Source of the DNA: an uncultured Anaeroplasmataceae bacterium
GTDB taxonomy: Bacteria; Bacillota_I; Bacilli_A; Acholeplasmatales; Anaeroplasmataceae
NCBI GenBank assembly: GCA_949840955.1
Contig: CATKXV010000009.1
Coordinates: 1-64,000, forward strand
Length of the DNA: 64,000 bases
Direction: 5' to 3'
A model generated the notes under the pieces. It saw only the letters and a list, made by a program, of their open reading frames with translations. It was not told where the DNA came from and did not search any database. This document shows positions 1 through 64,000 of the stretch, piece after piece. The position numbers and the translations under genes were made by a program. Numbering within the stretch: position 1 is the first letter of the stretch; each line of letters starts with the position of its first letter.

Positions 1-36
1 TTGTTTGGTATGGCTTTTTAAGCCTTGATTTGCCAT
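1..36 (-). CDS. Start of a truncated unknown gene (first 12 codons)
   Basis: An ATG at 36-34 on the minus strand opens a reading frame that runs off the left edge and encodes MANQGLKSHTKQ. A purine-rich ribosome binding site (AAGGAAAG, 48-41) sits 4 bases upstream, and a promoter with operator-like repeats lies further upstream at 63-149. Twelve residues are too few to name a family. The start being real is inferred from the ribosome binding site and the promoter architecture. Confidence 0.5.
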   Translation of the reverse strand, partial: MANQGLKSHTKQ

Positions 37-62
37 TTTTCTTTCCTTCTTTCTTTTTTTAT

Positions 63-149
63 ATTTAAGATCTTAAATTTCATATTAGGAGCGACCTAAT
101 ATATTTTTAGTGTAGCATACTTTTTCAATTTTTAAGGCCCTAAATTAGG
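63..149 (-). promoter_or_regulatory. Operator-rich promoter of the truncated left-edge gene
   Basis: On the minus strand an extended -10 (TG, one base, TACACT) lies at 117-109, so transcription would start near 102. Around it are paired half-sites ATTAGG/CCTAAT: an inverted pair at 84-89 and 95-100, just inside the transcript, and a second compact palindrome at 139-149, just upstream of where a -35 would lie. A perfect 16-bp palindrome (ATTTAAGATCTTAAAT) covers 63-78 in the leader. The sequence shows the repeats. That they are repressor operators is inference. No clear -35 is seen. Confidence 0.4.
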
Positions 150-250
150 TCTTGACAAGTGCTATTTTTTATGCATATGTATTTTATGCTTGGTAATTCT
201 TCTATATATGGCAATATAATTGGGTACAAATTCTTTTCTTTTTTTGTTAT

Positions 251-285
251 TTTTAAAGAAAAAAGGACTATTTTTGTAGTCCTTT
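251..285 (-). terminator. Terminator of the linear-amide hydrolase gene
   Basis: A 9-bp stem (AAAGGACTA / TAGTCCTTT, 262-270 with 277-285) is followed on the minus strand by a T-rich tract. It lies about 40 bases after the stop codon of the hydrolase gene. Confidence 0.75.
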
Positions 286-325
286 GGTGGATTTCAGCAA
301 AATTAAAAAAAGAGGCTTATGCCCC

Positions 326-1516
326 TTAAATTGTATAATTAAATTTTGCTGTATCATCCTTATAATTTTCATTAGGTATAAAATATGAGGTTTTTTGTGT
401 TAGATTATAAACAACACTATGAACGGTACAGCCATCATGTCCTTCCTTGTAATAGCGTTGACCCACACTTTCTAAGATATCCATAGCTGCTTGCTCATCC
501 TTTATCTTTCCATTGACCTTAGATAATGCATCATATATGATATTATAACGATCAAAGCCTGGCTTATCATCATCCTTTTCATAGTAATTCGGCTGAATGA
601 TAAAATTTGTAATCCATTGATAATCAGCCTCTGCTTCTCTTTGTCCTATATGACTATCCTTATCATTATAGGTAACAACGAGCTTACGAGCTGCTCCATC
701 ATTATCGGTTTTATCTGTTCCATTTACCCATTCTAGAATTGCACTTTTCCCTGTAGCGTCTGCTACCATATAATGATAGCTTGTCTGTGCAGAGTCATGT
801 AAATCATATTGGGATACTAGTTCTACAGCCTCTTCCACTGTAGCTGCATAATCTAAAATCAGTCTTAGCATTGTAGTAGAGGTAATATCGGGTTTATCCG
901 TTTGCTGATTGGTTGCGATGGTTGGATCATCTCCCTGATAGGACATAAAAATAGCACAGGATACTCCTTTTTCATTTAATCCATCCAAAGGAACAAAGGG
1001 AGCTGCTAAGGCTGTAATTCGATTCATTAATCCTTTAACATCCTTATCTGTTGCTAGTCCTAGGAATTGCAAATCAATCGTTGAAATAGATTTATACCCG
1101 TGGGAGGGATTGGTTTTAACAATACATGTATTGGTTCTAGCAAAGTCATAATTTCTTCCAAATACTCTGTCTCCATTTTCTAATTCTGCGGTAAAGGCGG
1201 AACAAGCAATTTCACTTTCACTAATTTTCATAGGAATCAAGCCTTTTGTTATATGGCTTGTTATATAGCTAATAAGCTCTGCATCAGAGCTGGCGCCTTT
1301 TTCCTTAAACTCTTCAAAATAGTAATTTCCACTAACGGTCATTTCATATAAGGCACCATCCTTATGCTCCTCATTTCTATTTCTTAATTTTTTAAATGAG
1401 AAAGCTGTATGAATTTCATTATGCCAAACTGAATAGACGGTTATTGTGCTGACTAGGGCGATTCCTAATAAAACACAAATTGAAATAAGTAATACTCTTT
1501 TTATTATTTTCTTCAT
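326..1516 (-). CDS. Membrane-anchored linear-amide C-N hydrolase (choloylglycine hydrolase family)
   Basis: An Ntn-hydrolase of the bile-salt hydrolase / penicillin V acylase family, which cleaves linear amide bonds. Residues about 6-29 form one hydrophobic segment behind a lysine/arginine-rich start, so the enzyme is probably tethered outside the membrane. The catalytic-type cysteine follows at about 105 (ACSAFTAELENGDRVFGRN), with the family's GRNYDF motif at 120-125 and a later VADATGKSAILEW segment. In most relatives this cysteine is residue 2 of the mature protein, so here processing after a long N-terminal stretch would be needed, or the cysteine acts internally. The ATG at 1516 is chosen over 1522 because the AAAGGAG site at 1530-1524 sits 7 bases from it and only 1 from the other. 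A TetR gene is divergent. The substrate (bile salts, penicillin V, N-acyl compounds) cannot be told from sequence. Confidence 0.75.
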   Translation of the reverse strand: MKKIIKRVLLISICVLLGIALVSTITVYSVWHNEIHTAFSFKKLRNRNEEHKDGALYEMTVSGNYYFEEFKEKGASSDAELISYITSHITKGLIPMKISESEIACSAFTAELENGDRVFGRNYDFARTNTCIVKTNPSHGYKSISTIDLQFLGLATDKDVKGLMNRITALAAPFVPLDGLNEKGVSCAIFMSYQGDDPTIATNQQTDKPDITSTTMLRLILDYAATVEEAVELVSQYDLHDSAQTSYHYMVADATGKSAILEWVNGTDKTDNDGAARKLVVTYNDKDSHIGQREAEADYQWITNFIIQPNYYEKDDDKPGFDRYNIIYDALSKVNGKIKDEQAAMDILESVGQRYYKEGHDGCTVHSVVYNLTQKTSYFIPNENYKDDTAKFNYTI

Positions 1517-1529
1517 CTTCATACTCCTT

Positions 1530-1560
1530 TATGCTATAATAAAACATGTCAATTATACAT
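1530..1560. promoter_or_regulatory. Divergent promoter region between the hydrolase and TetR genes
   Basis: TATAAT -10 sequences occur on both strands: 1535-1540 for the rightward TetR gene and 1557-1552 for the leftward hydrolase gene. The -35 matches are poor. The two flanks form an imperfect inverted repeat (a TTATG..TATAAT arm near 1529-1540 and its complement near 1551-1567), a plausible TetR operator. Operator function is inference. Confidence 0.4.
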
Positions 1561-1594
1561 AACATAAGTGAGACATAAAAGGTGGTATTTGTCT

Positions 1595-2128
1595 ATGGAT
1601 AAAAGAATTGAACTGAATTTAGAGGTAAAAAACGCAATCGTTAAAGCTTTATTTCTACTTATGACAGAAAAACCAATTAGCGATTTAACAATAACAGAGC
1701 TGGTAAAAAAAGCAGGTGTAGCCCGTGCAAGCTTTTACCGAAATTTCATTTCCAAGGAAGAAGTTATTCAATATTTTTTAAATACGCTTTTGATTCGCTA
1801 TAAAAGAAAATATCCTGCTGATTTAAATCATATTGCAAGATATGATAATGTATATCGGACATTTACCTATATTAAGGAATATCAAATGGAATTAAAAACA
1901 CTGTTTATAGCCAGCTTAGGTCAAATGCTATTAGATTCTATAAATGAATATATTATAGAGGGAACAGATTTAAAAAAGGAAAAGCAATTATTTAAATATC
2001 CCTTTTATTCCTATGCTGGTGCATTATATAACGTAATCTATTATTGGATTATGTCAGATTGCAAGGAAAGCATAAAGGAAATTACAGAGGCATATTTTAC
2101 CTCTCTCCATTTGAAGGAACAAAAGTAA
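1595..2128 (+). CDS. TetR/AcrR-family transcriptional regulator
   Basis: Product of 177 residues. The N-terminal third is a TetR-type helix-turn-helix: a helix KNAIVKALFLLMTEKPISDLTI, then ITELVKKAGVARASFYRNFISKEE, where the recognition helix ends in the typical SFYRNF signature. The remainder is a helical, probably ligand-binding, domain without recognisable sequence. The ATG at 1595 is chosen over a GTG at 1568 because AAAAGGTGG lies at 1577-1585. It is transcribed divergently from the hydrolase gene, so local control of that gene and of itself is the simple expectation. The ligand is unknown. Confidence 0.85.
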   Translation: MDKRIELNLEVKNAIVKALFLLMTEKPISDLTITELVKKAGVARASFYRNFISKEEVIQYFLNTLLIRYKRKYPADLNHIARYDNVYRTFTYIKEYQMELKTLFIASLGQMLLDSINEYIIEGTDLKKEKQLFKYPFYSYAGALYNVIYYWIMSDCKESIKEITEAYFTSLHLKEQK

Positions 2129-2143
2129 AAATCCATCTTTAAA

Positions 2144-2176
2144 ATGACAATATTTTTATATAAGAACTTTTATAAT
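2144..2176 (+). promoter_or_regulatory. Possible spoIIE promoter with long spacer
   Basis: ATGACA (2144-2149) and a perfect TATAAT (2171-2176) are separated by 21 bases, longer than the usual 17. The Bacillus subtilis spoIIE and spoIIG promoters are known for such long spacers and for activation by Spo0A. Here the -35 area TGACAAT is only a partial match to a 0A box. The predicted start near 2183 would leave a leader of about 12 bases, which is tight for the ribosome binding site at 2184-2189. Confidence 0.35.
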
Positions 2177-2194
2177 ACGCTTTAGGTGATTCAT

Positions 2195-4156
2195 ATGAAG
2201 AAATATGCCACTTTGGCCTTGCATTCTTGCTTTTATATCACAGCGTTATTATTTTTCCCAGATTCAGTAGCAATTTTTACTGCGGGTTTTCTTATTTCTG
2301 TTTTCGCTTTAGAAAATATTTGGTTTATTCTATTACCCTTATGTATTGGGTTTTATTTGCCCTTAAGCCATATCTATATTTTGGTAGCTGTCTTATGCTA
2401 CCATATTCTTTTATATCCCTTTATAAAAAAGAACAGGTTTTATGCTCTAGGTGTCTACGCTCTAAGTAGTATTACTACCTTTACGGTTCTAACCATAATC
2501 GAAGGCTTTTCCAAGGAATACCTTATTATCCTTTCCTATCTTTTTATTATATATTCCATTATCAATGCACAATATGTCTTTCAAACCATACAATCCAAGC
2601 AGACAATCATTCCCTATCATCCAAAGCTCATTGATTTGACGATGGTTCTTGGCTATTTTTTCATTATATTTTTTTATTGCAAAAATCCATATGTCATGTA
2701 TTTTTTATTTATGCAGCTCTATATCATTCATGATTTTAAATACAATTTGGTTTTTCTTTTCATCTATGCCATTCCCGTTTTGATTCAAAATACAATTCCT
2801 ATTTCTACCATTCTTCTACCTACTTGTATTTCCTATATGCCCTTAAGTATTCTTTTTACCCTTACCTATAAAAATTATATTTGGATTTTATTTGCTCTTT
2901 ATAGTATCATTGCTACCCTTCTTCCCTTTATTGGAAAAAAACAACCGATAGAACAAAGCTCTATGGAAATTCTATTTGATGACTTTAACAAGTATTTAAC
3001 TCATTTAAATTTAGAATACAGTAAAAATAAAACATTAAAAGAGCTAAAGGAAAAGAAATTTGCAGAGATTAGTACGAGCTTTTGTTCACGATGTACAAAA
3101 ACTACATTGTGTAGAACAAAGCTAGAAAAACGGTACAGCTTTTTATCCGCAGCCATGCTAGGAGCAAAGCTGAATATGTATAACTGTCCTTATTACCATC
3201 AATTTTATATCGATGCAGATAGTGAGCATTTAAACAAAAGCTTTGAATATAGTGCGATGCGAGCTCTAGCCTTTGAATTAAGCTATCTATACAATCAAAG
3301 CTTAGCCCTGCATAAGGAATATGATAAATTTATTTCCTTGCTGAATAGCTATGGATATCCTATATTATCCCTAGATATCAATTTAGCCTCCTCTACCCTA
3401 TACTTTTCTATTGAATTAAACACAAGCAAGCCTGCCATAGAGTCTTTATTTTTGCGATGCTGCTATAAAGCCTTTGGACAACAGCTTGAAATGAAGCAGC
3501 ATGAACAAAAAATATATTTTTATAAAAAGCCTCAGGTAAAGATTACCTATGCCCATACAGTTCTTGCCAAGGAAGGAAATTTAATGAGTGGAGATAATTT
3601 TTTCATTAAAAAGGATTATAATTCCTCCTATATATTTGCGTTAAGTGATGGAATGGGAAGTGGCTACAATGCTTATACAGAGTCTATGGATGCTTTAAAA
3701 ACCATTTCAGCTTTATCCAGCTATCATTTCCGTACAGAGACAATTTTAAAATTATTAGAGGATATTTATGAGCTAAGAAGCAATTACGACCGATATGCCA
3801 CCTTAGATTTTTTAAGCATTAACCCCTCAAACAGAAAAATGCATTTGTATAAAATGGGCTCCTCTACAACCTATATTCTTCATAATCAAAAGCTATTAAC
3901 CTATGAAAATAAGGCTCTTCCCCTGAAGCTTGATGATGTCAATTCGGCTTATGAATTGGATTTATTCAATGGAGACTTCATTTTTCTTTTATCGGATGGA
4001 ATCGGTGATTTCATAACAAATCAGGAATTTGAAAATTTAGTTCATCAAGATCAAACAGCTGAGGAAGCCTGCTATAGTATTGTTGAATATTTAAAACGCA
4101 AGGAAAAAGGAAATTTCAAGGATGATTTATCCTTAATTGTTATTAAAGCCATTTAA
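2195..4156 (+). CDS. spoIIE: SpoIIE-like membrane PP2C-type phosphatase
   Basis: A 653-residue protein with about ten membrane segments in residues 1-245, a central regulatory region, and a C-terminal PP2C/SpoIIE phosphatase domain from about residue 440. Metal-binding aspartates are present in the expected motifs: SGD (D467), LSDGMGSG (D485), LLSDGIGD (D601) and KDDLS (D643/D644). Four cysteines (297, 300, 306, 331) follow the membrane part, recalling the cysteine cluster of Bacillus SpoIIE. SpoIIE dephosphorylates SpoIIAA to activate sigma F and joins the polar septum. The call is supported by position: spoIIE lies just before tilS-hpt-ftsH in Bacillus too. It is shorter than the 827-residue Bacillus protein. 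The ATG at 2195 is chosen because AGGTGA (2184-2189) precedes it; the in-frame GTG at 2186 lies inside that site. Confidence 0.8.
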   Translation: MKKYATLALHSCFYITALLFFPDSVAIFTAGFLISVFALENIWFILLPLCIGFYLPLSHIYILVAVLCYHILLYPFIKKNRFYALGVYALSSITTFTVLTIIEGFSKEYLIILSYLFIIYSIINAQYVFQTIQSKQTIIPYHPKLIDLTMVLGYFFIIFFYCKNPYVMYFLFMQLYIIHDFKYNLVFLFIYAIPVLIQNTIPISTILLPTCISYMPLSILFTLTYKNYIWILFALYSIIATLLPFIGKKQPIEQSSMEILFDDFNKYLTHLNLEYSKNKTLKELKEKKFAEISTSFCSRCTKTTLCRTKLEKRYSFLSAAMLGAKLNMYNCPYYHQFYIDADSEHLNKSFEYSAMRALAFELSYLYNQSLALHKEYDKFISLLNSYGYPILSLDINLASSTLYFSIELNTSKPAIESLFLRCCYKAFGQQLEMKQHEQKIYFYKKPQVKITYAHTVLAKEGNLMSGDNFFIKKDYNSSYIFALSDGMGSGYNAYTESMDALKTISALSSYHFRTETILKLLEDIYELRSNYDRYATLDFLSINPSNRKMHLYKMGSSTTYILHNQKLLTYENKALPLKLDDVNSAYELDLFNGDFIFLLSDGIGDFITNQEFENLVHQDQTAEEACYSIVEYLKRKEKGNFKDDLSLIVIKAI

Positions 4157-4190
4157 ATTATGGGAAATTAAGGAAAAATGCAACTCCGTC

Positions 4191-4219
4191 TTAACCCAAA
4201 GATAAAGTTATGATATAAT
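4191..4219 (+). promoter_or_regulatory. Sigma-A type promoter of the tilS-hpt-ftsH-rqcP operon
   Basis: TTAACC (4191-4196), a 17-base spacer and TATAAT (4214-4219), followed by a GGTGGTG ribosome binding site and the GTG start of tilS at 4252. Confidence 0.65.
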
Positions 4220-4251
4220 GGTAGCATACTTTTGTTTTTGGTGGTGAAAAA

Positions 4252-5553
4252 GTGGAAAAAAAGGTTTTAGCATTTATAGAAGAGCAAAAACTGGTTCCTA
4301 AGGATAAACCAATCATTTGTGCTGTTTCTGGTGGAGTGGATTCTGTATGTCTTTTGCATTTATTTCATTCCTTAGGGTATCCTATCGTATTAGCCCATGT
4401 GAATCATCATAAACGAAAGGAATCTGATCTAGAGGAACAAGAGATGAAGCAATTAGCTCATACGTTACAAATTCCTTTTGAGCTTTTCAGCTTCTATGAT
4501 GATTCCCAAGATAACTTTCAGGCAAAAGCTCATGAGGCTCGATATGAATTTTTTAAAAGTTTAGCTAAAAAATATAAAACCAGCTGGATTGCTACGGCTC
4601 ATCATTTAGATGATCAGGCAGAAACCATTCTAATGCGTTTGCTTAATGGTTCAAATCTCTATGGCTATGGCGGCATTTCTATTCAAAAAAAAGAGGATGA
4701 CTTTATTTTTATAAGACCTTTTTTATGTGTTTCAAAGGAAGAAATCTATCAATATGCTCAGAAGCATCAAATTCGTTATTTTGAGGATGCCTCTAATCAA
4801 TCCGATGACTATTTAAGGAATCGTATCCGGCATCATATACTTCCTCTTTTAAAATCAGAAACGGATTCTTATCTTGAAAAGCTTCAGGAATTTTCTATAA
4901 TCCTTAAGCAATCCTTTGATTTTATTCGAAAACAAAGTATAAATTATTTAGATAAACAAAACAATAATATTGATGTACCCTCCTTTATCGGATTAGATGA
5001 GGCTTTACAATTGGATATTTTGTGCTTACTATTTGAACGATATCAGATTGAAAAGAATCATACCATCCTTAAGAATTGTTTACTTTTGGTACAGGAGAAT
5101 CAGAATAAAACCATTCATCTTAAAGGAGAGTTCTTCTTCTGTGTGGAATATGGAAAAGCTTTTATCCAAAGAAAAAAGAATTTCACTTCGTTTGAGGTAT
5201 ATTTGAGCCTAGAAAATCAAGTGCAAATTTTAAACCGTTATTGTTTTTATTTTTCAAAAAAAATACCACAAAATAATGCAAAGTATTTGAAATTATGTTA
5301 TAATGATTTAAAGTTGCCGTTTTGTATACGAAATAAAAAAGAGGGCGACTCTATCCATATGAGCTATGGAAATAAAAAGGTTTCCCGTATTATGATTGAT
5401 GCGAAACTGCCAACAAATAAGAGAAACGAAACTCCTCTTATATTTGATGGAAATCAAACTCTATTATGGATATATGATATAGCCAAAAGTAAGGCTGCTT
5501 TTGAACAAAAAAAGACAGGAGATATTTATCTGGTTTGCGAGGAATTGCTATGA
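4252..5553 (+). CDS. tilS: tRNA(Ile)-lysidine synthase
   Basis: TilS converts C34 of the CAU-anticodon isoleucine tRNA to lysidine using ATP and lysine. The PP-loop ATP-binding motif SGGVDS is at residues 26-31, followed by the family's HVNHHKR segment near residue 50 and TAHHLDDQAETILMRL near 125. The C-terminal half carries the weaker substrate-recognition domains. The length of 433 residues is normal. The start is GTG, with GGTGGTG 6-13 bases upstream. It overlaps hpt by 4 bases (ATGA), so the two are translationally coupled. The order tilS-hpt-ftsH is conserved in Bacilli. Confidence 0.95.
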   Translation: MEKKVLAFIEEQKLVPKDKPIICAVSGGVDSVCLLHLFHSLGYPIVLAHVNHHKRKESDLEEQEMKQLAHTLQIPFELFSFYDDSQDNFQAKAHEARYEFFKSLAKKYKTSWIATAHHLDDQAETILMRLLNGSNLYGYGGISIQKKEDDFIFIRPFLCVSKEEIYQYAQKHQIRYFEDASNQSDDYLRNRIRHHILPLLKSETDSYLEKLQEFSIILKQSFDFIRKQSINYLDKQNNNIDVPSFIGLDEALQLDILCLLFERYQIEKNHTILKNCLLLVQENQNKTIHLKGEFFFCVEYGKAFIQRKKNFTSFEVYLSLENQVQILNRYCFYFSKKIPQNNAKYLKLCYNDLKLPFCIRNKKEGDSIHMSYGNKKVSRIMIDAKLPTNKRNETPLIFDGNQTLLWIYDIAKSKAAFEQKKTGDIYLVCEELL

Positions 5554-6086
5554 TGAATGACATAAAAAAAGTAAGTGTTTCTAAAGAAAAAATTGAAGAA
5601 ATCTTAACTCGTTTAGGAAAAGAAATCACGAAGGATTATCAAGGAAGAGAGCCTCTTTTTATTGGATTATTAAAAGGATGCAATCCCTTTATGGTAGATT
5701 TACTTAAGCATATAGATTTATATTGTTCCTTAGATTATATGGACGTTTCTTCTTATGCCGGGATAAAATCCACAGGTAACGTTCGAATTAATCATGATTT
5801 AAATACAAATGTAGAAGGAAAAGACATTATTGTAGTAGATGATATCCTAGACACAGGTAGAACCTTAAGTGCCGTTGTATCTTTATTAAAGGCTAGAGGT
5901 GCTAAAACAGTTAAGCTGTGTGTACTACTGAACAAGCCAGAGGGTAGAGTTGCTGCAATAGAGGCTGATTATGTAGGTGACCTTGTGCCGAATGAGTTTG
6001 TCGTCGGCTATGGATTAGACTATAATGAAAAATATAGGAATTTACCCTTCATTGGTGTTTTAAAGGAAGAGGTTTATTCTAAGTAG
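5550..6086 (+). CDS. hpt: Hypoxanthine phosphoribosyltransferase
   Basis: Purine salvage enzyme making IMP/GMP from hypoxanthine/guanine and PRPP in the cytoplasm. The PRPP-binding motif [14 protein letters not shown] lies at residues 93-106. [11 protein letters not shown] near 41-51 and [11 protein letters not shown] near 61-71 are typical of the family. The ATG at 5550 overlaps the tilS stop, with GAGGAA at 5539-5544 as ribosome binding site; the ATG at 5553 is an equally possible start. Product about 178 residues, the normal size. Confidence 0.95.
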
Positions 6087-6094
6087 GAGGAATT

Positions 6095-8173
6095 ATGCAA
6101 GATAATAATCAAAAACCAAATCAACAACAAAAGCCTGTCAGAAGATTTGATTGGAAATTTCTTCTGATTACCATGCTAGCAATAGCAGGAATTATACTAT
6201 TAATTCGCTATTTGATTCAGCCAAACCCAAAATCCTTATCCTTTACGGATTTAGTGGTGGCAATAACAGATGATGTGAATCCCGTGGATTCTTCCACTCT
6301 AACAGCTCAACCAGCAAGTGGATCGAATAATGAAACCATTTATATCATCTCTGGAAATATTAAGGATGAGAAAAAAACAAGCTTTATATGCTATGTTACT
6401 GTACAGCAATTCAACCAATTAACTATGGGTGGAGAGGTTATTCTTTCTATTGATGCTGAAGGAAACCCTGTAACTGCATTGCTACCTGCAACATCCATTC
6501 GCTTATATAAGCTAGAAACAAATGTCTTCTTATCCCTTATTATTAACCTATTGCCTTATGTCATTATGATTGGCTTCTTTATCTTCTTATTTAGAAGTCA
6601 GGGAAATGGGAAAGCCTTTGATTTCGGAAAATCTACAGCACGTTTATCTAGAGGAAAAAGCGTAACTTTTGAGGATGTGGCTGGCTGTGATGAGGAAAAA
6701 GAGGAGCTTGTAGAAATCATTGATTTCTTAAAAAATCCTAGAAAATATTCAGAAATTGGAGCAAGAATTCCGAAGGGTGTTCTTCTTGTTGGTCCTCCAG
6801 GAACGGGTAAAACCCTACTTGCAAAGGCTGTAGCAGGAGAAGCAAATGTTCCATTCTTCTCTATATCAGGATCAGACTTTGTAGAAATGTTTGTTGGTGT
6901 GGGTGCTTCTCGTGTGCGTGATATGTTTAAAACAGCAAAGGAAAATGCCCCATGTATTATATTCATAGATGAAATTGATGCTGTTGGTCGTCAGCGTGGT
7001 GCTGGAATGGGCGGAGGCCACGACGAACGTGAACAAACGCTAAACCAGCTGTTGGTTGAAATGGATGGTTTTACTGGCAATCTTGGTATTATTGTTATGG
7101 CTGCTACCAACCGTCCAGATGTATTAGACCCTGCACTTCTTCGTCCAGGACGCTTCGATAGACAAATTACCATTAGCAATCCAGATGTGACTGGAAGGCT
7201 TGCTATATTAAAGGTTCATGCTAGAAATAAGCATTTGGACTCTTCTGTTAAGCTTGATGAAATCGCTCAAAGAATTCCAGGCTTTAGTGGAGCGGATATT
7301 GAAAATCTATTAAATGAAGCTGCATTACTTGCAGCTAGAAATAATCGTAAGGTTATTGTTACTACAGATATTGATGAGGCCATTGATCGTGTTATGATGG
7401 GCCCTGCTAAAAAATCAAAGAAATATACAGAAAAGGAACGTCGCCTTGTTGCATTCCATGAATCAGGCCATGCTGTAATTGGGTTAAGATTAGAAAATGC
7501 ATCCGTTGTACAAAAGGTTACAATTATTCCTCGTGGACAAGCAGGTGGATATAACCTAATGATGCCAAAGGAGGAAACCTATTTCAGTACAAAAACAGAG
7601 TTACTTGAAGGAATTACTGGATTACTTGGTGGTAGAGTTGCTGAGGAATTAATTTTCCAGGATGTGACTACTGGTGCTCATAACGATTTCCAAAAGGCTA
7701 CAAGAATTGCTCGTGCTATGGTTACAGAATATGGTATGTCATCCTTAGGTCCTGTACAATATGAACAGCAGAGTGGAGATGTATTTTTAGGTAGGGATTA
7801 CCTAAAGGAAAAGAATTTCTCTGACCAGGTTGCATTAGAAATCGACAAGGAAACAAGACAGATTATTGAAGGCTGCTATGCAAAAGCAAAACAAGTTATT
7901 TCTGATAATTTATCCTTATTAAACAATATTGCAGAATATCTATTAAAGGTTGAGACGTTAACAAAATCAGATATTGATGAAATTGAAGCTACAGGGCATT
8001 TAAAACGCTATGGCGATATGATTGCCGCTAAAGCTCAAGAACCAACCCTAGAGCCTACTGAAGAGCCTCAAGAGGAAATGAAGGAAGAATCTACTGAGCC
8101 TTCTTCTTTACTTGATGATGGCTTCCCTTCTGTTTTAAATGATTTAAATAAAAAAGATAATGAGACTCGATAA
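6095..8173 (+). CDS. ftsH: ATP-dependent membrane zinc metalloprotease FtsH
   Basis: Membrane-anchored AAA+ protease for quality control and turnover of membrane and regulatory proteins. Two membrane segments (about 21-41 and 145-166) flank an extracytoplasmic domain. Walker A GPPGTGKT is at 233-240, Walker B IIFIDEID around 288-295, the second region of homology reads [19 protein letters not shown], and the zinc site HESGH is at 455-459. The C-terminal tail is acidic and low in complexity. An AGGAGGAATT ribosome binding site lies 8 bases after hpt. 692 residues is a usual length. Confidence 0.97.
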
Positions 8174-8420
8174 ATATTTAAAGGTTTCCCGACTGATTAA
8201 ACGGAGAACTCTTGCAAAAGAGGTCGCAACATGTGAAAGAGTGTTTGTAAATGGGAAACCTGCAAAACCCTCAAAGGAAATTAAAATAGGTGATGAAATC
8301 ACCATAGAGTTTGGAAATAAGGATGTTACAGTTAAGGTATTGTCCTTAGAAGCAACCACCAAAAAGGCGGATGCAATTTCCTTATATGAATTCGTTAAGG
8401 AAGTTCCAAAGCAACAATAA
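8160..8420 (+). CDS. rqcP: S4-domain ribosome quality-control protein RqcP (YabO-like)
   Basis: An 86-residue protein consisting almost wholly of an S4 RNA-binding domain ([20 protein letters not shown]...[21 protein letters not shown]). Bacillus YabO/RqcP has the same size; it binds stalled 50S-peptidyl-tRNA complexes and works with RqcH in alanine tailing. Here the gene overlaps the end of ftsH by 14 bases with no clear ribosome binding site, implying coupled translation. In Bacillus the gene lies a little upstream of spoIIE, so the neighbourhood is conserved but rearranged. Confidence 0.88.
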
Positions 8421-8425
8421 AAATG

Positions 8426-8454
8426 TCCAACGCTCAAAGCGTTGGATTTTTTTT
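8426..8454 (+). terminator. Terminator of the tilS operon
   Basis: A 9-bp stem (TCCAACGCT / AGCGTTGGA) with a CAA loop and eight T, placed 5 bases after rqcP. The opposite strand has a weaker T tract and may serve the convergent oxidoreductase gene. Confidence 0.9.
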
Positions 8455-8464
8455 ACTACTATTT

Positions 8465-9736
8465 TTATTTTAGTTTCTTCTTTTTTTGTGCCGGATTAAA
8501 TATGATATCTCCTTGCTGATTATATTTTGTTCCATGACAAGGACATTCATACACCTGCTCTTCTTTATTGAAATACAGGGCACAGCCCAAATGGTTACAT
8601 CTTTTTTTCGGCTTTATTAGATTTACAATCGCAGTTCCTGTATTTTTAAGAATAGGAAAGACAGGACTTCTTCTTTTAGGAGATACAATTTCAGAGTAAC
8701 GATTTTTCTTCTTCTCTATGCAATCGCTTAATATCATGGAAGAAAGCATCGCCCCGGTCATTCCCCACAAATTAAACCCTGTAGCAACAAAAACCCTTTT
8801 AAAATTTCCATAGGGTCCAATATAAGGGAGCCCATCCACACTTACACAATCCTGATTTACCCATTGATAAGAAATGCGATGATGAGGATACTGCCGAACG
8901 ATGTAATGCATCAAAGGCTGAAAGCCTGCGATTCCTTTTCCTGTTTTTTGATCATTTCCACCAATAATACATTTATTCTTATAGGTTCTAAAATAGAGAT
9001 CTCCTTCCTCATAGCCAATGGCGTGAAAGCTTTCTTTATTCTCTGTATTTTCAATTACAGCAACATAGGATTTATTTTGTGTCAGCTTTAAGGGAAATAA
9101 TCCCTTCCATTTTAAAAAGGGGTATCCAGTAGCCACAATTATATACTTTGCATTTATTTTATATTGCTTTGTATAAGCAATATGGTTTTTAATTTTAAAA
9201 ATAGGCGTATGCTCATAGACTTGGATATGAGATAGTAGCTGAGAAATCAGCTTTAAGGGATTCATTTGAGCTTGATTAGGAAAGCAAATTGCATAGTCAT
9301 CTGCAATTGTAGCATCAAAGCCTAATTTCTGAATTGCTTTAAGCTCTTCTTCCATAAGCCTTTTATTATTTTTAAAATATTTATAGGAGGCAACTCTTTC
9401 AAAATCAAAATCAAACTCTTGAGCTAAGGCCTCGTATTCCCTTAAACATTCTAAATTCGCTTCTAAATAAAGCTGAGCTGTTTTTATACCCTTTTGCTGG
9501 ATTAAATCCCTATATCGTATATCCTGCAAAGCTGTAATCGTTGCTGTTGTTTTGCATGTTCGAGAGGAAGCAATTTGATTTGCTTCTACTAAAACAACCT
9601 TATATTTTTTAGCTAAACGATATGCACATAATACTCCACAAATCCCTCCGCCAACGACCAAAACATCTGTAGTAATATCTCTATCTAGGCTAGGGTACTT
9701 GGGAAGCTGAATTTCCTGCCATATTGTATATTCCAT
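8465..9736 (-). CDS. FAD-dependent oxidoreductase with C-terminal Rieske [2Fe-2S] domain
   Basis: Residues about 22-350 are a DAO-type flavoprotein: the dinucleotide-binding motif VLVVGGGICGVLCAYRLA at 25-42, a second glycine-rich stretch KYIIVATGYP, and a late FAD-contact segment VFVATGFNLWGMTGAM. The C-terminus is a Rieske domain with cluster ligands C380 and H382 (CNHLGC) and C398 and H401 (CPCHGT); C385 and C400 could form the usual disulfide. Similar fusions are known in Bacillus (YhfW-type), with unknown substrate. The start ATG has GGGGGTGA 6 bases upstream. It is convergent with the tilS operon and downstream of the ABC exporter genes, from which a terminator separates it. Confidence 0.88.
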   Translation of the reverse strand: MEYTIWQEIQLPKYPSLDRDITTDVLVVGGGICGVLCAYRLAKKYKVVLVEANQIASSRTCKTTATITALQDIRYRDLIQQKGIKTAQLYLEANLECLREYEALAQEFDFDFERVASYKYFKNNKRLMEEELKAIQKLGFDATIADDYAICFPNQAQMNPLKLISQLLSHIQVYEHTPIFKIKNHIAYTKQYKINAKYIIVATGYPFLKWKGLFPLKLTQNKSYVAVIENTENKESFHAIGYEEGDLYFRTYKNKCIIGGNDQKTGKGIAGFQPLMHYIVRQYPHHRISYQWVNQDCVSVDGLPYIGPYGNFKRVFVATGFNLWGMTGAMLSSMILSDCIEKKKNRYSEIVSPKRRSPVFPILKNTGTAIVNLIKPKKRCNHLGCALYFNKEEQVYECPCHGTKYNQQGDIIFNPAQKKKKLK

Positions 9737-9748
9737 AATTTCACCCCC

Positions 9749-9777
9749 AAAAGAAAAAGTAGCATTTTGCTACTTTT
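9749..9777 (-). terminator. Terminator of the ABC exporter operon
   Basis: A 9-bp stem (AAAAGTAGC / GCTACTTTT) with a 5-base loop, followed on the minus strand by a T-rich tail, 34 bases past the stop of the second ABC gene. Confidence 0.85.
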
Positions 9778-9810
9778 ATTGTATTCCTATTTATTATGGT
9801 TTATACAAAA

Positions 9811-11628
9811 CTAATCTAATTCAAGCTTTCCCGTATATAAATTATAATAAATCCCCTTAAGCTTTAGCAGTTCCTCGTGTGTCCCACGCTCCATAATCTT
9901 CCCGTGATCTAGAACCAAAATTGCATTTGCGTTTCGAACTGTAGAGAGACGATGAGCAATAATAAATACGGTTCTTCCCTCCATAAGCTTATCCATTCCC
10001 TCCTGCACTAGACGCTCTGTACGAGTATCAATAGAGGAGGTTGCCTCATCTAAAATTAATACAGGAGCATTCGCAACGGCAGCCCTTGCAATACTTAAAA
10101 GCTGGCGCTGTCCCTGACTTAAATTCCCTCCATCTGATGTTAGATAGGTATCATATCCATTCGGAAGCTTTTTAATAAAATTATGGGCATTTGCTAGCTT
10201 AGCTGCCATAAGAATCTCCTCATCTGTAGCATCTAATCTTCCATACCGTATATTTTCCTTAATTGTTCCTGTAAAAAGATGAGTATCCTGTAATACAACA
10301 CCTAAGGAATGACGTAAATCCTTTTTGGATATGGTTTTTATATCAATTCCATCATATGTTATACTACCACCCTCTATTTCGTAAAATCGATTAATCAAAT
10401 TGGTTATGGTTGTTTTCCCTGCTCCTGTAGAGCCTACAAAGGCTATTTTTTGTCCAGGCTTTGCGTATAAATTTAAATCAGATAGGATCCGTTTATTGGG
10501 GATATAGGAAAAATCTACAGAATAAAACCTTACATCTCCACAAAGAGGGATTTCTCTTTCTTCTTCCTTCCAAACCCAGGTGGTTTGATTCTTCTTTTCT
10601 AACGTTATACAACCCTCATCCGTCTCACGAACTTCATCCATAAGCTTAAATAGACGCTCTGCCCCTGCAAGACCATTCAGCAATAAATTGGATTGATTGG
10701 TAAACTGATTGATTGGCATTGCAGCTTGTCTTACAAAAACAAGGTAGGATGCAATTCCTCCTAGGGTAAAGGAAATGAATGGAACATAGCCTAAGGCTAT
10801 AAGTCCTCCTACTATAGCTACAATTGCATAATTAATATAGGATATAGCTACAACCATAGGAATCATCGACATTGAATATTTTAAGGCCTGAAAGCCTGCA
10901 TTTTTTAATGCTGTATTCTTCTTCTGAAAGCTTTCAATATTCTGTTGTTCATGATTAAATACCTGAACAACCTTTTGTCCACTTAGAGTTTCTTCTACAA
11001 AGCCATTCACCTTAGCCATGACCTGCTGTTGTTCTTTAAATGCTTTTTTACTTTTTTTAGAAGCATAAATAATATATACAGCCATAAGAATATAAAATAG
11101 AATAACAAAAATAGATAAGAACCAATTGAGTACAAATAATAAAATAACAAGACCTATAATTTGGATACTATTCGAAATGAGCATTGCAAAGGCATTATTT
11201 AATGCTTCACTGAGCGTATCCATATCATTTGTATAATGGCTCATAATTTCTCCATGTGTCCTACGATCAAAATAGGAAAGAGGGAGCTGTTCCATTTTTT
11301 GGAAGATGTCCTTCCTCATCTCAAAAATAATTTTTTGAGCAAGTCTAACCATAATTTGTGAATATCCTAGCGTAGATAAAACACCAATACTATAAATTCC
11401 AATCTCCAGGGCTAAGGCCTTCCATAAGTCCTGATACTTTGGATCTATTGTGTAGTGATCTATAATTGGACGAAACATATATGTACCTAATAGGTTGGCA
11501 GCCGCAGATAAGGTAACTAAAATCGCAACAAGGAATAAAAGAATTTTATGTCGTCCCATATAGCTTAAAAGTCTTTTTATTGTATCCTTAATATGATCTG
11601 GTCGTTTTACACTGGTTACTGGTGGCAT
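9811..11628 (-). CDS. ABC exporter half-transporter, consensus catalytic subunit
   Basis: A 605-residue fused membrane-ATPase protein of the multidrug/lipid exporter type. Six membrane segments occupy about residues 28-315. Walker A GSTGAGKT is at 399-406, the signature is LSQGQ (503-507), Walker B LILDE at 524-528 keeps the catalytic glutamate E528, and the switch histidine is H559. With the upstream gene it should form a heterodimer of the BmrCD/LmrCD/TM287-288 type, in which one ATP site is degenerate. The altered signature (Q in place of the second residue's usual G) belongs to the degenerate site. It overlaps its partner by 13 bases and has its own AGGAGGTG site. Substrate unknown. Confidence 0.92.
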   Translation of the reverse strand: MPPVTSVKRPDHIKDTIKRLLSYMGRHKILLFLVAILVTLSAAANLLGTYMFRPIIDHYTIDPKYQDLWKALALEIGIYSIGVLSTLGYSQIMVRLAQKIIFEMRKDIFQKMEQLPLSYFDRRTHGEIMSHYTNDMDTLSEALNNAFAMLISNSIQIIGLVILLFVLNWFLSIFVILFYILMAVYIIYASKKSKKAFKEQQQVMAKVNGFVEETLSGQKVVQVFNHEQQNIESFQKKNTALKNAGFQALKYSMSMIPMVVAISYINYAIVAIVGGLIALGYVPFISFTLGGIASYLVFVRQAAMPINQFTNQSNLLLNGLAGAERLFKLMDEVRETDEGCITLEKKNQTTWVWKEEEREIPLCGDVRFYSVDFSYIPNKRILSDLNLYAKPGQKIAFVGSTGAGKTTITNLINRFYEIEGGSITYDGIDIKTISKKDLRHSLGVVLQDTHLFTGTIKENIRYGRLDATDEEILMAAKLANAHNFIKKLPNGYDTYLTSDGGNLSQGQRQLLSIARAAVANAPVLILDEATSSIDTRTERLVQEGMDKLMEGRTVFIIAHRLSTVRNANAILVLDHGKIMERGTHEELLKLKGIYYNLYTGKLELD

Positions 11629-13355
11629 TCTAAAACACCTCCTAGCTGTTGCTGATAAAGCTCTTGGTAAATGGCAGAATGCTGCATCAGCTCGGTATGA
11701 GTACCAATATCAACAATTTGTCCATTATCCATAATGATAATTCGATCTGCACCCATTACAGAGGAAATTCTTTGAGCAATAACAATATTGGTTACTTCCT
11801 TAAGCTTACGTATTTCACTCATTATTTTTCTTTCTGTTTGCATGTCACAGGCAGAGGTTGAATCATCAAAAATAATAATCTTTGGTTTTTTTAACAAGGC
11901 TCTTGCAATACATAATCTCTGCTTCTGTCCACCAGAAACATTTACTCCGCCCTGTCCTAAATCATATTCTAATCCTCCAGGAAGTAAATTCACAAACTCA
12001 TCTGCACAAGAAATCCTTAGAGCCTCCTCAATTTCCTCCATACTAGCCAAAGGATTTCCCCATAAAAGATTTTCCTTTATTGTGCCACTGAATAAAACAT
12101 TTTTTTGTAATACAATAGCAACAGCATCCCGCAAGCCTTTTAAATCGTAGTCCTGTACATCACAGCCCCCTACAGATACACGACCCTTTGTTGTATCATA
12201 CAATCGTAAAATCAAAGAAACAAGGGTTGATTTTGCTGATCCTGTTCCACCTAAAATTCCTATACTTTCTCCAGCGGAGATATGAAAGGAAATATCCGTT
12301 AGAACAAATTCCTCACTTTGGGGCTGATATTTAAAATAAACATTTTCAAAACGGATATCTCCATTCATAATGTCTGTTTTTGCGTGAGGATTAGAGGTAA
12401 TTGATGGCTTTTCATCCAATACCTCCTTTAATCGTTTCGAGGAAGCAAAGGAACGATTGATTAAAAGGAAAACATTTGAAATCATCATTAAGGAATTAAC
12501 CACCTGTAAAATATAAGACAAAATCGCTGAAAGGCTTCCGACCATAAGCTCATTATTATGAACCAATATAGACCCCAAGCCCAAGATTAAAACTGTAACT
12601 CCATACATAACCAGCTGAAAGGAGGGTAAATTCAATTGAGCAATTTTAAAGGTTTCCTTGGTCGTATTCATAACCTTTTGATTGGCAGCATCAAATTTAT
12701 CTATTTCATATTCCTCACGAACATAGGACTTCACAGTACGTATAGCAGATACATTTTCTCTTACCACACGATTTAAATCATCGACGCTTTCCTGTAAAAT
12801 ACTATATTTAGGAGAAGTTTTCCAAAGAATTAAAAATAATATAATTCCTAAAATGGGAACACATGCAATAAAAATCCATGCCAGCCGTGGTGCCATAGCA
12901 AAGGAAAGCCCAATACCCATAAATAGCATTAGAGGTGATCTACATAAGGGGCGTAAGCCTCCTACTAGCATATTTTGCATAACCATTACATCGTTCGTTA
13001 TTCTTGTTACTAAGGATGAGGTAGAAAAGTGATCTAAGTTAGAAAAGGAATATTGTTGAATTTTTTGAAACACCTCTTGACGAAGGGTATAGGAAAAATT
13101 TGTTACAAGCCTTGCATTATATTTTGCATAAAAATGACCTGTAATTAACGAAACAAGTGCACAAATCATAATCAATCCACCTGAAAGTAGAATTTGTTTC
13201 ATATTTTCCTCATAGATTCCCTTATCGATGATATCCTTCATTAAAAAGGGAATGATTAACTCAAAGGCTGACTCTATAATAACAAAGCTTACAGCCAATA
13301 TTAAATCCTTTTTAAAACGCAAAAGATATGCTAAAATTGCCTTCAAATCACGCAT
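11616..13355 (-). CDS. ABC exporter half-transporter, degenerate-site subunit
   Basis: A 579-residue ABC exporter half with membrane segments across about residues 15-300. Walker A reads GGTGSAKST (369-377) and the signature VSGGQ (473-477) is canonical. Walker B ends in FDD, with D498 in place of the catalytic glutamate, and the switch histidine is replaced by Q528 (IAQR). This is the known pattern for the non-hydrolysing partner in heterodimeric exporters such as TM287/TM288 and BmrC/BmrD. The start at 13355 is 11 bases from GGAGG, a long spacing; a nearer ATG is out of frame and soon hits a stop. It is the first gene of the two-gene unit. Confidence 0.92.
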   Translation of the reverse strand: MRDLKAILAYLLRFKKDLILAVSFVIIESAFELIIPFLMKDIIDKGIYEENMKQILLSGGLIMICALVSLITGHFYAKYNARLVTNFSYTLRQEVFQKIQQYSFSNLDHFSTSSLVTRITNDVMVMQNMLVGGLRPLCRSPLMLFMGIGLSFAMAPRLAWIFIACVPILGIILFLILWKTSPKYSILQESVDDLNRVVRENVSAIRTVKSYVREEYEIDKFDAANQKVMNTTKETFKIAQLNLPSFQLVMYGVTVLILGLGSILVHNNELMVGSLSAILSYILQVVNSLMMISNVFLLINRSFASSKRLKEVLDEKPSITSNPHAKTDIMNGDIRFENVYFKYQPQSEEFVLTDISFHISAGESIGILGGTGSAKSTLVSLILRLYDTTKGRVSVGGCDVQDYDLKGLRDAVAIVLQKNVLFSGTIKENLLWGNPLASMEEIEEALRISCADEFVNLLPGGLEYDLGQGGVNVSGGQKQRLCIARALLKKPKIIIFDDSTSACDMQTERKIMSEIRKLKEVTNIVIAQRISSVMGADRIIIMDNGQIVDIGTHTELMQHSAIYQELYQQQLGGVLECHQ

Positions 13356-13369
13356 TCCATTAAACCTCC

Positions 13370-13397
13370 AATAAGAAAGGGACTATCTAGAGTCCCT
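13370..13397 (-). terminator. Terminator of the zinc-ribbon/DUF402 operon
   Basis: A 7-bp stem (AGGGACT / AGTCCCT, 13378-13384 with 13391-13397), followed on the minus strand by TTTCTTATT. It lies between the Sel1-like gene and the ABC genes. The T tract is short, so some read-through into the exporter is possible. Confidence 0.6.
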
Positions 13398-13407
13398 CCA
13401 AAATTCA

Positions 13408-13947
13408 TTATTTAACCCCATTACTTTTAGCCATACTTAAATAACGCAATGCTAGACTATAATAGAGTTCACATTTCTCCTTTGCTTCTTCGAACTTGTC
13501 TAAAGATATCCCCAAGGATGGATCATAGCCTTGCTGGAAATCTGCTACATTCCATTCCTCAGCCAAGGTATAATAAAGCTCTCCTAAAGAGGCTTGAGCT
13601 AAAGGATGCCCTAAATCCGCAGCCAATTTTAAGAACTTTTCACAATTGGGATCTGATTTCTTTGTCTTATATAAACAATACCCAATCATATATAAAGCCT
13701 CAGAATTATCACTATTTGCATAATCTATTAAATAAGATAAAGCTTGTGGATATTCTCCCTTGTCAAATAAAGCCTTTGCCTTATCTATGCCTGAAGATGG
13801 CTTATCGTATTCAATTTCTTTTTCTTGATATGTCTTGGGCTGAACTGGAATTTCTGCTGGTTTACCAAAATCCATTCCACAGTTTGGGCAGAATCGAAAG
13901 GACTCTTCTAATTTGCAGCCACAATTTGGACAAAAATTATATTTCAT
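13408..13947 (-). CDS. Zinc-ribbon protein with Sel1/TPR-like repeats
   Basis: A 179-residue cytoplasmic-looking protein. Residues 1-30 form a zinc ribbon with paired cysteines (CPNCG at 6-10 and CPNCG at 20-24). After a linker, residues about 54-175 hold short helical pairs with Sel1/TPR character (KALFDKGEYPQALSYLI, EALYMIGYCLYKTKK, HPLAQASLGELYYTLAE). Such folds mediate protein contacts; no catalytic residues are seen. A strong AAGGAGAT site precedes the start, 15 bases after the DUF402 gene, so the two are probably co-transcribed. Confidence 0.7.
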   Translation of the reverse strand: MKYNFCPNCGCKLEESFRFCPNCGMDFGKPAEIPVQPKTYQEKEIEYDKPSSGIDKAKALFDKGEYPQALSYLIDYANSDNSEALYMIGYCLYKTKKSDPNCEKFLKLAADLGHPLAQASLGELYYTLAEEWNVADFQQGYDPSLGISLDKFEEAKEKCELYYSLALRYLSMAKSNGVK

Positions 13948-13962
13948 ATTTAAAATCTCCTT

Positions 13963-14499
13963 CTAATCTCGAAGTTTTCTATAAAAGCAATCTATCCACT
14001 CGTAATATTTTGCTTTATTCCTATTATAACAATTCACAATGTTTTTTGCAAGCGATAAGGCCATTTCATACTCAGTATTTGTAATTAAATTCTCTTCTAA
14101 CGCTTCTTTTAGTTCATCCTCATCTAAAATAACGGGGTCATTTTCTTTACCGAAGACGACATCTAAGCACATATCAATAAATGTTGGTCGTAGCTCATCA
14201 GAAAAATCATTATACCTTGTTATGTCAAAGTAGCTTTCAATCAAATTATCCCTATCATCAAAAACTACAGTTAACCACCAATTTTCATTTTTAGGAGCAA
14301 CTTGTAGCCACTTATAGCCTACATCTCCTATACAAATATTCTTTTTCTCGTTTTTGATAACAATTGGTGTATCTAAGGAGCGTATGGTGATAAGTCCTAT
14401 TGTCCCCTGGAAGCTTTCTTCTGCTATACGTAACACACGAACCTCTTTTTTTATACCTGTCCATTCATCCCGATATAAGCTTTTATGAATCAATTTCAT
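13963..14499 (-). CDS. DUF402-domain protein
   Basis: The sequence KLIHKSLYRDEW, then VGYKWLQVAP...WWLTVVFDDRDNLIESYFDITR and an acidic DVVFGKENDPVILDEDELKEALEE stretch match the layout of DUF402 proteins (FomD and Ntdp-type nucleotide phosphatases). Their conserved acidic residues bind metal and nucleotide phosphate, and several hydrolyse nucleoside di/triphosphates. The C-terminal helix rich in Leu/Lys is typical. The ATG at 14499 is preferred to the TTG at 14508 because GAGGAG (14515-14510) precedes it. It overlaps the large upstream membrane gene by 17 bases. The true substrate is unknown. Confidence 0.7.
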   Translation of the reverse strand: MKLIHKSLYRDEWTGIKKEVRVLRIAEESFQGTIGLITIRSLDTPIVIKNEKKNICIGDVGYKWLQVAPKNENWWLTVVFDDRDNLIESYFDITRYNDFSDELRPTFIDMCLDVVFGKENDPVILDEDELKEALEENLITNTEYEMALSLAKNIVNCYNRNKAKYYEWIDCFYRKLRD

Positions 14500-17137
14500 T
14501 TTTTTCAAGCTCCTCTCCTAATTTTGTTCCACACGTTGAACAAAAAATATCCTCTTTTCTAATTCTTTTCCCGCAGGTAGGACAAACCTCTAAAATAGAT
14601 GTAGAGGTATTCTTTCTAATATTAATGCCATCTAGCTCATCCATTAATACCTTCAACATACTATATTTTTCTTTAAAAAGCCTTTCTAATTCTTCTGCTT
14701 TATCCCAATTATTTTTATGCTTATAATAAGCAATTTGTATAAATAAATGCATGGAATTCATATATTCATTTTTAGTTTGATATGGTGCTACATTGTCGAT
14801 GGATCCTATGATATTGCCATTATAATAAGCACTCCAAAGATTCTTAAATTGCATTGCAGATCTCTTAATGGAGCCTTTGGTAGGATAAAGCTTTAAAAGC
14901 TGATCTATTGCAGCATTCATTTCTTCCTCTGTAAGGAGGAAATTCACTTTTCTTATCTCATATTGTAAACGATAGCCTTTATTTTCTGGTATAAAAATTT
15001 CTGCTTCTAATTCATGATATCGATCCAAGGAATAAAGGGAAGCATAAACAGAAAGTTTCATCTTAAAATAATTTATCGTTTCTGGATTGATTTTTGGATC
15101 ATTTACTTTTTTTAGAATTGCTGCTTCTAATTTATCATAATCCAAATCCTTATAAAACACTCTAAATTCCTTTTCATTCACCATAGTCATGGTGAAACCA
15201 AATACAAAGGAAAACACCAATAGGAGTAGAAAAAATCCAATAATAATCCACAAGATATTTCTATCATAGGCATGGAATGCAAAAGAAAATACTAGGATAA
15301 AGGATATAGCCCATATAGATAGACCTACCCACAAAATAATACTCCACTTTCTAGATAAATATCCAATAGGATAGTATTTGTTTTTTGGAGATAAATTCGG
15401 TATATAGACAACATCCTTATCCTTCACATGCCTGTTGAATAGCGATAGCTTAACAAGGAATATAAGGGCAAATCCAAGTCCAAAGGCGATAGATACTGCA
15501 TTTACGTCCTCAAAGGATTCGGATATCGTAGAATTAGAAAAGCAGAATATCATGAAGATAAGCATAAATACTAATGTAACCATTCTTCCCGCATTATTGT
15601 TTCTCAGCTTAAATCTTTCAATCAAATGAAGAGCCAGTAGCCCTAAAGCAACTATCATACAGAATATGGATAGGGTATTAAAAAGAAACATACCCAATAC
15701 GCCTAAAATGAACAATCCAATAGATAATGAAAAGCCAATGAAATAGCAGGCTTTGATTCTTTTGAGCTGTATCGGCATATCCTTCTTTTTTCCTGATATA
15801 ATCAATGATATAAAAAGAACAGCGAATGGAACAGCAATTATAAATAGTAAAATAAGTGCACTAACAACATCTAAAATATCTCTAATTTTTTTAGGATTTT
15901 GACTATTTGATACTGAAAACACAAGCTCACTATGAGGGAGCTGGTTAAAAATCAGTTCATAATAGGTTTCACATTTTTCAAATTCTCCAAGCAAGGATTC
16001 TGTTATATAATACTCTGTATAAATACGAATATTTAATCTATGAAATCCAGCCCAGGTAGAGGCTGGAGATAACAAGTATGTGAAGGTATAAATTTCAGGT
16101 TTATAGCTTTCATCAATATCAGGATAAAGAGGGGCGATAACCTCATTTACAGCCTGCTGTTTTTCTGGAACGACAAGCTTGTATTCATACCAACGCATAA
16201 GCGCATAGGAAATATCAAATTGTGCTTCATGCATAAAGCCTTTTTCTGCATTAAGCCTTTCTATAGAGGCATTAAACCAATCTACTCTTGATATTCCACT
16301 TTCTTCCTTATAATACTTATAAATATAATCCTCTAATGGAGCTACTGTAGTTGAATCTATATAAATGGTTCCTTGTTTTTCCTTTTTCAAAGATCCATCC
16401 TCATAGTACTTTATTTGTTCTAAAAGTTTTGGATCTAACTTTCCTAGAAAATATATTGTTGCTGTCTGATTTGAATCAAACCAAAAAATATAAGGTTTTT
16501 TCTTTCCATTTTCCATATATTCATAATTTGTACTGATTCTATAGGGCTCCTCTGGAGCATAGGCTAGGCAGCCCTGTATATGACTTCCAGCATCTTTAAC
16601 CTTTAAAGTAACCTTATGAACCTCTAAATCCTTTTTATAAAAGGAATCCTCTATAAAGTCATCCTTTAACTGTAAAACTGCTTCTGTTACATCAAATTCA
16701 TTGCTTTCACAATATGTATATCGCAGCTTCTTATCTATGGGTTGATTATTGATCGTGATATCATATTTGGAGGTATCATCAATCGGCTTATAGTCCCCTG
16801 TAGAATCATCAATATATGCAAGGTAATCCGGCAATCTCCCAAAAGGAAATACCAAGGTTGCTGAAACATCATAAGAGGCAGGATTATAAAAGGTGTACTT
16901 CGCTGAAACAGTACTTTGAATCATTTCTAAATTAGAAATTGAGTTTTTTAAATCGGTTATATGAAAAGTCAAATCTTCATTAATTACCTCAAGAGGACAA
17001 TTTTCTCCCTTGACAATTACTCCCTGTGAATCCGTTCCAAACCAATGAGTTGGTGCAGAATTTGCCTCCGCTTTTATACAAAAAAAGGATAAACAGAAAA
17101 ATATTAAAATCAATAGCCACCTTGTTATTTTTTTCAT
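14483..17137 (-). CDS. Large membrane protein with signal peptide and C-terminal zinc ribbon
   Basis: Not recognised as a named family. The 884 residues open with a signal peptide (KKITRWLLILIFFCLSFFCIKAEA), then an extracytoplasmic region of about 390 residues with beta-sandwich character (SAKYTFYNPASYDVSATLVFPF, faintly like VIT or DUF4424 domains). Six or so membrane segments follow between about 415 and 650, then a helical cytoplasmic part (FKMKLSVYASLYSLDRYHELEAEI..., TPR-like). A zinc ribbon CPTCGKRIRKEDIFCSTCG closes the protein. The ATG at 17137 has GGTGGGG 6 bases upstream; the GTG at 17149 overlaps that site. It leads an operon with the DUF402 and Sel1-like genes. A sensor or scaffold role is only a guess. 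Confidence 0.7.
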   Translation of the reverse strand: MKKITRWLLILIFFCLSFFCIKAEANSAPTHWFGTDSQGVIVKGENCPLEVINEDLTFHITDLKNSISNLEMIQSTVSAKYTFYNPASYDVSATLVFPFGRLPDYLAYIDDSTGDYKPIDDTSKYDITINNQPIDKKLRYTYCESNEFDVTEAVLQLKDDFIEDSFYKKDLEVHKVTLKVKDAGSHIQGCLAYAPEEPYRISTNYEYMENGKKKPYIFWFDSNQTATIYFLGKLDPKLLEQIKYYEDGSLKKEKQGTIYIDSTTVAPLEDYIYKYYKEESGISRVDWFNASIERLNAEKGFMHEAQFDISYALMRWYEYKLVVPEKQQAVNEVIAPLYPDIDESYKPEIYTFTYLLSPASTWAGFHRLNIRIYTEYYITESLLGEFEKCETYYELIFNQLPHSELVFSVSNSQNPKKIRDILDVVSALILLFIIAVPFAVLFISLIISGKKKDMPIQLKRIKACYFIGFSLSIGLFILGVLGMFLFNTLSIFCMIVALGLLALHLIERFKLRNNNAGRMVTLVFMLIFMIFCFSNSTISESFEDVNAVSIAFGLGFALIFLVKLSLFNRHVKDKDVVYIPNLSPKNKYYPIGYLSRKWSIILWVGLSIWAISFILVFSFAFHAYDRNILWIIIGFFLLLLVFSFVFGFTMTMVNEKEFRVFYKDLDYDKLEAAILKKVNDPKINPETINYFKMKLSVYASLYSLDRYHELEAEIFIPENKGYRLQYEIRKVNFLLTEEEMNAAIDQLLKLYPTKGSIKRSAMQFKNLWSAYYNGNIIGSIDNVAPYQTKNEYMNSMHLFIQIAYYKHKNNWDKAEELERLFKEKYSMLKVLMDELDGINIRKNTSTSILEVCPTCGKRIRKEDIFCSTCGTKLGEELEKNEIDS

Positions 17138-17187
17138 TTTAATCCCCACCCTACATCTTGCAAACCTTGAAATATCTTTTTTCTATT

Positions 17188-17201
17188 TTGATTTAAATCA
17201 A
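17188..17201. promoter_or_regulatory. 14-bp perfect palindrome upstream of the large membrane gene
   Basis: TTGATTTAAATCAA is a perfect palindrome about 50 bases upstream of the start at 17137 and downstream of the tRNA-Gly terminator. Its first half could act as a -35 (TTGATT), but no good -10 follows at the right distance. A regulator site is possible. Confidence 0.3.
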
Positions 17202-17230
17202 TTCTTATTCCTACGGTTCCTCTCTTAGAT

Positions 17231-17262
17231 AAAAAAATCCAAAACAGTTGAAATTGCTTTGG
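17231..17262 (-). terminator. Terminator of the tRNA-Gly gene
   Basis: On the minus strand CCAAAGCA pairs with TGTTTTGG (8 bp, one G-U) across an 8-base loop, followed by A and seven T. It lies 15 bases after the CCA end of the tRNA. Confidence 0.8.
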
Positions 17263-17276
17263 AAATAAATCAATAT

Positions 17277-17351
17277 TGGAGCCACAGAGCGGAATCGAAC
17301 CGCCATCATATGCATGGCAAGCATAGGTACTAACCGTTGTACTACTGCGGC
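17277..17351 (-). tRNA. tRNA-Gly (anticodon GCC)
   Basis: A full cloverleaf folds on the minus strand: acceptor GCCGCAG with CTGTGGC (one G-U), D arm GTAC/GTAC, anticodon stem TATGC/GCATA around the loop TTGCCAT (anticodon GCC), and a T arm with TTCGATT in the loop. CCA is encoded at 17279-17277. It has its own promoter and terminator and is not part of a tRNA cluster. Confidence 0.97.
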
Positions 17352-17370
17352 ATTTTTTTAACGCATTCTT

Positions 17371-17398
17371 ATTATAGCACAAGATAAAATAATTTCAA
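17371..17398 (-). promoter_or_regulatory. Promoter of tRNA-Gly
   Basis: On the minus strand, TTGAAA (17398-17393), a 16-base spacer and TATAAT (17376-17371) with an upstream TG one base away (extended -10). The start would fall near 17364, 13 bases before the mature tRNA. Confidence 0.85.
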
Positions 17399-17435
17399 GG
17401 CTTTTTTCAAAAAAAGCAAAGAAATCCAATGTAGA

Positions 17436-17481
17436 TGTAATAAAAATAAGGACCTCTACGCTTCTTAGAAATCCTTATTTT
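17436..17481 (-). terminator. Terminator of the 161-residue zinc-ribbon membrane gene
   Basis: A 10-bp stem (AAAATAAGGA / TCCTTATTTT, 17443-17452 with 17472-17481) with a 19-base loop, ending in a T-rich stretch on the minus strand just after the stop. Confidence 0.75.
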
Positions 17482-17483
17482 AC

Positions 17484-17969
17484 TTATAATTTAGAACCAC
17501 AATGCTTACAATATGCTGACTCCATATCATTTTCAGTTTGACATTGGGTACATATTTTTTTAGATAATAAGGGATGCCCACATTTTTTACAATAGAGTTC
17601 TCCTTCTTCTACAACATCGCCACAATTTGGACAATAGCTATTATTGTCTAAAAAATTTGTAGTAGCCTTTGCAACAACAATACCAAGTCCTAAATAGATT
17701 GCAAATAGACCTATTCCTCCAATCGTAAAGCACGGAATCATTAAAAAGAAAGGAATTAGAAGAATAAGACTAAATCCACCGCCTCCACTTACACCCATAA
17801 AGCCAAACACAACAAATAAAACAAAACAAGTAAAGGCTCCTAAAAATCCACCAAGGGCCATAGAAATTCCAATTTTAAGTAGTTTATCTTTAATACTTTG
17901 GGCTTCCTTTGAATTGGTTACATTTTTCGCTTTGGCTGCTAAATTTTGGAAATAAGAAATTGCTCCCAT
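17484..17969 (-). CDS. Small membrane protein with two C-terminal zinc ribbons
   Basis: A 161-residue protein not recognised as a named family. After an amphipathic start (SYFQNLAAKAKNVTNSKEAQSIKDKLLKIG, split here only for description) come two or three glycine-rich membrane segments in about 32-102, then four CxxC pairs (YCPNCG, YCKKCG, ICTQCQ, YCKHCG) making two zinc ribbons in about 110-161. The ribbons resemble those of two other genes nearby (13.4 and 14.5 kb). The promoter is at 17992-18020 and a GAGGTGAT site precedes the ATG. Confidence 0.75.
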   Translation of the reverse strand: MGAISYFQNLAAKAKNVTNSKEAQSIKDKLLKIGISMALGGFLGAFTCFVLFVVFGFMGVSGGGGFSLILLIPFFLMIPCFTIGGIGLFAIYLGLGIVVAKATTNFLDNNSYCPNCGDVVEEGELYCKKCGHPLLSKKICTQCQTENDMESAYCKHCGSKL

Positions 17970-17991
17970 AGTATCACCTCTTCCATTTTAT

Positions 17992-18020
17992 ATTATAATA
18001 TATGAAATACTATTTTTCAA
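17992..18020 (-). promoter_or_regulatory. Promoter of the 161-residue zinc-ribbon membrane gene
   Basis: On the minus strand, TTGAAA (18020-18015), a 17-base spacer and TATAAT (17997-17992). The -10 sits in a short palindrome (ATATTATAATAT). Confidence 0.8.
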
Positions 18021-18116
18021 TTAGAAGTATCGTAAAATAGATTTTATCGAATATAGGAGAATGTGTATAAATGATTTTCACTTGGGTTATATTATCTACA
18101 TAAGGAGATGATGATT

Positions 18117-18650
18117 ATGGAATTAAAAGGAACCAAAACAGAAAAAAATCTAATGACTGCTTTTACAGGAGAGGTTCAAGCCTATGCGAAATACTCTTAT
18201 TTTGCAGAAAAAGCCAAACAGGATGGATATGAACAAATTGCAGAAATTTTTCAATATACTGCCAATAATGAACTGGAACATGCTAGGCTTTGGTTTACAA
18301 GCCTTGGTCTTTTAAAGGATACCTTAAAAAACCTAGAAAATGCAGCAAGTGGAGAAAATTTTGAATGGTCTAAGATGTATAAGGAGTTTGCTGAAACAGC
18401 AAAACAGGAGGGTTTTTCTAGATTAGAATACTTATTCAATGGTGTTGCAGCTATAGAAAAGCATCATGAGGAACGCTACAACAAATTAATTGAAAACATT
18501 GAGAATGATGAAGTGTTTGAAAAAATTGGTGAGGAAATGTGGCAATGTAGAAAATGTGGTCACATTTACTATGGCAAAGAGGCTCCAAAGGGCTGTCCTA
18601 TTTGTGGTGAAAAACAAAGCTTCTTCCAAATTTATCCAGAAAATTATTAA
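18117..18650 (+). CDS. rbr: Rubrerythrin
   Basis: Non-haem iron peroxidase protecting anaerobes from hydrogen peroxide. The four-helix ferritin-like domain has the di-iron residues in [23 protein letters not shown] and ...[11 protein letters not shown]. The C-terminal rubredoxin domain has CRKCG and CPICG for an FeS4 site. The ATG at 18117 is chosen because AAGGAG at 18102-18107 is 9 bases away, whereas the ATGs at 18108 and 18111 abut it. 177 residues is a little shorter than the common 190. It shares a bidirectional terminator with the convergent repeat-protein gene. I see no convincing -35/-10 or PerR box upstream. Confidence 0.95.
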
Positions 18651-18668
18651 TCTATTGCAAACCAAAAG

Positions 18669-18721
18669 AAAAAGGCTTATCTCCAGGGGATGAACATATC
18701 CCAAGGTATAAGCCTTTTTTT
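18669..18721. terminator. Bidirectional terminator between rubrerythrin and the triple-repeat gene
   Basis: A 12-bp outer stem (AAAAAGGCTTAT / ATAAGCCTTTTT) plus an inner GGGAT/ATCCC stem, with T runs on both strands. It serves both convergent genes. Confidence 0.88.
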
Positions 18722-20911
18722 CTATTTTTCTTTAGTATCTACAGATACGCGAATTAAACCTCTAGCAATTAGCTTTTCCGTCGTCTCATACGGCATAACA
18801 TAATTTTCAGGTTTATTATTTATCGTACTTACATTGAGTTCCTGTAATAAAATATCAATTAATTCCTTTGCATATTCTACACGATGGACATTAGAAATTC
18901 GATACATACAAGGCATCTTACTTCTAGAACTATATAAGGATAAATCAATTACCTTAAATTTAGTATTTTCAAAACGCTTTGGATCCAAGGCTAAGCATAG
19001 GCAAAGCGTTTGATTCCGAATGACGAAGCAAGCTAAGGATTCTTTTCCTAACGAAAAGGTTTCCCGCTTCCAATTGGTTCGACATTTTATATTTTTATAG
19101 GATAATAAATAATTTTTAATATCAGAATATCTTTTCTTTATTGTATCTGTGGTTTGTGCAACAGCGGCTAAAAAGCTCCTGTTGTAGCGAACGGTTTGGC
19201 CATTCACCTTGATTTCTTCTACGATTTCAGCTTCTTCATCCTCTAGAAAGACCTCTGGTAAGGCTGTTTCTGATTCCAACACCTCATCCTCTACCTCCTC
19301 CATAGGAGTCGGCTCATATAGTACAACTTCATCGACGGTTTCTGCTTCTTTTTCTATTGTTTCGGCAGTTTCTGCATTATTTTCAATAGAAGAAGCTTCG
19401 ACAGTTTCTGCTTGTTCACTAGGCTCTGTCATTGTTTCCTCCACTGGTACATCTACCACTTCAACATCATTTCCCACAACTCGGATTAAATCTCTTTCGA
19501 TTAGTTCTTCGGTGGAAGCATAAGGTATAGCAAAATTTTCAATCTCTTTTTCTATGAAGGTCAAGTGATATTTTTCTTCAAATAAAAGATTAATTAATTC
19601 CTTTGCATACTTCACACGTCTATCGTTTGTTATACGATAAAGACATGGTGTCTTACTCTTTGGACTTCGTATAGATAGATCCTTTACCTTATATTTTGTA
19701 TCTTCAAACTGCTTTGGATCTAAGGCTAAGCATAAACAAAGAGATTTACCACGAACAACAAAGGTTGCTAAAGGATTTCTTCCTTGACGGAAGGCTTCCT
19801 TTTTCCAGCTAATTCTGCTTTTTACTCCTTTAAAGGATAAAATATAATTTTTTAAATCAGAATATCTAGAATTTAACTCCTCTGTGCCCTGAGAAAGCCG
19901 AGCTATAAAGCTCTTGTTATAACGGACTACAATACCATTTACAATGGTTTCTTCAATAACTTCTTTTTCTTCATCAAATTCTTCCTCAGTTTCACTTTCA
20001 GCTGGTTCCTCAGCTATTTCCTCTGGTTCATTTTCTGGTATACTGTCTTCTTTTTGTTCTTCTATGCTTACCTTCTCTACCGGTGTGCCTACAATACGGA
20101 TTAAATCTCGGGCAATTAAAGCCTCTGTCGTTTCGTATGGAAGCGTATAGTCCTCAAGGGCACGCTCTAAACGCTCAGCCTGATAATCCTCTATCAGAAG
20201 CATATCTATTAAATCCTTAGCATACTTTACTCGTCTATCGTTTGTTATACGATAAAGACATGGTGTTTTACTCTTTGGGCTTCGTATAGATAAGTCATTT
20301 ACCTTATATTTTGTATTCTCAAATTGCTTTGGATCTAAGGCTAAGCATAAGCATAATGTTTTTCCACGTATAACAAAGACGGCTAATGTATTTCTACCTA
20401 GTCGGAAGGCTTCCTTTTTCCAGCTAATTTTATTCTTAACTCCTTTGTAAGCCAATATATAATTCTTTAATTCAGAATACCGACTCTTTAATTCATCTGT
20501 AGCTTGGATTAATCTTGCAGTAAAGCTCTTGTTATAGCGAACAACCTTTCCATCTATAATAACCTCATCTACAATATCCTGTTCTTCATCTACGATAACC
20601 AAATCCTCTGGTTCCTCAAGAGGCTGCTCCTGTGGAGCTGACTCCACAGGGGCACTTCCCATATTGAAGAAGGGCTTATAAGGTGTAGTATCCTCAGAAA
20701 ATTCAGGATTTGAACGCATATCTGCTAATTGCTTTAGATAAAGCTCTCTTTGTTGCTGAAGCAGCTTTGAGAATAGCTTACGCTCACCACGCCTATGAAA
20801 AATAATTGCAAGGACAATATTTAATATAATAAGGATAACACCAACTATAGACACAGCCACTAAAATAATGGTTTGTTGAGGGTTAAAATACGATGCTAAA
20901 ACATTATTCAT
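18722..20911 (-). CDS. Membrane-anchored protein with three copies of an unknown basic domain
   Basis: A 729-residue protein I do not recognise. One membrane segment lies at about 14-38, followed by HRRGERK, so the bulk should face the cytoplasm. Three repeats of about 160 residues follow, at roughly 116-275, 321-481 and 566-723. Each contains VRYN[KR]SF, then LK.RYS.[LI]KNY, SWKKEAF, a [KR]xLCLCLALDPK strand, the strictly kept CLALDPK[QR]FE.TK[YF]KV.DLS, KxPC[LM]YRI and YAKELI, and closes with PY.[TS]TE.LI.R.LIRV. The repeats are Lys/Arg-rich and the linkers Glu-rich. The compact strand-rich core faintly recalls DUF5655/YdhG-type domains. The ATG at 20911 has GGAGG 8 bases upstream and overlaps the stop of the giant surface protein by 8 bases, so the two are translationally coupled. 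Confidence 0.8.
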   Translation of the reverse strand: MNNVLASYFNPQQTIILVAVSIVGVILIILNIVLAIIFHRRGERKLFSKLLQQQRELYLKQLADMRSNPEFSEDTTPYKPFFNMGSAPVESAPQEQPLEEPEDLVIVDEEQDIVDEVIIDGKVVRYNKSFTARLIQATDELKSRYSELKNYILAYKGVKNKISWKKEAFRLGRNTLAVFVIRGKTLCLCLALDPKQFENTKYKVNDLSIRSPKSKTPCLYRITNDRRVKYAKDLIDMLLIEDYQAERLERALEDYTLPYETTEALIARDLIRIVGTPVEKVSIEEQKEDSIPENEPEEIAEEPAESETEEEFDEEKEVIEETIVNGIVVRYNKSFIARLSQGTEELNSRYSDLKNYILSFKGVKSRISWKKEAFRQGRNPLATFVVRGKSLCLCLALDPKQFEDTKYKVKDLSIRSPKSKTPCLYRITNDRRVKYAKELINLLFEEKYHLTFIEKEIENFAIPYASTEELIERDLIRVVGNDVEVVDVPVEETMTEPSEQAETVEASSIENNAETAETIEKEAETVDEVVLYEPTPMEEVEDEVLESETALPEVFLEDEEAEIVEEIKVNGQTVRYNRSFLAAVAQTTDTIKKRYSDIKNYLLSYKNIKCRTNWKRETFSLGKESLACFVIRNQTLCLCLALDPKRFENTKFKVIDLSLYSSRSKMPCMYRISNVHRVEYAKELIDILLQELNVSTINNKPENYVMPYETTEKLIARGLIRVSVDTKEK

Positions 20912-23900
20912 TGTTCTTTCCTCCATCCTCTGGTTCTATAGCTTGCTCTTCATTTGGAGCTTCTGGCTCACCAATAGGCTTCATATTTTCTTCTAGAAGC
21001 CCTTGGGCAGCGAGTTCATCCTCTAACTCTTTTTTCTTTTTTCTCTTATGAACTGCATATTGGATTACAATAGCTATACCTGCAATTGCTGCGATTATAC
21101 CTAATACACTAACAACGATGATAAATACTGTATCCCAACCAACAACAAACCAATCAAATACAACTTCGTCTACCGTTCCATCTGACCATTCAAAGTTGGT
21201 TGTATCTTTAATGGTTACTGTAACCTTGAAGGAGCCACCATAGCTTGTTTTATTGCCTTCTATAGCCATAGTTTCTTCATCAAATCCAACAGGAATAAAG
21301 GTTAATGTTCCACCATTTACCATAAACATATTGGTGTTCATTGTTGGTTTAGCAATCTGCTTGCGAGCTACATTCCAATATAATTGAGCGTTACCATCAA
21401 CCATTGTTGTATCCTCTGCCCAAGCATAATTGTCAGAATCATTTAATACGAAGCTTACACTATAGGTATTCGCGTTTAAGCCATATATAGCTACAGTATT
21501 TCCTAAGGAAGAATCTCCATCATAGATCATACGCATTGTAGCTGGATTAAATCCTTGAATTACGGCTTGTAATCTAGATCCTGTATAAACCGTATTTTGA
21601 TTATCTCCCTCATTAACTAGAACTAATGTTGGTGCTTTTACAAAAGCCTTCGTAATATGGAATTCCTTTGCATCGCTGGTTACAGAATAATAATTATCTG
21701 TTTGTGGTGCAGTAATCTTTACCCAATAGGTACCTGCGGCAGTTGGAACATTTGCTGTATATACTCCATCCTTTGCATCAGAATAGCTAAATGTAAAGTC
21801 TTTTTCAGTACCAAATTTTATTTCTGCATTAGGTAAATTTTTTGTAGCATCATAAGCTCCATATACCCAATCCAGTATAGAAACTTCACTTTCAAATGCA
21901 TTATAGCCTCTAACAATTTCAAATGGTATTTCACAGGTAGCACTATCCACAGAGGACCACTTATAATTTGCTGAATCCTTTAAGGTTAATCCAACACTAT
22001 AATTACCAACTGCTTCAAAGTTTGTTTCTCCTGTAAAATATAATCCCTCAAACGCATGGTCTGTAATCACAGGCTTAACAACACTTCCTGTATACTCCAT
22101 TGGACTGGCAAATAAAACTTCTCTATTTGTATCATCTAAGGTTTTCTTTTCTACAACAAAGGATACACTTGGAGTTCCCATATTTGTAACTAACGTGTAG
22201 TTGTTGGTTTGAGTAGAAACGGCTGTAGCATAATAGTTTCCTGCAAGCGTAGGCTCAGAAGACCACATTTCAGCATTCGTATGTGACCAATTTCCATCAT
22301 TAGAGCTTCCCCAATAATTAAAACGAATCTTAGGAGCATGTGCCTCATCAAACGTTTCTAATACATTTAGGTTATCCTCTGTTGTATATACACCTGTTAA
22401 ACGGACTGGAGTTATTTCTCCTTGGTATACACCACCACCCGCTTCAACGGTAATATAAATGCTTAATGGGGTTATCGTATAAACACCTGAACCAAATACA
22501 GTTACATTATAATTTTTACTTGTTGTATGTCCTTCTGCATCAACCTTGTAGGAGGCAGCAGGATTATATCTACTATCTAAATCAACAAGGGAAGAACTAA
22601 TCGTAAGATTGATATTCAAATCAGAATATTCATCTCCTGAAACCAATTCATCTCCAACAACTTTCATTGTTACTAAAGATAAATCAATTTTTTGTCCATA
22701 AACGGTTGAAGCATCACCTAAAACTACCATGATGTTCTTTTTGTTTACTTTAAATGTTCCTTTTTCAGCAACTATTTTATAGTTATCTGCTGTCATACCA
22801 ACGACTTCGCCATTAGCTTCTTCTAGTTGAATATCATAGTCACCAACCTCAAGCTTGCCTGGAGCATCGACTAAGGTATATTGGATATCTCCCACAATTA
22901 CTTTAGAGGCAGTATCATTATTAATAAATCCTGAGAATTGATATTGATAGGTGCTTCCACCAGAAACTACAAAATCATCACCATAGGTCATAGAGCCTGA
23001 TGCTGTAACATATAGCTCTCTTTTTTCAATAACAAATTCAATTTCTTCACTAATTGCTGGTTCATCCTGAGCTCCAGCATAATAGTTCTTCGTTGCAGGA
23101 CTTACTGCACGTACCTTATATGTTCCCGCTTGAACAGGCTTAGTTGTTACCCATGCTTCATCTACATAGTACTCAATGATTACATCATTACTATAGGTTG
23201 CAGAAGCTTGTGGAGTAGCATAGCTTTCTCCATAGGTAAGACCAGAAATCAATTCTTCTACATCAAAGCTTTCAATTGCATTATCCTCAGCTGGAAGGAC
23301 TCTCCAAATATATTCTCCAATGGCTGCATCGGACCACGCATAATTGGATTGATCACTTAAGCTAAAGGATATTGTATATCCACCTTCCGTTACATCTGTA
23401 GCATGAAGAATCATACCCTTTCCACTTGTTGGAGCGCTCATACTACCTGCATAAGCTATGTCTAATAATTTTGTATCATAGCCTAGCTCTAAATGAAGTG
23501 TATTTCCTGTATAGATTGTTTCAATAACAAGCTTGCCATCTTCTTCTTTAAAATCTAATTCTGAATCTAAAATATTAGGAGCCTCTATCACTGCCTTTGT
23601 GATTTCAAATACCAAGAATGCCTCTGACATCTGATATTGATCAGATCCTGGATACCAAGCACACATTACATATAATCCAGCATCTGTAGGCATGCTTAAT
23701 GAATATCCTCTGTTATTTTGATCTAAATACAATGCTAGGTCACGATTGGTTATCATAGTTCCAAAGGCTGGCTTTTCATAATCCACTGGAAGTCCATCAA
23801 GTTTAGCATATTTATACAATAATCCGGCACCAGAAACATTGGTTGAAAAGCTGATTTCTGGAGCACTTTCTCCAAACTTCCAGGTTCCATTTGTAAATTC

Positions 23901-26900
23901 TAAGGAATCAATCGTTATACTAGAGGTTGCCACACGGAAGGCAAGGGTAAATTCAGCACCACTCGCTCCGCTTTCATCTCTCCACTCATAGTTTCTTATA
24001 GCTGTAGAAGAAATTCTAATGGTAGCCGTATATAATCCAATACCATATATTTTAATTAAAACCTTAGAAGAATTAGCATCTATATAATATCTTCCACCTG
24101 TAAAGCCAGATAAATTTAAAGCTTGGTTAATTCTTTCTACCACCTGTTCAGAGCTACTATTGGTAAATTGACGATTGATATTTTCCACAGTCATAATATC
24201 GTTGATAAAGCCTTCTATATCTCTTTGCTTATCATCACCCGTATTGTAATTCAAATACTCATCATCAACCTCATTCCAACGTACACTAAGCTTTTTCGTA
24301 TGAACCTCATACTCAAGCGTTGTTGATGTATTGCCCTCAGAAGAGTTCTTAGATACCACCATATAATCGTATTTTCCCTCTTGAGAGCTCATAATTACTG
24401 TAGCAGCATACTTACCAACCATACGAGGTCCATCGGATAAAATCTCCTCTAATGCATCATCGACATTAACATATTTCATGGTATATTGTGGTGCATATTT
24501 TGAAATAATACCATCTAAAATAACACCATATTCATCCTTTTCAATCGCCTTGGTATAATATTTGCTTGTACCATTCGTATTGTATAAAGAAGCATCATAA
24601 TCCTCAAACACAACCTGAGCAGCATGATAGGTTCCTCTTCTACCCTGCTCATAGTTGATCTTACCATCATCCTGAATATATTCTGTATAGATACGATCCT
24701 CTGTTGTAGCCGTTACCATACGAGATACAACAGTCATAGTTGCAGGTAGCCAGTTGGTTACTTTATAATTATCAAATTCCATTTCAACTGGGAACACTTG
24801 ATATACTGACCCAGCATGGCTATCCCAAGCTACATAAGCTGGTGTTCCATTGCCAGATTGCTTTACTGTACTAAAGGTTAAGCGATTATTTGCAGAAGCT
24901 ATAAATTCTTCTGTATCATCTCTTTCTACTAATCCATCGTATTGAGCCGTTAGATAATAGTAGCTTGAATCTGCCTTCTCAATTAAATTTCCATAAGGAA
25001 TTGTAAATTGAGTTGTAAAGTCTTCTGAATTATATAAGCCTGTAGATCCAGCCTGTACCTTAAGATTAGCTTTTTCAATTTCAAAGGTAGGAGCTGTATC
25101 AACATCTGTAGCTGTAGTTAAAATTTGACCGCTCTTGTTCTTGAAGGTAATGTCATAATTTGAAATTCCAGAGCCTTCATTTAAATTCATGTAATAGGTT
25201 CTAGCATTTAATCCTTTACCCGCATTTACACCAAAGGAGCCATCACCATAAAGGTTAAGATAATAATTAAAGATTTCTGCATAATTCTTATCCTTATCCG
25301 CTACAGCCTCACCATACCACTTGATACCACCAGCTAAATCCTGTGGAACAAAGTAGCTATGAGAAGCTAGAGTTTCTCTATGGTCTGGGCCTTGTAATTC
25401 TCCTGTATAAACTACACTCGCATATGTATTTTTAGATTCAGCACCTTGAACAACAACTACAATTTCACGAGGCTGTACAGTCATTCTTGCTGTATTACTA
25501 TATTCCACCTCATAATTGTAGAATAATAATCCATTTGGTTGAACATAGTATTGTCCTCTTGCTGTTGAGGTTGCAGGATCATACTCTGTAGAATAGGTTA
25601 CTTTAGAAGCGTCAGAGGCACCTGTAAGCTGTAGATTTTCTGCTTCTATTAAAGCTAATGTATTAGGATCTAATTTAAATCCACTAAACAATGCTTCATT
25701 TGTAGTTGTTCCATTTGCTGTGATTGGTGTACCATATTGCACCATTGCATCCATTGCACGAACAGAAGTCTTTTTTGCACGAAGAACCGTGAAGGTAAAC
25801 TCATAGGTATCTGTTGTTCCTTGCTTTAAAAATTCACTAGGGAATTTATAATTTTTAGCCTCTGTACCCTTAAACTTCAATGCTACTGTATATACACCAG
25901 AATGCTGTACAGATAAGGTGTAAAGAGATTTTGCAACATCAAAGCTATGAGAAACAAAACGATCAACATAAGCATCTGCTAAGGTCATTGGTGTTCCATT
26001 TACTGCTTTACCATTTACGATTAAATCAAACTCCAATCGAACATTTTGATCGGATCCCTCACTTACTGAGGAATTATTATAAATATTATTAAATTGAACT
26101 GTTAATTCATTCAAATTGCCTACACCTAAATAGATTGTAGAATTTGTACCATACTTTAAACTAGTAGAGTAATTTCCATCTCCATTTATATTTGCAGACC
26201 AATGTAACTCACGCTCTGTAATCCGTACTGCTGTTCCTAAGCTTCCTGCATCAAAGGAATAGTTTGGATTTTCAACCACAATACGTACTGGATATACTCC
26301 TACATTTACAGGAGCATCATCCAAATATGTACCATCCTCATATTTGTATTGTGCCTTATAGGAAACCTCTCCTGTTGGATCATTTGGAACATTCCCTGTT
26401 ATTTCAACAGCCTTTCCTGTACCATCGTAATCCGTTGATGGAGCACTTAAGGTAAGACTTAGGTTTGCCGTTGTAATCTTATAGGTACCTGCCTTATAAG
26501 AGCCATCCATTAGCGTACTGATCATACGATCAGAGAAGATAGAGGAATAGTATGCCTCTATATATGTATTATAGAAATCATATCCTGTAAAGAACTCATT
26601 TACACGATCCTCTAAGGCTTCATCACGTTCATACTCTGTATCAATAGAAATATCATAATTTTTCTTTGCTAAATCATTCTTATAGGACGCAAAGATTGCA
26701 TAATTACCAACATTTTGTGTTTGGATATCTCCGTCTAGCAATGCATTGGTTTGTAAAAGTACAAATACATTAGAGGCTACATCATTTGTAAACTGCGTAT
26801 CTGTTGTTCCATAGAATGGTTGCTCTGATGAGAACACAATACCAAGCTTGTTTTCTCCTAAAGTTGCAGTAAAGGTCAATTCCTCTCCTGCTCCACCAGT

Positions 26901-29900
26901 ATCTCCATGTGCCTTATTGAAATCATATTGACTTGATTTCTCATCAATCGTAAGAACTACAGGACGTCTTAAAACCTCAAGATCCCCCTCAACATCCTCT
27001 GTTCCATTATGATTCCAATGGCAAATATAATTGCTATATTTCTCTGCTGGATCCTTAAATTCTAAAGTATATCCATAGCTTCCAGCATCAGAGATACCTT
27101 TTTGATAATCATATATATAATCTACAGATAGAACATCCGTTAATTCATCGATTGCTCCAGATCCATTATCTACAAGACCTAAAGTTTCTACATCACGAAC
27201 AAAATCCTCTCCATAATAGGTTTTAGAGTCCTTTGCCCAAAGATATAAATCTCTTGGAGTAATCTTGAAATACCGTGTATCAGTAGCATCTGAATAGTTG
27301 GTATTTCCCTTGAAGATATATTCTAGCTTATAGCTTGTTGCATTAAAGCTTCCTGCTTCTAATTGCTGTACAAAGAATGCTACAATATCAGAGGTTTCTT
27401 CACCTAGTAAAACCCAATTGGATTCATTTAAGTAATATAGCTTATATAATATCGTTGTATTATCTGTTGTGCCCTCTGGAGCGCGATTCAATTTTGGCTG
27501 TGGTAAAATAATTTTATGTTTACTGCTATCATATCCATTTGTTGCACCTACACCATATACCCAAGCCTCTTGAATGTTCGTTTCTGTATCTGTCAAAGGA
27601 TCAACTCCTTCAAATCCAAATACTTTTAAGAACTTATTATTGGCAAGTGAAATTGTAAATACAGCGACTTTTCCATCAACGGCCTCTGTAGGTATTTCTA
27701 GCTCATTTTCTTTTGTTTCAACTGTAATGTCGTAATTTTTATATAAATCACCAACAGTCTCAACCAAATAGAATGGATAATCTTTAGCATCATTTGTGGC
27801 AGTTATATTGCCATCCGTATCCTTAAGTAAAGCCTCAGTTACTAGAGTAACAATATCTGAAATATGTTTACCTGTCTGAAGATAAGTTGTTACTCTACCT
27901 CCAACAGTTGATTGAATAGAAACCTCTAATTTATTGTATAATTCTTGGAAGGTATCTACCAATAATACATCACTATCTTCCTTAGAAGAAACATCCTGAA
28001 TATAAATATTACTTAAATTAGGAATCGTTATTGTTATAGGAAGTTCTTGAACATGAAGGCTTCCTGCTTTTGTCTCAAATGTATAATTATCAGCAGTTAA
28101 CCCTGAAACATTCATGCTAGTTTTATAATCTCCTACAGCATTCCAAATGGAATAATCTGGTGAAGTAAAGCTAAACGTTCCAGAGATAACATCTCTTCCA
28201 TCAGCTCCCTTAAGACCATCAACCGTAAAGATATTCTTTGTAAGATCGTTATAGCCCGCCACATCTACTGTAGGTAACAGCTCACCATAATATATAGAAT
28301 TAAGATCAACAAAATCAACAGAAAGTGTTAATACAGCTTTTTGTATTTCCACCTCAACCTCTATTCCTTCAATTGGTTTATGGTTATTCGCAGATGCTGT
28401 AACGATATAGCTTGTTTTTACGAAAGCATTCGTTGTAGCTCCTGATACTGTCTCTGTTGTATTCTTCTTTGTGATTGTCCATACAACTGGATTGTTCTCC
28501 AAGTTTACCCCTGACAAGCCTTTATATGTTATTAAGGAAGGTCTTTCTTGGTTTTCTATAGCCTGAATCCAATCATAAGGATTCGCATCATAGGTGATGA
28601 CCTTATTAGAATTTACATTACCTAAAATTTCATCAACCGTTAATGTAGCTTCTGTTATGGTATAGTCTCCTAATTTAGCTGTGTCATTTTCGTTAGTTAA
28701 TTCATTTGTATCTACATGAACAATATAATTCAAATCATTTCCTTTAATAACCATGATGGAATACTCACCAACAGGATTATATTCAACATCGGTTACATCA
28801 TTTGAATCCTTCATTATTCTTAATACAAAGATTTGAGCTACATCATCTCCAGAAACTAACCAATCCGTTGAATTTGAAACACCCTTATATGTTACTGTAT
28901 ATGGTGTTCCTATTTGTATCTTATCCTTTTGATAAACACTAGAAGCCTTGGTTTCATCAAAAACCAATGTAATTTCACGCGCTACTACTGAAATAGAACC
29001 CATAGCTTCAGCAGTGTCATCTGACAACACATAATTCGTTACACCAGAGGCAAGCTGAATGACAACATCATAGCTACCAACAGAAAATTTGTTGGATGTA
29101 TTTTTAATTTCGTAGGTTAAAATTTCTTCTGCTTTGTCATTTGAACAAATCTTAGCACTACCTACAGCATAATTCCACCAATTTGTACCAGATAATGTAG
29201 GAGTTGTTCCGTATTCGAAGGTTTCACAATTCTTCACTCCTACCAAATCCAAGGTTACTGGATTTATTTTTAGAGTAGTCTTAATAGAAGCCTCTTCCGT
29301 TTTTACAGAATAATTTTTATCTACTGTATCTGTTCCTGTTATAGAAACTGTAAAGGTATAGGTACCAACATTTTTTATAGAAGCTGGATTTGAGCTTATG
29401 GTTATTGTTGGAGACACAGGCGTATCACTTTCACTCTTTTTCGCTAGATTTGTAACAGCAGCTGTTACTAAATCATTTGGAGTATAGGTTGTGCTTGTAT
29501 ATTGCATTTCCCATCCAGAAGTATTACTTTCTACGATTGAATTTGCAGAATTCCATTCAACAATAATATCTTTTGGTTTAATCTCAAAAGCATGCTTTAA
29601 AGGTATATTTTCAAATTGTGATCCATCACCAAAGTCAATATAAACATATATTCCATAATAGCCTACATTCCATGGTAGTCCATGAACTAAATCTGTTATT
29701 TCTGGGTGTGCTGAAGAATCAAAATCATGATTTAAAACATCTAAGGAATAAATCTTATAGGTGATTGTTGGATTTGCCGCTAAAACTGTTTTAGCATCAT
29801 CACTATCTGCAAGATGAACATAGCTTGCATCATCATCTAAAGCCCCTTGAGTATACTTTGAATCAATGCCGTTATCTCCAAATATATAGGATTCAGCTTG

Positions 29901-32900
29901 AATATCTAACGTAGGTTTAAAAATCTTTCGCGTAATCATATAAGCTAGGAATAACAAGGTGCCCTCATCTTGAATTGCCACATCTCCCCAACCAGATTCA
30001 GTTAAGAATTCAATATTGGTTTTATCTAGTGTATTTTCTTTCCATTCATAATTTAGATGATTTTGATCGCCTGAATCAGATATATTAAATTGAATATAAT
30101 ATGTACCATACTGAGTAGGATCTATAGAGTCCGTAAGGTACTGGAAGCCAGAGCTTTCATATTTAGCAAATTCTACTGACCATGAAATATGATGCCCATT
30201 CACATTGACTCCCAATCCATTACCATCCAAATAATATTTCGTATTTGCAATAGTCACATATAAAGAGGAATTCAAGCTTGGTTTTTTAGTATCTCCATCA
30301 TATTCTAAGGTACGATTTCCTCCTAAGGCAGGCGCTGTAATTTCCATACGTGATATTTGAATTTCATCAATCACAATTTCTGCCAAACTGTTTTTCCACT
30401 TATAATTTTGTGTATCAGTTAAAGTAAAGGTAATTTTATATTTACCAGAGTTGAGGTAGCTAAATACTCCTGAAGAATAGCTTGCTGCATGAGCTGTAGC
30501 ACCAACTGCATCAAAGCCACCAAGTACCTCACCATGGATTAAATCATTTGCATTAAAGCCTGTAACACCAGTAGCTGTAGGTAATGTTACAGCTAAATCT
30601 TGAGTAAGACCTGTAAAAACACCTGTTTTAGATGCCATAGATGGTGCATCTAATTCAAAAGGATTGATGGTGATTTCCTTACTAAAATTGGATAATGTAT
30701 AGTTGAAAGCTCTTGTACTTGTAGAAGTAAATCCATCTAATACAGCCGTATATCCTCCTGCTGTAGTTCCATTACTTGTTCCAGCAGATAGGGTAACCTT
30801 ATTTAATTTTACATCCCCTTGATCTGTTGTATTCAATAATGCAGAGGCTGATATTGAAGGTGTTGGTGTTTGTTCCTTTCCATTATATGTAAAGGTTGTT
30901 GTCCCCCAAACGATATCTGTTTCCTCTATAGCCTTTGGAGTGATTGTGAATGTAGCAACAAATCCCTTCTTGTTTTGAATTGCCTCAGGAGCAACCGTTC
31001 CAAAAGGACTCATAGATGATGCATTCGCCCAATCAAAGTTCGTATTAGGATAAACATAGATGGTATATTTTCCTGTATCTGTAAGTTTAGGAAGAATTTC
31101 ACCATTCAATTTCTCTGCATTTTCATGATTTGCACTATCAGATACTACATAATATAAAACCTTACTGTTTTTTTCTGTTCCATATAAGAAAGCATCTATA
31201 TTTGTAATAAAAGCTGTAAAATCATAAGCAGAACCTTGATATATTCCACTTAATGTTGTCGCAAACAATACATCATCTAATGCAGCAGATTGAACAGTAA
31301 AGGTAATAATTTTCTTTTCCGTAGGGAATTTATAATTATTTGCTAAATTATATCCCTCTGCATTCGTTGTTCCTGTCCAGCCTGTTAACAAATAATAATA
31401 TTCATCTGCTGTCATTGTAGTCTTGTCAGTTACTAGCGTACCACTTGCATAATGTAATGTATAGTTTAATTGAATTTGATCTGCTAAACCTAATCCAACC
31501 ATAGTTATGGTAGGAGTTTCTTGACCTGTAGTTGAAGTAGGGTTAAACTCAAATGTATTATCATTCCAAATATAATCATCCTCAGCATTTGCTGATTTTA
31601 ATGAACCCTTTAATTCCTTTTGGTTCATTGTTAATGTAATGATTGGAGTATTTGAAGGAGCTTCTCCTTCCTCTGTTGTAGCTACACTCTTCCATACATA
31701 ATTGGAATTCAATGAAATTGTAAAGGTATAAACACCTGCATGTAAAACAGAAATTGTACCCGTATTCGCATTAAAGGATGTATTATAATTTGCTAAATTT
31801 GTTATCGTTGTATCTACTGTTCCATTAGCATCAAAAGGATTTCCAGAAAGAACTCCAGTTAAAATAGGGGTTCCCTCATTATCATTGTCAGAATTCCAGC
31901 CTAGAATACTATACTCCCAAGCAACACCATTATAGGTTTGACTTACACTAACATCCTCAATTCTATCAATTTCCTTTGGTGAAATCGTAAAGGTTGCTGA
32001 TGCTGTTGGCAAACTATAATCTGTTGCCAAATGCCCTGAAGCCACAGATAATGTTCTTTTAATAGTATATGTCCCCACAGGCCATTTCTTAAAGTCTGCT
32101 GCTACTACTTCCTCATTCTTTGAATTATAGTACTTCGTATCTCCTTCGATAGCAAAGAAATAGCTTGGCTTGGTTGGAGATAAATAAGGTGAGGTTGTAG
32201 AATCATATTGATCACTATAACCAAAGGTTGGGGTTGGTAATGTATCTGAATCATAAACAAAGCCTAAAGCTGCTTCGTTTGTGATGTCATATCCCAATTG
32301 ACGCTTATATATTTCAAATTCCTTTGTTACTGAATTGTCCTCTTTATTTACAGTTACTTCCTTTGCCCACATATAATTACTCTTATGAGCGTCAGCAATT
32401 GTAAGCTTTACAGAGTACTTTCCAGCATGTAATGCTTTATTTCCTACTAGAGGAATTCCAGTAGATAAAGATTTTAATGATCCAGCAACTACTACATCAG
32501 TATCTCCATACTGAATTCCCGTTATTCCTGTGACAAAATCATCGGCATCTCTAGCAATTCCATCAAATGTAATGTTAGGTAATAAATTATCTGGAGTCAA
32601 CGGAGCAGGAGTTACTTCTATTGTCGGACATCCATATCCTGGTCCTGGAGTTGATGTAGCAGCCAAATAATTCGTAGTATCTGGAACGAGAACCTGAACA
32701 TAATATTCACCAACTGGAAGATTATCTGTTAAAGGTGTAGTCTCCCAACCTGTTGCCGTTTTAAGATAATAATGAATCGTATACTTTGCTATAAGCTCAT
32801 TAGACGCGATATCACTTTCACTATCCCCATAAACGATATTCAAATTTGAACCATCAATTCTTGTTCCTGTAATTTTTGGAACCTCAGGAGTACTACCATA

Positions 32901-35144
32901 TACCCATGATCCATTTCCATAAGAAACAACCACTGGAGTAATAGGACCCTTACTTATTTCAACGACATAGTGGATAACTGTACCAGATACACCCTCTCCA
33001 CTAGCCCATTCAACCTCTTCTTTTAATTCATCGGATATTTTCAATTCAATATAATATTTTAATCCACCCGCCAAAAATTGAATATCTTCTGTTTTGGAAA
33101 GACTTGATTGATTATATTGAGCAAAGGTAGATAGTGTAGAATAGGTATCATCTTCAAAAACACCTAAAGTAATACCATCTAATATTTCTTGATCTATAGA
33201 AGAATTAAATGTAATTGTTTTTATTGTATTTGTAGAAAAGCTTACTGTTGATGTATCAAAAGTAGGAAGCGTAACAACATATTTTTTAATATTCAATTCT
33301 GGAACTGCTGCAAAAGCACCATCAGAACTCCAATCTGATCCTTCTGTCAAATCATATCTAAATTCAACTAATATGGATTTGACTTCTTTGGTTATTATTG
33401 GTGTTTCCCCTATATAACAACCAATTTCATCCGTTCCAGCAGTATCTCTATAAAAAGTAATTCTAATATGACTAGACTTTCCTTCCGCATCTAAAAAATC
33501 TACTAATGGCACATCTCTACGTTGATTTCCCCATTTTATTGTTACACTTAAATCTCCATAATTAAATGGCATTCTCATTGTCTGATCTGGGAAATGGTTT
33601 GCAACAATGTTTACAGTATTCCAAGACGTTGGGGAATTATAAAGAACTTGTACTGCATACTTGGTTGTAATCGTTGTATCAGGACCATATATAATCGTTA
33701 CTTCTTTATCGTATTTAAATGTTTTTAATTGTTCTGGTGTCATAGTAGCTACTTGAGCTAGAACCTCAGCCGTCGGATTTAAAGTTCCCTGTGCTGTGAA
33801 TTGACTACTACTCAAAAAGGTTTTATTCCATACACCCGTATTTGCTCTTGTAATAATATAAGAACTATCACTACCAGGTTGCATAAAAATAGGATTGGTA
33901 GCTACATCTTTAGAGGTTAATTCAATTGTTTCATTAAAACCAGTTGCTTTTATTTCTATCACTTTAGCCAATTCAAAATTAACAGATATAGAAGCAGATA
34001 CGGATTGTCCTCCGATATGATTATAAACTTGAGCAGAAATATCATTATTATTTTCTATAAAATTGGTATTATTAAAAACCACATATTCACTTGTATCTGC
34101 TGTTGCTGAATTTTCACCTATTGTAGGAAAGCTCAACATTCTACTAGAATTAGAATAATGTACTGTGATTTTAAGTCCATCCCCATAAATATCCTCTAGA
34201 GTAGATCCAGCAATACCCTCAGTACCAGCAACGAATGCAGAGAACCATTTTTCCTCTTCTCCCGCTATGGTACTACGCTTTTTATAATACATACCATCTA
34301 AGCGATATTCCGGATTAACGCTAAAATCAGCTGCCAAAATATTGGCTTGAGTTACACTTGAAATCTTTCCACTGGCTGTTAAAACTTTATCTTTAAACTG
34401 ATATGTAACTGTGAAGGTTGCGCTATTTCCAGGGGTTAAGCTGCTTAGTTCAGTTACTTCATACAATTCTTTATTAGCTATAACCTTACCTGCTGAATCC
34501 TTAACAACAATGATTTCCTTTAAAGATTCCTTGTCATAATCATTCGTTAAAGAGGAAATAGTATCTACTGTAATTCCCGTTATCTCATCAAAGGCATTGT
34601 AATCCTCTTCTGTTGCTAAAGAAGCTAATCCTACTGGAACTGTAGCTGCAATCTCAGAGTTTGCTCGTTTTACCTTGATAACTAAATTTACCTGATCTGT
34701 TTCTGCTGGCATATTATCTAAAACAACATCATTTTCAGATAATGTATGCTCATAGCTACCAATTGAAATTTGAAGTGAATATTCGCTTTTTCTCAAATTG
34801 ACAGATACAGACTTATCACCACTAGAAAACGTTCCTAAAACCTTTAAATTATTTTTAAGATCATGAGCTGTCGTAACACCAACATAAATTTTAGCTCCTG
34901 AATTTAAGCTGGCTGTTACTCCCGTATATTCATGCATCGGTTTTATTTCATATACTTCTTCTGGCTGTTGCTCCGTAGATCCAGAGGATTCATCCGTTGC
35001 AGTATTTACATGGGAATTATCATTCTTATTGACATTTGCAGTGAATGCAGGAACTAGTGTAGCCGTTAAAGCAATTACACTTATGAATACTGCACATACA
35101 CCAATGATAATCCTATGCTTTAAAAATTTCCTTAATACTTTCAT
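20904..35144 (-). CDS. Giant modular surface protein (4746 residues, MBG/YDG-like repeats)
   Basis: One uninterrupted 14.2-kb gene, about half a megadalton of product. Residues 1-11 are basic and 12-35 hydrophobic (signal peptide or anchor). The body is a chain of immunoglobulin-like beta modules of the kind called MBG/YDG in large adhesins: stretches such as YGDDFVVSG, TYGQKIDL, ADNYKIVAEKGTFKV and STKNYYAG-like ends. Ten modules finish in an N[YF]xW motif (for example NYKWKN, NYAWSD, NFEWSD). A membrane segment at about 4670-4698 is followed by HKRKKKKELEDE and a 40-residue acidic tail. There is no LPXTG sorting motif, so it stays membrane-anchored. The start has TAGGAG 6 bases upstream. 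It is flanked by the 75-residue coiled-coil gene and the coupled triple-repeat gene. Adhesion or envelope bridging is inference. Confidence 0.85.
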   Translation of the reverse strand: MKVLRKFLKHRIIIGVCAVFISVIALTATLVPAFTANVNKNDNSHVNTATDESSGSTEQQPEEVYEIKPMHEYTGVTASLNSGAKIYVGVTTAHDLKNNLKVLGTFSSGDKSVSVNLRKSEYSLQISIGSYEHTLSENDVVLDNMPAETDQVNLVIKVKRANSEIAATVPVGLASLATEEDYNAFDEITGITVDTISSLTNDYDKESLKEIIVVKDSAGKVIANKELYEVTELSSLTPGNSATFTVTYQFKDKVLTASGKISSVTQANILAADFSVNPEYRLDGMYYKKRSTIAGEEEKWFSAFVAGTEGIAGSTLEDIYGDGLKITVHYSNSSRMLSFPTIGENSATADTSEYVVFNNTNFIENNNDISAQVYNHIGGQSVSASISVNFELAKVIEIKATGFNETIELTSKDVATNPIFMQPGSDSSYIITRANTGVWNKTFLSSSQFTAQGTLNPTAEVLAQVATMTPEQLKTFKYDKEVTIIYGPDTTITTKYAVQVLYNSPTSWNTVNIVANHFPDQTMRMPFNYGDLSVTIKWGNQRRDVPLVDFLDAEGKSSHIRITFYRDTAGTDEIGCYIGETPIITKEVKSILVEFRYDLTEGSDWSSDGAFAAVPELNIKKYVVTLPTFDTSTVSFSTNTIKTITFNSSIDQEILDGITLGVFEDDTYSTLSTFAQYNQSSLSKTEDIQFLAGGLKYYIELKISDELKEEVEWASGEGVSGTVIHYVVEISKGPITPVVVSYGNGSWVYGSTPEVPKITGTRIDGSNLNIVYGDSESDIASNELIAKYTIHYYLKTATGWETTPLTDNLPVGEYYVQVLVPDTTNYLAATSTPGPGYGCPTIEVTPAPLTPDNLLPNITFDGIARDADDFVTGITGIQYGDTDVVVAGSLKSLSTGIPLVGNKALHAGKYSVKLTIADAHKSNYMWAKEVTVNKEDNSVTKEFEIYKRQLGYDITNEAALGFVYDSDTLPTPTFGYSDQYDSTTSPYLSPTKPSYFFAIEGDTKYYNSKNEEVVAADFKKWPVGTYTIKRTLSVASGHLATDYSLPTASATFTISPKEIDRIEDVSVSQTYNGVAWEYSILGWNSDNDNEGTPILTGVLSGNPFDANGTVDTTITNLANYNTSFNANTGTISVLHAGVYTFTISLNSNYVWKSVATTEEGEAPSNTPIITLTMNQKELKGSLKSANAEDDYIWNDNTFEFNPTSTTGQETPTITMVGLGLADQIQLNYTLHYASGTLVTDKTTMTADEYYYLLTGWTGTTNAEGYNLANNYKFPTEKKIITFTVQSAALDDVLFATTLSGIYQGSAYDFTAFITNIDAFLYGTEKNSKVLYYVVSDSANHENAEKLNGEILPKLTDTGKYTIYVYPNTNFDWANASSMSPFGTVAPEAIQNKKGFVATFTITPKAIEETDIVWGTTTFTYNGKEQTPTPSISASALLNTTDQGDVKLNKVTLSAGTSNGTTAGGYTAVLDGFTSTSTRAFNYTLSNFSKEITINPFELDAPSMASKTGVFTGLTQDLAVTLPTATGVTGFNANDLIHGEVLGGFDAVGATAHAASYSSGVFSYLNSGKYKITFTLTDTQNYKWKNSLAEIVIDEIQISRMEITAPALGGNRTLEYDGDTKKPSLNSSLYVTIANTKYYLDGNGLGVNVNGHHISWSVEFAKYESSGFQYLTDSIDPTQYGTYYIQFNISDSGDQNHLNYEWKENTLDKTNIEFLTESGWGDVAIQDEGTLLFLAYMITRKIFKPTLDIQAESYIFGDNGIDSKYTQGALDDDASYVHLADSDDAKTVLAANPTITYKIYSLDVLNHDFDSSAHPEITDLVHGLPWNVGYYGIYVYIDFGDGSQFENIPLKHAFEIKPKDIIVEWNSANSIVESNTSGWEMQYTSTTYTPNDLVTAAVTNLAKKSESDTPVSPTITISSNPASIKNVGTYTFTVSITGTDTVDKNYSVKTEEASIKTTLKINPVTLDLVGVKNCETFEYGTTPTLSGTNWWNYAVGSAKICSNDKAEEILTYEIKNTSNKFSVGSYDVVIQLASGVTNYVLSDDTAEAMGSISVVAREITLVFDETKASSVYQKDKIQIGTPYTVTYKGVSNSTDWLVSGDDVAQIFVLRIMKDSNDVTDVEYNPVGEYSIMVIKGNDLNYIVHVDTNELTNENDTAKLGDYTITEATLTVDEILGNVNSNKVITYDANPYDWIQAIENQERPSLITYKGLSGVNLENNPVVWTITKKNTTETVSGATTNAFVKTSYIVTASANNHKPIEGIEVEVEIQKAVLTLSVDFVDLNSIYYGELLPTVDVAGYNDLTKNIFTVDGLKGADGRDVISGTFSFTSPDYSIWNAVGDYKTSMNVSGLTADNYTFETKAGSLHVQELPITITIPNLSNIYIQDVSSKEDSDVLLVDTFQELYNKLEVSIQSTVGGRVTTYLQTGKHISDIVTLVTEALLKDTDGNITATNDAKDYPFYLVETVGDLYKNYDITVETKENELEIPTEAVDGKVAVFTISLANNKFLKVFGFEGVDPLTDTETNIQEAWVYGVGATNGYDSSKHKIILPQPKLNRAPEGTTDNTTILYKLYYLNESNWVLLGEETSDIVAFFVQQLEAGSFNATSYKLEYIFKGNTNYSDATDTRYFKITPRDLYLWAKDSKTYYGEDFVRDVETLGLVDNGSGAIDELTDVLSVDYIYDYQKGISDAGSYGYTLEFKDPAEKYSNYICHWNHNGTEDVEGDLEVLRRPVVLTIDEKSSQYDFNKAHGDTGGAGEELTFTATLGENKLGIVFSSEQPFYGTTDTQFTNDVASNVFVLLQTNALLDGDIQTQNVGNYAIFASYKNDLAKKNYDISIDTEYERDEALEDRVNEFFTGYDFYNTYIEAYYSSIFSDRMISTLMDGSYKAGTYKITTANLSLTLSAPSTDYDGTGKAVEITGNVPNDPTGEVSYKAQYKYEDGTYLDDAPVNVGVYPVRIVVENPNYSFDAGSLGTAVRITERELHWSANINGDGNYSTSLKYGTNSTIYLGVGNLNELTVQFNNIYNNSSVSEGSDQNVRLEFDLIVNGKAVNGTPMTLADAYVDRFVSHSFDVAKSLYTLSVQHSGVYTVALKFKGTEAKNYKFPSEFLKQGTTDTYEFTFTVLRAKKTSVRAMDAMVQYGTPITANGTTTNEALFSGFKLDPNTLALIEAENLQLTGASDASKVTYSTEYDPATSTARGQYYVQPNGLLFYNYEVEYSNTARMTVQPREIVVVVQGAESKNTYASVVYTGELQGPDHRETLASHSYFVPQDLAGGIKWYGEAVADKDKNYAEIFNYYLNLYGDGSFGVNAGKGLNARTYYMNLNEGSGISNYDITFKNKSGQILTTATDVDTAPTFEIEKANLKVQAGSTGLYNSEDFTTQFTIPYGNLIEKADSSYYYLTAQYDGLVERDDTEEFIASANNRLTFSTVKQSGNGTPAYVAWDSHAGSVYQVFPVEMEFDNYKVTNWLPATMTVVSRMVTATTEDRIYTEYIQDDGKINYEQGRRGTYHAAQVVFEDYDASLYNTNGTSKYYTKAIEKDEYGVILDGIISKYAPQYTMKYVNVDDALEEILSDGPRMVGKYAATVIMSSQEGKYDYMVVSKNSSEGNTSTTLEYEVHTKKLSVRWNEVDDEYLNYNTGDDKQRDIEGFINDIMTVENINRQFTNSSSEQVVERINQALNLSGFTGGRYYIDANSSKVLIKIYGIGLYTATIRISSTAIRNYEWRDESGASGAEFTLAFRVATSSITIDSLEFTNGTWKFGESAPEISFSTNVSGAGLLYKYAKLDGLPVDYEKPAFGTMITNRDLALYLDQNNRGYSLSMPTDAGLYVMCAWYPGSDQYQMSEAFLVFEITKAVIEAPNILDSELDFKEEDGKLVIETIYTGNTLHLELGYDTKLLDIAYAGSMSAPTSGKGMILHATDVTEGGYTISFSLSDQSNYAWSDAAIGEYIWRVLPAEDNAIESFDVEELISGLTYGESYATPQASATYSNDVIIEYYVDEAWVTTKPVQAGTYKVRAVSPATKNYYAGAQDEPAISEEIEFVIEKRELYVTASGSMTYGDDFVVSGGSTYQYQFSGFINNDTASKVIVGDIQYTLVDAPGKLEVGDYDIQLEEANGEVVGMTADNYKIVAEKGTFKVNKKNIMVVLGDASTVYGQKIDLSLVTMKVVGDELVSGDEYSDLNINLTISSSLVDLDSRYNPAASYKVDAEGHTTSKNYNVTVFGSGVYTITPLSIYITVEAGGGVYQGEITPVRLTGVYTTEDNLNVLETFDEAHAPKIRFNYWGSSNDGNWSHTNAEMWSSEPTLAGNYYATAVSTQTNNYTLVTNMGTPSVSFVVEKKTLDDTNREVLFASPMEYTGSVVKPVITDHAFEGLYFTGETNFEAVGNYSVGLTLKDSANYKWSSVDSATCEIPFEIVRGYNAFESEVSILDWVYGAYDATKNLPNAEIKFGTEKDFTFSYSDAKDGVYTANVPTAAGTYWVKITAPQTDNYYSVTSDAKEFHITKAFVKAPTLVLVNEGDNQNTVYTGSRLQAVIQGFNPATMRMIYDGDSSLGNTVAIYGLNANTYSVSFVLNDSDNYAWAEDTTMVDGNAQLYWNVARKQIAKPTMNTNMFMVNGGTLTFIPVGFDEETMAIEGNKTSYGGSFKVTVTIKDTTNFEWSDGTVDEVVFDWFVVGWDTVFIIVVSVLGIIAAIAGIAIVIQYAVHKRKKKKELEDELAAQGLLEENMKPIGEPEAPNEEQAIEPEDGGKNNE

Positions 35145-35180
35145 AAAAACTCCTACCCTTTTTTAGTCTTATAATGCGTC

Positions 35181-35212
35181 AAAAATGCAGTCTATTCCAA
35201 AGCTGCATTTTT
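35181..35212 (-). terminator. Terminator/attenuator hairpin between the coiled-coil gene and the giant gene
   Basis: A 10-bp stem (AAAAATGCAG / CTGCATTTTT) with a 12-base loop, ending in five T on the minus strand. It lies 14 bases after the 75-residue gene and 36 bases before the giant gene. No strong promoter is visible after it, so partial read-through is the likely way the giant gene is expressed. A weak TATAAG follows at about 35174-35169. Confidence 0.7.
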
Positions 35213-35226
35213 AATAATAACTTGAA

Positions 35227-35454
35227 TTATTTTATCTTTTCTAATTCTTTTTTAAGCTGACGAAGATTTTCACGCTCTAATTCAATTAGATTGGTGTATA
35301 ACTTAAAATATTCTACATCAGATGCATTAGGTGCAACGTTATTCACATGCGCCTCCATTAAAGAGGATTGAGAACGCTGACGCTTCTGTTCTAAAGCTAC
35401 AATTTCCTTTTCGCTTTCTATAATTTGTTTTTTTAGGTTTCTTTTTTTAGACAT
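35227..35454 (-). CDS. Small coiled-coil protein
   Basis: A 75-residue soluble, highly charged protein. Two heptad-like helices (about 4-33 and 48-75, LKKQIIESEKEIVALEQK and LIELERENLRQLKKELEK) are joined by a short turn VNNVAPNASD, suggesting an antiparallel hairpin or a dimer. It has no signal peptide, no cysteine and no known catalytic motif. A very strong AAAGGAGG site precedes the ATG. It is the first gene after the promoter that probably also serves the giant gene. Function unknown. Confidence 0.75.
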   Translation of the reverse strand: MSKKRNLKKQIIESEKEIVALEQKRQRSQSSLMEAHVNNVAPNASDVEYFKLYTNLIELERENLRQLKKELEKIK

Positions 35455-35577
35455 AATAACATCCTCCTTTTAATGTAAAATATGTTGGCAAAACCAACAT
35501 CAAATAAAAAATCAAAAATTTCATAGTAAGGAACTATTTTACTACAAATTAAGATAAAAAATTTGTCAAATCGACTC
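35455..35577 (-). other. Structured 5-prime leader of the giant-protein locus
   Basis: The predicted transcript begins near 35577, giving a leader of about 123 bases. It holds a hairpin ATGTTGG/CCAACAT (35482-35500) about 10 bases upstream of the ribosome binding site and an inverted repeat TAGTAA/TTACTA (35524-35544). Neither ends in a T run. I recognise no riboswitch class. Together with the promoter and two terminators this fills the 317-base gap between genes. Confidence 0.45.
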
Positions 35578-35583
35578 ACTTCC

Positions 35584-35638
35584 ATTATACCTTTTTATCC
35601 CATAGTTTGTCAACGATTTATTATGTAATACATAATAA
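35584..35638 (-). promoter_or_regulatory. Strong promoter with upstream 21-bp palindrome for the giant-protein locus
   Basis: On the minus strand, perfect TTGACA (35613-35608), an 18-base spacer and perfect TATAAT (35589-35584). Five bases upstream of the -35 lies a palindrome with 9-bp arms TTATTATGT / ACATAATAA (35618-35638) and a 3-base centre. The promoter is seen directly; regulator binding to the palindrome is inference. Confidence 0.82.
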
Positions 35639-35679
35639 TAAATGTTTAACTTAAGAAAAAAATAACAAAAATGAGAGTC

Positions 35680-35715
35680 AAAAGAAAAAAGAGTTGATTT
35701 TTACCTCACTCTTTT
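35680..35715 (-). terminator. Second terminator after the CDF transporter gene
   Basis: Stem AAAAGAGT / ACTCTTTT (35687-35694 with 35708-35715) followed on the minus strand by TTCTTTT. It backs up the hairpin at 35741-35766. Confidence 0.6.
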
Positions 35716-35740
35716 CCAATTTTTGGATACCAAAATCCAT

Positions 35741-35766
35741 AAAAAATGCAATACGTATTGCGTTTT
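35741..35766 (-). terminator. First terminator after the CDF transporter gene
   Basis: A near-perfect stem built on GCAATACGTATTGC (35748-35761) with A/T extension and a run of six T on the minus strand, just after the stop. Confidence 0.8.
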
Positions 35767-35771
35767 AGCCC

Positions 35772-36986
35772 TTAATATTCCTCACAGGCATCATGTATTG
35801 AACCAAACTGCTGATCGAAATTTATGATAAAATAATAGGTTTTTCCCTCATCCTTGATTTTATCCTGTATCATTCTTAAAATCTTTTCTTCAGATAAGTC
35901 AAACCGATATGGTCTTACCAAATCAAATATAATATTTGTATGTGTTTTTCCAACAACCACACGAAAATCATGCATAGAAAGTAAAGGACTTATTTCACGA
36001 ATTGTTTCTTTTATTCGCTGCCTTAAAATATTCGTTTCCTCATCATCTATAACTATAGGATCCATATGAATTGTAAGGTCAATACCATATTGAAGATTGA
36101 CTTTTCTTTCTAGGTTATCTATGACATCGTGTACCTCTAGCATTCTTTGGTTTGCATCTACCTCAACATGAATAGTCATAAAGCATTTGGTTGGTCCATA
36201 CATATGACAAACCAAATCATGATATCCTAATACAAGTGGTTCTTCCTTAATTGTTTTTATTATATTCTGAATAAATTCCTCATTGGTAGAAACTCCAATT
36301 AAAGGATCAATTGTTTCTTTAATAAGCTTTATTCCAGAAAAAATAATGAAAAGGGATACTAAAATTCCTAATAGTCCATCCAAACTAAAGGGGATATCCT
36401 GAGTCAACAGCAATACAATGTTTCCTATGAATAGAGCACTCGTGGAAAGACAATCGTTTAAGCTATCCTTGCTCGTTGCTTTTAAAGCTACAGAATTGAT
36501 GATTTTACCTATTTTATAATTAACATATGCCTGCCATATTTTAACTAAAATAGAAAAGGATAAAATGCCAATTGTTATATAAAGAATTGATTTTTCTAGG
36601 AGTACCGGTTCATATTGAATCATTTTTTGAATGGAAGAAATCAAAAGACTTCCTCCCACAAATAATACTATGATAGAAACAACCAATCCCGTAATATATT
36701 CTATTCTTTGATGCCCATATGGGTGCTTTTCATCAGCAGGAGCACTTGCCAGCTTAAAGCCAACCAAGGTAATAACAGAGGAGCCCATATCCGATAAATT
36801 ATTGATGCTATCAGCAATAATCGATATGCTCATAGATAAAATTCCTGCCAGCAATTTGACAATAAATAATATAAGATTAGAAAATATCCCAAAAAAGCTA
36901 GCAAGCTTTCCATGAGCTACTCGAACCCGTTCTTCATTTGTATTTTGATAATTTTTAATAAAAAGCTTACGCAATATTTGAATCAT
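35772..36986 (-). CDS. Cation diffusion facilitator (CDF) metal exporter, Mn-type motif
   Basis: Proton-coupled metal efflux protein of the inner membrane: six membrane segments in about residues 25-225 and a cytoplasmic C-terminal domain extended to 404 residues. The metal site in helix 2 reads NNLSD (N62...D66) and in helix 5 DSLND (D174...D178). The NxxxD/DxxxD pairing is typical of manganese CDF proteins such as MntE, unlike the H/D sites of zinc exporters. HPYGHQRIEY (88-97) is the usual CDF loop. The long C-terminal part contains a second ferredoxin-like fold (about 240-320) and an extra region. A AAAGGAATT site precedes the ATG. Manganese as substrate is inferred. Confidence 0.9.
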   Translation of the reverse strand: MIQILRKLFIKNYQNTNEERVRVAHGKLASFFGIFSNLILFIVKLLAGILSMSISIIADSINNLSDMGSSVITLVGFKLASAPADEKHPYGHQRIEYITGLVVSIIVLFVGGSLLISSIQKMIQYEPVLLEKSILYITIGILSFSILVKIWQAYVNYKIGKIINSVALKATSKDSLNDCLSTSALFIGNIVLLLTQDIPFSLDGLLGILVSLFIIFSGIKLIKETIDPLIGVSTNEEFIQNIIKTIKEEPLVLGYHDLVCHMYGPTKCFMTIHVEVDANQRMLEVHDVIDNLERKVNLQYGIDLTIHMDPIVIDDEETNILRQRIKETIREISPLLSMHDFRVVVGKTHTNIIFDLVRPYRFDLSEEKILRMIQDKIKDEGKTYYFIINFDQQFGSIHDACEEY

Positions 36987-37133
36987 AAGGAATTCCTTTC
37001 AAAGCTCGTGATACATATTTCTTTAATATTACCTCTTTTTTTCATTTTTGTAAATCATTAACCGTTCAATTTTATGTCTTTCATCTATAATTTTTTCATT
37101 TATAGGAAATACTAAAAGCAAGAAGGTGAAAGT

Positions 37134-38837
37134 TTGAAGAGAAAAATTATAATTTCCTTTGTTGTAAGCTTTGTTATATTCATTTTATTTCTTTTCTTCT
37201 TTCAGCCCATAGATTCTATAGAGGATTTAAGCACAACACCTGAGCTTTCTATAGTAGATGCCCAGGATCATGAAATTATGCATATGATACACGGACATAA
37301 AACAACACCAATCGACATAGAAAAGCTAAGTAAAAAAAATATAGAAATCCTATTAACAATAGAGGATAAAAATTTCTATAAGCATAGTGGCTTTAATATC
37401 AACCGTATCATAAAAACCATTCTATCGAATATCAAGAAAAATGAAAGCCATGGTGCTTCTACCATCACACAGCAATATATAAAAAATGTCTATTTGAATA
37501 ATAAAAAAACCATAGGGCGTAAAATAAAGGAGCTCTACTATGCCATTAAGCTTGAGCAAATAGCGACAAAGGATGAAATTTTAGCAGGCTATCTCAATTG
37601 TATTTATTTAGGGAATGACATCTACGGAATTGCTGATGGAGCCAAATATTACTTTAATACAAGCTATGAAGATTTAACAATCTCACAAATGACTACACTC
37701 GTAGCTCTTTTAAATGCCCCAAGCTATTACAGCAACCATCTCGATGAATTAGAACAAAAACGAAATAAGCTCTTACATGCTTTATATGAAAATTCCATTA
37801 TCACCCTAGAGGAATATCATGAGGCTATAGCTCCGCTTGTCTTTAGACTAAATAAAAAAATCTATAACAGCAATCTATTATACTATGTAGATGGCGTACT
37901 TAAAGAATTGAACACCCTAGATTACAGCAATAAATTTAATAAAATCATCAAAATTAAAACGAGATATGTACAAGGCATGAATTCCTTTTCCTTTTCTACA
38001 GAAGCCAATTATGCAGCAATTGCCATAGATAAAGATGGCTATATTCTAAGTATGATTGGAGATAAGGAGTATTCCTCCTCTAGCTTTAATATTGTTACAT
38101 CAGGAAAAAGAGATATCGCATCAACCATTAAGCCTATTTTATACTATGAGGCATTAAAGTGTGGCTTTACCCCAAGTACATCCTATTATAGTGGTCCCTA
38201 TTCCTTCTCCTACCATAATGAAATGGTAACCATCAAAAACTTTTCATCGATTTATCCCTATAGAAATATTTCTATGAGAGAAGCCCTTGCAACATCGGAT
38301 AACATTTATGCCATTAAAACACATCAGGCCTTAGGCTTTAAAACACTCGCCAATCATTTTAAAGCCTATCAAATTGAAGCCAATAGTCTTCCCTCCTTAG
38401 CCTTAGGAAGCATAGGAATGAGCCTTTATGATTTGACACGTATTTACTCTCAATTTTTTACCGAGGGAACATACCTTGACTTAAAATACATTGAAAATAT
38501 TTATAGAGGAGATCAAATCCTATATGCTCGTAGTCCAAAAAATAAAAGCTTAGGTGAGCCTAAGTATTTTAAAACGATAAAGGAGCTTATGGCTTCAACA
38601 TTTGACCCAAGTATACCTCATGCAACAGCAGCCTCCTATAGTACCCTACTTAAAACAAAATGCTATGGAAAAAGCGGATTATCTGATTTTGATTCCTATA
38701 TGATGGGGTTTAGTGATGATATATTAATTGGTGTATGGGCAGGATATATAGATAATCAATTCTTAGAAAACCCAGAAGTTAAAAGATTGCCAAAGGAAAT
38801 TTTTTTAAGATTGATGAACAGCTATGGATTCAATTAG
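37134..38837 (+). CDS. Class A penicillin-binding protein (glycosyltransferase-transpeptidase)
   Basis: Bifunctional peptidoglycan synthase outside the membrane. One anchor at about 5-23. The GT51 domain has the catalytic glutamate in TIEDKNFYKHSGFN (E77), then GASTITQQ (107-114) and EILAGYLNCIYLGNDIYG. The transpeptidase domain has S330-T-I-K333, S388-D-N390 and K513-S-G515; the last differs from the usual KTG by serine. 567 residues is short for class A, with no C-terminal extension, recalling the small sporulation-linked PbpG/PbpF types. The start codon is TTG, supported by AGAAGGTGAA at 37121-37130; no nearby ATG fits. Confidence 0.9.
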   Translation: MKRKIIISFVVSFVIFILFLFFFQPIDSIEDLSTTPELSIVDAQDHEIMHMIHGHKTTPIDIEKLSKKNIEILLTIEDKNFYKHSGFNINRIIKTILSNIKKNESHGASTITQQYIKNVYLNNKKTIGRKIKELYYAIKLEQIATKDEILAGYLNCIYLGNDIYGIADGAKYYFNTSYEDLTISQMTTLVALLNAPSYYSNHLDELEQKRNKLLHALYENSIITLEEYHEAIAPLVFRLNKKIYNSNLLYYVDGVLKELNTLDYSNKFNKIIKIKTRYVQGMNSFSFSTEANYAAIAIDKDGYILSMIGDKEYSSSSFNIVTSGKRDIASTIKPILYYEALKCGFTPSTSYYSGPYSFSYHNEMVTIKNFSSIYPYRNISMREALATSDNIYAIKTHQALGFKTLANHFKAYQIEANSLPSLALGSIGMSLYDLTRIYSQFFTEGTYLDLKYIENIYRGDQILYARSPKNKSLGEPKYFKTIKELMASTFDPSIPHATAASYSTLLKTKCYGKSGLSDFDSYMMGFSDDILIGVWAGYIDNQFLENPEVKRLPKEIFLRLMNSYGFN

Positions 38838-38877
38838 AAATCGATAATCCTTCGACGCATACCGCTTATGCAATAAA

Positions 38878-38920
38878 ATAAAGCAATTTTGAGCTTTTGT
38901 CAAAATTGCTTTATATTCTT
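38878..38920. terminator. Bidirectional terminator between the PBP and lipoprotein genes
   Basis: A 15-bp stem (ATAAAGCAATTTTGA / TCAAAATTGCTTTAT) with a 7-base loop and T-rich flanks on both strands, between convergent genes. Confidence 0.85.
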
Positions 38921-38944
38921 TACTTTAGACGAGAGAAAATGGAA

Positions 38945-39898
38945 TCATCCTTGAATAGAATAGATCTTATATTCTTCTTTTTGCTCTTTGGTTAATTCTT
39001 GAATCGTATAATATCCATACTCTAATGCTAGAGTGGCAGAAAACTTTGATTTTTCTACAGTAACCTCGCTAGATAAATACTTTTCCACATATTCATTTTC
39101 TAATAATCCTGTAATTAGCTGATCTGCCGAACAAGTAATCTCTGTCGGTAAAAGATGTTTGCAGGAGATCTTTACATCCATTTCTATATTCTCTTTTAAA
39201 TCAAGCTCCTCCCATATTTTTTCTGTAGGGATTGTAAGCCTCAATGTAAAGCTATCCTTTGTTGTATCAACAATGATTATATTAAACCAATCAATCATTT
39301 CATTTATATTAGGCAGAACAGAGGATAGGCTGTAATATTTTAAAACATCAATAAAAGAGATAATCATGGCCTTATAGTTTTCTGTTATATAGGATATATC
39401 TATTTTGTTTTTTATAGAAAGATGGGTATTTCCATTATCTAAATTTCCTATTAGATAAAGAAATTCATCATCATTTTGAATATCTCCCTTCAATTTGTAC
39501 TTTGTATCAAAGGATAAGCTATCGGAGTTTGTTTTGGTATACCCATCGATAAGAATATTGCCATCAAACCGATATTTTCTTAAATTGCTTTTTGCAGAAA
39601 CATCCATAGTATACCTTAAATCAATGGTTCGAAGCTCTGTTCCTTGAATCTTTATGAAGCCTTCTACATTTGTATTCAGCTTCATAGCTACGCCATTAAA
39701 GCTTGTATTGATTTTGGTTTGATCCAAAATTTCAAAAAGCTTCTTTACATCCTCTGGATTATCTGTCTTTTTAACAGAATAGAGCGTCTCCTTTTGATGT
39801 TCATCCAAATAGATTAGCTCTGCATCAACCTGCTTTTCTGCACAGCTCACAAATAAAGCACAAATAAGAAGGAGGATACATATTCTTATTTTTTGCAT
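38945..39898 (-). CDS. Putative lipoprotein of unknown function
   Basis: A 317-residue protein. The signal peptide ends in a lipobox LFVSC with C19 as the lipidated cysteine. The rest alternates charged and hydrophobic residues, consistent with a beta-rich periplasm-side domain (KLNTNVEGFIKIQGTELRTIDL...FDGNILIDGYTK...), similar in style to LppX/DUF6612-like lipoproteins, but I cannot assign a family. It lies 2 bases after mscS on the same strand, so it is probably expressed with the channel. Confidence 0.75.
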   Translation of the reverse strand: MQKIRICILLLICALFVSCAEKQVDAELIYLDEHQKETLYSVKKTDNPEDVKKLFEILDQTKINTSFNGVAMKLNTNVEGFIKIQGTELRTIDLRYTMDVSAKSNLRKYRFDGNILIDGYTKTNSDSLSFDTKYKLKGDIQNDDEFLYLIGNLDNGNTHLSIKNKIDISYITENYKAMIISFIDVLKYYSLSSVLPNINEMIDWFNIIIVDTTKDSFTLRLTIPTEKIWEELDLKENIEMDVKISCKHLLPTEITCSADQLITGLLENEYVEKYLSSEVTVEKSKFSATLALEYGYYTIQELTKEQKEEYKIYSIQG

Positions 39899-39900
39899 AA

Positions 39901-40743
39901 TTACTCCTTATTTTTGATAGCAACCTCTAATTGATTAAATGGAATTTCAATTTGATGCTCATCAAATGCCTTTTTTATTTCAACCATCAAATAATTATGA
40001 ACCGTCCAATAATCCTTATTGTTACACCAAACACGAATATTTAAATCTACACTAGAGCCAGCATATTCACGAATACCAACAAAGGGCTCAGGATCTGTAA
40101 AAATAAGTGCATTGGCACGACAAACCTCATTTATAACATCGGTAGCCTGATTTAAATCCGCATCATAGGCAATGGACATAACTACCTCTACCCTTCTCGT
40201 TTCTTTGATAGAGGTATTTACAATGACATTGTTGGCTAAGGAACCATTTGGCACATGGACAACCTTATTATCTGGTGTTACAAGAACCGTGTAAAACATA
40301 TGGATATCCTCAACCGTTCCTGATTCTCCATTCGTGGTTATTTTGTCTCCAATTCGAAACGGACGCATCGCAATAATAATAATTCCACCTGCAAAGTTAG
40401 ATAAGGAGCCCTGTAAGGCTAATCCAACAGATACTCCTGCGGATGCGATTAAAGCCGTAATTGATGCTGTTTCTATACCAATATATCCAACAAAGCAAAT
40501 TAAAGCTACCAGCTTAATAACAACTCGAATGGCCTGTGTTCCTACTCGAGACAGGGTTTCATCTGCTTGCTTTCTTTGAAGATGTCTATAAAGCTTTTTA
40601 GTTAAAACATTGGTTATTTTAAAAATGATAAACAAAAAAATTAATCCAATAACAAGCTTAATTCCTGTTGTTGTACACCAATTGATAATGATATCAAGTA
40701 ATGCCTTCCAATCAATGGAGGCTGTTTCTTCTGCTAAAAACAT
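39901..40743 (-). CDS. mscS: Small-conductance mechanosensitive channel MscS
   Basis: Osmotic-release channel, 280 residues. Three membrane helices; the third, pore-lining helix carries the Gly/Ala pattern ASAGVSVGLALQGSLSNFAGGIII near 95-118, followed by MRPFRIGDKI and the beta-domain VEDIHMFYTVLVTPDNKVVHVPNG. The C-terminal alpha/beta domain has RVWCNNKDYW. A AAAGGAAG site precedes the ATG. The palindrome at 40801-40816 contains a TATACT that could act as -10 for this gene on the minus strand. Confidence 0.93.
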   Translation of the reverse strand: MFLAEETASIDWKALLDIIINWCTTTGIKLVIGLIFLFIIFKITNVLTKKLYRHLQRKQADETLSRVGTQAIRVVIKLVALICFVGYIGIETASITALIASAGVSVGLALQGSLSNFAGGIIIIAMRPFRIGDKITTNGESGTVEDIHMFYTVLVTPDNKVVHVPNGSLANNVIVNTSIKETRRVEVVMSIAYDADLNQATDVINEVCRANALIFTDPEPFVGIREYAGSSVDLNIRVWCNNKDYWTVHNYLMVEIKKAFDEHQIEIPFNQLEVAIKNKE

Positions 40744-40800
40744 ATTTTTTTACTTCCTTTACATAATTTCACATTTTCATTTTAAAGTCTTAAGATAATT

Positions 40801-40816
40801 CTATAGTATACTATAG
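40801..40816. promoter_or_regulatory. 16-bp perfect palindrome with TATACT -10 on both strands
   Basis: CTATAGTATACTATAG is its own complement, so TATACT is offered to both the rightward small-RNA candidate and the leftward mscS gene. No good -35 is seen rightward. Leftward, TTGTCC lies 15 bases away. The core and the following GGTGTCT recur, inverted, at 57532-57552. Confidence 0.5.
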
Positions 40817-40927
40817 GTGTCTAAAGGACAAGAAAGGAGTTTACATAGTAGAATCGACAGAATATACCTCCCCCTTACATATACCGTCGATTAGATTACC
40901 GCTCTAGGCTACTAGAGCCTTTTTATT
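40817..40927 (+). ncRNA. Candidate small RNA 1 (C-rich loop)
   Basis: An intergenic unit of about 110 nt on the plus strand. It starts just after the TATACT at 40807-40812. Hairpin 1: TGTC/GACA (40818-40821 with 40827-40830). Hairpin 2: AATCGAC/GTCGATT (40852-40858 with 40886-40892), whose loop region holds CCTCCCCC (40867-40874). Hairpin 3: GCTCTAG/CTAGAGC (40901-40907 with 40912-40918), followed by TTTTT, a standard terminator pointing rightward. No plus-strand coding gene explains this terminator and there is no ATG reading frame inside. The C-rich loop could pair with ribosome binding sites, as in RsaE/RoxS-type RNAs. Its 5-prime end matches a second locus near 57.5 kb. Confidence 0.6.
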
Positions 40928-42209
40928 TGATTGGCTTTAGAAGCTCTACGCCTCCCATATAAGGCTGTAAGGCCTTAGGAACACGAACACTACCATCCAT
41001 CATGTAATTATTTTCTAATACTGCAATTAATCCCCTTGGCGTAGCTAATACCGTATTATTTAAGGTATGAACCAAATACGTTCCATTTTCTCCCTTGGTT
41101 CGAATTCCAAGACGTCTTGCTTGAGCATCTCCTAAGGTAGAACAGGATCCAACCTCAAAATATTTCTGCTGTCTAGGACTCCATGCCTCAACATCACAGG
41201 ATTTTACCTTTAAATCAGCTAAGTCTCCTGTACAGCATTCTAAGGTACGAACAGGAACATCTAGACTTCTAAAGAATTCTACTGTATAGCTCCACATCTT
41301 GTTATACCAATCCATACTTTCCTCAGGTTTACAAAGAACAATCATTTCCTGCTTTTCAAATTGATGCACACGGTAAATACCACGCTCTTCTATTCCGTGA
41401 GCCCCTACTTCCTTTCTAAAGCATGGAGAATAGGAGGTTAAAGTTATTGGTAAATCTGCCTCTTTCACAATTTGTCCTTTAAAGCGTCCAATCATAGAAT
41501 GCTCAGAGGTTCCAATAAGATAAAGATCCTCCCCCTCTATCTTATACATCATATTTTCCATTTCTGCAAAGCTCATTACCCCATTTACAACATCAGAACG
41601 AATCATAAAAGGTGGAATACAGTAGGTAAATCCCTTTTGAATCATAAAATCTCTAGCATAGCTTAGCATTGCAGAATGTAATCTTGCAATATCTCCAACA
41701 AGATAATAAAAGCCATTTCCACTCGTTCTTCCAGAAGCATCCTTATCTAATCCATTGAATCGAGCAATGATATCTGCATGATAAGGAATTTCATAGGTTG
41801 GTACAGCTGGTTCTCCATATTTTTCTATTTCTACATTCTCAGAATCGTCCTTACCTACAGGGACACTTTCATCAACCATTTGTGGTATAACCAGCATTTT
41901 TTGATTTAATACCTTTTGAGTTTCCTCTAATAATGGATCAATTTCGGCAATCCGTTGATTATTTTGAGTAACCGTTGCCTTAATTTCATTGGCCTTGTCA
42001 ATTTCCTTATTTTTCATAAGAATTCCAATTTGCTTACTTAGCTCATTTCTAGAGGCTCTAAGCGTTTCTCCTTCAAGCTTTAAGGAACGAATTTGCTTAT
42101 CTAGCTCTATGACCTCATCTACCAAAGGTAATTTCGCAGTTTGAAATTTCTTTTTAATATTTTCCTTTACCCTTTCTGGATTTTCTCTAATAAATTTAAT
42201 ATCCAACAT
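40923..42209 (-). CDS. serS: Seryl-tRNA synthetase
   Basis: Class II synthetase, 428 residues. The N-terminal coiled-coil arm (about 25-105, KLEGETLRASRNELSKQIG...) binds tRNA-Ser. The catalytic domain has motif 2 around CFRKEVGAHGIEERGIYRVHQFEK and motif 3 in NNTVLATPRGLIAVLEN. The ATG at 42209 (MLDIKFIRENPE, AAGGGGA upstream) is the true start; the longer frame upstream reads through the T-box leader. Expression is controlled by that leader. Confidence 0.97.
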   Translation of the reverse strand: MLDIKFIRENPERVKENIKKKFQTAKLPLVDEVIELDKQIRSLKLEGETLRASRNELSKQIGILMKNKEIDKANEIKATVTQNNQRIAEIDPLLEETQKVLNQKMLVIPQMVDESVPVGKDDSENVEIEKYGEPAVPTYEIPYHADIIARFNGLDKDASGRTSGNGFYYLVGDIARLHSAMLSYARDFMIQKGFTYCIPPFMIRSDVVNGVMSFAEMENMMYKIEGEDLYLIGTSEHSMIGRFKGQIVKEADLPITLTSYSPCFRKEVGAHGIEERGIYRVHQFEKQEMIVLCKPEESMDWYNKMWSYTVEFFRSLDVPVRTLECCTGDLADLKVKSCDVEAWSPRQQKYFEVGSCSTLGDAQARRLGIRTKGENGTYLVHTLNNTVLATPRGLIAVLENNYMMDGSVRVPKALQPYMGGVELLKPIK

Positions 42210-42229
42210 ATTCTTTTCCCCTTTTCTTT

Positions 42230-42442
42230 TAAAAATAAAAATCCTTAAGTAAAAACCTAAGGACGATAATAACCGTGGTGCCACCTTATTTCTAGCAAAT
42301 GCTAGCACTTTCTTTTCTTTAACGCAGAAAATACGCATCTTATCCGAGGTAGATTCATTTAATTTCTAGCTACTGATTTCCACCAAGCATCAGCTCTCTA
42401 TCAACATCAAAATTAAATTACTTGGTCTCTTCTTTTAAGACG
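42230..42442 (-). promoter_or_regulatory. T-box leader of serS (specifier UCU, serine)
   Basis: Read on the minus strand, the leader has the Stem I specifier loop with an AGTA on one side and GAA followed by TCT (42353-42351), a serine codon. It also has the distal-loop segment GATGCTTGGTGGAAATC, the T-box element AGGTGGCACCACGG (about 42286-42273), and a terminator TCCTTA/TAAGGA (42263-42242) with a T-rich tail. The TGGC in the T-box matches a GCCA end, fitting tRNA-Ser with discriminator G. Uncharged tRNA-Ser should promote read-through into serS. Confidence 0.93.
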
Positions 42443-42448
42443 CTTAAA

Positions 42449-42477
42449 ATTATAGCATGATTCCAAAGGAAATGCAA
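42449..42477 (-). promoter_or_regulatory. Promoter of the serS T-box leader
   Basis: On the minus strand, TTGCAT (42477-42472), a 17-base spacer and TATAAT (42454-42449) with TG one base upstream. The start is near 42442. Confidence 0.85.
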
Positions 42478-42482
42478 TTCCC

Positions 42483-42710
42483 TTATTTTACCAATTCCTT
42501 TTGTTGTTCTTCTTTTCCTTTATTTTCGCTTTTAATCCAAAAATATGAAATAACAATTCCTACACCCAAGATAGCCAAGACAATCAATAAGGTTGCCCAC
42601 CATATTTCCCAAGCAGAATAGCTCCATATTCCATATACCAGCATTGCAAGAGCTGTATAAACAATAGCAATACAAATATTTACATAATTCCTTTTTATTA
42701 TATCAAGCAT
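42483..42710 (-). CDS. Small two-helix membrane protein
   Basis: 75 residues with two hydrophobic helices (about 12-31 and 38-60) and a Lys/Glu-rich tail (SENKGKEEQQKELVK). The WSYSAWEIWWATLLIVLAIL stretch is tryptophan-rich. No family recognised. The ATG at 42710 is chosen because AAAAGGTG ends 6 bases upstream; the ATG at 42716 abuts that site. It lies directly downstream of the 299-residue membrane gene on the same strand. Confidence 0.65.
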   Translation of the reverse strand: MLDIIKRNYVNICIAIVYTALAMLVYGIWSYSAWEIWWATLLIVLAILGVGIVISYFWIKSENKGKEEQQKELVK

Positions 42711-42768
42711 ATACATCACCTTTTTGATTATACCATAAAATTCTTGAACAATCTATACATATAGGAAT

Positions 42769-43668
42769 TTAAAATGAATCCATGATTTCAATTTGAGCAT
42801 GATTTGTCATTTCCTTAACATAAGAATCAGCATTCATGCTGATAACCAAAAAGGCTATTTCAAATAAGGATAATGCAACAAAGATGCCCAATAGTGTATT
42901 TATAGCAGCAGCAATTAAGGAAAAAGCCAAAGCAATTAAAAAAATCAATAGACTTGTCAGTAAATAAAGTCCAATATTTTTCACATTGACAATATGCTTC
43001 AATTTTACAATTCCCCTACCATAGACCAAATAGGATAGCAATAGGCTAAACATTCCTGTTATACCTAGGATACATACAAACGAGATGAAAATGCTTGGCT
43101 TCCAAAGTAAATAAAGAAATGCTAAAAGAACTACCATTGCTACAGACAAAATACTACTAAACCCAATGGATACAATATATTTCCAGATACCTCGTTTTGC
43201 AATTGTTCTTCTAATTAAAAAGCGAATCAATATATACCCTGCAATATATCCCAAAATCCACCAAACGAAAAAGACAATACAGTATGCAACAATAGCTGAA
43301 GTAAAGTTTTCAATGCTAGCTGCGATTTGAGTCTGAAAAACCTCAAAATCTGTTCCTAATAGTGTGCTAAGGATTTCATATAGTGTTTGATTCATCCAAT
43401 CCTTAGAAAAAAGAACCTCTAGCGCTTCAGAAGGCATATTCCAATCCAGAGCCAAAATCTTATCCCATAATGTATTCCAAAGGATAGTAAAATCTAAATT
43501 TAAGGTACTCCCCAAGTTTTTTATATCGTTAATCAAATCTGTAAAAGCTGCATAAATTCCTGGAACTAAAATAGATACACCTATCATAATCCCTAAAAAC
43601 ATCGTTCCTAAAGGAGTGAAAAAATGCTTCAAGCTGATAAAATAATTTTGAATTCCTTTTTTTAACAT
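42769..43668 (-). CDS. Polytopic membrane protein of unknown function
   Basis: 299 residues. One membrane segment near 22-42, a soluble stretch of about 85 residues (DLINDIKNLGSTLNLDFTILWNTLWDK...), then about six segments from 128 to 280. No motif I can name; the helix-rich insert between segments 1 and 2 is unusual. Ribosome binding site GGAGA before the ATG. It sits between murA (behind a terminator) and the small membrane gene. Confidence 0.65.
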   Translation of the reverse strand: MLKKGIQNYFISLKHFFTPLGTMFLGIMIGVSILVPGIYAAFTDLINDIKNLGSTLNLDFTILWNTLWDKILALDWNMPSEALEVLFSKDWMNQTLYEILSTLLGTDFEVFQTQIAASIENFTSAIVAYCIVFFVWWILGYIAGYILIRFLIRRTIAKRGIWKYIVSIGFSSILSVAMVVLLAFLYLLWKPSIFISFVCILGITGMFSLLLSYLVYGRGIVKLKHIVNVKNIGLYLLTSLLIFLIALAFSLIAAAINTLLGIFVALSLFEIAFLVISMNADSYVKEMTNHAQIEIMDSF

Positions 43669-43737
43669 GGCTCTGTCTCCATAAATCTCATTTTATGACA
43701 TTATACCATATAAAATGACAAACTTCTACTTGTTTTA

Positions 43738-43767
43738 CCAAAAGAAAAAGCTGGCTTTATCCAGCTT
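43738..43767 (-). terminator. Terminator of murA
   Basis: Stem AAGCTGG / CCAGCTT (43748-43754 with 43761-43767), then TTTCTTTT on the minus strand. The murA stop codon lies at the base of the stem. Confidence 0.82.
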
Positions 43768-45004
43768 AAAGGATTGTGATTTTTCCCCCTAAGGATTTAA
43801 TTTTATGGATTATATCATCATACCCTCTTAAAACATATTCAAAGTTGGATATTTTCGATTCCCCATCTCCTAATAATGCTAAGAGTAAAAGAGCGGCTCC
43901 ATGCCTTAAATCATAGGCCTTATATTCCTTAGAATGAATTATAGTTGTTCCAAGCACACTTGCTTTATTTCCTTCAATCCTGCATTCTACTCCACTTTGA
44001 ATTAAATCTGTATAAATTTGCATTCTATTTTCAAAAATGGTCTCTTCAATTTGAGATGTTCCTATGGTATTTAGAAATAAAACTCCAAAAATAGACTGAA
44101 TATCTGTAGGTAAGGCTGGATAGACTCCTGTTTTTAAAAGCATAGGCTTACCATAGCTTTTTTTAGCATGAATCTCATTATCCTTTATCAGAAGCTGATA
44201 GCCTGCATCCTTTAATACCTCTAGTGGATATTGCATATCCTTGGGGTTAACTCTTTTGACAACAACATCGCCCTTTAATAGGCCTAAGGCTACATAGGTA
44301 AAGGCCTCAATCCGATCTGGAATCACAGTATGCTTAACCAACTTAAATTCCAATCTTGCCTTCTCATAGAATAAGCCCTCCTGTGTATAAAAAATAGGAT
44401 AACCGATTTCCTTTAAAAATGTGATTACATCCATCCCCTCTGGTTCAAATAAACCATGGAGAATGGTTACCTTAGATAAAGAAAGTGCTGCAAATAAAGC
44501 ATTCATAGAAGCCCCTACACTTGGCTTAGCTAAAGCAATTGTAGCAACTTCATTCGTTGTAGTTTTATATAGCGTTAAAATATTTCCTTCAATATGGTAT
44601 GTAAAGCCTAAATCTGTAAAGGCTTGTAAATGAACATCAATCGGTCTAGCTCCGATTTTGCATCCTCCTGGAAGCCAAATTTCACATTTGGAAAATAAAG
44701 CTAAAAAGACTCCAATGAAATAATATGAGCCACGAATTCTCCTACATTCATCAAAAAATAGTGGCTTATATTTTAAATTGACATTATCGATTAGCATGGT
44801 ATGTCCCTTAAATATAACCCTACAATCCAAATATCGCAGAATTTGACATATATCAAAGACATCACTGATTCTTGGAACATTTCGTAAAAGAACCTTTCCC
44901 TTGGCAAGCAAGCTTGCACATATCAGAGGGATAGCAGCATTTTTTGCTCCTGAGCATTGCACAGTTCCTTTTATATATGAGCCACCTAAAACCTGAATAT
45001 CCAT
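43766..45004 (-). CDS. murA: UDP-N-acetylglucosamine 1-carboxyvinyltransferase
   Basis: First committed step of peptidoglycan synthesis: transfers enolpyruvate from PEP to UDP-GlcNAc in the cytoplasm. 412 residues. SGAKNAA places the active-site lysine at K21. The catalytic loop LPGGCKIGARP has C115, the fosfomycin target, at exactly the number used for the E. coli enzyme, which supports the ATG at 45004. LPTDIQS carries the catalytic aspartate. AGGTG ends 6 bases before this ATG. Probably co-transcribed with the phosphoesterase gene 47 bases upstream. Confidence 0.93.
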   Translation of the reverse strand: MDIQVLGGSYIKGTVQCSGAKNAAIPLICASLLAKGKVLLRNVPRISDVFDICQILRYLDCRVIFKGHTMLIDNVNLKYKPLFFDECRRIRGSYYFIGVFLALFSKCEIWLPGGCKIGARPIDVHLQAFTDLGFTYHIEGNILTLYKTTTNEVATIALAKPSVGASMNALFAALSLSKVTILHGLFEPEGMDVITFLKEIGYPIFYTQEGLFYEKARLEFKLVKHTVIPDRIEAFTYVALGLLKGDVVVKRVNPKDMQYPLEVLKDAGYQLLIKDNEIHAKKSYGKPMLLKTGVYPALPTDIQSIFGVLFLNTIGTSQIEETIFENRMQIYTDLIQSGVECRIEGNKASVLGTTIIHSKEYKAYDLRHGAALLLLALLGDGESKISNFEYVLRGYDDIIHKIKSLGGKITIL

Positions 45005-45051
45005 TATCATCACCTACTAAAGACTATGCAAGTCCTTAAGGGATAATGAAT

Positions 45052-46143
45052 TTATAATTCAAAAACCATAATTTGACTAGGTCCAGTTAAACGCATAGGA
45101 AATCCCCATGTTCCATAGCCTCTTGTTATTGCAAGCGTAAAATCTCCATATTGATGAACTCCATCAGATGGGCTTTGAAAAAACAATTGATTTAAAAGGA
45201 AGAGTAATATCTCCCCTGGAAATATTTGTCCATTGTGTGTATGCCCTGAAATTTGTAAATCAGCGACATCTTTTGCATCTCTAAAATATTGTGGCTGATG
45301 ATCTAAAACAATCAAGGGAAGTGTAGAATCACTGAAAATATCCTTGATTTCCTTTCTTCCTCCACGATAATCTATCCTACCTGCAATACGTACGCTTTGA
45401 TGAATGATGACCTCTTCATCCAATAAGAGGTGAATGTTGGTATCCTGATACCATGCTTGGATTTGTTCTAAATCATTTTGCATAAATTCATGGTTTCCTG
45501 TAACAGCATAAACACCATAGCTACAGGAAATTTTTCTCATAGTATCAGCAAAAAAGGTATGATCTAAATGCTTGATCTTATTATCAAAAACATCTCCAAC
45601 GAACAATACAACATCTGCTTCTGTTTTATTTATGTTCTCTACCAATCTTTCTAAGGATAATAAGGAGCCTGTGGCACCATAATGAATATCAGAAACTACC
45701 GTAATTTTCAAATGCTCCTTTAGTCCTATATCCATCCTTTGATAGGTATATTCCGGAATTTGAGCCGCTAGAATTCCCCATAGACATATACCGAAGCTCA
45801 TTCCAGTAGCAAGAAGAATACTTGATTTCTCTATCAGCTGCTTCTTTTCTTTTTTGATGAGGTATATTATTTTTCTAATTAAAGCTACAAAGCCTAAGGA
45901 TAAAATATAATAAATAAAAAATCCCAAGAGGAGATATCCAGCATAGGCAATTCCTTCTACAAAGGGTATCCCACGAAAAATATAATCCATGACACAAAAA
46001 AGAGGAATCCCTCCAAGAATCATACCACCAACGAAAAAGGGGATTCTTCTTTTTATATGAAATACTTGAAGGATCATCTTTACAGCTAAAAACCAAATCA
46101 GATAATAAGCAATAGCCCCTAATAGTAGGATTATAATTCTCAT
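45052..46143 (-). CDS. Membrane-anchored metallophosphoesterase
   Basis: A 363-residue protein. Four membrane segments in about residues 1-130, then a calcineurin-like phosphoesterase domain with the full metal set: VVSDIHYG, VLFVGDVFDN, AVTGNHEF, a later DHQP and ISGHTHNGQ. The layout resembles YkuE/YaeI-type enzymes, some of which act on lipid-linked phosphates (undecaprenyl or UDP-sugar substrates). The substrate here is unknown; the neighbour murA hints at envelope work. AGAGGAAG precedes the ATG. Confidence 0.88.
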   Translation of the reverse strand: MRIIILLLGAIAYYLIWFLAVKMILQVFHIKRRIPFFVGGMILGGIPLFCVMDYIFRGIPFVEGIAYAGYLLLGFFIYYILSLGFVALIRKIIYLIKKEKKQLIEKSSILLATGMSFGICLWGILAAQIPEYTYQRMDIGLKEHLKITVVSDIHYGATGSLLSLERLVENINKTEADVVLFVGDVFDNKIKHLDHTFFADTMRKISCSYGVYAVTGNHEFMQNDLEQIQAWYQDTNIHLLLDEEVIIHQSVRIAGRIDYRGGRKEIKDIFSDSTLPLIVLDHQPQYFRDAKDVADLQISGHTHNGQIFPGEILLFLLNQLFFQSPSDGVHQYGDFTLAITRGYGTWGFPMRLTGPSQIMVFEL

Positions 46144-46216
46144 AGTGCTTCCTCTTTTCTCTTATTTATAGTTTGACAAATTTCTATCTTTTTATACAAG
46201 GATAGAAGAACTTAGC

Positions 46217-47566
46217 CTAATATCGCTCTAAATATCTTTGAATCTCCCAATCCGAAACATGTCTTCTATATTCATTCCATTCCTGTTGCTTAGCCTCGAT
46301 CAGCTTTTCTGTGATATGACCTCCCACAGCCTCCTGCATTAAGGAATCCCTCTTAAATTCTTCTATGGCCTCCTCTAGGCTTGCTGGTAAGGAATAAACG
46401 CCTAATGCTTCTCTTTCCTCCCTGCTTGCATGAAATAAATCCTCATAGATTGGTCCAACCTCTTTGCAATTCCCATCGATTCCATCCAAGCCAGCGTTTA
46501 GGATTGCAGATATAGCTAAATAAGGATTACTTGCTACATCGACACTTCTTATCTCTGTTCTTGTCTTCATCCCTCTAGCTGCTGGAATACGAATCATCGT
46601 TGAGCGGTTTGAATCAGACCAGGAGATATAGCAGGGTGCCTCAAAGCCAGGAACAATTCTTTTATAGGAATTTACTATGGGATTTGTTATAAAACAAAAG
46701 CCCTTGGCATGTGCTATAATCCCGGATATCCACTGGATTGCTGTTGCTGATAAGCCATTTTTTGTTTTCTCATCATAAAATGCATTAGCTCCATCCTTAG
46801 TAACCAATGAACAATTGACATGCATTCCACTTCCATTGATTCCCTCAATTGGCTTTGGCATAAAGGTTGCATGCAGACCATGTCTTCTTGCTATATTCTT
46901 TACTACAAGCTTGAAGGTCTGCACATTATCACAAGCTTCTACCGCTGAATCAAATTTGAAATTAATTTCATGCTGTCCACTAGATACCTCATGATGTGCT
47001 GCTTCTATAGTAAATCCGATGTTTTGTAATGCCAATACAATATCTCTTCTACAATCCTCTGCTGAATCAATAGGAGATATATCAAAATATCCACCATTAT
47101 CATTAAATTCCAAGGTTGGCTTCCCCTTACTATCTAGCTTAAACAAAAAGAACTCCGGTTCAACGCCTACATTAAAGGCACTATACCCTTTTTCCTTCAT
47201 TTTCTCTAGATTCCTTTTTAATACACCCCTTGGATCTCCCTCAAATGGCTCATGCTTCCCCTCATGTCCTGGTCTATAGACATCACAAATAAATCGAGCT
47301 ACCTTCCCATAGGAATTATCTTCCCAGGCTAATACCAAAAAGGTATCTAAATCTGGATGTAAAAACATATCTGCCTCATAAATTCTTACAAAGCCCTCAA
47401 TAGAGGAGCCATCAAACATTACACTATTATCTAATGCATCCTCTAATCTAGTGATGGGAATCTCTACATTCTTTAGCATACCCATAATATCTGTAAACTG
47501 CATTCGAATATACCGAATGTTTTCCTCCTTACAGATTCTTCTTATTTCTTCTTTTGTGTATTTCAT
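46217..47566 (-). CDS. glnA: Glutamine synthetase, type I
   Basis: Makes glutamine from glutamate, ammonia and ATP; dodecameric enzyme, 449 residues. Beta-grasp active-site loop FDGSSIEGF near 51-59, catalytic stretch GVEPEFFLF, ammonium/glutamate contacts [23 protein letters not shown] and NRSTMIRIP. The size and absence of a 25-residue insert fit the alpha subclass of Bacilli, regulated by feedback and by GlnR rather than adenylylation. The classic GlnR box (TGTNA-N7-TNACA) is not seen; instead a GATGTA/TACATC palindrome lies at 47603-47619. AAAGAGG precedes the ATG. Confidence 0.96.
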
Positions 47567-47602
47567 AATAAGCCTCTTTTCCTTTAAGATTATGTTGATT
47601 CA

Positions 47603-47619
47603 GATGTAAAATATACATC
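47603..47619. promoter_or_regulatory. Palindrome upstream of glnA
   Basis: GATGTA, 5 bases, TACATC. It lies 37 bases before the glnA start and overlaps the end of the Gx-transporter gene. A candidate operator for glnA; the regulator is unknown. Confidence 0.35.
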
Positions 47620-48121
47620 AATTTAAAAACCGAGCCGTAATACTTTTCTTTAAATAGGTTTGTGCTAATATACCACTCAATATTCCTGTAAGAATAGAAA
47701 GGATCCCAATAAAGGGCAAATAATAAAGAACAGCTTGACTCCCTAAAATTACAATTGCTACAAGAACTTGTCCTACAGCATGACTTAAAGCCCCTAAAAC
47801 AGATACTCCAATTGGAGAAAAAAAGGAAAGCCTTGAGAAGATATACATCATGAAAAAGGAAAGGGTTCCTCCACTAAGAGACATCATAAAGGTTGGAGAA
47901 AAAAGATTTCCTCTCAATACCCCCACTAAACCAATCCGAAGCAAATCCACAGCCAATGCCTCCCCAGGCTGAAATTCATAAAGCATAATTAAAATCACAA
48001 TATTTGCAAGTCCAAGCTTAACCCCAGGGATATATACAGGGATAAAGCTCTCCACTATATTTAATACAATAGCCATAGCCAAAAGCATGGATATGACACA
48101 TACTCTTTTTGTCCGATTCAT
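47618..48121 (-). CDS. Gx transporter family protein (EetB-like membrane protein)
   Basis: 167 residues, five or six membrane segments. Sequence such as SMLLAMAIVLNIVESFIP, PGVKLGLANIVILIMLYEF and GGTLSFFMMYIFSRL fits the family labelled Gx transporter or heptaprenyl-diphosphate synthase component I, which resembles ECF-type substrate-binding membrane proteins. In Listeria a member (EetB) belongs to the flavin-based extracellular electron transfer locus. The ATG at 48121 overlaps the NusG-II gene stop (ATGA); the longer frame to 48223 lies inside that gene and is rejected. Confidence 0.78.
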   Translation of the reverse strand: MNRTKRVCVISMLLAMAIVLNIVESFIPVYIPGVKLGLANIVILIMLYEFQPGEALAVDLLRIGLVGVLRGNLFSPTFMMSLSGGTLSFFMMYIFSRLSFFSPIGVSVLGALSHAVGQVLVAIVILGSQAVLYYLPFIGILSILTGILSGILAQTYLKKSITARFLN

Positions 48122-48465
48122 ACACCAATGTCCACTCCACTTCCTTCGATTTGGATAAACACTCTTTGAGGAAGACAGGTAATGGTTTGTCCAGCAGAAC
48201 GAATTTTTCCTTGATGAACACAAATTTGATCCTTACATGGAGAATAAGAAACAAGCACCTCTTGATTTTGAATCACAATTTGGACTCCATTAATACCCAA
48301 TTCCTGATTCCTAGATAAATCAACTACCTCCACAAGCTCCTTTTCTGAATAAATATATACCTTTAAATTTTCCTTTTTTTGTAATGAAAAAAACAAAATC
48401 AAGCTGACACCCATAATCAAAAGCAAAATAAGGATGAGGAGAATATCATTTCTATATTTACGCAT
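48118..48465 (-). CDS. NusG domain II-containing membrane protein (EetA-like)
   Basis: 115 residues: one membrane anchor at about 8-28 and an outer beta-barrel domain with GINGVQIVIQNQEVLVSYSPCKDQICVHQGKI and CLP near the end, the cysteine pattern (CKDQIC...C) typical of NusG domain II proteins of the EetA type. It overlaps the end of the ApbE gene by 8 bases and the Gx-transporter start by 4, so the three are translationally coupled. The ATG at 48465 is preferred; the alternative GTG at 48489 has no ribosome binding site. The role is inferred from the electron-transfer context. Confidence 0.78.
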   Translation of the reverse strand: MRKYRNDILLILILLLIMGVSLILFFSLQKKENLKVYIYSEKELVEVVDLSRNQELGINGVQIVIQNQEVLVSYSPCKDQICVHQGKIRSAGQTITCLPQRVFIQIEGSGVDIGV

Positions 48466-49417
48466 AGCTTTGGATGCCTTCACTTTCAAAGAAAAGCTGA
48501 TTATCTTTGGATATAATAAAATCTAGCCCCTTTTCATCTAAAAAAGCCTGTAAGGTATCCATATCCATAGCAAAACAAGCTGTAGAATATGCATCAAGTA
48601 CCTTAGAATCCTCTCCAATTATGCTTAAGGTGTCATAAGAATCAGCAGGATATCCCGTCATAGGGTTTAATAAATGAGAATAGGTTTTGTTTTGAATGGT
48701 TACCCTTTGTTCTCTTATAGAAGATGTTGAAATGGCTTTTTCCTTGATTTTTAAAATTTTATAATACTCATTTCCCATAGCCTTTGTAAGCCCTACAGAA
48801 AAGCTTTGATTTCTTTTATTTCCTAATACGATGGTTGAGGAGCCTGCATTTAATAGAAAGCTATGGCATTCTATAGAATCTAGGTATTCCTTAACCTTGC
48901 TGGTAGCATATCCCTTAGCAATTCCGCCCAAATCCAGATTTCCCTCTCCTAGTAATTGAGCATGGTTTCCTTCAATTACCAGCTGGGTTTCATTCATAAT
49001 CTGAACCTCTTCTTCGATTAAAGCTGCATCTAAAAGCTTCTGTTCCTCTAAAGCCTTTTTCCATAAATGGGAGAGTCTTCCGATAAATGGATTAAAATAC
49101 CCCTTCGTTTCCTCCTTCATTTTTAAGCTGAATTCTAGCATTTCCTTAAGCTCTGTAGGAATATCTGCTTCTCTTTGAAGATTGAGATCATAAACTGAAA
49201 CGTCGGATTTTTTCTGAAAATCATCAGCTACTGCATCATAGGTTAGATATATATTTTCTACAGCCTGAGCAATTTCCTTACTTCCCTCTGTATGATAAAA
49301 GGTTATAGAAATAAAGGTATCCATAGCATAAAAGGTATATGTATCCTTATCTTCACTATTTGCACAGGAAACCATAATGCCTAAAAATAATAGTAACAGG
49401 ATTAAAACTCGTTTCAT
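48458..49417 (-). CDS. apbE: FAD:protein FMN transferase (ApbE/FmnB lipoprotein)
   Basis: A 319-residue lipoprotein (lipobox GIMVSC, C18). ApbE enzymes attach FMN to Thr/Ser of target proteins outside the membrane, using FAD and magnesium. Diagnostic segments: YAMDTFISITFY, GNLDLGGIAKGYATSKV, LLNAGSSTIVLG, and YSHLLNPMTGYPA followed by STACFAMD. In Listeria the equivalent FmnB flavinylates PplA. No FMN-binding target gene lies in this window. It heads the apbE - NusG-II - Gx operon. Confidence 0.93.
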   Translation of the reverse strand: MKRVLILLLLFLGIMVSCANSEDKDTYTFYAMDTFISITFYHTEGSKEIAQAVENIYLTYDAVADDFQKKSDVSVYDLNLQREADIPTELKEMLEFSLKMKEETKGYFNPFIGRLSHLWKKALEEQKLLDAALIEEEVQIMNETQLVIEGNHAQLLGEGNLDLGGIAKGYATSKVKEYLDSIECHSFLLNAGSSTIVLGNKRNQSFSVGLTKAMGNEYYKILKIKEKAISTSSIREQRVTIQNKTYSHLLNPMTGYPADSYDTLSIIGEDSKVLDAYSTACFAMDMDTLQAFLDEKGLDFIISKDNQLFFESEGIQSYA

Positions 49418-49441
49418 ACTTCCTCTTCCTTCCTTTCATTC

Positions 49442-49447
49442 ATTATA
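49442..49447 (-). promoter_or_regulatory. -10 element of the apbE operon
   Basis: TATAAT on the minus strand, preceded by TATAG, 25 bases before the apbE start; AAGGAAGGAAGAGGAAG follows as ribosome binding site. The -35 is not clear. Confidence 0.5.
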
Positions 49448-49540
49448 CTATAAACCAAATAAAATAGAAAGAAAAGAAAAATAGAACCCCGATTTTTTTG
49501 TCATATAAAGAAATGTAAGCAGTTTTCATAGAAAAATGTT

Positions 49541-49569
49541 TTAATTCTCAAAAAAATATATGCTAAAAT
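49541..49569 (+). promoter_or_regulatory. Promoter of the pectate-lyase lipoprotein gene
   Basis: Extended -10 (TG, one base, TAAAAT at 49564-49569) with a weak TTAATT 17 bases upstream. GAAAGGAAAG precedes the ATG at 49602. Confidence 0.5.
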
Positions 49570-49601
49570 AGAAGTATGGTTTTTTAGAAAGGAAAGATAA
49601 A

Positions 49602-52600
49602 ATGAAAAAAGCAGTTTTATTTATTTTATTCATTTTGGGTTTCCTTTTCATTTCTTGTACAGCAAATGAAAAGGTATATACCATTACATATAACGTTGAT
49701 CCTACGCAAGGAACGACAATAGAAAGGAATTATAAAGAAAACGATGTATTAGAAACAATAGACTTAGGAACGGAAGCTAAGGAAGACTCTATGATCGAAG
49801 GCTGGTACTTTGATGCTACATATCAGGAGAAAATTTCTCTCCCTTTTACCGTAACTCAAAATATAAGCCTATTTGCCAAATGGGTTCCTCTACATAAAGT
49901 AACCTTTATGGTTGAGGAGTCCATCTATCAAACAACGAAGGTTATGGATGAGAAATTCTTAAAAGAAATAGAAAAGCCTACAAAGCCTGGAGCTACCTTT
50001 GTAGGTTGGTATATTGATGCTTCCTTTCAAACACCCTATGATTTTGAAAGTAAGGTCTTAGGAAGCTTTACTCTATATGCCAAATTTGATATAGAACTCT
50101 TCACTGTGCGTTTTATGGATCATACTACTCTACTTAAGGAAAAGAGTGTTTTATATAATACCCTGGTATCTGAGATAAAGGCACCAGAAAAGGAAAGCTA
50201 TATTTTCAAGGGTTGGTCTCTACATCCAGATACCTATGAGCCTTATTCCTTTACCACTCCCATTACAAAGGATATCGTCCTTTATGCCTTTTATGAAAAA
50301 GAGCCAGAACAAACCTATGAGCTTACTTTATGGATAGATACGATTGCTAGTACCTATGATGTAGCTGCCGGAAGCACAATTGAGGAATTGAATCTTCCAA
50401 ATAAAAAGGGCTATGTGCTTCAGTGGTTTACAGATGAAGAAAAAACAATACCGTATGATGCTACAACAAAAATAACAAAGGATCTTACCTTATACGGGAA
50501 ATACCAAATCCTATCCTATAAAATTGATTTTAAAGAGGATTCTCTTCTTCTAGATTCAAAAAAGGTGGAATATAACGCAACCTTACCTGCGATACCAGAT
50601 CCTAAAAAGAAAGGACATACCTTCAAGGGCTGGTCTCTACATCCAGATACCTTTGAATTCTTTGATTTGAATACTCCGATTACAGAGGATATCACGCTTT
50701 ATGCCTTTTATGAAATCAATTCCTATACGGTTACCTATTATGATGATACTTCACTCCTTGCAACACAAAGAGTAGAATATAATCAGCTGTTAAACCCAAT
50801 AGCTCCACCTGAAAAGGAAGGATATTCCTTTGTTGGCTGGTCTACAAGTAAAACCCTCTATATTCCTTTGAATCTAACATATCCTATAACAGAGGATGTA
50901 GAGCTATATGCCTTTTATGAGGAAATCATAATTCGGGTAACCTTTTGGAATGATTCTTTAGTTTCAACGAAACAAATTGGGTACAACGAATGTGTAGATA
51001 TGCCTTCTGCCTCTGAAAAGGAGGGTTACACCTTTAAGGGTTGGTCCTATAAAGAAAACTTGTACGATCCTTTTGATTTTGAAACCAAGCTTAAGGAAGA
51101 CATTACACTTTATGCTTATTATGAGATAAATTCCTATACCGTAACCTTTTTAATTGAGGACACAGAATATAGAAGGATTTCCGTAAAGTATAATCAGACT
51201 GTCTCTCTTCCAGAAAATCCAACCACGGAAGGCTATATATTTAAGGGCTGGTCTACAGATCCTACAACATATATAGAATTTGATATGCACACAAAAATCA
51301 AAAAGGATGTAACCCTTTATGCCTTCTTTGCTGAAGAAATTGTTGTTATCTTTACAATTGATGGAAATCAAACAAAGGAAAGTGTTGCGCTAGGTGGAAA
51401 GGTTAAGGAGCCAAGTGAACCATCAAAGGAAGGCTATCAGTTTATTGGTTGGTTTTATAATGATGAATTATTTGATTTTAATACAATTATAGAGGAAAGC
51501 ATAGAGCTGGTTGCCAAATTCAAAGAGGCTGATTTAGAAATTCTTTCCTATGCAGGCTATAGTGAGGGCTTATATATTGAGGCTAAGCCTGTAGCCAGTG
51601 CCTCTTTATCCGATTATCAGGTATCCTATCGCATAAAAAATACTTCTACCTGGCAAGCCTGTGATAGAGAATTGATACGTTTAGAAAATAATACAATTCG
51701 CTGTGATATTGTAGGATTACAAGCCAAGGAGTATGAAGTAAAGCTAGCTGTGTTTGATAAATCCGTTGTGCTTTCTATTTCAGTTTCTGCCTATGATCGA
51801 TCTGGCTATGCTCATTTTAAGTATTCCAACGGTATTGGAGCCTACAATAATGATGGAACCCTTAAAAGTAATGCGATAGTAGTCTATGTAACGAATGAAA
51901 ACAAAAACACCATTCAGGTTGGAAATTATACAGGTCTAGTAAGTATTCTACAAAATCAAAAATCAATTGGTAAGCCTCTAGATATTCGAATTATTGGAAA
52001 AATTTCTACAAATCAATACAAATCCAAATCAAATGCCCCTAGATTGCTAGATAATTCTAATTCAAGTAAGGATTTTTTTGATAATGAACTAGAAACAAAA
52101 TATGGAGAAAACCTAGTAGGATTAACCGTTCAATATATGGATAAAAAGGAAGAAAAATCCTACAAATATGAAACAACAAAAAATGGACTTCAATTAAAAT
52201 CTACAGGAAAGTCTAGCTACAAGGAAACCAGTTATAATCGATCAGAATATCCTGAGGTTACAGGAAAAAAGGTGTATGATGATGATTCTTATTTCAACAT
52301 GCTAGATATTGAAGCTTCCTCTAATATCACTCTTGAGGGGATTGGAACTTCTGCTGAATTCTTCCAGTGGGGACTAACCTGGAAAAAATGTAACTCCATA
52401 GAGGTTCGAAACATTAGCTTTACAGATTATCCTGAGGATGCTTGTAGCTTTGAAGCTGGAGGAAATTCAGATGTAAATACCTATGGAAATTACTGGATTC
52501 ACCACAACACCTTCAATCGTGGAAAAAACAATTGGGATATTTCTGGAGAAAGAGATAAATATGCTGGTGATGGTGGTATAGATGTAAAATATATCCATAG

Positions 52601-53804
52601 TGTTACCTTATCCTATAATAAATTCAAGAACTGTAAAAAAACAGGCTTAGTTGGTGGAGATAATAAGAATTATACAAAAAATATAACCTTCCATCATAAT
52701 TACTATTATAAGGTAGAATCAAGACTTCCACTAGGTCGTCAGGCAAATATGCATATATATAATAACTATTATGAAAATTGTACGACCTGCCAAGATATAA
52801 GAGCCAACGCCTTTGTCTTTAGTGAAGCCAATTATTTTAAAAATTGTGATAATCCTCAAAAGGTAACAACGGATGAAACATATAAGAATACCATCATCAA
52901 GTCCTATAATGATTATTATGAGGGCGGAGGTAAATCTCAGGCAACGAAAGTAACCTCAAGAACAGAATCCCTTTCCGGAAATTGCAAACCAGATGGTTCT
53001 ACTGATTATACAAACTTTGATACCAACTCAACACTCTTCTACTATACAGGAAATGCTTCTGATGTAACAATACTTCATAAAAATACAGACGTTCCAGAAT
53101 TCTGTAAAACATATTCAGGTGTTCTTAAAAATGGAAATACACAACCCAATCCAACCCCAACTCCTGATCCTGAGCCACAGCCTCCTGTAGAGGATTGGAC
53201 AAATCAGCTGACAGAGGATTTTAGTAGTACAAAGCCAATTCAACAAATCGCTGTAGGGGATTTACTTCCAAAGGGAATTTCCTTTTGCACAGATGCAGCA
53301 GATGCAAGCCAAAATTACGTTACGATTGAAGGTGGCTCCTTACATATTCAAGACACCTCTGGCTTTACCACATGGGGATATTATATGTTTGATTCCATCA
53401 AGCCTCAAACGGGAAAGGTAAAAATATCCGTGGATTTTATCCCTCCAACAGCAAGTACAAAATGGACAATACTTCAGTTTATAGATGGAGAAAATAATAT
53501 TTTGATTCGAACAGATGGCAATAAAAAATTAGGCTATACCATCAACGGTGAAAAGAATGGAACTGATTTCGTTGTCCATCCCATCGATTCTAACCCAATT
53601 GTACCAAATCAAAAATATACAGTTGAGCTGATTGTTGATTATCAAAGGAGGGAAGCCTCTATATCCATTAACGGAGGTACTTCCGTTGTTTTACAAGGGT
53701 ACTCCTGTACAAATACAATCAATGGTCTCGGGTTTATGACTGCTGGAAAAGCAACCGATCGTTCTTATACGATAGATAATATTATCGTTGACTGGTTCAA
53801 CTAA
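49602..53804 (+). CDS. Lipoprotein with nine InlB-type repeats and a PL1-like pectate lyase domain
   Basis: A 1400-residue secreted lipoprotein (lipobox FLFISC, C19). Residues about 24-640 hold nine Listeria-Bacteroides (InlB B / Flg_new) repeats ending in GW...LYA[FK][YF]. A spacer follows, then a right-handed beta-helix domain in about 800-1170 with polysaccharide lyase family 1 signs: YWIHHNTF, DGGIDVKYIHSVTLSYNKF (calcium side), FHHNYY and R.PLGR.ANMHIYNNYY, the segment that carries the catalytic arginine. A Pro/Thr linker leads to a C-terminal jelly-roll domain of about 200 residues, probably carbohydrate-binding. It should bind and cut pectic polysaccharide at the cell surface. It stands alone between divergent apbE and a shared terminator. 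Confidence 0.85.
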   Translation: MKKAVLFILFILGFLFISCTANEKVYTITYNVDPTQGTTIERNYKENDVLETIDLGTEAKEDSMIEGWYFDATYQEKISLPFTVTQNISLFAKWVPLHKVTFMVEESIYQTTKVMDEKFLKEIEKPTKPGATFVGWYIDASFQTPYDFESKVLGSFTLYAKFDIELFTVRFMDHTTLLKEKSVLYNTLVSEIKAPEKESYIFKGWSLHPDTYEPYSFTTPITKDIVLYAFYEKEPEQTYELTLWIDTIASTYDVAAGSTIEELNLPNKKGYVLQWFTDEEKTIPYDATTKITKDLTLYGKYQILSYKIDFKEDSLLLDSKKVEYNATLPAIPDPKKKGHTFKGWSLHPDTFEFFDLNTPITEDITLYAFYEINSYTVTYYDDTSLLATQRVEYNQLLNPIAPPEKEGYSFVGWSTSKTLYIPLNLTYPITEDVELYAFYEEIIIRVTFWNDSLVSTKQIGYNECVDMPSASEKEGYTFKGWSYKENLYDPFDFETKLKEDITLYAYYEINSYTVTFLIEDTEYRRISVKYNQTVSLPENPTTEGYIFKGWSTDPTTYIEFDMHTKIKKDVTLYAFFAEEIVVIFTIDGNQTKESVALGGKVKEPSEPSKEGYQFIGWFYNDELFDFNTIIEESIELVAKFKEADLEILSYAGYSEGLYIEAKPVASASLSDYQVSYRIKNTSTWQACDRELIRLENNTIRCDIVGLQAKEYEVKLAVFDKSVVLSISVSAYDRSGYAHFKYSNGIGAYNNDGTLKSNAIVVYVTNENKNTIQVGNYTGLVSILQNQKSIGKPLDIRIIGKISTNQYKSKSNAPRLLDNSNSSKDFFDNELETKYGENLVGLTVQYMDKKEEKSYKYETTKNGLQLKSTGKSSYKETSYNRSEYPEVTGKKVYDDDSYFNMLDIEASSNITLEGIGTSAEFFQWGLTWKKCNSIEVRNISFTDYPEDACSFEAGGNSDVNTYGNYWIHHNTFNRGKNNWDISGERDKYAGDGGIDVKYIHSVTLSYNKFKNCKKTGLVGGDNKNYTKNITFHHNYYYKVESRLPLGRQANMHIYNNYYENCTTCQDIRANAFVFSEANYFKNCDNPQKVTTDETYKNTIIKSYNDYYEGGGKSQATKVTSRTESLSGNCKPDGSTDYTNFDTNSTLFYYTGNASDVTILHKNTDVPEFCKTYSGVLKNGNTQPNPTPTPDPEPQPPVEDWTNQLTEDFSSTKPIQQIAVGDLLPKGISFCTDAADASQNYVTIEGGSLHIQDTSGFTTWGYYMFDSIKPQTGKVKISVDFIPPTASTKWTILQFIDGENNILIRTDGNKKLGYTINGEKNGTDFVVHPIDSNPIVPNQKYTVELIVDYQRREASISINGGTSVVLQGYSCTNTINGLGFMTAGKATDRSYTIDNIIVDWFN

Positions 53805-53807
53805 CAA

Positions 53808-53845
53808 AAAAAGGATGTATCATATCACAGCATACATCCTTTTTT
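53808..53845. terminator. Bidirectional terminator between the lyase and cardiolipin synthase genes
   Basis: Stem GGATGTAT / ATACATCC (53813-53820 with 53832-53839), flanked by A and T runs so both strands end in poly-T. It separates convergent genes. Confidence 0.88.
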
Positions 53846-53852
53846 CTTTGAT

Positions 53853-55391
53853 TTAAAATAGAGGAGCAAACAAATATAAGATATATGATACTACCTTTTG
53901 CCACCATGGTCTTTTTTTCCATTCCTCATAGGTTACCTGATGACTCTCCTCACAAGCCTTTAAAAAATCATTTTGCATTTTTTCTATTTCGTTATCCAAT
54001 AAAATTAAGGCTCCACATTCATAATGTAAAAACAAGCTTCGATAATCCATATTAATTGTGCCTATAAACGCATATTTGTTATCAACAATTATATTTTTGG
54101 CATGGTTAAAGCCCTTGGAAAATTCATATATTTTTCCACCCGCAGCTAAAATATCTCGATAATGGGATTTAGCTAGATAAAATGCAGTTTTCTTATCTGG
54201 AATTCCTGGCATTAGAATTCGGACATCTACTCCACTTTTGGCAGCCAACACAATATCTTCAAGCATACCACTATCAATTACCAAATATGGAGTAGAGATA
54301 TATAATGTTTTATCTGCACTTGTAATTAAGGAACGAAAAACATCATAGCTAATGTTCTTTTTATTGGATGGTCCATCTCCAAAAGGAATAATAAAGCTTG
54401 AATTTCTTGATATTTCTGAAGGCTGATAATAATGATCCAGCTTAAGAATTTCCTGAGTAGACATATACCACATTTCAATAAATAATGCCGTAAAGGTAGC
54501 TACTGCCTCTCCTTTATATTTTCCACAATTATCTCTCCAAAATCCAAACCGTTCCTTTTTATGAATATATTCATCTGCCAAATTATCTCCCCCACAATAA
54601 GCAATACGTCCATCGATAATCGTAATTTTCCTATGGTCTCGATAATTGAACGCAGGGTTGATGTTTAAGCCTAGGGGATTATAATTGGTAATTTGACAAT
54701 TCGAAATATTGGTTATCCTTTTAATCGTTTTTGATTTTAAGGTTGCTTTAGATCCTAAATCATCATAAATGATTTTGATTTCTACGCCCTCTTTCCCCTT
54801 TTGTTCTAATATGGGAAGAAGCTCGGATAATACATATCCATCTCCCAAAATAAACGTCTCTATAAAAATGAATTTTTTAGCTGACCTCAATTCCACCAGT
54901 AAATCCTCAAATTTAATTAGCCCATCATTTAAAAAGGTATATTCTGTATTTTTGAAAACCGTATACCAGCCTTGAAGGACTTTGGCATAACGAAGAGCCT
55001 TAGAATCCAGTACTCCAAGCTCTTGAATAGTATTATCCTCTACATAATATTTTTCCATTTCCTCATTGATTTTTCTTTGTTTTCGATGAGGCAATCTTCT
55101 ACTTGAAGAATTCAATATATAAAACAAAGTAAAGGGTAATGGCATTAAAAGAATTAATATAGACCATGTCAGCTTATAGCTAGTTAATATAGGCTTATGT
55201 ATAATATAGAGTACAACTAAAAATCCACCAAATTCAATTAACAAATAAACAATTATATTTAATTGATAATCAAAATTAATTTGAAACATTAAAGCAAAAA
55301 GTGCAATCTGCAATGTAAAAACAGCTAATGTAAGAATGATGGTTAAAAGCTTTTTCCATATAGGTAAGCTTCTTCTTTCGTTCTGAGTCAT
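53853..55391 (-). CDS. cls: Cardiolipin synthase
   Basis: Condenses two phosphatidylglycerols into cardiolipin at the membrane. 512 residues, two or three N-terminal membrane segments (about 12-36, 44-61, 70-90) and two phospholipase D motifs: HRKITIIDGRIAYCGG (HxKxxxxD) near the middle and HAKNIIVDNKYAFIG nearer the end. It lies 13 bases after the histidine kinase gene, so the two-component system, and perhaps envelope stress, probably drives it. Confidence 0.93.
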   Translation of the reverse strand: MTQNERRSLPIWKKLLTIILTLAVFTLQIALFALMFQINFDYQLNIIVYLLIEFGGFLVVLYIIHKPILTSYKLTWSILILLMPLPFTLFYILNSSSRRLPHRKQRKINEEMEKYYVEDNTIQELGVLDSKALRYAKVLQGWYTVFKNTEYTFLNDGLIKFEDLLVELRSAKKFIFIETFILGDGYVLSELLPILEQKGKEGVEIKIIYDDLGSKATLKSKTIKRITNISNCQITNYNPLGLNINPAFNYRDHRKITIIDGRIAYCGGDNLADEYIHKKERFGFWRDNCGKYKGEAVATFTALFIEMWYMSTQEILKLDHYYQPSEISRNSSFIIPFGDGPSNKKNISYDVFRSLITSADKTLYISTPYLVIDSGMLEDIVLAAKSGVDVRILMPGIPDKKTAFYLAKSHYRDILAAGGKIYEFSKGFNHAKNIIVDNKYAFIGTINMDYRSLFLHYECGALILLDNEIEKMQNDFLKACEESHQVTYEEWKKRPWWQKVVSYILYLFAPLF

Positions 55392-55404
55392 TCAATATCA
55401 CCTC

Positions 55405-56688
55405 CTATTTCGTAATAATAAATGAAACTCCAATCGATTCGTTTTTCACGATAAGCTTCATTCCAAAAAAGTCTATCGTTTTTTGAACAATCGACATACC
55501 GAGTCCAAACTCTCCTTTGCTTCCCTTTTCGTATGGCTTAAAGGCATGCTGAATAAACTGTTCATCTATATGTTCTCCATCATTATAGATCCTTAATCTA
55601 TCCTTACGCAGAACAATTTTTATTTTAGATTTAGCATAACGCTTGGCATTATCAATTATATTGTCAACCACTGTAAAATAATTTTCTCGATAGCCTTTAA
55701 AGAAGATATTTTCCATTAAATCCAATTCAATCTGTAGCTCTGTTTGGAATTTATAACCAATGACAACCTCTTCTACAACCTCCTTCATATCAACATCCTC
55801 AAATTCTCTATCCTTTTGTAAATATTCTAAGGAATTATATTGTAAAAGTCGATTTACCTTATGCTTCAAAATATCTGCTTGGGAAATAATTATTTTACTG
55901 CTATCCTCATCAGCCATTCCATCCTGCTGAGCTTCTGCATAAGATTTAATAACAGCAATCGGTGTTTTAAAGTCATGACTCATATTTTGTAGCATTTCCT
56001 GTTTTTGCTTTTCGCTTTCGCATATCTCTATACGCATTGTTTCAATAGCTCGAGTCAGTTCTCCTACTTCGTCTAATGCATCATCCGTATAGGAATTATT
56101 ATACCCATTGGCTGGGAGGTTTAATATATGATTTTGTAAAAGATGAAGTCGCTTTGTAAATTGATTGCTCCAAAGAATAATGCATAGGGTGGAAAGACAG
56201 ACAATGATTACAAAAACTAAAATAATTTGTAAGGAGACATTATTAGAAAGATTATGGACAAATAATGAATTTGTCATAATTAAATTCAACCCCATACCTC
56301 CTTCTGCGAAGGTTATCACATAATAGATTGTTTTTTGGTTCGAATTGGTTGTTTTTTTCTTAATTGTTTTAGGAGTGGAAAGAGAAAAGGCTTTTGTGAT
56401 GATTTCATTCAATTCCTCTTCTGTTAAATAATTTGTAATGTCCCGAGAATAAACGATTTTGTCACCTCGAATTTTAACAAATCCAACCTCCATATCTGTA
56501 AAATCAACATCTGGATTTTGAGTATGAGTATTCATTAATGCAGAATAGGTTACTAGCCTGGAATAGGTTTCCTGTTCTGCAACATATTTTAATCGACTGA
56601 GCGTTATGGATGTAAATAAAACTGCTGAAATAATTAAAACAAAGGTAAACAAAATGGCAATTTGCCCTGATATAGATAATTTTTTCAT
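55405..56688 (-). CDS. Sensor histidine kinase
   Basis: A 427-residue membrane sensor. Membrane helices at about 9-29 and 152-174 enclose an extracellular domain of about 120 residues. HAMP-like region 175-225. H box MSHDFKTPIAV with the phospho-accepting H238, N box VVDNIIDNAKRYAKS, and G box EFGLGMSIV. It overlaps the response regulator gene by 4 bases (ATGA). The signal is unknown; the downstream cls gene suggests membrane or envelope stress. Confidence 0.93.
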   Translation of the reverse strand: MKKLSISGQIAILFTFVLIISAVLFTSITLSRLKYVAEQETYSRLVTYSALMNTHTQNPDVDFTDMEVGFVKIRGDKIVYSRDITNYLTEEELNEIITKAFSLSTPKTIKKKTTNSNQKTIYYVITFAEGGMGLNLIMTNSLFVHNLSNNVSLQIILVFVIIVCLSTLCIILWSNQFTKRLHLLQNHILNLPANGYNNSYTDDALDEVGELTRAIETMRIEICESEKQKQEMLQNMSHDFKTPIAVIKSYAEAQQDGMADEDSSKIIISQADILKHKVNRLLQYNSLEYLQKDREFEDVDMKEVVEEVVIGYKFQTELQIELDLMENIFFKGYRENYFTVVDNIIDNAKRYAKSKIKIVLRKDRLRIYNDGEHIDEQFIQHAFKPYEKGSKGEFGLGMSIVQKTIDFFGMKLIVKNESIGVSFIITK

Positions 56689-57359
56689 AGAATCAACCTA
56701 TATCCATATCCATATATGGTTTCAATTTGTAATTCGGGCATTTTAGAGCGTAATCTCCTTAATAAATCATCAACAACACGATCACTGCCAAAATAGTCCT
56801 CTCCCCAAACGGCATTTAAAATTTGATCTCTAGAAAATGCCTTGCCTGGATGATCCACTAAATAAATCAATAAATCGTATTCTTTAGAGGTAAGAGATAA
56901 GGCTTCTCCACCAAAGGTAACATTTCTTCTATCCTTATCTAAAACATAATTTCCAATAAGAAGTTCATTTTTACTTGTCTTGGTTGATCCAAACTCATAA
57001 GCTCGAGCTAAAAGATTCTTCACTCGAAGAACAAGCTCTCTTATAGAATATGGCTTAGCAAGATAGTCATCGCTTCCTAATTCTAACCCCATAATTTTAT
57101 CTATATCCTGATCTCTTGCGGAGGTAAAGATAACCGGCATCGTCGGTTTAGTTTCTCTAATTTTTTTTATCAAATCATAACCACTTACAATTCCTGGAAG
57201 CATAATATCTAAAATCCATAAATGATATGGCTCCTCTGTATCCTTATACGCTTCCTCACCATTAGAATAAAGCTTAACATCATATCCTTCAGTACTTAAA
57301 TATTTAACAACCAATGCTGCAAGATTTTTTTCATCCTCCACAATTGCTATTTTATACAT
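56685..57359 (-). CDS. OmpR-family response regulator
   Basis: 224 residues. The receiver domain has the acid pair E8/D9, phospho-acceptor D51 (LWILDIMLPG) and the YLAKPYSIREL lysine. The C-terminal winged helix ends in TIYGYGYRL. The ATG at 57359 is chosen because GGTGG ends 5 bases upstream; the ATG at 57362 is close behind. First gene of the regulator-kinase-cls operon. Confidence 0.94.
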   Translation of the reverse strand: MYKIAIVEDEKNLAALVVKYLSTEGYDVKLYSNGEEAYKDTEEPYHLWILDIMLPGIVSGYDLIKKIRETKPTMPVIFTSARDQDIDKIMGLELGSDDYLAKPYSIRELVLRVKNLLARAYEFGSTKTSKNELLIGNYVLDKDRRNVTFGGEALSLTSKEYDLLIYLVDHPGKAFSRDQILNAVWGEDYFGSDRVVDDLLRRLRSKMPELQIETIYGYGYRLIL

Positions 57360-57392
57360 CATAACCACCAGCCATTTCCTCTGTTTCTTTAT

Positions 57393-57421
57393 ATTATACT
57401 ATACTTTATTGAATGGATAAA
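57393..57421 (-). promoter_or_regulatory. Promoter of the response regulator operon
   Basis: TATAAT (57398-57393) with TTTATC 17 bases upstream (57421-57416) on the minus strand. The -35 coincides with the T tract of the small-RNA candidate just upstream. Confidence 0.5.
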
Positions 57422-57537
57422 GGGCAACCTAGAATTTTTTCGGTTGCCCCTTTTCCTTGGGAGAGTTATAGTTTGCTTATGAAAAAAGTTTCTATCTATG
57501 TAGGGATATTTAGATAGATACTGTCTTTGTAAGACAC
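57416..57537 (-). ncRNA. Candidate small RNA 2 (UCCC loop), sister of the 40.8-kb locus
   Basis: A minus-strand unit of about 120 nt starting just after TATACT (57547-57542) with GGTGTCT. Hairpin 1: TGTCTT/AAGACA (57536-57531 with 57527-57522). Hairpin 2: TCTATCTA/TAGATAGA (57518-57511 with 57498-57491), with loop AATATCCCTACA. Hairpin 3: GGGCAACC/GGTTGCCC (57449-57442 with 57429-57422), followed by a short TTTAT tail. It contains no coding frame. It may instead be a leader of the downstream response regulator if the weak terminator is read through. The promoter and first hairpin match candidate RNA 1. Confidence 0.55.
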
Positions 57538-57538
57538 C

Positions 57539-57552
57539 TATAGTATACTATA
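57539..57552. promoter_or_regulatory. Palindromic -10 element of small RNA 2
   Basis: TATAGTATACTATA, a perfect 14-bp palindrome containing TATACT on both strands. With the flanking AGACACC (57532-57538) it is identical over 21 bases to the complement of 40802-40822. No consensus -35 is seen. Confidence 0.5.
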
Positions 57553-57606
57553 AAAAAACAGTATGAATATCGTAAAATTATGGGAAATTATGAAAAAAAC
57601 AATTTC

Positions 57607-58575
57607 TTAATATAAATCAAAATCTTGTTCATGAGAAACCCGTATACAACCATGCTGCTCCATATATTTGTCTAGCTTGCAGATTAAAGAGAGTTCTCTC
57701 ACATGGAAGATAAAGGCACCAATCGCATAAGGAAAAATCAAAATTTCTGAAAGAATAATTAAAATCAGTTTAATCCCAATATTAAAATTAAATATAGGAG
57801 ATCGATTTTTTTCTATTTTCCCCTCTATTCTGCCACCCTCTATTTGAGCCTCATAGGTATAATTTCCATATATTTTTGAATGGGTTAAACGAAAGCTGAT
57901 CTGACTTTCCGTAATAAAATCCGAATCCTCTGTCATTTCATAGACGTTATATCTACGATCAATAATACTTACCTTAGGTGCAATAAAAACCCATATTCCA
58001 TTAAGGACTATAATTAAGCCTACTCCAATGCCAAACCAGCAATCCATATTCTTATGCATTTCCTGACTAGCAAAGGAGGTAATGGCCATTTCAGCTAATG
58101 CAATAGCTGTAAATGCCGTACAAAGATTGGTTATCTTTATATTTCGATAATAATGTCCCTTACCATACGCATTAAAGCACCCCTTGATTGCTACACCAAG
58201 CTCTATAAAAGCAACAAAGGCGATTAAAATGCCTACCGTTTGGCTATAGCTTCTTGTTTCAAATCTTGCGATTAAAAGCAATATCATATAAAACATATAT
58301 TGTAATCCTGCAAGGATTAAAAAAATACCTATACATGTATTTCTAAATTGAAAGGATTTCCTATTGGGCTTTGTAGCACCTACATAGCATTCATATCGAG
58401 AAAGCATCATAAAAATATTTACAGTACCCGTTACAAAAAAGACGGAATTGACAAAGAATCCCAATACAATTTTTCCACAAGCTAATATGAAATTAAAAAT
58501 AATAGAGAATTTGGCATGAAACATTGTACGTTGTTCAAAGCTTAATTCTCGATATTGTTTAATTAAACTTTTCAT
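57607..58575 (-). CDS. Polytopic membrane protein of unknown function
   Basis: 322 residues with about six membrane segments in residues 25-205, a soluble stretch (about 210-270, VSIIDRRYNVYEMTEDSDFI...IEGGRIEGKIEKN) and one more hydrophobic stretch near 272-298. The first helices (HAKFSIIFNFILACGKIVLG) resemble the opening of CDF transporters, but the metal-binding Asp/His motifs are absent. Not assigned. No clear terminator follows; small RNA 2 lies downstream on the same strand. Confidence 0.65.
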   Translation of the reverse strand: MKSLIKQYRELSFEQRTMFHAKFSIIFNFILACGKIVLGFFVNSVFFVTGTVNIFMMLSRYECYVGATKPNRKSFQFRNTCIGIFLILAGLQYMFYMILLLIARFETRSYSQTVGILIAFVAFIELGVAIKGCFNAYGKGHYYRNIKITNLCTAFTAIALAEMAITSFASQEMHKNMDCWFGIGVGLIIVLNGIWVFIAPKVSIIDRRYNVYEMTEDSDFITESQISFRLTHSKIYGNYTYEAQIEGGRIEGKIEKNRSPIFNFNIGIKLILIILSEILIFPYAIGAFIFHVRELSLICKLDKYMEQHGCIRVSHEQDFDLY

Positions 58576-58634
58576 AAGGTTAGCTCCAATCTAGATTTAT
58601 TATACAATATTATTTCTTTATTATCTACTAAAAA

Positions 58635-58664
58635 GAGAAGAAAAAGACTCTACCATGTAGAGCC
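58635..58664 (-). terminator. Terminator of rpoE
   Basis: Stem CTCTAC / GTAGAG with loop CAT (58648-58662) and TTTTTCTTCTC on the minus strand, 40 bases after the rpoE stop. Confidence 0.8.
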
Positions 58665-58702
58665 TATCTATTTATCCTTGTATCGAATGGTTTTCTAAGG
58701 AT

Positions 58703-59269
58703 TTATTCCTCGTACATATCCTCATAATCATCCATAAGATCATTATATTTATCTTCGTTGAAATCGTCCTCGGAATAGCGTTCTGTTAAATCTCCGTCAA
58801 TGATAGAATCTTCATCGTCATCCTCATATTCGTCATCATAATCAGAATCCTCATCCTCATCTTCATCGTATTCATCATCGTCATCCTCGTATTCGTCGTC
58901 GTCTTCATACTCGTCTTCATCTTCATCATATTCGTCAGATTCATCCTCAAGCGCTTCATCAAGAATTTCTTCATCCTCTAAAGGCTCTTCAATATCAGCA
59001 CCCTTAACATTAAATGCTGATCCATCCTTATCATATTCATCTAAGGATTGACGACTTTTAAGATCCCACTCTTCATTTCCCATATATACAAATTTCGAGC
59101 TAGTAGTGATGTCAATATATAATTGTGTTGAAAGCTTACCATCAGCATCATCTAAACCTTTGATTTCAAGAACCTCTTTAATAAGTGCACGAATAGATTG
59201 TTGAGCTTTCTTTTGTTCCATTAAATAGATTGCAACCTCTAATAGTGACATCTGCGAAACATTTTCCAT
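58703..59269 (-). CDS. rpoE: RNA polymerase delta subunit
   Basis: 188 residues. The N-terminal HARE-type winged-helix domain (about 1-90, MSLLEVAIYLMEQKKAQQSI...FVYMGNEEWDLKSR) is followed by a tail of almost pure Asp/Glu with Tyr, the hallmark of Gram-positive delta. Delta speeds RNA polymerase recycling and changes promoter response to the initiating nucleotide. GGAGGAAT precedes the ATG at 59269. In Bacillus it lies near argS and a DUF1934 gene; the DUF1934 neighbour is kept here. The repetitive acidic coding sequence gives spurious frames on both strands. Confidence 0.93.
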   Translation of the reverse strand: MENVSQMSLLEVAIYLMEQKKAQQSIRALIKEVLEIKGLDDADGKLSTQLYIDITTSSKFVYMGNEEWDLKSRQSLDEYDKDGSAFNVKGADIEEPLEDEEILDEALEDESDEYDEDEDEYEDDDEYEDDDDEYDEDEDEDSDYDDEYEDDDEDSIIDGDLTERYSEDDFNEDKYNDLMDDYEDMYEE

Positions 59270-59289
59270 TATAATTCCTCCAATATTTG

Positions 59290-59335
59290 AAACACTTGAT
59301 ATTTTACTAGAGTTTTACAAAATTATCAAGTGTTT
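59290..59335 (-). promoter_or_regulatory. rpoE promoter inside a 12-bp inverted repeat
   Basis: On the minus strand TTGATA (59329-59324), a 17-base spacer and TAAAAT (59306-59301). The -35 lies within one arm (AAACACTTGATA) and the transcription start within the other (TATCAAGTGTTT) of an inverted repeat at 59290-59301 and 59324-59335. No T run follows, so this is not an ordinary terminator. Confidence 0.7.
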
Positions 59336-59351
59336 TCGTTAAAAATACGGC

Positions 59352-59720
59352 TTAAGAATTGAAAAAAGAGAATTGAAGAGATTGAATTGATACTACCTCT
59401 TCTTCTATAATCATTTCATAGCTTATCCGAATTTTTGTTTTCTCAATTTTTAAAAGCTTTGTTTTTACAAAATAATTGAATTCTATACCCTCTTGATTTT
59501 GATAATGACCCTCTGTTATCTTGTCCAAAATAAAACACATCTGCATATTGCAGATTCCTTTACGCTCTAATAGAATCCTGTCTGTATCCTTTGTAAGATA
59601 AATCATCGTATTGGGATAGGTCTTATCCTCAAAGCAAAAAATACCATTTTGAATATGAACCTCTGCTTGATATGCTGTTTTTTGCTGATTTCCATCAAAA
59701 CCTAAGAACGAAACTTTCAT
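59352..59720 (-). CDS. DUF1934 (YwiB-like) beta-barrel protein
   Basis: 122 residues, alternating strands with a C-terminal FSFFN; the layout (YQAEVHIQNGIFCFEDK..., TMIYLTKDTDRILLERKG, MQMCFILDKITEGHY) fits the DUF1934/YwiB lipocalin-like family. Its biological role is not known. As in Bacillus it is next to the delta-subunit gene, here without argS between. It follows bofA by 8 bases. Confidence 0.75.
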   Translation of the reverse strand: MKVSFLGFDGNQQKTAYQAEVHIQNGIFCFEDKTYPNTMIYLTKDTDRILLERKGICNMQMCFILDKITEGHYQNQEGIEFNYFVKTKLLKIEKTKIRISYEMIIEEEVVSIQSLQFSFFNS

Positions 59721-59728
59721 ATAAACTC

Positions 59729-59911
59729 CTAAAGAACCAATAAGATTAATAATACAATAAAGCCTGGCAATCTAAAAAATCCAATTAATAGAATAGAGAG
59801 TAAATTTAGAGGAAGGCTGATATTGATAAATTGGCCAATTAAATTAAATACTAAAACAGATACAACACCTATAACGATTGATTTAAATACATATTTGATA
59901 GCCTTTAGCAT
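59729..59911 (-). CDS. bofA: BofA-family protein (pro-sigma K processing regulator)
   Basis: 60 residues: an N-terminal hydrophobic helix, then the family's NISLPLNLLSILLIGFFRLPGFIVLLIL pattern (N-L-x6-G...GxPG-like turn). BofA in Bacillus inhibits the SpoIVFB protease in the forespore membrane; relatives also occur in non-sporulating species. Shorter than the 87-residue Bacillus protein. Position directly after recR is the same as in Bacillus, which supports the call. AGGTGGTGATTTT precedes the ATG. Confidence 0.7.
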   Translation of the reverse strand: MLKAIKYVFKSIVIGVVSVLVFNLIGQFINISLPLNLLSILLIGFFRLPGFIVLLILLVL

Positions 59912-59945
59912 AAAATCACCACCTAAGTATATGATGATGATTTTT

Positions 59946-60548
59946 CTAATATTCTCTTCTACCCTCCATAGCCTTTAGAAGTGTCATTTCATCTGCATAA
60001 GACATTTCTCCACCAACGGGTAGTCCATGAGCAATTCGAGTTATCCTTACTGGATAATTTTGTAGAAGTTCTTTTATATACCGGGCTGTAATTTCTCCTT
60101 CCAGGGTTGCATTTGTTGCAAGAATAATTTCCTCTAGATTTTCTTTTTTTACTAAATCTAATAAGGAGTCTATATTCAAATCCGAAACGCCAACCCCTTT
60201 TGATATACTTATAGCCCCATTTAATACATGATATATTCCTTTATATTCATTTACATTTTCTATGGTATATAAATCCTTTATCGTTTCAACAACCAATACC
60301 TGTTTATGATTTCGGGTTTGATCCTTACAAATGGAACAATATTCGTCTGAGCATATATTCCCACAGCCCTTACAAATTTGTATTTTTTCTTTTACATCTA
60401 TCAAATGATTAGAAAAAAGGGTCGTATGTTCTTGACTCATTTTCGTATAAATATAAAGTGCATACCGCTCTGCCGTCTTTTTACCAACCGATGGCAGCCT
60501 TGTAAAATCCTCAATCAAATCCTCGATTGGCTTTGGATATTTCAGCAT
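59946..60548 (-). CDS. recR: Recombination mediator protein RecR
   Basis: Works with RecF and RecO to load RecA at gaps. 200 residues: N-terminal helix-hairpin-helix (LPSVGKKTAERYALYI), zinc finger with CKGCGNICSDEYCSIC near 57-72, and a Toprim domain with VVETIKDLYTIE and HVLNGAIS. Its start codon overlaps the stop of ebfC (TAATG). Confidence 0.96.
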   Translation of the reverse strand: MLKYPKPIEDLIEDFTRLPSVGKKTAERYALYIYTKMSQEHTTLFSNHLIDVKEKIQICKGCGNICSDEYCSICKDQTRNHKQVLVVETIKDLYTIENVNEYKGIYHVLNGAISISKGVGVSDLNIDSLLDLVKKENLEEIILATNATLEGEITARYIKELLQNYPVRITRIAHGLPVGGEMSYADEMTLLKAMEGRREY

Positions 60549-60850
60549 TAGAATAATCCACCAAGGCCCCCACCGAAGCCTCCTAAAGCCTTTTGGGATT
60601 CTGCCTCTAATTTCTTTGTAGCATCATTCAAAGCTGCAACGATAGTATCCTCTATCATTTCTATATCCTCCTTAGACTCCAATGCATCTGGATCTATTTT
60701 CACAGAGATAACCTCGTGAGTTCCTTTCATTTCTACAGTAACCATTCCTCCTCCTGCGGTTCCTGTAAAAATAGTAGCCTCAAGCTTCTCTTGAGCCTCC
60801 ATCATTTGTTTTTGCATTTTCTTTAAACGCATCATTGCTTGTTGATTCAT
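60548..60850 (-). CDS. ebfC: Nucleoid-associated protein EbfC/YbaB
   Basis: A 100-residue DNA-binding protein, MRLKKMQKQMMEAQEKL followed by GGGMVTVEMKGTHEVISVKIDP, with a glycine-rich end. It binds DNA as a dimer and is nearly always between dnaX and recR, as here, with 2 bases between it and dnaX. Confidence 0.95.
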   Translation of the reverse strand: MNQQAMMRLKKMQKQMMEAQEKLEATIFTGTAGGGMVTVEMKGTHEVISVKIDPDALESKEDIEMIEDTIVAALNDATKKLEAESQKALGGFGGGLGGLF

Positions 60851-60852
60851 AC

Positions 60853-62610
60853 TTAATCCTCCATAATTTCTATTTTTTCATTATCTATAAGTTCTTTTAA
60901 TTTTTCTAAGGTTTCATCCACAGCCTCAATATGCTCTGGCTCTTTTCTTTTTAAAACCCCTATTTTAATCTTTTCTAATTTAACCTTCGGATTTTCCTGG
61001 CTATATTTTGCCCGATAATCTGTTCGGATTTTATTCCAAATTGCTTTTGGTAAACAAATATAATCAGTTATATTGGCATTAAAATTATCGAATATTTCAA
61101 TAATTTTCTGATAATTCTCATACCGCATGAGTCGGTTACAAAACCCCAAATCATTTAGTACAACAATAAATTTATTTTCATTAACTGCAACAATTTCTCC
61201 AGCAACTAAAATCTGAGCAATGAAAACTCCTGAATACTCTGAGGCAATTTGGTTCCATATGGCTTGTAATCTTGCCTTGCGCGATTTAGAAGCTGAATTT
61301 AAAATCTCTTCTATTTCTTCAATCTGCACCTCATTATCCGTGATTTTAGCAGGCTCTGGGATAGGCTCAGCCATCACAGGTTCCTTTTGGATTTGTAATA
61401 GCTCCTCCTTGCTTGGAAGGGCTATATCCATTGGATTACTTTTCACTGGATTGGCTTTGGTCATAGACAGCATATGAATAGTATGCTCTAATTGTTCAAT
61501 ACGCTCAAGCAAGTTGGCCTCTTCATTCATTTTACTATCACTCATTTTAAGAATAGCCAATTCTAAATATGCTCTTTTTTGATTAGAAAAGCGCATGGTA
61601 TTGTTTGTTTCATTCAAATGATTCAGCCATTCATAAATGATTGTTGTTGCAATACGTTTGGAAAAGTCTATAAAATCCTGATTGTGGAATTCAAGACGAT
61701 CATCTAAAATTGCATTATTTTTAAACAAAAGGATATCTCTTAAAAATAAAATCGTATCATTAATGATTCTAGGAACTTCCTTTCCCTGCTTTAATATTTG
61801 GTCGGTTAATTTTAAAGCTTTGGTTCCATCTCCATCTAAACAGGCTGAGGCAACTTGTAAAAGCTCCTTATAGCTTACATTTCCACTTACAGCTAAAACA
61901 TCCTCTAGGGTTATTTCATCATGAATACTAAAGGATATGGTTTGATCAAATAAAGATAAGGCATCTCTCATTCCACCCTCTGCTGAAGATGCAATTTGAT
62001 TTAAGGCTTCGTCTGTTAGACGTATCCCCTCCTCAGCAGCAACAATTTTTAATCGCTTTAATATATTCTCTATAGAAAGAGACTCAAAGTCAAATCGTTG
62101 ACACCGAGATAAAATTGTACTTGGTAGCTTATAAGGCTCTGTTGTTGCTAAAATAAAAATAACATGCTTTGGTGGTTCCTCTAATGTTTTTAATAAGGCA
62201 TTAAAGGCCGCATTAGAAAGCATATGAACCTCATCAATAATATATACCTTATATTTTCCAATGGAGGGCATATATTTTACGCTATCTCTTAGGGCTCTAA
62301 TATCATCTGCGCCATTATTAGAAGCTGCATCAATTTCAACAACATCTGCAACAGTTCCCTTTTGAATTCCTTGACAAATAGAACAGGTATCACAAGGCTC
62401 TATTGCTGGTCCATGCTCACAATTTAAGGCCTTAGCCATGATTTTTGCAAGCGTTGTTTTTCCTGTTCCTCTAGGTCCACAAAATAAATATGCATGAGCC
62501 ACTTTATTTAGTTTTATTGCGTTTTGTAAGGTTTTTATGATGTGCTGCTGTCCTACAACATCACAAAATTTTTGTGGTCTATAGGCACGATATAATGCTA
62601 CATATGCCAT
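60853..62610 (-). CDS. dnaX: DNA polymerase III subunits gamma/tau
   Basis: Clamp-loader ATPase, 585 residues. Walker A GPRGTGKT is at 45-52, a zinc site uses C64, C73, C76 and C79, Walker B reads VYIIDEVHMLS, and sensor 1 follows in FILATTEPYKL. The C-terminal part (about 380-585) is the tau-specific region and is variable. No obvious slippery frameshift sequence for a separate gamma product was searched for or claimed. Leads ebfC-recR-bofA-DUF1934. Confidence 0.96.
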   Translation of the reverse strand: MAYVALYRAYRPQKFCDVVGQQHIIKTLQNAIKLNKVAHAYLFCGPRGTGKTTLAKIMAKALNCEHGPAIEPCDTCSICQGIQKGTVADVVEIDAASNNGADDIRALRDSVKYMPSIGKYKVYIIDEVHMLSNAAFNALLKTLEEPPKHVIFILATTEPYKLPSTILSRCQRFDFESLSIENILKRLKIVAAEEGIRLTDEALNQIASSAEGGMRDALSLFDQTISFSIHDEITLEDVLAVSGNVSYKELLQVASACLDGDGTKALKLTDQILKQGKEVPRIINDTILFLRDILLFKNNAILDDRLEFHNQDFIDFSKRIATTIIYEWLNHLNETNNTMRFSNQKRAYLELAILKMSDSKMNEEANLLERIEQLEHTIHMLSMTKANPVKSNPMDIALPSKEELLQIQKEPVMAEPIPEPAKITDNEVQIEEIEEILNSASKSRKARLQAIWNQIASEYSGVFIAQILVAGEIVAVNENKFIVVLNDLGFCNRLMRYENYQKIIEIFDNFNANITDYICLPKAIWNKIRTDYRAKYSQENPKVKLEKIKIGVLKRKEPEHIEAVDETLEKLKELIDNEKIEIMED

Positions 62611-62623
62611 ACATTTTCCTCCT

Positions 62624-63385
62624 TTATTTTGTGTCTAAATAATAAATATGCTGAACACCATCTTTATCAAAATAACGATAATAGGTAATATACGTCTCAT
62701 TACTAACTAATAAATCATAGATAGAGGTCGTAAATCCATCCTTGTTTAAATTCACACCAATAGAAGCAAAGGCCTTACCAACCAAATCACTACAATAGGA
62801 TTTATTTTTGGTATCAAATAAGAATGAATAATTGTAGGGATCTCCTGCCAAAGCTAATCCTCGAGCCACAACCGTTCTTCTTTCTTCTTCCGTCATACGA
62901 ACCCGTAGTCCAATAACAGGATATGGATATCTGTTCCAATAGGTTTTAGCATTTGTATCTGCTAAATTCAAATCATCACTTAGTCCTGAGGATTCTACCG
63001 TATACAGGTTTGTTGTTTTATCCAATACATCCTCATAATCTCCTAAGACTAAGGCAGCATGCCCCCCTGCAAAAAAGGAAATAAAGTCATGAATAAAAGG
63101 AATTTGCAGCTCAGAAACAAGCGTAATTAATATATCTCCCTCATTCCCAGGATAATGCTCTACACCAATTTGCTGTTTCACTGGTAAGGTTTCATTTGAA
63201 GGAATACGATATAGCTGAATCATTTCGGTAGATTCCTCTTCATTATAGACTGCTTTATTCTTAAATTGTTCAATTAAAATATTTGCATAGATGGTTTTTG
63301 TTGTTGCGGTAGTTAGAGCTCCAACAACGACAAACAACACAGAAGCCTCTACACAAGTTAATATAATCTTCAATATTTTTTTCAT
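62624..63385 (-). CDS. YiiX-like permuted NlpC/P60 (papain-like) hydrolase, membrane-anchored
   Basis: 253 residues, signal anchor at about 4-34. The core has EGDILITL (83-90), FAGGHAALVLGDYE with candidate catalytic H109, and NKSYCSDLVGKAF with candidate C198. The order His before Cys is that of permuted papain-fold amidases (YiiX/YaeF group), acting on cell-wall or lipid amide/ester bonds. The substrate is unknown. The ATG has no ribosome binding site; a -10 lies 7 bases upstream (see the promoter entry), suggesting a leaderless message. It is 14 bases before dnaX. Confidence 0.75.
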   Translation of the reverse strand: MKKILKIILTCVEASVLFVVVGALTTATTKTIYANILIEQFKNKAVYNEEESTEMIQLYRIPSNETLPVKQQIGVEHYPGNEGDILITLVSELQIPFIHDFISFFAGGHAALVLGDYEDVLDKTTNLYTVESSGLSDDLNLADTNAKTYWNRYPYPVIGLRVRMTEEERRTVVARGLALAGDPYNYSFLFDTKNKSYCSDLVGKAFASIGVNLNKDGFTTSIYDLLVSNETYITYYRYFDKDGVQHIYYLDTK

Positions 63386-63391
63386 ATATTT

Positions 63392-63400
63392 ATTTTACCA
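63392..63400 (-). promoter_or_regulatory. Extended -10 directly upstream of the YiiX-like start codon
   Basis: Minus strand TGGTAAAAT (63400-63392) matches the extended -10 form TG-N-TAAAAT. The predicted transcription start coincides with the ATG at 63385. No consensus -35 is seen. Confidence 0.5.
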
Positions 63401-63466
63401 TAATGAATTATAAAATACTAGAGATAAGTGCTGTAGTTTCGTTGATTTATTTGCTTTCTTTTCCCT

Positions 63467-64000
63467 CTATTTTTCATGTTTATTTTTTCTTCTTCTGTTT
63501 TTTAAAAACAACATAAAATTCTTCTGCCAAAGAATTCTATAGCGATGAATCATATTATGAAAAAAACGTCTTTCGGATTTTGATAATTTTCTATATCTTT
63601 TTATTCCACCTGATATAGATCGAAAGGGATGCTTGACCCAATCTAAAACTGTAGAATAGGAATGCTCCATTCCAACCTTAAAAAGAATGGTTAAAAACTT
63701 TTTACGATGCTCTATGGATGTTGTTTCAATAAAATCACCAACTGTTTTTTCAAAGGTTAAGGAAAAAATTGTAACATTTTTTACATACCGAAATTTTCCT
63801 TCCTTCGTTATAAGCCAGTTATAAGGATCATGCTGAAAAATGCCTACTCCCTTTGCCTTGACAAATTGAATATGCTCACTATGATGTAATAATATGCCTA
63901 CCATAGCATTTCCACAGGAATATTTATTAATTTTATTTTGGATTTTTTTAAATTCATTTGTCCTATAGATGTCGGTTTGAAAGCCCGGGCCATCATAATC
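63467..64000 (-). CDS. DUF2974 (Mbeg1-like) protein, N-terminal part beyond the window
   Basis: 178 codons open at the right edge, so the true start is beyond 64000; the ATG at 63904 is internal. The visible part has YDGPGFQTDIY, NKYSCGNAMVGILLHHSEH and IFQHDPYNWLI, matching the C-terminal half of DUF2974/Mbeg1-like proteins, predicted alpha/beta-hydrolases whose relatives show (D/N)GPGF, SIVGMLLEH and QHDPF.W at these places. The usual serine of SxxGxLL appears as the segment SCGNAMVG. The C-terminus is very basic (KNRRRKNKHEK). Function unknown. Confidence 0.7.
   Translation of the reverse strand, partial: DYDGPGFQTDIYRTNEFKKIQNKINKYSCGNAMVGILLHHSEHIQFVKAKGVGIFQHDPYNWLITKEGKFRYVKNVTIFSLTFEKTVGDFIETTSIEHRKKFLTILFKVGMEHSYSTVLDWVKHPFRSISGGIKRYRKLSKSERRFFHNMIHRYRILWQKNFMLFLKNRRRKNKHEK

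Follow-up and report, generated by a model that had tools for sequence, protein, structure and literature searches.

A giant surface protein and a membrane protein with repeated basic domains form a recurring gene pair in Anaeroplasma-like Bacilli and Clostridia

Gut bacteria commonly bear giant surface proteins; to our knowledge, how cells sense or use them from inside is mostly obscure. A locus on the minus strand of the window (the whole stretch of 64 000 nt from an uncultured Anaeroplasmataceae bacterium that was analysed) raises this question in a concrete form: which protein stands on the inner side of the membrane behind a surface protein of 4746 residues, and what could it do there? 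A preliminary description had read the locus as a system of three proteins served by one promoter, in which an acidic tail of the giant touches basic repeats (called here REP domains) of a partner. In the order of the minus strand, the promoter is followed by the gene of a 75-aa coiled-coil protein, the gene of the giant and the gene of the REP protein; the features are as follows.

35584..35613, minus strand: sigma-70-type promoter TTGACA-18-TATAAT, 12 of 12 positions matching
35227..35454, minus strand: ORF of the 75-aa basic coiled-coil protein
35179..35214, minus strand: terminator-like hairpin, AAAAATGCAG...CTGCATTTTT, between the 75-aa gene and the giant
20904..35144, minus strand: ORF of the giant type I surface protein, 4746 aa
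22752..22994, minus strand: MBG_2 domain (PF18676) at giant residues about 4051-4131, Pfam match above the gathering score
21066..21122, minus strand: giant, C-terminal membrane helix with its core at residues 4675-4693
20907..21065, minus strand: giant, cytoplasmic tail of 53 aa with net charge -6, unconserved and predicted disordered
18722..20911, minus strand: REP protein, 729 aa, start at an ATG with GGAGG, ORF open to 20926
20813..20869, minus strand: REP protein, membrane helix at residues 20-38 (numbering of the 734-aa ORF) with the N-terminus predicted outside, a topology backed by fusions
20093..20545, minus strand: REP domain 1, net charge +11, modelled with a YjbR/YdhG/MotA-C-like double-wing fold
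19478..19930, minus strand: REP domain 2, net charge +11
18746..19195, minus strand: REP domain 3, net charge +12

All three proteins, of 75, 4746 and 729 residues, are present with the features first ascribed to them, and so is the strong promoter. Transcription of the three genes as one unit is less well founded: behind the 75-aa gene stands a terminator-like hairpin (-13.4 kcal/mol, z -4.9); analogous hairpins were seen at the same position in G006 and G005, both of the relatives that have this layout. The 75-aa gene keeps its location in two relatives of the genus. Of the 60 genomes in the order-level set, only 4, all of one genus, have it, and its extra copies in G005 and G003 adjoin other surface-protein genes. 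With this distribution and the hairpin behind the gene, a three-protein system is not supported: the conserved unit is two genes, giant and REP, and the 75-aa gene lies outside it. The GC content of the giant gene (35.1%) and of the REP gene (36.0%), next to 33.7% in the rest, does not indicate recent transfer; despite this composition, the nearest sequence relatives of the pair outside G006 are Clostridial.

The giant starts with a membrane or signal segment, continues as a chain of Ig/MBG-like beta domains and ends with one membrane helix and a short cytoplasmic tail. The MBG_2 domain scores 32.4 bits (gathering score 25) when the C-terminal 698 aa are scanned, and 23.7 bits when all 4746 aa are scanned. 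The VGxxTVF motif before the C-terminal helix and the KRKKKK stretch after it are both conserved. LPXTG, the motif of sortase-anchored surface proteins, is absent around this helix (WFVVGWDTVFIIVV...HKRKKKKELED), and a tail of 53 aa follows. Chains of beta domains likewise make up giant bacterial adhesins (the grappling-hook protein GhpA, SiiE, Lar_0958, MBG_2 proteins), and Foldseek matched the giant to GhpA, SiiE, Sap and Lar_0958. Unlike adhesins of the GhpA/SiiE/Lar_0958 type, for which we know of no cytoplasmic REP-like partner, the giant of the window ends in a membrane helix and has a dedicated cytoplasmic REP partner.

The REP ORF (18722-20926) codes for 734 aa if counted from the first ATG; the second ATG (20911), preceded by a GGAGG Shine-Dalgarno sequence, gives ATGAATAA and overlaps the TAA of the giant, in agreement with the length of 729 aa and the 8-base overlap proposed earlier. 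The product has an N-out membrane helix, a juxtamembrane motif RRGERKL...LQ, acidic linkers and three REP domains, indeed copies of one basic domain (the first is 69% identical to the second and 56% to the third; net charge +11 to +12, pI 9.6). The linkers, with net charges of -11, -19 and -31, are far more acidic than the tail of the giant. Among REP proteins a motif FSPxQ-TM-RxERKL...LQ is conserved, and in the giants the membrane helix with KKKR. Pfam matches of the window's REP protein to betaPIX and KaiA_N were dropped; they cover acidic or low-complexity sequence around the linkers.

Do the two genes belong together? The pair of giant and REP turns up repeatedly among Anaeroplasma-like Bacilli and widely in Clostridia; the named isolates Pumilibacter muris and P. 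intestinalis have it too. For 42 of the 87 collected proteins with a membrane helix and REP, the gene lies immediately downstream of one for a large protein that has a C-terminal membrane helix; the genes overlap in 29 of these 42 pairs. This count is biased, REP having been the route to most of the Clostridia loci; searches with the giant as query are free of that bias within a genome set (the Clostridia family itself was chosen for holding pairs). Close homologues of the last 698 aa of the giant in 60 genomes of the order adjoin REP in 3 cases of 3, and homologues of its C-terminus at E<1e-60 in one Clostridia family (74 genomes) in 15 of 15. In these sets, close homologues of the giant do not occur without the repeat gene, an outcome in favour of the preliminary description, and the gene order holds in related genomes for the pair, though not for the 75-aa gene beyond its genus. 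Among weaker matches in the same Clostridia family, 6 were resolvable, with 3 adjacent to REP and 1 fused to it; two short homologues (519 and 627 aa) had no REP neighbour.

Furthermore, ectodomain, membrane segment and REP make up a single polypeptide in seven proteins or more (L053, L129, L150, L151, L152, L154, L157, L164, L233). Mapped on a tree, pairing requires 10 or more changes and fusion 6 or more, on starred branches. As these fusions put REP behind the membrane segment of an ectodomain, REP faces the cytoplasm, as was first supposed. They also argue, being found in other species, that giant and REP protein are functionally one machine. One could still suppose that the neighbourhood reflects chance or historical linkage with no joint function, given that REP proteins elsewhere lack giants; the overlap in most pairs, the recurrence of pairing in both Bacilli and Clostridia and the repeated fusions make this reading extremely improbable. 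The coupling of giant and REP is well supported, and recurring adjacency bears out the earlier idea that the two belong together in an undescribed, membrane-spanning surface system. REP itself is not specific to giants, since REP proteins without a giant neighbour lie on contigs C6 and C10 of the same genome.

How the two proteins meet is a separate matter. Direct contact between the acidic tail and the basic repeats, the model first put forward, takes its appeal from the charges in the window (53 tail residues with net -6, and +11 to +12 on each repeat) and from a few relatives that are acidic-tailed as well. Across the 42 pairs, however, acidic tails (net -3 or below) number only 8, against 19 basic ones (net +3 or above), and 16 tails are no longer than 20 residues; the charge of the tail shows no correlation with that of REP (rho -0.20, p 0.20). 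The tail is also unconserved and predicted disordered (pLDDT 35-40), and the linkers of the REP protein itself are far more acidic; we therefore regard such contact as very unlikely. Contact between the giant and the REP protein would rather run through the two membrane helices and the basic segments next to them.

What REP binds has to be judged from its fold and charge. The family had no match in Pfam, NCBIfam or PDB sequences: a PDB sequence search with the window's REP protein and with the REP profile gave nothing significant, and searches of NCBIfam and PHROGs gave isolated weak matches only. None of the three copies in the window matched the Pfam model of MmcQ/YjbR (PF04237); one of 37 family members did match Pfam YjbR, weakly (E 0.0012). 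The REP model (pLDDT 94.6) has YdhG, YjbR/DUF419 and the T4 MotA C-domain as top structural matches, all with Z under 8: 2oc6 (YdhG/DUF1801) is best with Z 7.9 (rmsd 3.3 over 105 residues; Foldseek E 0.024), and NB7804A 2kl4 (7.7), YjbR 2fki (6.8) and MotA-C 1kaf (6.7) score lower. The best Foldseek E was 0.009. Of 135 nonredundant REP domains, 98% carry a net positive charge; the median pI is 9.5. MmcQ/YjbR (PF04237, DUF419) and the MotA C-terminal domain share the basic character of REP and, at these Z scores, may share its predicted fold. A DNA-binding reading of YjbR double wings has been published, and the MotA double wing binds DNA (PMC7641849). YjbR proteins are described as cytoplasmic or fused to nuclease or EVE domains, whereas REP is tandem, membrane-tethered and coupled to a giant ectodomain. 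REP may accordingly bind nucleic acid in the manner of YjbR/MotA double-wing domains; as the match is middling overall and frataxin-like folds score too, this binding is something we infer.

The frataxin-like matches suggest another ligand. If REP were a frataxin/YdhG-like domain binding iron or another protein, the module would pass on a metal or redox signal or serve as a scaffold; the structural matches do include true frataxins and YdhG, which goes by the name of frataxin in Listeria and Bacillus. Frataxin, however, binds iron via an acidic ridge; in REP, a markedly basic domain, 13 basic positions are conserved but few acidic ones, and a conserved acidic iron ridge was not seen. We consider this reading quite unlikely. 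YdhG/DUF1801 proteins also differ from REP in being small and soluble.

About 45-46 proteins of the REP set, almost all of them with REP, contain a ribosomal-protein-L15-like domain; one REP protein paired with a giant and giant fusions are among them. The model uL15-like (PF00828) scores above the gathering score in the relatives L023, L123, L047, L058, L152 and L017, and the Pfam scan did not find it in the window's REP protein. This fusion would suit a biogenesis factor, with REP and the L15-like domain binding RNA or the ribosome so that the REP protein holds ribosomes or the mRNA of the giant at the membrane for co-translational export. Partners of 4300 to 9165 residues, the basic REP and the position of its gene directly behind the giant would fit as well. 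Still, an export factor would be expected to precede the giant and to be shareable in trans; besides, REP is also paired or fused with ectodomains of 750-1000 aa and occurs in soluble and EAL-domain proteins. This makes a biogenesis factor unlikely.

The reading that we put forward, with roughly even chances, is a giant adhesin or receptor coupled across the membrane to a cytoplasmic, nucleic-acid-binding REP module. The giant would be an anchored surface fibre of Ig/MBG-like domains; the REP protein, translated immediately after it, would sit beside it in the membrane by its own helix, and its one to four REP domains would reach into the cytoplasm on long acidic linkers. The module would then connect the surface of the cell with DNA or RNA, and do so either as a regulator in the membrane that answers adhesion or as a physical tether. 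The positive charge of REP and the L15-like fusions speak for this reading as well; the absence of the L15-like domain from the window's REP protein speaks against it. We infer both its nucleic-acid ligand and its output; regulation or tethering via nucleic acid is favoured, the two not being separated from each other. ToxR and CadC, membrane-bound one-component regulators, likewise have an extracytoplasmic part, one membrane helix and a cytoplasmic DNA-binding-type fold. The likeness is one of working only: the winged helix Trans_reg_C (ToxR/CadC type, OmpR-type domain) was absent from the window's REP protein in the Pfam scan, and in contrast to these regulators REP is multiplied, placed on acidic linkers and usually separate in chain from the ectodomain.

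In two bacterial classes, gene order and fusions are enough to identify the inside partner of a giant surface protein, and this partner carries domains usually linked to DNA or ribosomes; the family and the pairing are undescribed in Pfam, NCBIfam, PDB sequences and the literature searched, where nothing relevant was found on giant-REP pairing, on REP or on L15-like fusions. More tentatively, one could speculate that Anaeroplasma-like Bacilli and many gut Clostridia possess an undescribed class of envelope-spanning machines, in which giant fibres are coupled, by gene pairing or within one chain, to double-wing and L15-like domains in the cytoplasm. Nucleic acid of the cell (nucleoid, mRNA or ribosomes) would in that case be tied physically or informationally to surface contacts. 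In a profile comparison, REP also showed a likeness, suggestive only, to the C-terminal domain of a protein of ~380 aa in a parallel system of G005 and G003 (E 4e-4, probability 35%).

The window is part of contig C9 in a genome of 2.1 Mb. Its three open reading frames, the gene overlap, the repeats and the promoter were all found as in the preliminary description; the 729 aa of the REP protein (the membrane protein with three copies of a basic domain, REP) and its 8-base overlap with the 4746-aa surface protein, the giant, were correct as well, the better start being codon 6 of a 734-aa ORF, with GGAGG upstream of it. The order of small gene (encoding the 75-aa coiled-coil protein), giant and REP gene is kept in two relatives, G005 and G006, the latter a congener; in a third, G004, the gene of a 2209-aa surface protein overlaps that of a 235-aa protein with a membrane segment and REP (TM+REP).

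The pair of giant and REP gene is real and widespread. Named genomes supplied the 79 loci of a search started from REP. Almost all these genomes belong to Clostridia, many being bins of gut metagenomes, and the set includes Pumilibacter muris and P. intestinalis. A large protein that has a membrane helix at its C-terminus directly precedes 42 of 87 TM+REP proteins (spacing -23 to +38 bases), with overlapping genes in 29 of these 42 pairs. To escape the bias of starting from REP, we searched with the last 698 aa of the giant: homologues were present in 3 of 60 genomes of the order, with REP adjoining in all three; in the Clostridia family that includes Pumilibacter (74 genomes), REP directly followed all 15 close homologues (E<1e-60). 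In these two genome sets no close homologue was without a REP gene. Among six resolvable weaker matches in the same 74 genomes, three were followed by REP, one carried it in the same chain and two, both short proteins, were without it. The largest partner has 9,165 residues. Open frames of ∼7,100 to 9,165 residues, among the longest proteins in this comparison, occur in uncultured Clostridia (L205, L207, L209 and L210, on G453:C7, G446:C25, G451:C3 and G450:C13), several directly upstream of a REP gene.

The pair in L058 (uncultured Clostridia bacterium SRR15604549_bin.13) is nearer to both proteins of the window than are most members of their own family. This suggests transfer between the Clostridial lineage and that of the window, though the GC content of the locus is that of the host.

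A system of three proteins, as first proposed, was not upheld: the small gene was present in only 4 of 60 genomes, all of a single genus. The single promoter proposed for all three genes does exist; a single three-gene transcript is uncertain, as a terminator-like hairpin follows the small gene in all three genomes with the shared layout, each time with a different sequence. In G005 and G003, paralogues of the small gene lie downstream of other Ig-like surface proteins, the tails of which are long coiled coils, and upstream of a ∼380-aa coiled-coil protein, whose C-terminal domain weakly, and possibly, resembles REP (hhalign E 4e-4, probability 35%). These loci (L041, L043, L044 and L045) make up a parallel surface system, with the long coiled-coil tail of the Ig-like protein being cytoplasmic.

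The giant runs from an N-terminal membrane segment through beta domains to a single membrane helix, behind which lies a tail of 53 residues. Its C-terminal 698 aa contain MBG_2 at gathering score, and repeat profiles built from them found more copies, which cover 47% of the chain. In the model of this part (mean pLDDT 81.6) a string of beta domains is followed by a helix (622-661) and then by a tail that is disordered; it structurally resembles, among bacterial proteins, the GhpA grappling hook, the Sap S-layer protein, SiiE and Lar_0958. The giant is an adhesin-like stalk.

The REP domain (∼150 aa) had no acceptable match in Pfam, NCBIfam, PHROGs or PDB sequences. Copies 2 and 3 of the window are about 74 and 59% identical to copy 1, and each copy has a net charge of +11 to +12. 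An AlphaFold model from 37 natural sequences (pLDDT 94.6) matched YdhG (2oc6, Z 7.9), NB7804A (2kl4, Z 7.7), PSPTO_3016 (Z 7.0), YjbR (Z 6.8) and the T4 MotA C-domain (Z 6.7) best, with frataxins ranking after; the comparison tool grades such Z values as middling. As several members of one fold class agree and one REP family member matches Pfam YjbR (E 0.0012), a YjbR-like double wing is likely but not proven. Over 135 nonredundant copies, pI has a median of 9.5, net charge is positive in 98%, and 13 columns are ≥75% basic; in the 60 residues upstream of the first REP the median net charge is -11.5. DNA binding has been argued for MmcQ/YjbR double wings by analogy with MotA (PMC7641849). That REP binds iron or protein, in a role without nucleic acid, appears improbable.

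That the repeats are cytoplasmic, as predicted earlier, was borne out by chains that unite a long ectodomain with membrane segment(s) and with REP (L053, L129, L150, L151, L152, L154, L157, L164 and L233). Just one C-terminal helix is present in L157 and L164, so that REP must be inside; several others have, near their end, two clear helices separated by a weaker hydrophobic stretch, which would give three passes. In a tree built from 135 REP domains, the paired state requires no fewer than 10 changes on starred branches and the fused state no fewer than 6. Splitting and fusing have recurred in evolution, classical evidence that the parts function together.

The proposed binding of an acidic tail of the giant to the basic repeats fails. 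Tail net charge is -3 or lower in 8 of 42 pairs and +3 or higher in 19, the tail has at most 20 residues in 16, and no relation of tail charge to REP charge was found in the 42. Among the 27 pairs that could be aligned, no part is less conserved than the tail, while membrane-flanking motifs are kept (VGxxTVF-helix-RKKK in the giant, FSPxQ-helix-RxERKL...LQ in the REP protein); contact in and just under the membrane is more likely.

About 45 of 149 REP proteins scanned carry a C-terminal uL15/L18e-like domain (PF00828); there were 46 matches, one being a separate gene adjoining REP. The set takes in membrane-anchored and fused surface proteins, and six (L017 and the five below) score above the Pfam cut-off:

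L047, 8761-9906 (contig C10 of the window's genome), REP and uL15/L18e-like protein
L058, 8900-10987, the same, in a giant-paired REP protein
L152, 150-5051, the same, in a fused giant
L123, 9911-11008, REP and uL15/L18e-like protein
L023, 1117-2481, REP and uL15/L18e-like protein

As surface proteins here carry, on their inner side, two domains from families associated with nucleic acids, a nucleic acid is the favoured ligand. A role in translation or export seems unlikely; that the giant is an adhesin or receptor coupled to a nucleic-acid-binding partner we consider an even prospect. The output may be gene regulation, nucleoid tethering or holding of ribosomes. The parts fall into fold classes already known, with the REP family unnamed; the combination of giant and REP is undescribed in the literature and databases searched. 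It represents an envelope system in which a surface protein is paired with a membrane-tethered inner partner.

In the window's genome REP is also joined with an EAL domain. This second pair (L049 1-7841, C8:78000-85840) consists of a cadherin-like surface protein of at least 1641 aa and, with a 4-base overlap, a membrane protein of 972 aa that has degenerate GGDEF, EAL and, at the C-terminus, REP. On contig C6 of the same genome, L048 encodes a soluble 277-aa protein with N-terminal REP and a CBM20-like C-terminal domain (7053-7886). Directly beside or near REP genes are the Wadjet defence genes JetA and DUF4194 (Pfam) in L050 (12085-14093) and, by eye, similar ORFs in L048 (10296-12309).

The reference family of the Anaeroplasma group is regarded as wall-less. 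Positions 37134-38837 of the window encode a penicillin-binding protein with transglycosylase and transpeptidase; peptidoglycan genes are reported from 40-60% of genomes of the group's family (PMC10868615). A second large surface protein of the window, 1400 aa (49602-53804), combines nine List_Bact repeats with a pectate lyase domain.
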